Source: Symmetrospora coprosmae (taxonomy: Eukaryota; Basidiomycota; Cystobasidiomycetes; Symmetrosporaceae). Taken from it: a DNA stretch of 36,591 nt. Made by a program: the position numbers and the translations under genes. Of this stretch, positions 1-36,591 are shown one piece after another. How positions within the stretch are numbered: position 1 is the stretch's first letter; every line of letters starts with the position of its first letter. The DNA lies in the NCBI GenBank assembly GCA_008802785.1, contig VUYT01000063.1, positions 1 through 36,591 of the forward strand, read 5' to 3'. The notes under the pieces were generated by a model that was not told where the DNA came from, did no database searches, and saw only the letters and a list, made by a program, of their open reading frames with translations.

Positions 1-2
1 GC

Positions 3-625
3 GTGGATGCGGACTCGGACGATGAGCGGGAGGCCGTGGTCCCGGATGATGATGATAGCGATGAGCCTTTGGGTATGTTCAAGCGGCGCAGTGGGCGGTG
101 TTGCGCGGGTGATCGGGCGGCTGAAAGTTCGACCCCTATTTTCAGGCAAGCGGAAGGGGCGGGCCAAACCGACGCTCAAGGCAGGGCCCGCTTCGAAGAA
201 GGCGAGGATCAACGACTTGTCCTCCAGGCTTTCGCCATCAGTCGAGGTCGTATCCCGTCCCAGCACTTCGGTCAGGCCCTACGTTGCGCCTCGGCCCACG
301 GCCGACAGGACCTTTGCCTTCCTTTTTGGGCAGGAGGCCGTCTCTGCCGCCTGGGCCCTTAAAAGGCGAAGGGTGAAGGACATGACGGCTACCCTCATGG
401 CCGGCAGGGGGGTTTTTTTTTTGAGGGCAGCCGGGACACAGAAGACTGGCTCCGCATGGGCAGAGCCGTCGGTGCCGCCCTGGATGCAATCGTCGCCCCT
501 CTGGCTGGTTAAGGGGAGGCTGCTACCGCCCCGGCAGACGAGCAGGCTGAGGCAGCCCGGGCGGCGGCAGAGGCAGCAGACAACGTAGACAGGACAGGGA
601 CAGACAAGGGCAAGGGCAAGATGTT
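3..625 (+). other. Coding-like remnant or 3' part of an unidentified gene
   Basis: I do not recognise this protein. The stretch has coding character: an acidic run rich in Asp and Glu at 9-68, a basic Ser/Pro-rich segment at 148-330, then an Ala/Glu-rich segment at 513-610. A good intron joins the first two parts: donor GTATGT at 73 and acceptor TTTTCAG ending at 145 (73 nt, phase 1), giving a continuous acidic-to-basic protein. Beyond about 340 I could not find convincing splice sites to keep the frame open, and a homopolymer T tract lies at 413-422. The gene may begin left of the window and have a complex 3' end, or this may be a decayed copy, possibly of a mobile element. No family is assigned. 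Confidence 0.3.
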
Positions 626-734
626 ACCTAGGGGTCTGCATTGCTCGTGTGCATTACAGAGTGGAGAGAGTCTATGGAGGATGATAGGATTGGAAGAGGA
701 AAGCGGCCGAAGTGGCCGAAGGTGTTTGAAGGCG

Positions 735-1012
735 GTTTCCAAGTTCCGAATTTCTTTTCGAAGTTCGGACGAAGTTCAAACTTCGAGTTCGGAGTGCGAA
801 GTTCGAACTCTACTTCGAACTTCGATTCGAAGTTCGAGAGTTAGGCTTAAACCAACTTCGAAAAGGTGTGGGCTGTGACATTCGGAAGGTTCTGCGAGGC
901 AAGTTCGAAATTGCACTACTCAGAAGAACTTCGACCGAAGAGCTTCGAAGTTCTTCTCAACTTCGAAGTTCGAAATTAGGTTCTTCGAAAGGAACTTCGA
1001 AGGAGGTTCGGA
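735..1012. repeat. TTCGAA-rich degenerate repeat cluster
   Basis: The six-base palindrome TTCGAA occurs about 11 times within roughly 260 bp, with many one-base variants such as TTCGGA and TTCGAG, often as CTTCGAAGTTCGAA. Spacing is irregular, so it is not a clean tandem array. Because the unit is self-complementary, both strands read almost alike and the region could fold into nested hairpins. A short TGTGACA motif occurs at 874-880 and again at 1023-1029 near the right edge. No other part of the window has such a cluster. It separates the coding remnant from the LARP7 gene. Confidence 0.8.
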
Positions 1013-1407
1013 ACGCTCAGACTGTGACAAAACCACCGGGCAGCAGTGGGTGCCGCCAGCGGGGTTGTCCGTCAGCCGCTCGCGCAGCCCGCCGAGCTCC
1101 TCGTCGGGCATGGGAATGCGCAGTAGTGTGCGTGGAGTTCGCATGGTGCGATTCGGTTTGATTTGGTCTGAATGAAATCCATCGACATCAGGGCGCTCTA
1201 GCCGAATACCCGCGACTTCTGCGCGACACAGCTGCTGAATACCGCTTCCACCATACAGCAGCTTTGCTACTGGACGGGGCCTTAGACGCCGCTGCCCGTC
1301 TGACGCTTTCCGACCTGAAGTGCATTTGTCGGCACACAAGCAGCTTTCCACGTAGTAGCTCATTGTTCAGCCCTTCGCTGCAGACCACGCACGCGACCGC
1401 GCGAGTC

Positions 1408-3948
1408 ATGCTCGCGCCCCGTGCTGTCAAGCGGAAAGCATGTCCGCCCGCGATTCCACATCCACCGAAGGCAAATGCAGCAGAGAAAGCAGCAGGAGAC
1501 GCAGCAGGATGTAGCGCAGATGGTTCTGCAGACAGCGACCCTACGCACGACCATCCTGCGCTAGCTGCAGAAGCAAATACCGCGGCCGAGAGTAGTACAC
1601 ATACGGAGCAGGGCGGCGAGGAAGCGACCGACACGCACGACAACGCGACCGACACGCACGACACCGGACGAAAGAATGACGAGGAGGAGCAGGGCAGGGC
1701 GCGGGTGCTTGAAAATCTGCTCGTGGCTGTCGAAGAGGCAGTGTCCGACTGGGGCCTGAGCCTTCAAAACCAAGAGCTGCTGGTCAAGCTGCAGAGCAGC
1801 GCAGATGAACGTGAGGCCCGGTCGCAGGCACCAGCTACTGTCAGACAGAGACTGCAACTAACAGGCCTGCCCTGCATTGCCGCAGACGTGCACGCTTCCA
1901 ATCTGCTGCAGGTACGGACCATTGCTGCCCTTGCAGACAGCATCGCGGACATCACGTCGACGTTACAGGCAATACCCTCGTCTCGGATAGAAGTGAGTTT
2001 GGAATGCCCGCGCGCTTCTTGTGCCTCGTACGTGAAGGCTGCACATCTTACCTCTTGGACGCTGAAGACGTTGCCCAGCTTGACGATTCGGGCTTCCGGA
2101 TCAGGCGCACACGACCACTTCCCACCAACCTCGACAATATGACGGAGACCGAATGGGGCCAGCGGACCTTCTACATTGTGCGTCGATACAGCAGGCTGCG
2201 AACAGTCTGCGGGAGCCTTCACTGATAGCCCTTAACTGCTCGCAACCGCTTCGCGCAGGAAAATATTCCTCTTTCGACGAAGGCGGAGTCACCCAGCCGG
2301 ACAAGCCTTATCGCGCTGCTCGAGAGTCTGTTCGGATGCGCAGTCGAAGTGCTGCGCCTGCCCGAGCTGTACGCCCCAGTACCGGCTGAGCCGAAGCACT
2401 CAGCGTCGGTAATGGGTCAGCACGTCGGCAGCGCAACAATGCGGAAACCCGACCGCAAAGGCAAGCAGCGTCAGGCGATTCCCGACGACCAGAACGAGTA
2501 CTCGCTGCCTGCGGGTGACGGACCATACAAGGGCTTTGCCTTCGTGGTGCTCGCAGATGCGGTGAAGGCCGAGACAGCTCAACGCAGATGGAGCTGGACG
2601 TCCAGAGTAGTAGAGCCGCCAGATGACTTGGACAGTAGTGAGGCAGCAAGCTTGGTAGACGAAGAGGTGGAGAGCAGCGCTGGCGAAGGCGACGTCGGGC
2701 AGTCAGAGAGTACGCTTGACGACCAAGCAGCCGGCTCGGCAGTGAAGAGCATGAGCGATCCGCACACCCAGCCGTCCTCAATCATGGAGCCTTCGACTGC
2801 GCCTTTAATCTCGCAAGCCACTGCTACCGAGACTATCCTCGAGGGAGATGTAACCCGCGACTTGGCCGGTGGGCAGCAAGACGCTGCTCTCGCTGCCGGA
2901 GAAGGGTCCGACGGTAGCAAGAAGGCCGTCTCGCCCAGGATCAAGGCAGATAGCTGCGGCTTTAGGATGATGCCTATGTGAGAGGGGTATCTTACGCTTA
3001 TTTGCTCAACTCCAGCTCACTGAAGCCGCCTGTCTCCCATCTTCATCCCAGATCCGTCTTCAACGGACTCAAGTACGAGTACCTGTCGTACTCGCGCGAT
3101 CTCATCTTGTTGCAAGAGAAGCAGGAAACTGCAGAATCTACAAGTCGCGCCGATCCACGAAGGGGCCGCTCGCGCTCCCCAGACGGCAATGCCTCCCGTT
3201 TGGAGTCGGGCTTTGCGCGTGCCGGCCGTGGCCACACTGCCAAACGGAGACGTTCTCCAAGTCCGGGCAGATGGGAAAAAAAGGCCCGCTCTCCTTCACC
3301 CGATCGATGGGTTAGAAAGGCGCTTTCGCCATCGCCTGAGCGTGCGCCCCGCCGGTACGACGCCAACGACGTTGACTATCCGCGTGGATGTGTGGTCTTC
3401 CTTAAGCGCTTCAACGCGGCAGCGAGTACCAGAACGCTCAAGGCTCTTCTTCAAGCTGTCCTCGAGTCGGAAGAGGTTGATGTGGAGAAGCTCCAATATG
3501 TGGACCATGTGCGAAGCGTTGACTCGGTGAGTGTACACGCGACTGCGACTGTCTGCCTGCCATGTGGGCGACTCTGATTGGAATGTATCCGTAGTGCCAC
3601 CTCCGTTTCTCCGATGCTGGTACAGCCTCCTTCCTCGCATCGTATTTCAGCGGGAAGGGAGCCAAGAAGCTGCTACATACAGACGCAGACTCGGTCGATC
3701 CCCGGGAGGCGTTCACGAAAGCACCGCCGGAAGAGGCTCGAGCTGTAGAGGCAGAGGTCATTTCTGGGACACCGGAGATCATCTATTGGAGCAAGGTCCC
3801 GCTGAAAGCTAGGCAGGCGTACTCGACTAACGGTACGGCTGCTCGCGAGGAGGTGTCCGCTGTAGTAAAAGGGACTATGGAGATGGACGACGACGAAGAA
3901 GCGTACCATCGCAGCCTGGCGGCTCAGAGAAAACGGCCCGCAGCCTGA
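1408..3948 (+). CDS. La-related protein 7 (LARP7/Pof8-type RNA chaperone)
   Basis: This is a spliced gene: join(1408..1992, 2079..2177, 2259..2977, 3052..3526, 3595..3948), 743 aa. The 86, 81, 74 and 68 nt introns all have GT-AG ends. A divergent La motif spans about residues 98-215 and ends in ...SSRIELDDSGFRIRR. Next comes RRM1, with RTFYIENIP and later GFAFVVL. Then there is an acidic spacer, an Arg/Ser/Pro-rich stretch with repeated SPSP-R-W units, and a C-terminal xRRM (about 575-710) with YVD in place of the usual W-x-D RNP3 and the YWSKVPLKARQ helix. LARP7 family members bind RNA polymerase III or telomerase RNAs: 7SK in animals, telomerase RNA and U6 in fission yeast (Pof8). Here telomerase RNA or U6 binding is inferred. 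The start is the first ATG in the open frame. The stop lies 48 bp from the stop of the convergent I-BAR gene, so transcripts probably overlap. Confidence 0.85.
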
Positions 3949-3996
3949 GCAATCGTTTGCAGTGTACAACGTGCATTGTAGCGATACCTGTCTCGT

Positions 3997-6900
3997 TCAA
4001 TATCGTGCTGCAGTGCCTCGCATGGCAACAGGCATACTCACTCTGCGGTTGGCGGCAGACCGAGTGCTTCTCATTGTCGCTTCATTGTCTATGCGACCCC
4101 ATGCATCTCCTTCACCTCCATTCAGTGCTTGCGTTGTATCATACCCTTTCAACGAGCAGATCTCGCAGGCGCAGATCGACGGATGAGGAGGCTCGTTGGG
4201 TCGCATAGATTGGCCCTTGCCCGGAGACTCCATGCTGTCCGGTCCTCTGTGGCTGGCCACCCATGCACTCGTAGACGACAGATCCGCAGAAGCATGTATT
4301 GCCTCTTGCAGCTTGGCACGGCTGCCGGTGCTGGTGGGTAGGATAGGGAGACTTTGACGATGCGTGTGCGAAGGTCTGACATCGACGATGCCCGCCTCTG
4401 GGCGTTTCGTTCCGGGAACAGCGGGCTGCGATTGCTGCTCGAACTTCTGTGCCATCGAGGACACTCGAATGTTTTCGTTGCCCGGAGCCCCATTCCCGGT
4501 CTGTGCGCGTCCTGCACTACCTGGAGGTGATGTGATCTGTGTGTTTTGCAAATATAAGCTATGGACGTCTTCCATCTATGTGCACAATGTACTCACGCGT
4601 TCAGCGTTCCGCACGTCTCGATCGTGTGCGTACTTGGCCTTCATGCGAGCCACAAAGCTTTGTTGGCTGGCGGTGCTTTCCACGCTCGCAGATCTTGCGA
4701 GACTTGCACCACTTCCAGAGCCATCTTCGCGATGTGAGCTCGCATGGCTCGACTTCTCAGGCTCTCCATCTGCATCGAGATTGACATTGCGCGATGCGCT
4801 GTCATCATGATCGCCGTAGTCGAGGGCCTTGCTCACGAGATCGTCCGCATTCCCGAATCCTTCCCGCCCAGCCCACGCCTTCGAGGCTGCACCAGACTGG
4901 CGAGAGGCGCTGCTTGCTTTCACGTGGATCAATGGTCTGTCCGGACTCATCTCTGTCTCGTCCATTACGAAACCGGCAGGGATCGTGACGCGGCGCACGG
5001 TCTCAAAACGTCCACTTGACTGCCAGCCCAAATCGCTGTTGGCTTGTCGCGACCCCGACGTAGAATCTAAGGCAGGGGCCGTGGCTTGATCGTCCGTATA
5101 CCGTGTATAAACGTTCGCTCTTTGGCTCGGCATATGCTGCAGCCCAGACGAGAGGTTCGGTTGACGGGCTCCTAGCGATTCTCTGTACGCCGGTGCGTGC
5201 GGGGAGGACTGAGGCGGGCTAAAGGAGTTGGCATCCAGAGGAGCTCGAAACGGAACTGCGCGCCCAAGTATGGTTGCGTTGTGATCTTCGGGCCGCTGCT
5301 GGTGCTCTCCGCTGCGAGGTCGGTGTTGCAGCGCCGGCGCATCCCCCGCATGAGCAGAGGGAATCCGCTGCACGCTAGGCTCGTTGGCGGACCAGTCTGG
5401 CCTACCCAAGTCGGGCCGGGCGGACTCGCGAGAAGCGGGAGAATCGGCTGCGCTCGCAACCATATTGGTGAAAGAGACCGTCGCCGACAGTCTAGGAGAG
5501 GGAGCGACCCTTCCGGAGGTGACACTGCTCCTCCTGCTCGACACGCTGCTGTATTGATCTCCACCGCTTGTGCGCCTAGGCGGGATTAGCTCGTCCGAAT
5601 GCTGCTGGCTAGAGGGCTGGCGAGGCTGCCCAAGGTACGCAGGGTGCACATGTTTCTCGGTCCCTGCGCCGGTTTGCTCAGATAGGTGTAGTCCATCGAC
5701 CTCGGCCAGGGGCGGCGGCCAATGAGTCGGCAAGATCGAGCCGGTCGCACTTGGTCCGTCCTTGTCCATCTTGTCTCCACCGAGCAGGGCTTGGATAGCC
5801 ATGACTGGTCCAATCTCAGCGCCCGTCCGCCTGACCTTTTCACAGCCCCGCTTAAATTCGAGTTCCGCCATGCAGGTGAGCATTCGGGCGGTCTCCCGGA
5901 CAATGTACTCCCGCTTGCTAGACATGGCCGAGCCGTGTCCAGTCTTTGCTCGTGCGAGATCGTCCGTGAGCTGACTGAGGAGGGGAACGAACTGTTCGTG
6001 CGCCCTGACCGCAGGATGTCCATTTGCCCCGGTCGCATTGTAGCCTGGTTTTGCTCTCTGCTTGTCGTATGCAAAGTTGGCCTTCTTGAGCTTGGCATCT
6101 AGTCCTTCGAGAACGTCATCGTGCTTCTGCTCTTCCTTCGCGATGCGTTTGAATTGCTTAGACGTTAGATCGTTCAGGGCATCATAGTCTTTCGAGAGCT
6201 GTTTGCTGAATCTGACAGAACTTTCGCCCAGCGTTTCGAAGAAAGTGGATGTCAAGGCGAGAGCGGAACCTACGGGCCAGCGCAAGGGAGAGGAGGAGGA
6301 TGTCAGCACCTCCAGGACCAAGAAGCGAGGTGCCTGACCCAGAAGTGGGTGTAGCAGAGCACTGCAAGCAGATCACCCACCGACGGCCTGCGGCGTGTGC
6401 TCCTCTCTCCGCGCCTTGAAGCCGGCTCCTTTATCGGCTTCCTGCCCAGATGCGCCCGTCATGCTGCCTGCCAAATCCTTGATATTCTTTCCGAGCTTCT
6501 TCTCTGCCTTTGCCAGCTTGGCACGAAGATCTCTATACTCATCGAGGCTGACGAGAAGCCCTTCTAAGCTCCTCAATGACCTCTGCAGGGTCTGCCTATC
6601 AATTGGTGCAGCCGCTGACACGCCTGCTGACGGGAGGTAAGCTGGTGGGATGAGCGCCTGCGTGCTCTGCGGTGCTTGCGCAATGTACGGCTGGGGGTGG
6701 GGCTGAATACCAGGAGAGGGCAGGGGCGACGTGCTGGATGCGTAGGGCTGTGGTGGAAAGTATCCGCTCGGACTGGACGCACTCGGTCCACCTCCTGCAC
6801 GTTCAGAATACGGCGTCGATTGGCCAGGGGGTCGAGGATAGCTATATGGAGAGTGTGCACTGCCATAGTGCTGAGAGTCTTGCTCCGCGTGCAACTGGTG

Positions 6901-7098
6901 TGGCGCTAGAGATGACCGGAACCTGTCATCGCCACTACTGCTGTAGCCGGGGTGCAGTGCTGGAGCTGGCGAGGGTACCATCGAATGGAGCGACTGGTTC
7001 GGCGACCTTGATCCAGACAGATTGGCAGACGCATCCACCGGCATCGTGGCTGACGATGTGCTTGGGCCGTTGAAGCCTGCGCTCAGGCGTTTGAACAT
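3997..7098 (-). CDS. I-BAR (IMD) domain protein, Ivy1-like
   Basis: The model is complement(join(3997..4536, 4597..6269, 6381..7098)), 976 aa, with introns of 60 and 111 nt. After a Pro/Ser/Tyr-rich N-terminus, residues about 165-420 are strongly helical. One helix contains LDEYRDLRAKLAKAEKKLGK; after the first intron come STFFETLGESS, KDYDALNDLTSKQFKRIAKE and a long Lys-rich helix ending near EFKRGCEK. This arrangement resembles the inverse-BAR domain of fungal Ivy1 proteins, which bind phosphoinositides and Rab7/Ypt7 at vacuole and endosome membranes. The remaining roughly 550 residues are disordered, and near the end a CACEIC cluster may bind metal. The start ATG has a good context (CAGCCATGT). 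The last-exon acceptor (CACACAG) was chosen because it keeps the Ser/Pro-rich frame; an alternative acceptor 16 nt downstream gives a less plausible frame. Family assignment is from memory of the helix pattern. Confidence 0.65.
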
Positions 7099-7648
7099 GG
7101 CTGGGACCGAGAGCGGCGATGCGTCCGAGTCGCGGCAGATACCGTTGCTGCTCCAGGTGCGTCAAAGACGGTGAGCTAGTATGCTGCCTTAAGGAGTGGA
7201 AAGAAGACAACACGTCAAGGCGATGGTCCGCTGGGCAAGCCGCCCGGCGTGGATCAGTCCGGACCGTTGCATTCGCAGGCCGGCCAAAGCTCGCAGTTCG
7301 TAGTGGAGGTCCGTTTGGGCGTCCCGGGCTCGCCGCCGCGTCTTTCGCCGAAAGGAAGCTTCGCTCGTCATTGCTTGCAGCTCTGTTGAAGCTGTATGAA
7401 TGGTTCATCTGCTGTGCACTGCAAGCTCCTCTGCTATCACTGGTCCGTATCCTTATTTCCTTCGCACCCCGGCGAAGAGCAAGCCGAGTCGAAGCTCCCG
7501 CGTGCAGGACGTCACGCTCGTCCGGTGCGCGCCGCGTCGGGTTGTCTCTGCCCATCCAGCTCGAGCGGGACAGTACCAGCAGAACTAGCTCAGCAGCGGA
7601 CACCACTCTAGGTAACAGCATCGGGCAGAACTGTGCAGCACAGCAATC
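7099..7648. promoter_or_regulatory. Divergent intergenic region, I-BAR gene / Alba-like gene
   Basis: This is 550 bp between two divergently read starts. Open frames here look like antisense noise and have no recognisable domain. It must contain both promoters. I see no clear TATA box or operator-like repeat. Confidence 0.4.
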
Positions 7649-8967
7649 ATGTCCTCCGACAAGGGCAAGGGCAGAGCCGCGGATGCGGACGCAGACGCAG
7701 ACCTGCGCGACGCGACCAGCAGCATGACGCCCGCGTCCGAATGGAAATCAATTCGGGTCACCACCTCTACAGTCATCCAGACAGCGGTTGCGTCTTCGCT
7801 TCTCCACCTCTACTCCACCGGCCGTGTGGCATCAGATGCAGCCCCTTCACCCATCGTTCTGCACACTCTCCCTCTGCGGACCGCGTCTGCAGACGCTGCT
7901 CCCCACATCTCTGCACTGAACAGAAAGGCCGTGCATGCCAGTCTCTGCAAGCTCATCTCGGTCGTCGAAATCATCAAGCGCGAGTTTAGAGCTTACCAGC
8001 TCAAGGCACGGCGCAAGGAGGGACAGGAACGAGCCCGCCGGCAGCGCGCGAAACGGCTAGGACTGGTCGCGCCGATCAACACAGAGCCAGAGAATGGCGA
8101 CACGGACCACAACCTGCAGTCTCCTGACATGGCTGGTCAAAAGCGGAAACGCCGTCGCGTCGATGCTGGCGAGGGAGGGGAAAGCCCAGATGCAAGGCCG
8201 GAGGCATGTCCAAATGAGGGCGCACGCCAAGAGGAATCGCTAGACACGACTGGAGGAGCCCAAATCAGCAGCTCCACCGAGCCATCGCCCGGCAAGCAAC
8301 CTGTGATGCGCATCTATGCCTACAACCAGCTCGATACCTGGGAGAATCTGCAGAGCAGAAATCAAACGGATGGAGGTGGGCAAGTAGCTGCTGCTGCCCA
8401 CGGAGCAGGCCAGAGCTCTGCTGCAGAAGAACTGGACCAGGCCATACATAGTCAGGTTGCCCGAGGACGCAAGAGGTGAGCCGGTCTTCTCATCGCAGTC
8501 CCTGGACCATTGGCTAGGCTCGAGGATGGTGCAGCTCACGTAAGATCGTAACGCCCTGTGCCGATCGCAGACCATCGAAAGCACACACGCCCGTAATGCA
8601 CATCACCCTCTCGACGGTGCGGCTTCCAGCTTTGGAGAAAGCCTTGCGAGCTGGAAAGGCGCAAGATGCAGCTGTTGAAGGCCAAAAGCAAGAGGCAAGC
8701 GGCGTCAGCGGTCCGGCAAGCTGGACCCTGCAGTATCCTGCTGCTGTCAAAGCCAAACGACCCCGAACGAGAAAGAAGAAAGGAGATGTCGTCACGCACG
8801 CGGCAGCGGTGGACAGCGGAGGTGCAGGTCTAGAACAGCCTAGTGGTCTGGCTCGCAACTCTGCAAGCAAGTCAGCCGCTGCGACGTCCGCAGATCAGAC
8901 GTTGGCGTCTGGAGGTGGCGAGATGGACATAGCAGAGCCGGCAATCCTTGCCAGGGCGACTGATTAA
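7649..8967 (+). CDS. Alba-like DNA/RNA-binding protein
   Basis: join(7649..8475, 8571..8967), 407 aa, one 95-nt GT-AG intron. Residues about 35-110 contain RVTTSTVIQTAVASSLLHL, an IVLHTLP strand and KLISVVEIIKREF, a pattern I associate with fungal Alba-domain proteins (helix-strand with a conserved VVEIIKR). The second half of the fold continues across a basic, Arg/Lys-rich insertion (GQKRKRRR, probable nuclear signal). It resumes at IYAYNQL, then, after the intron, at MHITLSTVRLPALEKAL. A Lys/Arg tail (KRPRTRKKKGD) follows. Alba proteins bind double-stranded nucleic acids and occur in RNase P/MRP and mRNA complexes. The exact role here is unknown. The splice is supported because it restores GRKRPSKAHTP in frame just before the last conserved strand. 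Confidence 0.55.
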
Positions 8968-9209
8968 CAGCCGATTGATAGGGAGGTGGACCGCCGGCCG
9001 AAGCACAAAGATGGGCGGATAGACGAAGGAAGCAAGCTGCAAGCAATGGCAGTCGCGATGGCTGGCGGTCGTGCTATGAGGGCAGTCTGTGTGTAGCCTG
9101 AGAGCATTGTTTGCCTTGAAAGTAACCCCGCTTGCCCGCTACACACGTCCGCGCGTATTCCTGATCTGAACAGCCTGTCGCACTGAATCACGCCCCTTCC
9201 TCTCTCCCC

Positions 9210-9832
9210 CTACTGGATCTTGCCGTCATCGGGGTAATTGTGGGAGCCCGTTGCTGCCGGGTCGACAGTCTGACCAGCGCCGCCAGCGCTGCACGGGATC
9301 ATCAGGAGGTTGTCAGAGAGGGCGGCGAAGAGCCTACTGGTAGGAGAGTTCTCTGCGCTCACCTTGCTTCCATTCCTGCGCCACCTCCACCCGCGCTCAT
9401 GACGGTGCCGGCTCCTTCAACCACCAGTCTTGGTGCGAGGAAGAGGTTGTTGACGATGGACGAGCGCTTCCATTGCTCTAGATCCGCTTCGGACTGGTTA
9501 TACCAGTCTACAAGCTCCTTCTTCTTGTCGTCGCTCAGCTGCGACAGCAAGTCCTTGTCGTCTGCGGCGCCCTCGCTGCTCGTGCTCTTCTGTGATGACG
9601 AGGCTGAAGCGGCATCCTTGCTTGTGAGGGAGATGGCGGGGAGGGAGAGCGTTTGGAGAGTCGACGAGCCAACGATGCGCTCGAGATCACTCGAGAAGGT
9701 GCGATCCGCGACTCTGAGGAAGTACTCTCGGAAGTTGTACGTTTGGAACGAGGATGCTGCCCGGACGTAGGAAGACTGAAGAGCGGCGAGAGAGCTGCGC
9801 GTGATGGTCGTGCGGGCTGCAGATGCTGCCAT
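9210..9832 (-). CDS. ISD11: ISD11, LYR-family partner of cysteine desulfurase
   Basis: complement(join(9210..9288, 9363..9832)), 182 aa, one 74-nt intron. The core matches yeast Isd11: YNFREYFL followed by an RVADRTF helix, then after an insertion DLEQWKRSSIVNNLF and RLVVE, corresponding to yeast DLGVLKRQSVISQMY...RLVVE. ISD11 stabilises the Nfs1 cysteine desulfurase and recruits acyl carrier protein in the mitochondrial matrix for Fe-S cluster synthesis. Two oddities: the LYR/LYK tripeptide position reads LQS, and about 50 Ser/Ala/Asp-rich residues are inserted between the two conserved halves, roughly doubling the usual length of about 94 aa. The ATG at 9832 has strong context (GCAACCATGG). 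An in-frame ATG at 10030 would add 66 residues with a hydrophobic start, which is less likely. The second exon adds a Gly-rich tail. Confidence 0.85.
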
Positions 9833-10180
9833 GGTTGCGACTAGTGGGAAGTGGAAGGGAGGGTTGACGTCTGCTCTGCCGTCGCTTGCAATGCGGATAT
9901 GTGGTGATGAGGCAGAAGAGTCAACGGCATGGGCAAAGGAGGGCGAATCGATAGAGATGGTGGCAAAAGTTGCAGGAGGGATGCACAGAGCTCGCAGAGA
10001 CAGTACAACAACAGCAGCAGCAGAAACCATGTGCACTCTCAAGACACAATGGTAACTAGATCACTCGTCCTACTTCAGCTTCTTCCCTTCGCTGCAGGTC
10101 GCGCATGGCGGAAGGTAGGCCTGGGTTAGCGACAACAACCCTGACTGGGAAAGCCCGCGCTCTTCAGCTGAGGCCTCGAC
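9833..10180. other. Intergenic region upstream of ISD11
   Basis: This 348-bp gap between two minus-strand genes holds the ISD11 leader and the 3' end of the small basic gene. A short CAG/AAC triplet run (AACAACAGCAGCAGCAG) lies near 10008-10024. The open frame through 9833-10030 is continuous with ISD11 but is judged to be leader. Confidence 0.4.
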
Positions 10181-10701
10181 TCACAAGATGTCCATGTAGT
10201 TCTTGCCCTTGCTGGCACCCTCGTACTTCTTCGGCTTCGCAGCCTTACCCTTCAGTCCAGCTGCGCCTGTCTTTTTGGCACGCGAGGCAACTTCGTCCTC
10301 GTCCGCCATGCCATCCTGCCGTTCCTGCAGTGCTGTAGCCCGTTTCTCGGCTTCGAGCAGTATTTTCTGTGCTTTCATCTCCACCACGCTCTGCTCCATG
10401 GGGTCTGAGAGCTGCTGTTGCTCAGCTCTCGAGGTGGACGCCGCAGAGCCAGCTGGCCGACGAGGGTTGCTGGCGAACTGCGCAGAGATGGGAGCATGCT
10501 TCTGGAGCTGAGCTATCTTGGCCGCATGAGTGGATGCCGCTGCTCCCGTCTTCTCCTTGCGCGTCGCTCGCTTGTACGTCTTTGCTGCGAGTGGTCGTCG
10601 CGTCATCCAGAGCGAGGAGGGAGGTTCAGCGGACGACTGACTAGGCTCGCAGCAGGAAGCAGGAAGGGAAAGCAAGGTAGTCCCTCACCTGACTTGCCCA
10701 T
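10181..10701 (-). CDS. Small basic hypothetical protein
   Basis: complement(join(10181..10584, 10689..10701)), 138 aa. The first coding exon is only 13 nt (MGKS plus one base), followed by a 104-nt intron with donor GTGAGG and acceptor TCGCAG. The join gives MGKSAKTYKRATRKEK. The protein is rich in Lys, Ala and Arg, with a predicted helix at VVEMKAQKILLEAEKRATAL and a conserved-looking end, KPKKYEGASKGKNYMDIL. Composition suggests a nuclear or nucleolar protein, but I recognise no named family. The stop codon overlaps a GTGAGT sequence at the 3' end, so a further short exon cannot be excluded. It is divergent from the 978-residue protein. Confidence 0.6.
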
Positions 10702-11163
10702 GGTCAGTCGACGCAGGTTGGTGTAGCAGACACAGCAGGTCGCGGGTTGAGCAGCTCGTGGCTCGCTGGCTGAGAGAAAAGCATGACCGCATGTGCAGGC
10801 CGACACCGTTCGAATTCGCCACTGCCAACATCGACCACTTGCTCTTGCTCCAATACGGCCCTATTCACTCCTACCGAGACAGCACCGGCACTAGTGATCA
10901 CCTCTAGGCCGCTGCACGACCTGCCAGCCTCAACCTCTTCGGTGCAACATCGTTGGCCGTATACCTGCCTCGATCTCTGGCGTGAATCGCGGTATTCACC
11001 CCTCGTGCGTGACGTTGATGTTAGAGAGCTCAAGCAGGAGCTCTTCTTCACATAAGCATACTCACCCGCGAAACTATCTCCTCCAGGAACACTACAAGCT
11101 CTCGCTGCCTGCCTTCCTGCAACCCTCCTTCCGCTAGCCAGGTCTCGGCCGTTCGCCGAATGC
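10702..11163. promoter_or_regulatory. Divergent promoter region
   Basis: This is 462 bp between the start of the small basic gene and the start of the 978-residue protein. No gene is supported. It contains the promoters of both neighbours, and its right end carries the start of an overlapping upstream ORF (11160-11201). Confidence 0.4.
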
Positions 11164-11201
11164 ATGAGCTTGAGTCGCAGCAGCGCCAATCGGAGCTGTA
11201 G
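11160..11201 (+). promoter_or_regulatory. Upstream ORF overlapping a start codon
   Basis: In the string ATGCATGAG two ATGs lie 4 nt apart. The first (11160) opens a 13-codon ORF, MHELESQQRQSEL, ending at TAG 11199-11201. The second (11164) opens the 978-residue protein in another frame. Ribosomes taking the first ATG would miss the main frame, so this could dampen translation by leaky scanning. Whether it lies in the mRNA depends on the unmapped transcription start. Confidence 0.4.
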
Positions 11202-14100
11202 GATAGCACATGCCTATGCACACGCACATCCAGCTGTCCGAAGCATTCGGCAGCAGGCTTCCATTGCGGCCGACTATCCAGCTTCCTCATCATCTGGCCA
11301 ACATGAGGAGAGCTCGTACACCGAAGAGCCGCAATCTGCGACACCGGCGCTACAGCGTGACCGTAGCAGCGAAGCAGTGCCTCGAGATGTCAAGGGGAAG
11401 GCACGACTCGACATTGCTCGTGGTACACCCTCTCTATCGCGGTCCTTCCTGGAGTATTGGCGGACGAGCAAAGCCGAGCGAGACAAGGCGGCAGCTGCTG
11501 CGTCATCTCCAGCAGCGACGACCGCGTATAGAGAGGCGAGCGATATTTCCCGGCCGCTCGTTGGTAAAGCCCGCTCAGCGGGCAGTACTAGCTACTTCTT
11601 TGCCAATACCGGGAGCGTCGCATCGCCCGCTGCAACGTCCGAGACTGTCAACAGCCCGGCAGTGGCGACGACATCTTCCGCCTATACGCCCATAGCCTCG
11701 TCATCGGCTCCATTCTCGAATCCTGTCAACATCGTCGACGCTTTCGTGCGGTCTGACCAACTACCCCAGTCGCAACGCGGCATTCGCCGGCTGGTAGACG
11801 CCGCATTTGCCCTCGGCCGCAAAGAGGCCCTGCATCAGGTGGTTGCCGCCTGCCAAGCGGCGAGCGCTCGTATCGAGCTGGCACAGTATGCTCTTCAGTG
11901 CATACTCGAGCTTCCCATCGATCGTCCATATCATCAGCACATGGAAAAGCTCAATCGGAGGACTCGCAGGGCGCTCGCGCGCAAGTCTTCTGTCCTCGCA
12001 GGCGACGCTGAAGCTCTACGCCGGCGGGTGTTAGCGAACAGCGATTCAAGATCAATCCGAAGGGCAGGAGAGCCAGAAGAGGCTGGGACGTTACCCGAGC
12101 CTATTAGCCAGGAGCTCTTCTTTCAGACGTGGGAGACGTTGTGGCAACTCACGGGAGAGCGCCTCGACATGGCATCAGATGACGCGACCCAGATACTCGA
12201 GCATCTTCTGCTTCTTCCGCCGCCCGACAGCGTTGCGGGAGATACACCCGCTGCGGCTGGTCCTCGCGAGGCGGGTGCTGCATACCGAACACGCGCGCTC
12301 CGTCACCTCCTCTTCCTGGCTGGCATCGAGGAACATCCAGACTTAGCCTTGGATCTCTTAACCTCGCTCGTCTCGCCTCTCGCCTTGTGCACACCGGCAC
12401 ATTTGCACGCCACATCGATACGACTGGCTAGCGCGGGTCGAGCAACAGTCGAAGACATGGTACTCATTCTTCAAGATCTGCTGCGGTCCGGTATCATTCG
12501 CTCGAGCCTCATTGCCGAATTCAACCTCTCGGGCATTGTCAACCGCTCCCTGGATCTACCCGCCGACACCTTTCTCGCCCTGCTCCGGCAGGTCCTCCTG
12601 CGGGTTCTAGTACGATGCTATGCGAACCGCTACGATTTTGATCGGTCGACGCTACTCTTGCGTTACCTGGAGACGATAGAAGGCGACACCGAATCGGATA
12701 GGCTGAAGGACGGGCAGCTATTGGAAAGCGTCTGTAAGGCTGCCCTGCGGGCGTCTAGGGAGGATGGCAAATGGGTTCCCCGCGTCGGTGCACTCCTGGC
12801 TCTGGGATTACAGGGCAGATTGCCGTTCTGGAGAAAGGGGCAGCACTCTCCGCCCCATCGGCTTCTGCGGTACTACTTCGATACTGCCCTTCCCCCCAAG
12901 GTCAACGAGCATGCGTCCAAACGCTCCAAGTACAGCTCGGCTGCTCTGATCTGGAAGGCGCTGCAAGTATACGAAGAGGACAGGAAGGAGCATCAAGCCT
13001 CGCGGAGCTCGGTTTCGACGCCGATGCCGACGGCAGACTCAGACGACAGCGCTTCGATGTTTGGCGAGCTAGAGCCAGTCTACCAACTTCCGCTCTATCA
13101 CCTTAGCGAGGTTGCGCAGACCTTCAGCTGGCCGTTGCAGCAAAGCTTCACGGAGGACTTGCGTTACTTCATCCCCGAGTACGCCGACGCGGCACAAGAT
13201 GGTCAAGCTGTCCTCGCCACTGCAACGACACAGACAAAGGACTTTCTCCGAGCCATCATACAGATGCAGGACACTCTGCAAGACGGACGCGAAGGTCAGC
13301 TCACGAGCACCGAGGCAAATATCATCCTGCACACCGTCCTGTCGAGTAAGCTCACGGCGAGGGACTTCGGAGTTCATGGTCACAACGCGTACTTACCTGT
13401 GCGGGAGGAAACGGAACGTCAGTCATCCGAGCCTGTCAGTCTGCTGTCCGCCCAACAGCCAATCGAGTCTAGCGCTCGGCAAAGGCTGGAAAGCCTGCAA
13501 CCAGCTATCGACTGCGTCGCCGAGCAGATATATCAGCTTTTCCAGGCATCGCCGTCCCTTACGGCAGACACTTTCGTTTTGGAGGGCAAGAATCTCGTTC
13601 CACTTGTTCGGACACTTCTCCGTCTGCCAGACCCGCCGATGTCCAAGGGACCGACCCGGGCCTCCGAGGGCGAGGCGTGCGTCCGAGCGTTCCTTCGAGA
13701 CAAGAGTGCCCGCCATGGTGGGATCGACCCAATAGAGCTCACGGGAGCAGCGCGTGCCTTTTTCCTCCTTGGGAATCGCGAAGCTGGGCTTGCCGTATTT
13801 GCAAGGATGCTCAAGGAAAGGAGAGTGCCTGACCTGGTGGACATCCGCACCATCCTCGTCGATGTTGCGCAGGCCGATCCGGCTCTGCTCGTTGAAACAC
13901 TGGCCGAGATGATCGACGTCGGCTTTGCTGTCGACAGGGCCACCGTGCTCAGCATCTCACGGGTCTTGGAAACCAGGGGCCATCTGCAGGAGTTGGCCGA
14001 GTTGGCGGACATGCTACAGGCGCGACGAGGTAAGGTGCAAATTGCTAGACCGAGTATTGGTCGCCTTAGGAACAGGGCAGGTTTGGGGAGGCTCGCATAG
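11164..14100 (+). CDS. Probable mitochondrial helical-repeat protein, 978 aa
   Basis: A single uninterrupted exon, unusual among its intron-rich neighbours. The N-terminus is rich in Arg, Ser and Ala with almost no acidic residues (RSSANRSCRIAHAYAHAH, then RSIRQQAS), which fits a mitochondrial presequence. After a disordered Ser/Thr segment, residues about 200-960 are almost entirely helical with alternating Leu/Ala pairs, e.g. RRLVDAAFALGRKEALHQVV, LRHLLFLAGIEEHPDLALDL, and near the end AARAFFLLGNREAGLAVFAR. This resembles fungal pentatricopeptide-like or other alpha-solenoid proteins that handle mitochondrial transcripts or ribosomes. No repeat is clean enough to name the family. The 3' end converges on AOS1, with stops 103 bp apart. 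Confidence 0.75.
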   Translation: MSLSRSSANRSCRIAHAYAHAHPAVRSIRQQASIAADYPASSSSGQHEESSYTEEPQSATPALQRDRSSEAVPRDVKGKARLDIARGTPSLSRSFLEYWRTSKAERDKAAAAASSPAATTAYREASDISRPLVGKARSAGSTSYFFANTGSVASPAATSETVNSPAVATTSSAYTPIASSSAPFSNPVNIVDAFVRSDQLPQSQRGIRRLVDAAFALGRKEALHQVVAACQAASARIELAQYALQCILELPIDRPYHQHMEKLNRRTRRALARKSSVLAGDAEALRRRVLANSDSRSIRRAGEPEEAGTLPEPISQELFFQTWETLWQLTGERLDMASDDATQILEHLLLLPPPDSVAGDTPAAAGPREAGAAYRTRALRHLLFLAGIEEHPDLALDLLTSLVSPLALCTPAHLHATSIRLASAGRATVEDMVLILQDLLRSGIIRSSLIAEFNLSGIVNRSLDLPADTFLALLRQVLLRVLVRCYANRYDFDRSTLLLRYLETIEGDTESDRLKDGQLLESVCKAALRASREDGKWVPRVGALLALGLQGRLPFWRKGQHSPPHRLLRYYFDTALPPKVNEHASKRSKYSSAALIWKALQVYEEDRKEHQASRSSVSTPMPTADSDDSASMFGELEPVYQLPLYHLSEVAQTFSWPLQQSFTEDLRYFIPEYADAAQDGQAVLATATTQTKDFLRAIIQMQDTLQDGREGQLTSTEANIILHTVLSSKLTARDFGVHGHNAYLPVREETERQSSEPVSLLSAQQPIESSARQRLESLQPAIDCVAEQIYQLFQASPSLTADTFVLEGKNLVPLVRTLLRLPDPPMSKGPTRASEGEACVRAFLRDKSARHGGIDPIELTGAARAFFLLGNREAGLAVFARMLKERRVPDLVDIRTILVDVAQADPALLVETLAEMIDVGFAVDRATVLSISRVLETRGHLQELAELADMLQARRGKVQIARPSIGRLRNRAGLGRLA

Positions 14101-14203
14101 CCAAGCGCTCCAAGCGGCAAACGAACGCGCCGACGTTACTTTGTGCTTTCCGGGTTGTACGCGGACGGATTTTCGCATCTTTGCGGCTGAGGGTTAACAG
14201 ACG

Positions 14204-15849
14204 TCATGGCAGGCCCATTTGGTAGAAGTCGCCGGCTCCTGTGCTACCATCGTACGCGAAAAGGTTGATAACGGGTGGTTCTCTTCCACCGAGCGTGTTC
14301 AGCGCGTCCTGACCCATGACACCACCCAGTATCGCGCATACGGGCGTAAACTCCATGGCGGCGGTGACAGAGAGGCTTCTGTGGACATTTCCGGCCTGTC
14401 AGCACGCCGTGTAGCAGTCTCGATACAGTCGTAATAAGGTATAACAGCCACTTACTCCAATGTCTCGCTTGGGAGGAGACCCACATCAGCAACGCCGTGC
14501 TTGGGCAGGATGTCTCTCCCTATTGTCTGGAGTTCTGCAAGGGCTGAATCGCTGGCTGGCAAAGCGCCATCGTGTCCTGCTTGGAACTCCCACAGCACTG
14601 CAGTGAGAGTCGAATGTTCAGCTAGTGCACTGGGTCGTCTCGAAGCGGAGGTACGCGGGTGTGACCAACCTAGACTCGCCCACAGCATCGCATTCATCTT
14701 CTTTTGCTTCTTTGCGCTGATCGATTTGAAGTTGTGCTGGAGCGCTTGCGTAAACGGCACGAAAGTCTGGTTCTTCTTGACTGTCACCTTGCTTGCCTCT
14801 GTGCTCGCAGAGGCTCCATCTTTCGGCTTCTTGTCTGTTGCCGGCTTCTCTGTCATCTCGCTGGCAGCGGTCGCAGACGTGCAGTCTAGTCAGCAGACAA
14901 CGCTTTCGCCAGATTGGGAAAGAGCTAAGAGGACACACATGATCCATTCGTGTTCCAGCAGGTCTGCGAAGATGTAGCCGTTGAGGCCATAGCTTCCACA
15001 GGCATAGAACTTCTTGCCCAGCTTGCGGCAAAGGTCGTTGACACGGATCTAGGAAAGAAAAGCTCAGTCAGCGCATGCCGTTGTCGGCTCGTCTGGACAG
15101 TCAGGAAAGGACCGACTATCGTATCACGGTCGGAATCCGTCAGCACGATAAGATCGTACGCTTGTAGTGCGGCCTCGTCGTGCAAGTCTTGCATCCTCGT
15201 CGATGCTACGATTTCTACGCGTGGATTCAGCACGTTGATCCTTGCTTTAGCCGCAAAGACGCGCTGAAATGGACATGCAGGAGAAGGTAGAGAGGCCAAG
15301 GACGAAGTCAGCGCAAAGCGCCCTTGTAAGGCATGGCACGACTTGCAGGAGGAGGAGGCATCTTGCTCATGGTGAGCTGGGCCTACCTTCTGCCCGACTT
15401 CCTCCTCGCGCAGGAAGAAGTTGGCGCCGAGATCCTCTTGGGAGATGTCCTTATCGTCGAGGATGGTGAGCTTGCCGATGCCAGCGAGGACAATGTTCTT
15501 GCAGACCTCGGCGGCGAGACCGCGAAGCGTGACCACGAGAACCGAAGCCGACCTCATCCTGGGCGAAGACGAGGGAGGCTTGGACCGGATCAGAGCAGCT
15601 CTCGACTGATATCTCGTGTCGTGTGCTTGCCTGTTCTGAGCCTCGACACCCCAGAGCCTGATCTGTCGGTCATACAGGGCAGCCTCGTCTTGACGCGCCG
15701 CCAGGATCCTGCGTCAGCCCTTTGCCTCTTACCCGTCTAAAAGCTATCAATGCAAATATGCTACCTTCCGTGATGCCGCCATTGCTCTGCGAAGGCTGTG
15801 GCGCTGGTGCTGACGTTGACGCTGCCGCGGCTGCTGGTCCTGCCTCCAT
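14204..15849 (-). CDS. AOS1: SUMO-activating enzyme E1 subunit AOS1 (SAE1)
   Basis: Eight exons: complement(join(14204..14378, 14456..14597, 14670..14860, 14939..15048, 15117..15263, 15387..15558, 15631..15688, 15765..15849)), 359 aa; introns 68-123 nt. Landmarks across the joins: ITEDEAALYDRQIRLWGVEA, then NRMRSASVLV, the nucleotide-fold strand IVLAGIGKLTILDD, the EDLGANFFLREEEVGQKR block, VLTDSDRDTIIRVNDLCRKL, FYACGSYGLNGYIFADL, and the C-terminal ILGGVMGQDALNTLGGREPP. AOS1 pairs with UBA2 to adenylate SUMO; the catalytic Cys is in UBA2, as expected none is seen here. The second intron uses a GC donor (AG|GCAAGC), the only non-GT donor I found in the window. The start codon is followed by an Ala/Pro-rich leader before ITEDE. 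Confidence 0.95.
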
Positions 15850-16233
15850 CTTGCCCTGGTCGGTCTGAGGGACACGAGCAGGTCGACCCTCGCATCAAGC
15901 CGCAGCCTGACCTGAAGTCGTCATCGCCCCACGTCGAGCCGCACGCAACGTTATGAGGGGACTCTGATAAAACCGCATGGATCAGCTGCTCGACAAGGGT
16001 CTGCAAGTCTAGCTCTTTGCACCCCTTTGAAGCCGTCCGAAGCGGGAGGCAGTGCTCTGGACTGCTGAACTGCTGAAGGCAGCTGATTGAACAGCGCGCC
16101 TGCGCCGACCTCCTTGGATGGCGATGGACTGACACTCATTCCGCGACTGCCTCTCTTTCTTGCCTTCGCCCACAACACCTGCTCATCACCACCACAGTCC
16201 GTCATCCAGATCCGGCAGCCCTTTCGCCGCAGG
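15850..16233. promoter_or_regulatory. Divergent promoter region, AOS1 / 271-aa unknown
   Basis: This 384-bp region separates two divergent starts. On the plus strand a minimal upstream ORF (ATG at 16118, MAMD then stop) precedes the ATG at 16234. No other feature is supported. Confidence 0.4.
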
Positions 16234-17123
16234 ATGGACACACCGATGTACCTGACCGACACCGAGTGCGATAGCACGCTCGCTATGGAGCTGGACTTGG
16301 ATCACCATGAATCAGATCATGACTACATGCAGGTGTCGAATGATGAGTCGCTGGACGACTTCGGCTTCTTCGGCGCCTTGTCAAACGATCGCGAAGAGGA
16401 CTGGGCTTTGTTCGATGACACGCTCACATGGGACGGCCGCGGCTGGAACTTGTGAGCTGCCGTCGACGCGTCAGCTATAGTTCGCTATCACTATGGCTTA
16501 CGCAATTGTCTCCGCGCTATCTCAGCGATGGCCTCCATCAGTCGCCCCTCGAAGACATTGTCCTTCCCCCTTGTTCGCCCATCGACGCATCGTATAGGCC
16601 GCAGGCGGTCAGTGAGCCTTTGCCAGCTCCTGGCCAGTTTCCTGAGTCGATGCTGCTCTTCAGCAAGCCTCTCGATACTTCAGAACTGCAACGCGTTTCC
16701 GGCAACAGCTTGCGTGACCCGTCGTTCATGGAGATGTCACCGCCAATCCAACTGCCTCCTGGAAGCCGCTCTATCATCGCCGCATCGGCCATGCCGACAG
16801 GACACCAGCATCAGCTGCTGCCACTGCTGGGCTCGCGTGTCTTTCATCCACCAGCCAGCTCCACGATGCCTCTGCAGCACGCGTATGCGCCGCTTAGGAG
16901 AAGCACTGCAGCGCCAGCTGCGAGATCGACCAGCAAGCCACTACAGCCTCGTAAGCAGCCACTACAGCAGCACATCAATGGATGGCCTGGAAACGAGAGC
17001 TGGACACCACCTCCAGGCAGCAGGAGACTTGCTACTGCTGGACTGCGGCTTGAGCCCGCTGTCTTGTCATCCCTAGTTCCGGCGAAGAGCGCGGCACGTC
17101 GGAAGCCGGTAAAGGCGATGTGA
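16234..17123 (+). CDS. Hypothetical acidic, Pro/Ser-rich protein, 271 aa
   Basis: join(16234..16451, 16526..17123), one 74-nt GT-AG intron. I do not recognise it. The first 70 residues are strongly acidic and aromatic (Asp/Glu/His/Phe/Trp), e.g. MELDLDHHESDHDYMQ and REEDWALFDDTLTWDGRGW. The rest is Pro/Ser/Gln-rich and ends basic (PAKSAARRKPVKAM). This composition is that of a disordered regulator with an acidic activation-like region, but there is no visible DNA-binding domain. The splice is well supported: it removes a stop and continues as WNFDGLHQSPLED. Confidence 0.6.
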
Positions 17124-17439
17124 TCAGGCATGTCTGGCAGATACAAGCGGAGGATGTGTGTACATAGCTTTAGATGCGAAGTTCTAGCAGTGACATTATT
17201 TAGTTCTTTCCCCGTCGGCCAGGAGACCCCTTGTCAGCCTGGACTTGCTTGCTCTCCTTGGTTCGCGACAGGTCAATCTCGATTGACGAATATCCGCCAT
17301 CCAGTGAAATCGCGACCATAGAAGAGGAAGTTGCGCTCCGTCATCGGATGCCCTGTCGCGCTTCGTACTCCCCGGTGCGGCGCTGTACGGCCATTCGAGC
17401 CAGATCGCCTAAGCTCGCGGTCGCTGCATTACCGCCGGC
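17124..17439. promoter_or_regulatory. Intergenic region upstream of DHHC gene
   Basis: This 316-bp gap between two plus-strand genes holds the 3' end of the unknown and the promoter of the DHHC gene. I see no coding exon or repeat in it. Confidence 0.35.
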
Positions 17440-19223
17440 ATGGGCACTTCTGCAACAGCAAAGCGCAAGCGGCCACGCCTCCTGGTCCGCCTTCCCTACT
17501 ACCTCCTCCTGGTCGGCCTCAGCTTCGTCTACTATGGCTTCGTGCGTTTGATCCGCGTCGTCCCCCAGCGACCTGCAAGCGCCCCTTTCACGTGCTGACC
17601 AAGGCGCGTCGACAGGTCGTGTCCATCAATGTCAGATGGCTCATCCTGCGGCAGCACCGAACCACTCTAGCGTTTGTGCTTCTCAGCATCTTCCACGCCA
17701 TCTTCGGCATGACCCTCTGGAGTCTGGTGGTCTGCGCAGGCAGAGGACCGGGAGCTGTTGGCGAGCGCATGAACGAAGTCACATTGACATCAGCCAGCGG
17801 ATCGCACCGTGGTCGTGGTTCCCAGGATGAGAGGGACCTGGAAGGAGGAGAAGAAGCTCCGCTGATGCCCGCGGAGCAGTCTGCCGAAGATAATGCATCC
17901 GGGCCACCTCAGCATAGGCGACGACGCAGGCGCCGCAAGCAGGGCAGCGGGACCGCTTCAGCTGGCCGCTATAGCCCTGCAGTCACAGAAGAGGATCCCG
18001 AGGAGGCCGGCGCATCTGATCACCTGGAGATGCGCCCTAGCTCGTCTTCGGAAGACGAGGATGACGGAGACGACTCGGAGACTATCTATGGCCCAGAAGC
18101 AGGTGCCAAGGTGCAGGTCATCTATCCTAGTCAGCGAGATGCTCCACAGCAGCAACACGAGGCCGGATCTGGGACTCTGATGGCAAAGGCCAATGGCAAG
18201 GTCCGCTTTTGCCGCAAGGTGAGTCTCCTTCGGGCCTGTAATACGTCGAGGCGGGCGGTAGCGACGTGCAGAACTAACTCCTCCAACTGCCCTTCGCATG
18301 CTCAGTGCAACCTCGTCAAACCCGACCGCGCGCACCACTGCTCGACTTGCGGATACTGCATTCTCAAGATGGACCATCATTGCCCATGGCTGGGCGGGTG
18401 TGTCGGCTTTGCCAATTACAAGCCATTCATCCTCTTCCTCATCTACGCAGCCCAGCTTGCCATCTTTGCTGGTAGCGTCTCGCTTTGGTCACTTGTCCAG
18501 GTCCTCGATGTCGATTTGGAGGAGCTCGGCCTAGCACCCCTCGGCTGGGGCTTCATGATCCTCTTCGGCTTCCTATTCTCGTTAATGCTATCGGGCTTTG
18601 CCCCTTACCACCTCTACCTGGCCTGCAACAATCGCACGACAATCGAGAATATGGAGAGGAACGGTCGCCTTCTATCGTTGCCACCGAAGGCAGAAAGCAT
18701 GTTGGCAGCCGGAACTGCCGACCCCATTTTGGCGAGCCTTCCGGAGCATTCCGTCGCTGGTGCAGGTCAGCACCTGCTAGCGGACTCGTCGCGCGCTCCG
18801 AACCCTTTCCTTGAGGAACAGCAGCAGCATGCGCACAGCACCGGAGGGAGAGCCAATCCGTTCCTACCAGCTTCTACTCGCTTCGATGAGCACTCAAGCG
18901 TCATAAACGCGCAGCCGACTTTCGCCGGTCCTTCAGCTTCGTCGAGCAACTACCCTTTCAACCTCACTTCGCAAGCGATCCTCACCCGCCAGGCTCGTCG
19001 CGCTCTCGAGAAGCAGGCAGGCCAGATCAACATCTACGACCTCGGACTCTCCTCGCGCAACTTTGAGCAGGCATTTGGCAGCAAGTGGTATCAGCCGCGA
19101 AGCTGGATTCCTGTTGGACGAGGTCTCGGTAGCGGCTATGCTTGGCCGGTCAATCGAGCCAAGCTTGAAAAGCTGCGAAGAATTAATACTGAATTGCGCA
19201 AGAGTCGTGATGGAGGGATATGA
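17440..19223 (+). CDS. DHHC palmitoyltransferase (Pfa3-like)
   Basis: join(17440..17541, 17616..18218, 18306..19223), 540 aa; introns 74 and 87 nt. A basic N-terminus leads into transmembrane segment 1 (YYLLLVGLSFVYYGF) and segment 2 around LAFVLLSIFHAIFGMTLWSL. A disordered acidic/Arg-rich loop of about 140 residues follows. The Cys-rich domain then has CNLVKPDRAHHCSTCGYC and the catalytic DHHC at residues 258-261, with GGCVGFANYKPF after it. Segments 3 and 4 follow, then a tail with NIYDLGLSSRNFEQAFG, typical of this family. It S-acylates cytosolic cysteines of membrane-associated proteins; the Pfa3-like label (vacuolar, Vac8 acylation in yeast) is a guess from overall layout. The second intron is a multiple of three, so an unspliced reading stays open; splicing is preferred because it restores RFCRKCNL. 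Confidence 0.88.
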
Positions 19224-19415
19224 TGTGTGCACAGCATTTCTCTGACCGCATTGTTGTTGCTACATAGGTCTTCGCTGGTTTTCCCCAGCTGAGAGAGCGA
19301 AATGGCGCGGCAAAGCACGCTCGCTGCAGGTGTGCGCGTTTCTTGCAATCTCCTGACATGCAGCTGCATGCACTCTTCTCTCCTGCTTAGTTATCTTGGT
19401 CGCTGAGGGCATGAG

Positions 19416-22400
19416 TCAAAGCTTCCTCCTCTTTGGTGACATCTCTGATTGTCCCCCGTTTGCGTTCTCGTCCGCGCTGTTGATGTGGGCTGCGTAGGAG
19501 TGTCCCTGCCCTTGGCCAGGCTGGGGAGCCGCAACTTGCTCGCACTTCGATAATCTGCGGAGACCTCGACTGCTGGATTTAGCCCCGTAGCCGTGGTTTG
19601 TTTTGTCACGTAGCGTTGTCAGGGGCGCGACTGGGGCGTTGACAGCGCCTGTGCTGGTCTTCGGCTGACTAGCGTCCGGAGTAACGGACTCCAGCTCGTC
19701 CAGCGACCGTGTCGTCTCGTCCTGGTAGCCGATGTCGTTCGCGGAGACTTCGTATGCATTCGATGTGCGCTGCATCGAGGGCTCCGGAGTGCGGTCGAGA
19801 TCGTCGGAGGAAGGAGTGTTAGAGCCGTAGAATAGGCATTGTGCGGCAGGAGGGGCCTGAAGATCTGGGTTGGTAGATGGACTAGGCGGTGACGGCGGCA
19901 AGCCGGAGCCCGCTGCAGCTGTCCTTGCGTGGACAACCTCCCTCTCTGCTGCTAGCTCGCGGTCGGTTGCAGTTTTGGATGCGTTCATCTCATAGCTCTG
20001 CTGATCTGGTAGCCCGCCCGTCAAGGTCGCACCAACCAGAACCCTGGACAGGTCCGTTAGAGGGCTGGAGATGGTCGGACCTACGAGGACCGCTGATAGA
20101 TTTGTCAGAGCGCGGGAGACGCTTGAGTGCGTTGCATGCGACTCGTGCATCTCTCCTGTCTGTCCCTTCGCAATTGCTGCTTTGGAGCTGCCTGCAGTCG
20201 CATCAGACTGACCGGGCGGTCGAAAGTGACAGCGATCGTAGATCTCTCTGGCTGGAAAGACCGGCTGTTGTCTTCGCAAATCGAAAGGAATAGCTTGAAC
20301 ACCACGATTAGCGTTTGGACCTTCCCCCGATGTTTCGTGATGGCTTTCCAATGTCTGCTGGATGGCCGAAAGTGTTCTCGAATGTCTGGTCGGCGTCGGT
20401 ACTTTAGCACTCTGTGTGACCGGGTGACCGAACGCTGCAGCCTGCACCCGGATTGTGCCCTTCTGAGCGTCGGCTATCGCTGGCACCAGGACTCCGAGGC
20501 CGGGCAATTTGGTACCTGCCCGTTGGGCGGCCGAGCCGTTCTGCTCAGAAATGGGTTCTTCTCGAGCGTCGGAGACGGAGACGAAGGCTCCTCTAGCTTG
20601 CTCTCGCTCTTTAATAGTGCCTGTTTGTAGCTTTCCCCTATTCTTGTTCTTCTGCTGCAACTCGTCGCGTTTGGCCCGTGACCTTTGGTGAGCGAGGCTA
20701 ACGGCTTCACACTCGGCCTTTGATTCCGGCGGCGGGCTCGGCGGCACATGCTTTGCACTTCTGCGTGCTCTGAGTTCACGAGTGCGAAGGCGCAGGAGCT
20801 CAGCCAGCGCTCGTGCGATGTATGTATGTCACTCTCCCAGCGAGCAAGGGGACTCACTGAGTGATGGGAACAGTGGCAAGAGGGACATGCCCCTCTGGTC
20901 TGCCCTCATTGCGAAGTTCCTGCTTCTTGCCTCGTTTGCTAGTCTGCTGGGCCTTCTTCTTGATTCTGGGCGGCTCCAGCTCCTTCTTTCTAACGGTTTC
21001 TGGGCCCCGCTCCTCGATTCGGACTGCGTCGGCGCGCAACTTCAGGTCACGCAAGGGTATCATCCGAGAGGTCTTGCTCGAAAGGCGGAGTGAGTCTTCT
21101 TCGTGTTCCTCCTCGAGCTCAAAGTCTCCCACCGACGGCGAGTGAAGTGGAACACTGCTCTGATCGTTGTAGCTCTCGTCATCGATAGGATCTGTCTCAT
21201 CTTGACCAGCGCTTTGCACCTGCCCATGCGAGCCGCTTCTCCCTGCCTCCTTCGTGGGTGTTGCGGTATCTGGTTGTCTGGCTGCCGCGGGCTGCATGGC
21301 AATTATACCTAAGGTAAGCTTCTTGTGTCCTTTGCGCGCCGGTTGTGCGTCGAAACGGATAGCCCGATACGCAAAACCCGCGCCAGTCTGTGGAGGACGA
21401 TAGTAGTTTATCACCTTTCGCGTATTGCGTGATGTATGTGCCTTGCGCGAGTTATTGGCGCTTCGAGTCGCCGATCGCCTGGGCGTCTGCGGGTTCTCCC
21501 CGTGATTGTGATCTTCTTCAAGGGCATCGTCGTCTCCGTCTGCCGAGTTGACGTCCCCATGCCGAGGCCATTGAGACACGGCATCATCGTGCTGCGGGAA
21601 CGCATCGGACACATGGTTGTCATGGTCGCCCTCTTGAGCCTTGGTACCGGAGTCGGCGCGCCGCAGACGTCCGCGCTTCGGAGGCAATGCAAGCTCCGAG
21701 TCTCCGATGAGATCCTCTTCTTCGCTGCTGTCACCGTCTTCGGAGGATGATCCGTTCCACAACCTGGCTGCCACGGCGAGTATCGGGACAGATCTCAGAT
21801 CCTTCTTGCTGCGGGTGCGGTGAGCTGGGCCGTGGTCAGACAGGGAGGAAACGTCGTCCAGATCCATTCCTTGCGCATGTCCCTTCTCCTTTTGATGCTC
21901 CTGTGACTGTTCCTCCGCCTCCTCCGGCTCGCTAGCGCCCCTTTCCTCATCGACATTATCCCCATTCTCGGGGTCGCGAACCTTGTTGGCCTCGGATGTG
22001 TTATGTCCAGATGCGTCGCCATCGTTGCTAACGAGCCGAACCCTCATTACTGCATCAAGTTTGACTCGGTCCTCTGTGCGCCGTAAGCGGGGTATGTTTT
22101 GTCCGCGAGAGTACCACCTCGATTTGAATCTCCTGTCCCGGGTGTCCTTGCCTCTGCTGACGTCACTTTCTTCACCGACACTTCTGTCTGTGTCTTCATC
22201 GGAATGTTCGCTCGTCTGGGCGTCGAGCCCCGCCTTCATCACATCGCCTTGCTGAATGGTCAGGGCAGCGATGTTGGGAGGAGATTCGGCAACAGGCTGG
22301 TTGCCTCCGTCATCAGGGTAGTGAGCAATCCCATCGTGCCTGCAGATGTCATTTGGCAGTGGACGAGCGGACTGGCCTGGCGAGCCTAATGCTGGGAGAA

Positions 22401-22869
22401 GCAGCGACGGACAGAGGTGTGTAGCGAGCTGTGCACTGTCAAGCAGCTCAGATGGTATGACGGTCGAGAAAGGGAGCCTGTCCGTCTCGAGGGCTGGAGC
22501 TGGGACGTTCCCGGAAGGAAGGAGTGATCCAGAGCGACGGTCCCGCGACGAAGGTCCCGCAGGCGAGTTGCGGGCTTCATCGAGCGCAGCTGAACCTGGT
22601 GCGAGGTTATGGTAGAGGTGGGAAGGGCCGTTTGCGCCTAGCTGTGGGTCCTGCAGCTCGGGTTGAGGCGGGAGCTGAGGGGTGTTCACCGCGGCCACTT
22701 TCTTCTTACGCTTCTCGAGAGGACGGGGTCCAGTCTTGCCCTGGAAGCCGCGATGATTCACTGGCGGAGAAAATGCTTGAGACGGCTCAATGCCGCACTC
22801 GGGGGAGCTGAGAGGGGAAGAGGTGAGGAGACGTGATGGCGGATGCTTCGACGGGGTTGACGACCTCAT
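19416..22869 (-). CDS. Large disordered, probably nuclear protein, 1121 aa
   Basis: complement(join(19416..20769, 20858..22869)), one 88-nt GT-AG intron that keeps the frame (VPITQARRSAKHVPPSP). I recognise no domain. Composition is Ser, Pro, Glu, Asp and Arg, with acidic clusters such as DGDSSEEEDLIGDSE and short basic clusters such as TRSKKD, KRGRLRR and the C-terminal SPKRRKL, a good nuclear localisation signal. The only ordered-looking stretch is near VINYYRPPQTGAGFAYRAI and the following KGHKKLTLGIIAM. Two imperfect repeats, LTNLSAVLVGPT and LTDLSRVLVGAT, lie close together in exon 2. A chromatin, kinetochore or transcription role is possible but unproven. The start ATG at 22869 follows a 5-codon upstream ORF. 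Confidence 0.65.
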
Positions 22870-23255
22870 CGTCAACGGTCGACGGGCATGCTCGGGTTAG
22901 GGGGCTGCAGTGTGTGCGAGATATGCTGTATAGCAGATGGTGCTGATGAGTGAGTGGTGTGGGAGAGAAGAGGAGAGAGGACTGCGGCAGCGGGATGCGG
23001 GTGAGGAGGAGGAGGGCCCCTCGGACCTCCGCCCCTGGCTGACGCGCCGGACCCGTGCTGTACCTGAAAATTGCGGAGGAGGCCCATGCGCTTGCGTGGG
23101 CCCGCCAGATGGTCGAAATGTGCTCTACAACAACACAAGCTGTAGCGAAATAATGCTCACACTGCGTCCCGATGCGCCTTCCTCTGCGAATGATATGCGC
23201 TAACGCACTGGACGGCCTCTACGATGAAGCCCGCGACACAGGCTCGCGCACCTTC
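22870..23255. promoter_or_regulatory. Leader and promoter of the 1121-aa gene, with short uORF
   Basis: This is 386 bp between two minus-strand genes. A minimal upstream ORF (MPVDR then stop, 22889 to 22872 on the minus strand) ends 2 nt before the main ATG, a spacing suited to termination-reinitiation control. The rest is GA-rich on the plus strand near 22960-23010 and shows no gene. Confidence 0.4.
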
Positions 23256-24415
23256 CTACTTGTCCTCCGGCTTGATGGCTCCGAAAAAGTAATTGCAGCT
23301 CTTTCGCAGCTCTCTGAGCACTGAGGACTGCTGCGGGTCGTCCTTGGCGAGTAGAGTCCATTCGCCATTCCAGGGCGCATAGGTGGTTCCCCTGACTTCG
23401 ATGTTGGCCCTTGCGCTTCTCTGGTCGGGAGTGAGATGCCCTGATGGAGCAGCTGCACTCGCATTCCAGCCTAAGTCATTCTCCACAAAAGCAATGAGCT
23501 CGTCCGGTTTGATGAACTGTGAGAGGGTGTGCGAGCCGGGCGGCGCAAACTTGAGCAGCGGCGACTCTGCGAGCTTGATGACGACAAGATCGGCGAGTGC
23601 AGTGCGGGAGATGGTCGAGAGGATGAGGTGGCCTCCGGGCTGTACAGGTCCATCAGTCAGCGGTGCTCTGAGCTCGGCAGCGTTCAGCATTAACCCACCT
23701 TGGTTAGGTCCGCAAGGCAACGGAGGAAGCTTGGCGGGTCTGAGACGTGCTCAATGACTTCCATGGCGCACACAATGTCAAACTGCTCCTTGCTGGCAGA
23801 TGTCGAGCTGCTCTCCGTTGGCTCCGCTGCATGCAGGAGATTTTCAGCTGCTGAAGCCCGGTACTGAAGCTGACCGCTCTCCATTAATGAGAAGAGGTGA
23901 GGATCTTGGGAGGCATGCACGATTGCCGTCTTTACATTCTCCTCGGATGCATCGATGGCGACGGTCGTTGCTCCGAGACGGGCGAGGCGCTGCGAATACC
24001 GTGAAGCGAGCGGGTGAGCCTGGACGTGACCAGTTTGACAGGTAAGTAGCGCGGCTCTCACCTCCGCAAATAAGCCACCACCACACCCGACATCGAGCAC
24101 TCTCTTGCCCTGGAGGAAGCGCGGTCCTTGGATCTTGAGGAGCTCGGCTTCCGCATCGGCAGCAATCTTCCGTCCCTGAGCGACCATGGCGAGGCGCTCC
24201 CTGAGGAACTCGACGCGCACAGTGTTCATCCGTTGGAGTACATTGAAGTCGCCTTGCTCGTCCCACCACGTCTTGCTGAGCGAGGCAAAGTGCGAGACCT
24301 CGTCCGGGTTGATTGTGCTAATGCATCGCCTGTTGCGGGCGGCGGGGGCACGACTTGCGAGAGAGCGCCGCGCCAGTGTCCTGAGGCTGCTCGAGAATGC
24401 TGTGCTGTACGACAT
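23256..24415 (-). CDS. COQ3: COQ3, ubiquinone biosynthesis O-methyltransferase
   Basis: complement(join(23256..23639, 23699..23989, 24062..24415)), 342 aa; introns 59 and 72 nt. The first 35 residues (SSLRTLARRSLASRAPAARN) are an Arg/Ser-rich mitochondrial presequence. The mature start INPDEVSHFASLSKTWWDEQ is typical of COQ3. SAM-binding motif I, VLDVGCGGGLFAE, sits at about 106-118; motif II is TTVAIDASEEN, and the post-motifs are CAMEVIEHVSDP and GGHLILSTISRT. The enzyme performs both O-methylations of coenzyme Q synthesis at the inner membrane. The C-terminal part carries a DLGW segment and ends in CNYFFGAIKPEDK. The first intron lies directly after motif I. It is divergent from MVP1, sharing a 140-bp promoter. 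Confidence 0.95.
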
Positions 24416-24555
24416 GGTGTTTGCAGTCGTTGCGGTGTGGAGGAAGGAGAGAGCTTTGGGTGCAGCCCGGACGCGCTCAGGACCGACCCCTCGTGATCGC
24501 GAAGCCGATGTGTCCCCTCTGTCTCTATCCCTCTCGACCACGCTGTATTGGCAAG
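24416..24555. promoter_or_regulatory. Compact bidirectional promoter, COQ3 / MVP1
   Basis: Only 140 bp separate the two start codons, so the genes must share regulatory sequence. A pyrimidine-rich run on the plus strand at about 24511-24540 (CCCCTCTGTCTCTATCCCTC) precedes MVP1. No TATA box is obvious. Confidence 0.5.
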
Positions 24556-27250
24556 ATGCAGTCGAGCAGCAGCTACCGAGGAGGCGTGTTCCCTTCCTCC
24601 ACCTCCTCGTTCGAGTCTCCCCGCTCCTCCAACCCTTTCGCGTCCTACTCTGTCCAGGACAACCCGCTGAGCGGCCCGGCAGCGGGGCCAGCGTCATCGC
24701 CCTCGACGAGCGCGACCGGGGCGGGCGCCTCGAGCTACTACTACGGCAGCACCACGGACGGCAATGGGGCAGCAGAAGCAGAGGATCCATGGGCTGGCAG
24801 CAGCTACTATCCGTCTGGCAGTGCTGCTGTGACTGCTCCGGGTCCCCAGGCCGGCTCAGCCTCGAACAGCGGCAAGGGCACCTCCGTCGCCACGCCCGGA
24901 CAGGCCGCCGTATCCGGCCTCCTAGATGAGAGCGCACTGCCAGACATCTACCACCAGGCATGGCGGGCAGCTGTAGCGTGGTCCCCGGCAGCTTCGACAG
25001 GATCCACCTTCTCCGGCGCCTCCCCGACTTCAACCAGCTTCCTGAGCCTGCACAAGACGCTCAGCGCTGCTGCAGGCCTGTCCGCCAGCGACACAGAGAG
25101 GGTGGGTGTTTCGTCCCGCCGTTGACACACAGTGCTCATCTCCTGCGCTCTGTCGTCCCAGATTGCCAACCTCGTGTCGAGCTCGGCAGCCAGTTTGCCC
25201 ATCTCCGCCTCCACTGGCAGCCTGGCAAGCGGCCCTTTCCCCGGAGCAAGCAGCTCGCCCACAAAGGCGCCAGGCGTGCCTTCATCATCCTCGCGCGTCA
25301 CCAAAGCCGAATACTATGTCGCTCTGGCTCTCGCCGCTCTAGTGCAGCAGAAGCAAGGTGAGCGGAGTTGCATGAGACGTGCGAGTGCATGGGACGTGCG
25401 AGCGAGACGTCAACCGCTTCAGCTGACCAGCTTGTTGCCAATAACCCTATACAGCCATGAGTATCGAGGCCGTGGCAGCGCGTCGCTCCGACCCACCAGT
25501 GCCAACGCTCGACCTTTCCTGCTTCAATAATGGCAACTCTCTTTCGCATCCCTCGCCTCAGCGACAGCCGTCCTTCGGCTACGCAACCTCGCCGACCCAG
25601 ACAAGGACCCACAAAGTCTCGCAAGCTTCGTCGAACGATCCTTGGGGTTCGGGAGCGAATGGGAGCTACAACCGCGCGCCAGCCTACTCCCCTTCCACAG
25701 GCCTGCACGGCGAGAACCCACTGCCGTCTGACTCGACATCTCGCCTGCGCCGTTCCAGCAGTACAAACCCATACTCTTCCTTCCCACCTTTTGAGGAAAG
25801 CGAGGGCGGCCTGGGAGAGACCAGCTCGCTGGGTGGTTACGACCAGACCTCCCCGCCGTCAATAGTGTCGTCGCTCGGACTGCCACCCTTCTCGTCATCG
25901 AGCGAATTTGTTCGCGGTCTGGACAGCATCACCGTCCTGCAACAGCACGAGCTAGCCGGGACTTTCCTCTCCCGGCACACTGTCTATGTCGTAGTCAGCG
26001 AAAGGCGGCGGACGAGTGTGACGCGCAGATACAGTGATTGGATATGGCTTCACGAAGTGCTCGAGAAGAAGTACCCGTCGCGAATCAAGATGGTCTTGCC
26101 TCCAAAGCGCGTGGGGAGTGAGTCAAATGGATCCCGATGACCTGTCTATGCATGCTTCAACGGCTAAGCCACGACGGACACAGTTTCAGCTCGACACCTC
26201 CAGATTGCATCGGACGAGCAGTTTCTCGAGAGAAGGCGGCGAGGCCTGGCGCGATACCTAAGCTACGTTGCGAACCACCACGCCATGCGCAACGAGCGCG
26301 TCATCAATGTCTTCTTTAACGTGGATCAGGACCTTTCCACCTGGCGCAAGCAGAACCCAGACATGGAGACATCGGACGAAACGCAGTCTCAGCGGCTCTC
26401 TTCGGCACAACTATCTTCGGTCCCTACGAATCTCGAGACCACATTGGCTACGCTGCGCGAAGCGCTTCCTGCAGTCATCGACTCGAGCAGTCGGCTATGC
26501 GCATTGCTGGAACGGGTACATCATCGCAATCTAGCGAGCGCGGCAGACATGCTGCGCGCCAAGATGTCGCTCGACTCGTACGGGGAGATTCTTGCGGGAC
26601 TGAGCACGGGACATGCGCACGCTGGGCGTCCAAAGGAGGTTGAGGAGGAATGCCTCGTTCTTCATCGGGACATGCACAAGTTCTCAGATGCGCTTGGCCA
26701 CCTGGCCGAATCGGCCGAAGTGCGCAGTATCGAGTGGGAGAACGAGAGCCTCGAGCGGCTGAAGCTGCAGCGGGAGGTATGGAAGGGCTTGCTGGGGCTG
26801 CTGGACCGGTACGAGCAGCGCCTACGGCACGACGCCGTCGACAAGACCAAGAAGCGCATCGAGGCCAACCAGACTCGATTTAAGGCGCTCGCGTCGGCAA
26901 CACCCGAAAGCCGGAAAGCCAACTACGACGAAGAGGTGCGCAAGCTGCTCAAGAGCATCGAAGATGACCAGGACCTTGTCGAGAAGGCGCTCCAGCGGCG
27001 CGAGTACCTGCGCTACTCGCTTGCTCAGGAGATTCGGTGGACGTGGCGATGGAGCACCGTCCTGAGGGTGGACCTGTCAAACTGGTCCGTCCGGGAGAGC
27101 GAGGTGGGTGTCACGTTGCCTTGCGGCTGGGGTCGGTAACAAGCGTGTGAGCTGACTGACAACTTCGCGTGCTCTCCGCGTCGACAGTATCAGCAGCGGA
27201 TCACGCGTATGTGGGCGTCCCTGGAGAACGCGCTGGCGATACAGGAGTGA
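24556..27250 (+). CDS. MVP1: Sorting nexin MVP1 (SNX8 homologue)
   Basis: join(24556..25101, 25162..25357, 25455..26117, 26184..27103, 27188..27250), 795 aa; introns 60, 97, 66 and 84 nt. The disordered N-terminus contains an EH-like region with LPDIYHQAWRAA and AEYYVALALAALVQQKQ. The PX domain (about 400-520) has ITVLQQHELAGTFLSRHTVY, TRRYSDWIWLHEVLEKKYPS, then LPPKR, which binds PI3P. After it, FLERRRRGLARYLSYVANH leads to a long helical BAR-like region that ends EYQQRITRMWASLENALAI. MVP1 tubulates endosomes for cargo retrieval to the Golgi. For the third intron, either the first AG (exon at 26184) or a TTTCAG 6 nt later fits the phase, giving a two-residue uncertainty in a loop. Confidence 0.9.
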
Positions 27251-27741
27251 GGCGTGGCGGAGACGATGTGCACGCGAACATATGTCTCCCACATGTTATT
27301 GACCCGCAATGATGGAAGGCGAAGGACAGCCTTTCTGCAGCTGCAGCAAGGTTGCATCAACCATCATGCAGACGCGCGAATCCCCCCCCCCCCCCCAATT
27401 TGCCACCGTGCTCGGCACGCGCCTGGGCGTCCGCAAGAGTACGTCAAGTCCATGAGGGAGTAGGACTGCCGTAGAGACTGTACTTTGCCTGATCTCCTAT
27501 GAGGTCGTGCGTGCATCACTTGTCTCTGTGTCCTCGGTGCTGTTGCCCCTGTGGCCCTCTCCTCTCCCGCTCGCTGCTCGCTGGTCCAAGACCAAACAAG
27601 CTGGGCCCAAGGCGGTGGAGGGAGGGCGGAAATCGACCCAGAGAGAGGGAGATGCGCTCTCGGGGCTGCCCTTCCCTTTTGCCCTCCGTCAACCCCTCTA
27701 TCAGTGACAACCTGCAGAGCAGCAGCAGCAGCATCGTCACC
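27251..27741. promoter_or_regulatory. Intergenic region with 15-nt C tract
   Basis: This is 491 bp between MVP1 and ROT1. A run of 15 C lies at 27382-27396. The ROT1 leader is CT-rich and contains a CAG run (GCAGAGCAGCAGCAGCAGCA) just before the ATG. An open frame that continues upstream of the ROT1 ATG from 27499 is judged leader, since it lacks a signal peptide and its codons do not look coding. Confidence 0.45.
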
Positions 27742-29332
27742 ATGTACACCATCCCTTCATCATCATCCTCCTCACCACCGCGGCGGACCCGGCGGTCTCG
27801 GACGACGCTCGCCCTCGCAGCGGCAGCAGCAACAGCCGCGAGCCTGCTGACGGCGACTCCAGCTGTCGCCCAGGATCTGACTGGCAACCTCACCAGTCTG
27901 ACGGGGACGTGGTCGTCTGGCACGGGTGCTGTCCTCACTGGTCCAGTGAGTGGTCTCTCTGTGTCTGTCACCGCGCCCGACTCCCCATCCCATCCCTTCA
28001 AGGCGGCGGCCAGCGCACTGGGCGATGCCCCCTCCACACCTGCCCGCCCGCGCGTCTCGGTCGCCTCGCACGGCGCGCCCTTTTCAGCCGGGCAAAGACA
28101 GCACAGCAGCACAACGCAGAGAGGAGAATCGGCAAGGGGCCATAGTAGCATGAGCACCTGCACGACGGAGATCGCTGCGAGAAGCCACGCTGGGTCGCGG
28201 CAGCAGACGTGACGTAAAGGCTGTCGCGGTCTGTCGCCGCTAGCACTGTCGGCGGCTAGAGTGGCTCGCAAGTAGGCGTTGTCGACCATGAGCACCATGG
28301 ACGGCATTCGCTGTGCATGGGCGAAAGAGAAGACAGTGCTCGAAGCGTGCACTAGGACCAGGGCACTGCAGCGTGGACGATCTGTGCTCAGCTGCGGTGT
28401 CCTCGCTCGGAAAGGAAGCCCATTCCACCATCAGCGCCCAGCTGTACTCCAAGCGTCGTCACTACCCGCACACCCTCTCGCGCCGCCATCGAACTATCTC
28501 ACGCAGAGATTCCTGTCACACCAACGCTGACGCTCCATCCCTGTAACTTCTGCAGGGCTTCGCGCAACCGACAAACTTCACCTTCACTTACCCCAACAAT
28601 ACAGGAATTGCCATCTCGTTCACAGACGATGGGCACTTCGAGGAGGCGCAGTACCGCTTCGAGTCGAACGGTGCGTCCTTTCTGCTTGTTTCTTACACTT
28701 GGTGCGAGACTGACATGTCGTGCCGACTACATAGGCACGGAGCCGCGTTGCGTGAAAGCCATCGTCATTTGGCAACATGGAAACTACACCATTCAGGCCA
28801 ACAACGTACGTGTTGTCAAGGGTCGTGCATGCTGACTGTTTGCAAAGCTGACCGCCTCGTTTCGGCCGCACGATTTGCAGTCCATCACTTTTTCGCCCAT
28901 CGAGTCTGATGGACGTATACAAGTGCAGGATCCGTGTGCAGCGGAGTCGAACGTCATCACATACTACTACGAGCCAGCGTGAGTGCAGACGGTGCTCATT
29001 CTGCTTCATACTCCGGAACTGACAATGTTGTTCGATTCGCTGTTTCCGCTCGGAACAGTCTGTACGCTGGATGGGCAATCACGAATGACCTCAACCACAA
29101 CCGGTACATGCTGCAGCTTAATCGATTCGACGGCTCGCTCTTCCCCCGGCTTTACCTGTGGTACCGGCCGCCTACGATGCTTCCTACCGAGCAGCTCTGG
29201 ACGACTGCTGCATACCAGGCGTACGAGAAGGAGCGGGGTGCGGCTGGCCGGAGCATGAGCGCCAGTATCGGCCTCGATCTCTTGGCAGGTGTCGCATTCG
29301 GCGTGGTCGGTCTGGTATGGTCGCTGCTTTAG
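27742..29332 (+). CDS. ROT1: ROT1, ER chaperone for cell-wall and membrane proteins
   Basis: join(27742..27945, 28556..28670, 28735..28805, 28881..28978, 29059..29332), 253 aa. A basic N-terminus and Ala/Leu stretch (TLALAAAAATAASLLTATPA) form a signal peptide or anchor. Family blocks follow in order across the exons: LTGTWSSGTGAVLTGP, GFAQPTNFTFTYPNNTG, FTDDGHFEEAQYRFESNG, IVIWQHGNYTI, DGRIQVQDPCAAESN, LQLNRFDGS and PPTMLPTEQLW. The C-terminal hydrophobic segment (LLAGVAFGVVGLVWSLL) is a membrane anchor. Rot1 assists folding and O-mannosylation of glycan-synthesis proteins in the ER. The first intron is 610 nt, far longer than the others here. For the fourth exon I chose the acceptor at 28880 (75-nt intron, giving SITFSPIESDG) over an earlier AG that would leave a 42-nt intron. 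The ATG context is CACCATGT. Confidence 0.95.
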
Positions 29333-30120
29333 AGGGGCCCGGACAGCAAGGGCGGGCTGGAGACTGCCGCATTGCAGGAGGAACAGAGGCGGACGATATG
29401 TGCCGCGGCCCTCTATCTCATCTTCGACACGCACGGACAATTGCAGTACCTTCCATCACTCTGGCCGCACATGGCCGGCCATCTCCGATCCTTTCCTGTG
29501 GACGCGATATCGTCCCCTTGGCGCACCTGTGCGCTGCACAGCGGTGTCTCTTTGCCGACACAACTGGACGCACCTCCCCGGAACCTTCCACCTGCTCCGC
29601 TTCCCTTCTGTCGCCCTCCTCCCAGCGCGACTTGGTCAGTCTCTTCTGCGACACCTTGACTTCCTCCATCCCTCTCCGCACGTCGGCCCGTCCAGACTTT
29701 CTGGCCCCCGTCCTCACGCCCTGTATTCACGTAGATCTGTCGTACCGTTAATGAGCTTGAGACGCATCCGAGTGCGCTGCCTGGTTGCTGCTCTCTATCT
29801 CCTTGTGCATGGCCGCCACTCAGCGGCACAGCGCCCGGACCTGGTACCACAGACCACCTGGGTGGCTCTCACTCACGTAGGCAGTACGTAGCTTCGTCAG
29901 CTTGCTCAATACTCTCTTGTCTTGGTCGTGCCGTTCAGTTTGCGACGGCCTTGGATGAGCGTGTTGCCTGGCGGTTGCGCGTCGTGGGTCTCCTCGACCT
30001 AGGACTCGTCCACGGCCAGCCTCTGCGTCACTCCACGACTTCTCGGACGACGTATCTCCATATCCCAGCCCCAACTGCACCAACAGAGCAACAACCCCGT
30101 TATCACCTTATCTGCTCAGT
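29333..30120. other. Intergenic region ROT1 / PRE7, no supported gene
   Basis: This is 788 bp. The only ATG-started frame with any character is a 46-codon ORF at 29751-29891 with a hydrophobic start (CLVAALYLLVHG); it is too short to support. The rest holds the ROT1 3' end and PRE7 promoter. I see no repeat or RNA gene. Confidence 0.4.
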
Positions 30121-31363
30121 ATGACTGCCCGCGTCCTCGCCCCCTCCTCGAATGCCCACGACTCTGGCAGCGTCATGGTCGGGCACCGCAGCTCGGCCGC
30201 AGCGGGACAGCCGTCAATGAGGCGATTCGATCCTTACTCGGTGCGTGAGGCCCCCACCTGGCTAGCTTTTGTTCTGGTAACAGAAGCGCTGATCGTCCTC
30301 TCTCACTCTGTCCTCCTGATGCTGCTCTGGCGTTACCGCTTGTTCGCGTGCGGTGCCTGGCTGGCTGGGATGGCTGCGTCACCCCTTCCCCCTGCATGTA
30401 CACCCCGACACCCCGAACAGGACAATGGCGGAACCATCCTCGCAGTCTCGTCCAACGACTTTGTCATTGTCGCATCCGACACGCGCCAGTCTGAAGGCTA
30501 CTCGATCCAGTCGAGGTACACGCCGCGCCTCTTTCCCTTGACCCAGACCACCGTCATCGCAGTGCAGGGGTTCCAGGGCGACGCAGACACGTTTGTCAAG
30601 CGCCTGCGACAGAGACTCGAGGTGAGTCTGCCTGCCGTTCAGCACGGGACACGTCAGATTGATAGCTGATGTCCTTCATGTCTGTCTCTACCACCGGACC
30701 CGACCCCGCCCCCTTCGCTCGTAGTGGTACACGCACAACCACAACAAGGAGATGGATCTGCCGGCGATCGCTCGACTCGTCCAGACCATGCTGTACGGCA
30801 AGCGCTTCTTCCCTTTCTACACTTACGTCATTCGTGAGTCCAGCGCGCTCGACCTGCGTCTCCGATTGCGCTAGCGCGTCTGATCTCAGTATCGCGCACC
30901 TCAGTCGGAGGCATCGACAGAGATGGTACGGGCGCCGTGTACTCCTTTGATCCCGTCGGAAGCTACGAGCGCGAGTCGTGCCGAGCAGCCGGTGCAGCCC
31001 AAAGTCTGGTCCAGCCCTTCCTCGACGCTATGGTGCGCCTACTCTGCGTTCTGCCTGCATCAGAAAGCCTGACCTTTCAATGCTGATATCAGTCATTGGT
31101 GTGCCTCATGTACACAGGTCAATGGTAAGAACCAGATTGCGGCACCGGGTGCACCGCCCATCAAGAACGCAGAAGGGCGCTCTATTCTGCCCCTTGACCG
31201 GGTCCTCGGTCTCGTCACGGACGCATTCACGGGCGCGACAGAGCGAGAGATCTACGTCGGTGACATGCTCGAGATGTACATTGTCCAGGTAAAGCGGGAT
31301 GCAGACGGGAAAGCCATTGGAACGGAACTGGGCGTTCTCCGGAAGGCATTGAAGCAGGATTAG
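30121..31363 (+). CDS. PRE7: Proteasome subunit beta type-6 (PRE7/PSMB1)
   Basis: join(30121..30240, 30421..30621, 30725..30833, 30905..31032, 31118..31363), 267 aa; introns 180, 103, 71 and 85 nt. The N-terminal 35 residues are a propeptide-like leader. Then RRFDPYSDNGGTILAVSSND begins the beta fold, followed by VIVASDTRQSEGYSIQSRY, KEMDLPAIARLVQTMLYGKR, LGGIDRDGTGAVYSFDP, and LVTDAFTGATEREIYVGDML. Beta6 is a non-catalytic ring subunit; the usual active-site Thr1 is not expected and not seen at the mature start. The C-terminus ends VLRKALKQD. The 180-nt first intron is a multiple of three without stops, so retention would insert 60 residues at the start of the fold. Confidence 0.95.
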
Positions 31364-31773
31364 AGATGAAGGGGAGAGAGCGCAATGCTGTTGTCGATGC
31401 GAATGTGCTGTAACACTGTAGCTGCCATACCGTGCTGATAAAGCTGGCCCTCGCATTCGACCCAAGCTGTTCGGTATCTTTGCGTTACAGCATGCCCTTG
31501 TGCGACTACCAAGCGTTGCCCACGACTTTTTGCCAGCAAAGCATCACTACAAGTACGACGAAGATTGAGAAGGGAGGAACGACCGCACAGATGTTGTGCA
31601 AATGGTATGAGGCGCACGAAAGCGTTTGCGAATGATGGTCGACGCCCATGTATCGGAGCAACGGCAAACGAAGCATGAAAGGGCTCGAGGTCTTCCGGGC
31701 TTAGTCCTCCGCGACTGCGAGACGCAAAGAGAGTGTCAGCTTCCGCCTGGACGAGGAATGCTACTAGCCCATG
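31364..31773. other. Convergent intergenic region PRE7 / PCNA
   Basis: This is 410 bp between converging stops. It must carry both terminator/polyadenylation regions. I see no gene, repeat or strong poly(A) signal. Confidence 0.4.
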
Positions 31774-33337
31774 CTACTCGCTCTTGGGAGCCAGGTAGAA
31801 TCGGATCGAGCCGCCTGCCCACTTGTACTCGACCTGGAGAATCCAGTAGCTTGAGTTAGCTACTGCGTGCTAGACGAGTGGCGTATAGCTAGATGCGCCT
31901 GGACTCACCAGCAGAGGGACGTCGTTGCTCATCGAGAGGATGACCTCGGTAGCGAGCGGAGTCGACTTGGCAAAGTTGTTGAGGTACTTGATGGAGAAGT
32001 TGAGCGCAACGGACGATGCGACCTGAATCACGACAGAGCGCTCCTCCTCTCCTTCTCCCCCCTTTGCCTTCTTTCCCTTCTTTTCGGCAGTCTTCTTGCC
32101 CTTTGCGGCGCTCTTCTTGTTCTTCCCGTTTCGAGGTGCCTCGTCCTCCTCATCCTCCTCATCGTCCTCATCCTCGTCCTCATCTTCGTTCTCTTCCTCA
32201 TCGCCACTCTCATCCTTGACATCGGGCTTGACGTCCTCGTCGTCCTCGTCCATGTCCTCGTCGTCGCTTCCCTCGCGCTTGGTCTTCTTGTTCTCCTTCT
32301 TGACCTTTGCCTTGCCCGCGGCTCCTTTCTTTGCAGCGGCGGCTTTGGCAGAGCCGGCCGGCTTGACCATGACGCTTCCCGTTCCAATCTCCCCCTCGGC
32401 GGTGAACTTGACGCAGTCGGGCTGCGCCTCGATCTTGACGCTCTCTCCGAGGTCCTTGAGGTCGCGCATGATTTTGGCGAACTCGGCCGAAGGCATCGAG
32501 ACGGTGGCGTCGTAGTCGGTGTCCGGGATACCGAGCTGCTCCGAGTCGATATCCATGAGCTTCATCTCGTACTCTCCGATCCGGTCGGCGCCTGTGAGTG
32601 CGGGCAAGAGACGGGCCATCAGCCTCTGTGCAGCAGGCGGACGGCGTCGAACGATCGGAGGATCGACGTTACTCACGCTTGCCCTGGAACGTCAAGGTGA
32701 GGTTATCTGCGTCCTCATTTGCCGTGATCTTGCAGCTGTCGTCGTTGTTGGCGCACTTGATGATCTTCTGGAGCGAGGCGAGGTTCATGCCGAGCGTCAT
32801 GTCCCTGTCGCATCGGAACTCGCCAAAGGCCTCCTTCTCGAGGTGAAGCGAGACAAGGGCGACGTGCGAGTTGTCCATTGCTTGGAGTTTCTGTGCGTGC
32901 AGTCATTGCGAAGTGCCAAAGTCAGTCGATGTCGCGGACAGAACGAGACGCGACATGGCAGCGGGACAGGGTAAACGCACAATTCCTTCTTCGCTGCAGT
33001 CGAGGTTTGCATCGGTGACAAGCTCCTTGACGGCTGTGTCGAAGGAGTACACGCAGGATGGATCAGCTTCAGGCCCATTCTCTGCATCGACGCGTCGTCT
33101 GCCTCTGCTCTACGCGGTCAACCCGCCCGGGCATTGGACGGGCGGAACAGCAAGAGGAGAGAGAAGGGACCGCCATCTCACCATCGAGGACCTTCTTGAG
33201 CGTCTCTGCCTTCTCGAGTGTGGCTTCCTGTGGGCGGTGTGCGTGCAGAGGGTGTCAGTCATCTCCAGGTCGACGCGTCTCGTTTTCGCTCGAGCGGCCC
33301 CTCGTCCAAGGCAACGACGGCTTGCACTCACAAACAT
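31774..33337 (-). CDS. POL30: PCNA (POL30) with an expanded charged loop
   Basis: Six exons: complement(join(31774..31833, 31909..32591, 32677..32890, 32981..33033, 33182..33227, 33332..33337)), 353 aa. Introns are 75, 85, 90, 148 and 104 nt, and the first coding exon is 6 nt (Met-Phe). Conserved blocks: MFEATLEKAETLKKVLDAV, KELVTDANLDCSEEGIKLQ, AMDNSHVALVSLHL, FRCDRDMTLGMNLASLQKII, EYEMKLMDIDSEQLGIP (interdomain connector), MPSAEFAKIMRDL, FSIKYLNNFAKSTPLATEV, SMSNDVPLLVEYK and the end RFYLAPKSE. PCNA is the trimeric replication clamp. Two things depart from the family: position 164 is Pro (bases 32419-32421) instead of Lys, and residues about 183-291 form a charged loop where relatives have about 12 residues. 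All splices restore conserved sequence. Confidence 0.97.
32040..32364 (-). other. Charged insertion in PCNA loop (about residues 183-290)
   Basis: Within PCNA exon 5 the strand ending GTGSVMV is followed by about 108 residues before VVIQVASSVALNF resumes. The order is Ala/Lys-rich (KAAAAKKGAAGKAKVKKENK), then nearly pure Asp/Glu (DEDEDEDDEEDEEDE), then Lys/Gly-rich (KNKKSAAKGKKTAEKKGKKA). The frame is open throughout, and no donor near the left edge resembles the GTGAGT-type donors used elsewhere in this gene, so it is translated rather than spliced out. Its reverse strand gives a spurious Leu/Ile/Val-rich ORF. Confidence 0.92.
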
Positions 33338-33815
33338 GGTGTAAGGAGGGTGAGTGGATGGATGCAGTGGCTGTTGGGTGCTGTGAGATGGCTCAGGCTG
33401 GCGCTTGTGCTTGTGCTCTGTGGGTCAAATGGGTCAGGAGGCAAGCAACCTGCCACACGCGCTCAAGCGAGAGAAGGCGACGACGCGCTCAGGCGGACAC
33501 TCTCTGCGGGCAGGGGAGCCGCGTCCATGGCGGGAGGCGGGGAACTCTGCGAGCAAATGATATCATAACAAGCAAAGCAGGCAAGGAGAGCAGCATGGAG
33601 GAAGGATGCACTGGCATTGATCTCGAGCACTTCTGCTAGCGAGCGGAAGAATAAGGGGTGATGCTAATACAACGATGGAGAAGAATGAAAAGGTGGGCGT
33701 CAAGCCTGGTTGACTCGCTACTTCTGCTGTACTGCTACCGATACTGCTTGATGCGACTGATGCGGAAGGAAGTGTCGTAGTGCGATGTGATGTGGTGCGA
33801 GCTGGATCGTTTCTT
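33338..33815. promoter_or_regulatory. Intergenic region GH5 / PCNA
   Basis: This is 478 bp holding the PCNA promoter and leader and the 3' side of the GH5 gene (both minus strand). I see no gene. A search for MluI cell-cycle box-type sites (ACGCGT) by eye found none that I can be sure of. Confidence 0.35.
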
Positions 33816-35534
33816 TCAGTAGGTCCCGGACCTGACGATCCTCCGTCCAGCCATGTGCTGTCCAACCGGCTGCTGCTGCTGCTGGCGGTGCCTCTTGACC
33901 CTGGAGAACCTGTTCTCCGCATTGCTGGCCGACTGCACTGCAGTCTTGGCAGCAGGTACGCCAACCTGTGGCGAGCTCGGTGACTGCTTCCTCTCCTGGA
34001 GGTCCCTCTTCTTCCACCAGGTGCCCGTCGACCACCCGTCGCCCAGGACTCCCCAGCTCTCCTCGTCCGTCCAAACCTCAAAGTCGCTGCTGCCCTTGCC
34101 CGGCTTGACAATCTCCCAGTAAAGCCAGGGAATGCCAGCCTGGGCAAGTCCCTCGGCAAACGCCTTGATCGTGTTGGCCTTGTTCCAGCCCATGGCGCCC
34201 CACTCCTCAAAAAGGATGGTCTTTCCGTAATGTGCAGCTTTGCCCTGCGCACTGACGAGCGCAGCGACGGTGGTACCCGCAGACGTGCCGTAGTCGTGGA
34301 CCGAGACGATGTCAAAGTTGTCGCACTCAAACGCCCAATCCTCGAGCGAGAGCGAAGTGGTCGTGCCGCCGCCCGTGGTGATCTTGATGTTCGAGTTGGA
34401 CGGGAGATTCTGCTTGATTCGACCAGCTCGGTCGCAGTTCCAGCTCGTGCTCACTAGGCCCATGTGGCCCATTGGCTCGTTCTGTGGCTCGAAAGCATAG
34501 ACGACAGAGTCCAGCTGCGACCAGGGCTTGTTGCCCATCAGCGTGTTCTTGTGCTTGAGAATGTCTGGGGAAGGAGTGACACTGTCAGTTTGGCTGTATC
34601 GAATCGGTCTATCGCGGGCATAAGATGACTCACGCTCAATTCGCATGTCGTAATTGTATTGCGCGTCGTTCGACGTGTAGAAAGTGGTCGCGTCGGCGAT
34701 CCTCTGTGCGCCAGACCCTCCTCCAACAATGCCGTACTGGTATGCGTACTGGTCGGTATCCCAGTAGCCGAGCGCGTAACGGTCTCCGCAGGCAATGATG
34801 AGCTTCATGCCGCGCTCCTGCACCTCCACCATGAGCTGGTCGATGAGCTTGAGGATAGTGTCGTCGTACTGGCCGACACCCCACTGCTCAAGGTCCGGTA
34901 TCTCCTTATTCCCACTGCCCTTGTTGTTGTAGTAGATGTGCGCAATGAAGATCCGGACCATCTTCATGCCTGAGTTCGCCATGGCGTCCAGCACGGCTAC
35001 TCGGTCATTCTTGGGAAGGGCATAGAGGTAGTAGGAGTTCGCCCCGACATAAAAGTCTGGGATATCGGCCCCGCTCTGTGTGGGCTCGGGAGTTGCAGAG
35101 CTGGTGGTCGTCGTCCGTGCCGCAGCCGTACTGGTGGTCTTTGCCGCTGTGCTGACGGCTTTTTTGATTGTGCTAGTTGCTGCCGAAGATATGGGCAGCT
35201 TGCTCCGTGCGATGCTGCTTGTGCTCGTCTGGACTGCGACCCGGAGCTTTGGGTTCGCCAGAGTTCGGTTGGCGGCTTTGCTGTTCCGGACAAACTTCAG
35301 GTCGATGGACGTGGCAGTCACCTTTTCGAATGTCGTGGTCACGCTCGCTGTTGAGTTCCTACTCGTGGATGCCGCAGAGATGGGGATGCGGGAGGTAGAT
35401 GCAGCTCGCGCAGAGGTTGAGCTGCTGGAAGGGCCGCTCAAGGCTTTTGCGGATGTAGAGGCGGACGATGGTGCAGCACTGCTCAATGCCACTGCGACTG
35501 CCAGGACCATGGCGAAGTACGATTGCGTGCGCAT
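33816..35534 (-). CDS. Secreted glycoside hydrolase family 5 (mannanase-like)
   Basis: complement(join(33816..34564, 34634..35534)), 549 aa; one 69-nt intron. The signal peptide is MRTQSYFAMVLAVAVALSSA. A Ser/Thr/Ala-rich stretch of about 130 residues follows, a likely O-mannosylated stalk. The catalytic barrel starts at FYVGANSYYLYALPKNDR and includes MKMVRIFIAHIYYNNKG, then VYAFEPQNEPMGHMG with the acid/base Glu330, VSVHDYGTSAG, and the nucleophile in TILFEEWGAMG (Glu420 or Glu421). This layout resembles fungal GH5 mannan endo-1,4-beta-mannosidases; substrate is inferred. The last 60 residues are basic and Gln-rich (RHRQQQQQP) with no membrane anchor, which is unusual after such a domain. 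The intron is a multiple of three but splicing gives RIEHILKHKN and fits consensus ends. Confidence 0.85.
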   Translation of the reverse strand: MRTQSYFAMVLAVAVALSSAAPSSASTSAKALSGPSSSSTSARAASTSRIPISAASTSRNSTASVTTTFEKVTATSIDLKFVRNSKAANRTLANPKLRVAVQTSTSSIARSKLPISSAATSTIKKAVSTAAKTTSTAAARTTTTSSATPEPTQSGADIPDFYVGANSYYLYALPKNDRVAVLDAMANSGMKMVRIFIAHIYYNNKGSGNKEIPDLEQWGVGQYDDTILKLIDQLMVEVQERGMKLIIACGDRYALGYWDTDQYAYQYGIVGGGSGAQRIADATTFYTSNDAQYNYDMRIERESSYARDRPIRYSQTDSVTPSPDILKHKNTLMGNKPWSQLDSVVYAFEPQNEPMGHMGLVSTSWNCDRAGRIKQNLPSNSNIKITTGGGTTTSLSLEDWAFECDNFDIVSVHDYGTSAGTTVAALVSAQGKAAHYGKTILFEEWGAMGWNKANTIKAFAEGLAQAGIPWLYWEIVKPGKGSSDFEVWTDEESWGVLGDGWSTGTWWKKRDLQERKQSPSSPQVGVPAAKTAVQSASNAENRFSRVKRHRQQQQQPVGQHMAGRRIVRSGTY

Positions 35535-36591
35535 GTCGAGGGCACTAGTGGGGGTTGTGCTGGTGAGGTAGTCCGGCTGTAGCGGGTTCGTAATGGACCT
35601 GCCTGAGGCCTGTTAACGCTTAGTCGGTCAACGACAAGAGATGATGAATGAGGAGGAGGAAGAGGAGAGAGCAGCGGAAATTACGCAAGGTCATGTCTGC
35701 TAGCATCCTCGCTCGTGGCAGTCTGCAGGAAGAGCGTCCTGCCACGACCATTCCAGCCCCCTCGGCGGCCTAAAACCACGCTGCGATGCCTAATTCACGG
35801 AGCCGGCCATTCGAGATGGCGTGCAACATAAGCAGAGTCTATTGCGTTGTAGCGGCCTGTCGCGCTGACGTTCCACCGGCCACGGTCGAGTAGTTGCCTC
35901 ATCTGGCAGGTTGGCGAGCCGGCGAGCGGGAGGCGGGCGCCAGGCGCTGGTGCTGCGAGAATCAGCAGCGAGGTTACGCAGAAGGACCGCAGCATATACA
36001 AGCGATGTCATTGACTTGGCAGCGGTATATTCACGATATGAATGCTTCTGTTGCTGCTGGCTGTCGATGGTTGGGATGCAAGCCTGTGCTCTGTCGAGCG
36101 TCCACTGCCGCTGTGACCCGCCACCCGAAATTCGGCACGTGCCGGCTCGCGTCGCCCAGGCACCGGCACTGGCCCCGCAATGTGACGGGCAGTTGTAGGG
36201 CTGAGTACCTTGTTCTATGAGTGTAGCTTGCAGTAGATGGCGCCGAGGTCGTTTGGAGTGACGCAGAGGGTGAGCTGGACGAAGAGGGGTCGCCCTCGCT
36301 AGCACCGCCGCCACCCGTTGCCGCCGAACGGCTTCGTCGTCGCCCCTTTCAGGCCCAAACACCAGTATAACACACGCCAAACACATGTCGTCAATTTGGC
36401 CTGGATCGGCGATCCTCACCTGCGTCGAGTAAGGGATTTGCTTGGTCGAATTTGCAAACCTCCCTTCTCTCCTCTTCCTTCTCCTCTCATCAGCCAGAAA
36501 CCCATCTACTTAATCCCAAGTGACTACTAGCTGCTACACGTCCAGCGAGGTGAGCAGACCGAGCCTAGCCCTACCTCCTCACCTTGCACTT
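35535..36591. other. Right-end region, no well-supported gene
   Basis: About 1.05 kb upstream of the GH5 gene. It holds the GH5 promoter and weak candidates only: a small minus-strand secreted-type ORF (35795-35995) and a plus-strand exon-like stretch at 36234-36370, preceded by TTGCAG, which encodes VVWSDAEGELDEEG and ends at TAA. No neighbouring exon could be joined to the latter. A gene may continue beyond the right edge. Confidence 0.35.
35795..35995 (-). CDS. Possible small secreted protein, 66 aa
   Basis: The ATG at 35995 opens a frame with a signal-peptide-like start, MLRSFCVTSLLILAAPAPGA, followed by about 45 residues with one Cys and an Asn-glycosylation-type NVS site. No homology is recognised, and the frame could be chance or the first exon of a spliced gene. 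Support is only the hydrophobic N-terminus and intact frame. Confidence 0.2.
   Translation of the reverse strand: MLRSFCVTSLLILAAPAPGARLPLAGSPTCQMRQLLDRGRWNVSATGRYNAIDSAYVARHLEWPAP

Follow-up and report, generated by a model that had tools for sequence, protein, structure and literature searches.

Proline at residue 164 of a fungal PCNA and candidate SUMO-type lysines near the site and in the back-loop insert

The PCNA encoded in the window, by which we mean the whole stretch of 36,591 nucleotides analysed here, carries a proline at residue 164, where the clamps of yeast and human have the lysine whose tagging controls replication past damage, and the best reading of the data is that the K164 site has genuinely been lost in this protein. 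In work on DNA damage tolerance, K164 counts as a fixed point. A fungus living without it would be a natural K164 mutant, which would show whether the residue itself is needed or whether any modifiable lysine on that face will do, and whether RAD18 and the ubiquitin-binding polymerases persist once the site is gone. The loss is rare and well checked and the candidates for a replacement lysine are suggestive but not strong; the damage switch may have been either rewired or lost.

The PCNA gene and its residue 164

The PCNA gene lies on the reverse strand (33337-31774). On the basis of the spliced translation, Pfam and the PCNA chains in the PDB, it was modelled, from the one assembly in which it was read, with six exons (33337-33332, 33227-33182, 33033-32981, 32890-32677, 32591-31909 and 31833-31774) encoding 353 amino acids. 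All five introns have GT..AG ends, and the protein contains both domains of a sliding clamp, PCNA_N (E 2.3e-49) and PCNA_C (E 4e-40). Exon 1 (33332-33337) consists of just six bases and encodes Met-Phe. To judge by the density of introns and by the insert in the loop, the source is probably a basidiomycete.

The original prediction that residue 164 is Pro (CCC) instead of Lys was borne out by direct counting in the spliced translation, which places the codon at 32421-32419 on the reverse strand, and by alignment: residues 1 to 183 or more were gap-free in the five displayed PDB alignments, with the proline facing Lys164. The protein does not have the lysine at 164 by which the K164 switch is defined. 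A misalignment was ruled out by the lack of gaps, and a splice error by the position of the codon, 170 bases inside exon 5. Conversion of AAA or AAG to CCC takes three substitutions, and among all combinations of a one-base deletion and a one-base insertion within codons 158-170, none restored Lys at 164. For these two reasons, a simple sequencing error, against which the prediction was to be checked, is a poor explanation of P164. A sequencing or assembly artefact at this codon, for which the use of a single assembly leaves some room, is very improbable in view of the same two results and of the intact reading frame. As there is no lysine at 164, no isopeptide bond is possible there, and we infer from the sequence that neither ubiquitin from Rad6-Rad18 nor SUMO placed in the Siz1 manner could be attached at this residue.

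Lys was present at 164 in all 11 distinct PDB chain sequences displayed (eight natural proteins, including those of A. fumigatus, N. crassa, C. albicans, L. vannamei and human); 71 to 102 sequences were matched per search, and the best five of each search were displayed and compared. We take the PDB entries 3k4x and 4hk1 to be the PCNAs of yeast and Drosophila, respectively. The homologue scans of genome contigs and viral contigs matched L001 and L002/L003, the latter two being one contig, and no recognisable relative of this fungus was found in them. L002, a one-intron PCNA gene whose product has no insert, also keeps Lys at 164; by sequence it is probably fungal, since 6qh1 and 8gj5 are its closest references (63% and 61% identity, respectively), and its source may be a chytrid or a gut fungus. 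The gene (2918-3792) is AT-rich and eukaryotic, and lies beside phage-like-looking ORFs on the IMG/VR contig IMGVR_UViG_3300010980_000172, which is probably chimeric or contaminated. L001 (266-586) is an animal-like PCNA exon on a contig titled as a Methanobrevibacter MAG, probably a eukaryotic contamination, and is silent on residue 164 because the match spans residues 74-160. A review reports K164 to be conserved in 15 of 15 fungal PCNAs (PMC9225081), and another paper calls it highly conserved (PMC4477661). No report of a PCNA without K164 was found in the open-access literature as judged by the titles and starts of abstracts listed, which makes this a weak absence.

The rest of the clamp

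In a comparison with five references (L002, 6qh1, 8gj5, 4hk1 and yeast), 64 columns were invariant among the references, and the window PCNA departs from them at nine (F28L, L79I, T89K, E104Q, S155G, K164P, E165D, D174E and T304N). Residue 164 is the sole lysine lost among these columns; the neighbouring E165D is not odd, Asp being found at 165 also in human and N. crassa. The identity of the window PCNA to the references is 43-54%, compared to 36-68% among the references themselves, and this normal divergence argues against a general decay of the gene. That the window PCNA is a diverged second copy, with a canonical Lys164 copy elsewhere in the genome, is quite unlikely in view of this divergence and of the intact six-exon structure, and most fungi carry a single PCNA. 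A tblastn search of the protein against the 36,591-nucleotide window returned its own exons and one chance-level match (4836-4768, E 8.3), and no second copy in this stretch.

With S. cerevisiae Pol30 and human PCNA the protein shares both PCNA domains, the near-C-terminal LAPK, K13, K20, K77, K117, K168 and G178, whereas it differs from them by P164, a gained K159 and a back-loop insert of 106 amino acids. It also differs from yeast at K127, where it has Gly, as do three of the five references. K168 and G178, both kept here, are said in a review to be required for the interaction with Rad5 (PMC9225081).

Exon 5 alone was modelled using AlphaFold2 from a two-sequence alignment; the best model reached a mean pLDDT of 54.8, compared to 34.4 to 40.3 for the remaining four. 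In the best model, the turn that holds residue 164 (163-166) connects two strands (157-162 and 167-172) and belongs to a block with a pLDDT of about 79. Proline is probably tolerated in this turn, and the fold would then remain intact. A Foldseek search with the same model (pLDDT 54.8) gave 50 displayed matches, all of them PCNA entries or complexes, with E values of 3.7e-8 to 3.6e-7 and TM scores of about 0.4. No PIP or APIM pattern was found when the window PCNA was scanned for motifs.

The back-loop insert and its SUMO-type motifs

The insert in the back loop (P-loop) comprises residues 185-290 (32041-32358, reverse strand) and consists of a K-rich arm, an acidic block and a second K-rich arm. 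The claim that a lysine-rich insertion accompanies the change at 164 held up, as 23 of its 106 residues are Lys, next to 23 Glu and 17 Asp. In the AlphaFold2 model it appears as low-confidence coil except for a short helix (187-193). Its codon use resembles that of the core (AAG for 21 of 23 lysines versus 18 of 20; GC3 0.73 versus 0.83). The open frame by itself says little, because three further frames of this stretch, one forward and two reverse, likewise lack stops. A retained intron was considered and rejected on the grounds that the insert is in frame, has core-like codon use and has a precedent in C. neoformans. Short, inexact repeats occur in the DNA of the insert; their periods range from 6 to 21 bases, and they would be compatible with growth by slippage.

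The C. neoformans PCNA (Q5K7Y2), to which the comparison was made by its published description, is reported to carry an insert in this loop (183-195) that is longer than 80 residues and that the other species compared there do not share (PMC9225081). Judged by this description, the window PCNA, with its 106 amino acids from residue 185 on, resembles the C. neoformans type in the site and large size of its insert. The same source gives the C. neoformans protein Lys at 164 and Thr at 168 (PMC9225081), whereas the window PCNA has lost the lysine at 164 and kept that at 168. The loop insert is hence a known kind of PCNA variation and the loss of K164 the rarer part; because C. neoformans reportedly has an insert in this loop yet keeps K164, a causal link from insert to loss is weakened.

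Nine motif types were scanned in the PCNA protein, and four psi-K-x-[DE] motifs of the SUMO type were found: VKIE (K159), VKKE (K204), VKPD (K228) and VKDE (K232). The first one (residues 158-161; 32428-32439, reverse strand) has its lysine five residues before P164, at a position occupied by Thr, Thr, Val, Val and Asn in the five references. K159 falls in a predicted strand and may, to judge from the model, be poorly reached; it appears to lie on the outer side of this strand, residues 158, 160 and 162 being hydrophobic or small in the window PCNA and in the references. The other three motifs, two with Glu and one with Asp, are located in the probably disordered insert: VKKE at residues 203-206 (32293-32304, reverse strand), and VKPD and VKDE back to back as VKPDVKDE at residues 227-234 (32209-32232, reverse strand), followed by an acidic run. 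A KEN tripeptide at residue 205 overlaps VKKE and is a possible candidate degron by its sequence.

The insert holds three valines, and all three start a psi-K-x-[DE] motif. Simple shuffling of the insert gave an expectation of 0.33 motifs compared to the three observed (P 0.002), and in block-wise shuffling, with three charge blocks drawn by eye, one of 20000 shuffles reached three. When only psi-K-x-E was counted, the insert held two motifs (P 0.011). In the core, one motif was found versus 1.0 expected, and the count for the whole protein (4 versus 2.2 expected, P 0.17) is not unusual. The motif is short and unspecific: 6qh1 and 8gj5 match it at K53 and K91, and yeast at two sites, one of them K127 (LKIE), and it was absent from L002 and 4hk1; three of the five references were without the back loop in the text scanned. 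According to the review cited above, yeast PCNA is modified with SUMO at K164, the main site, through Siz1, and at K127 with Ubc9 only (PMC9225081). As the pattern misses yeast K164, consensus alone does not decide SUMO sites. K127 of Pol30 offers a parallel, since consensus-motif modification by Ubc9 alone is what we propose for VKIE159, VKKE204 and VKDE232; unlike in the window PCNA, the yeast motif is at another position and K164 is still the main site.

Fate of the damage switch and neighbouring genes

The explanation that we favour, with confidence just short of even, is that the K164 site has truly been lost and that SUMO has moved to some of the lysines 159, 204, 228 and 232. Under this explanation, the core of the replicative clamp would be ordinary apart from the exchange of Lys164 for Pro in the hairpin turn, and Ubc9 would place SUMO, without an E3, on the psi-K-x-[DE] lysines 204, 228 and 232 of the insert and perhaps on K159. 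The damage-tolerance polymerases might then, more speculatively, be recruited via direct contacts with PCNA or via ubiquitin on other lysines. A broader version, in which the switch has left the ring surface and SUMO, perhaps together with ubiquitin, is placed on a disordered, charge-blocked loop instead of on K164, is rather doubtful; if true, template switching and translesion synthesis would be decoupled from an address thought to be fixed from yeast to human. The original idea that modification moved to the loop is supported in part, on the side of the sequence: the three SUMO-type motifs of the insert go beyond what its composition predicts, but the motif is short.

It is also conceivable, though unlikely, that the fungus has dispensed with ubiquitin and SUMO signalling on PCNA and has reduced or lost the RAD18/RAD5 branch, the insert being an unrelated appendage that is neutral or contacts DNA. 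Yeast and mice survive with a K164R mutation, and no invariant lysine other than 164 is lost; the C. neoformans protein, for which both an insert and K164 are reported, indicates that insert and loss need not be linked, and the SUMO-motif count of the whole protein is in the usual range. Such a plain loss is at odds with the concentration of SUMO-type motifs in the insert and with the retention of K168 and G178, although it may be the ring itself that requires these two. The pol eta of the smut U. maydis is listed in a further source with a ubiquitin-binding UBZ and without a PIP (PMC8784325). This counts against plain loss only if a kinship with smuts holds; were the fungus a smut relative, a UBZ kept on its pol eta would favour a ubiquitin signal somewhere.

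A relocation of ubiquitin as well, with Rad6-Rad18 or another E3 modifying K159 or lysines of the insert so that the whole switch sits at a new address, is improbable. The insert would offer 23 lysines, and a new lysine, K159, stands five residues away from the former site, apparently on the outer side of its strand; on the other hand, Rad18 is strongly specific for K164 and the sequence bears no sign by which a ubiquitin site could be recognised.

Among the neighbours of the PCNA gene in the window is an E1-enzyme-like gene (ThiF; 14925-15700, reverse strand), a partial gene model based on Pfam and PDB matches, with an upstream exon seen. Its PDB matches to ubiquitin E1 (5.9e-12) and to SUMO-activating enzyme subunit 1 (1.1e-11) are inseparable by score; the small size suggests that it is perhaps the small subunit of the SUMO E1 (AOS1), and an ORF at 14452-14856 (reverse strand) may be its 3' end. 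The region 17709-35534 further holds Pfam matches to a DHHC palmitoyltransferase, a methyltransferase, which we guess to be COQ3, PX and Snx8/Mvp1 BAR pieces, a proteasome subunit and a GH5 glycosidase.
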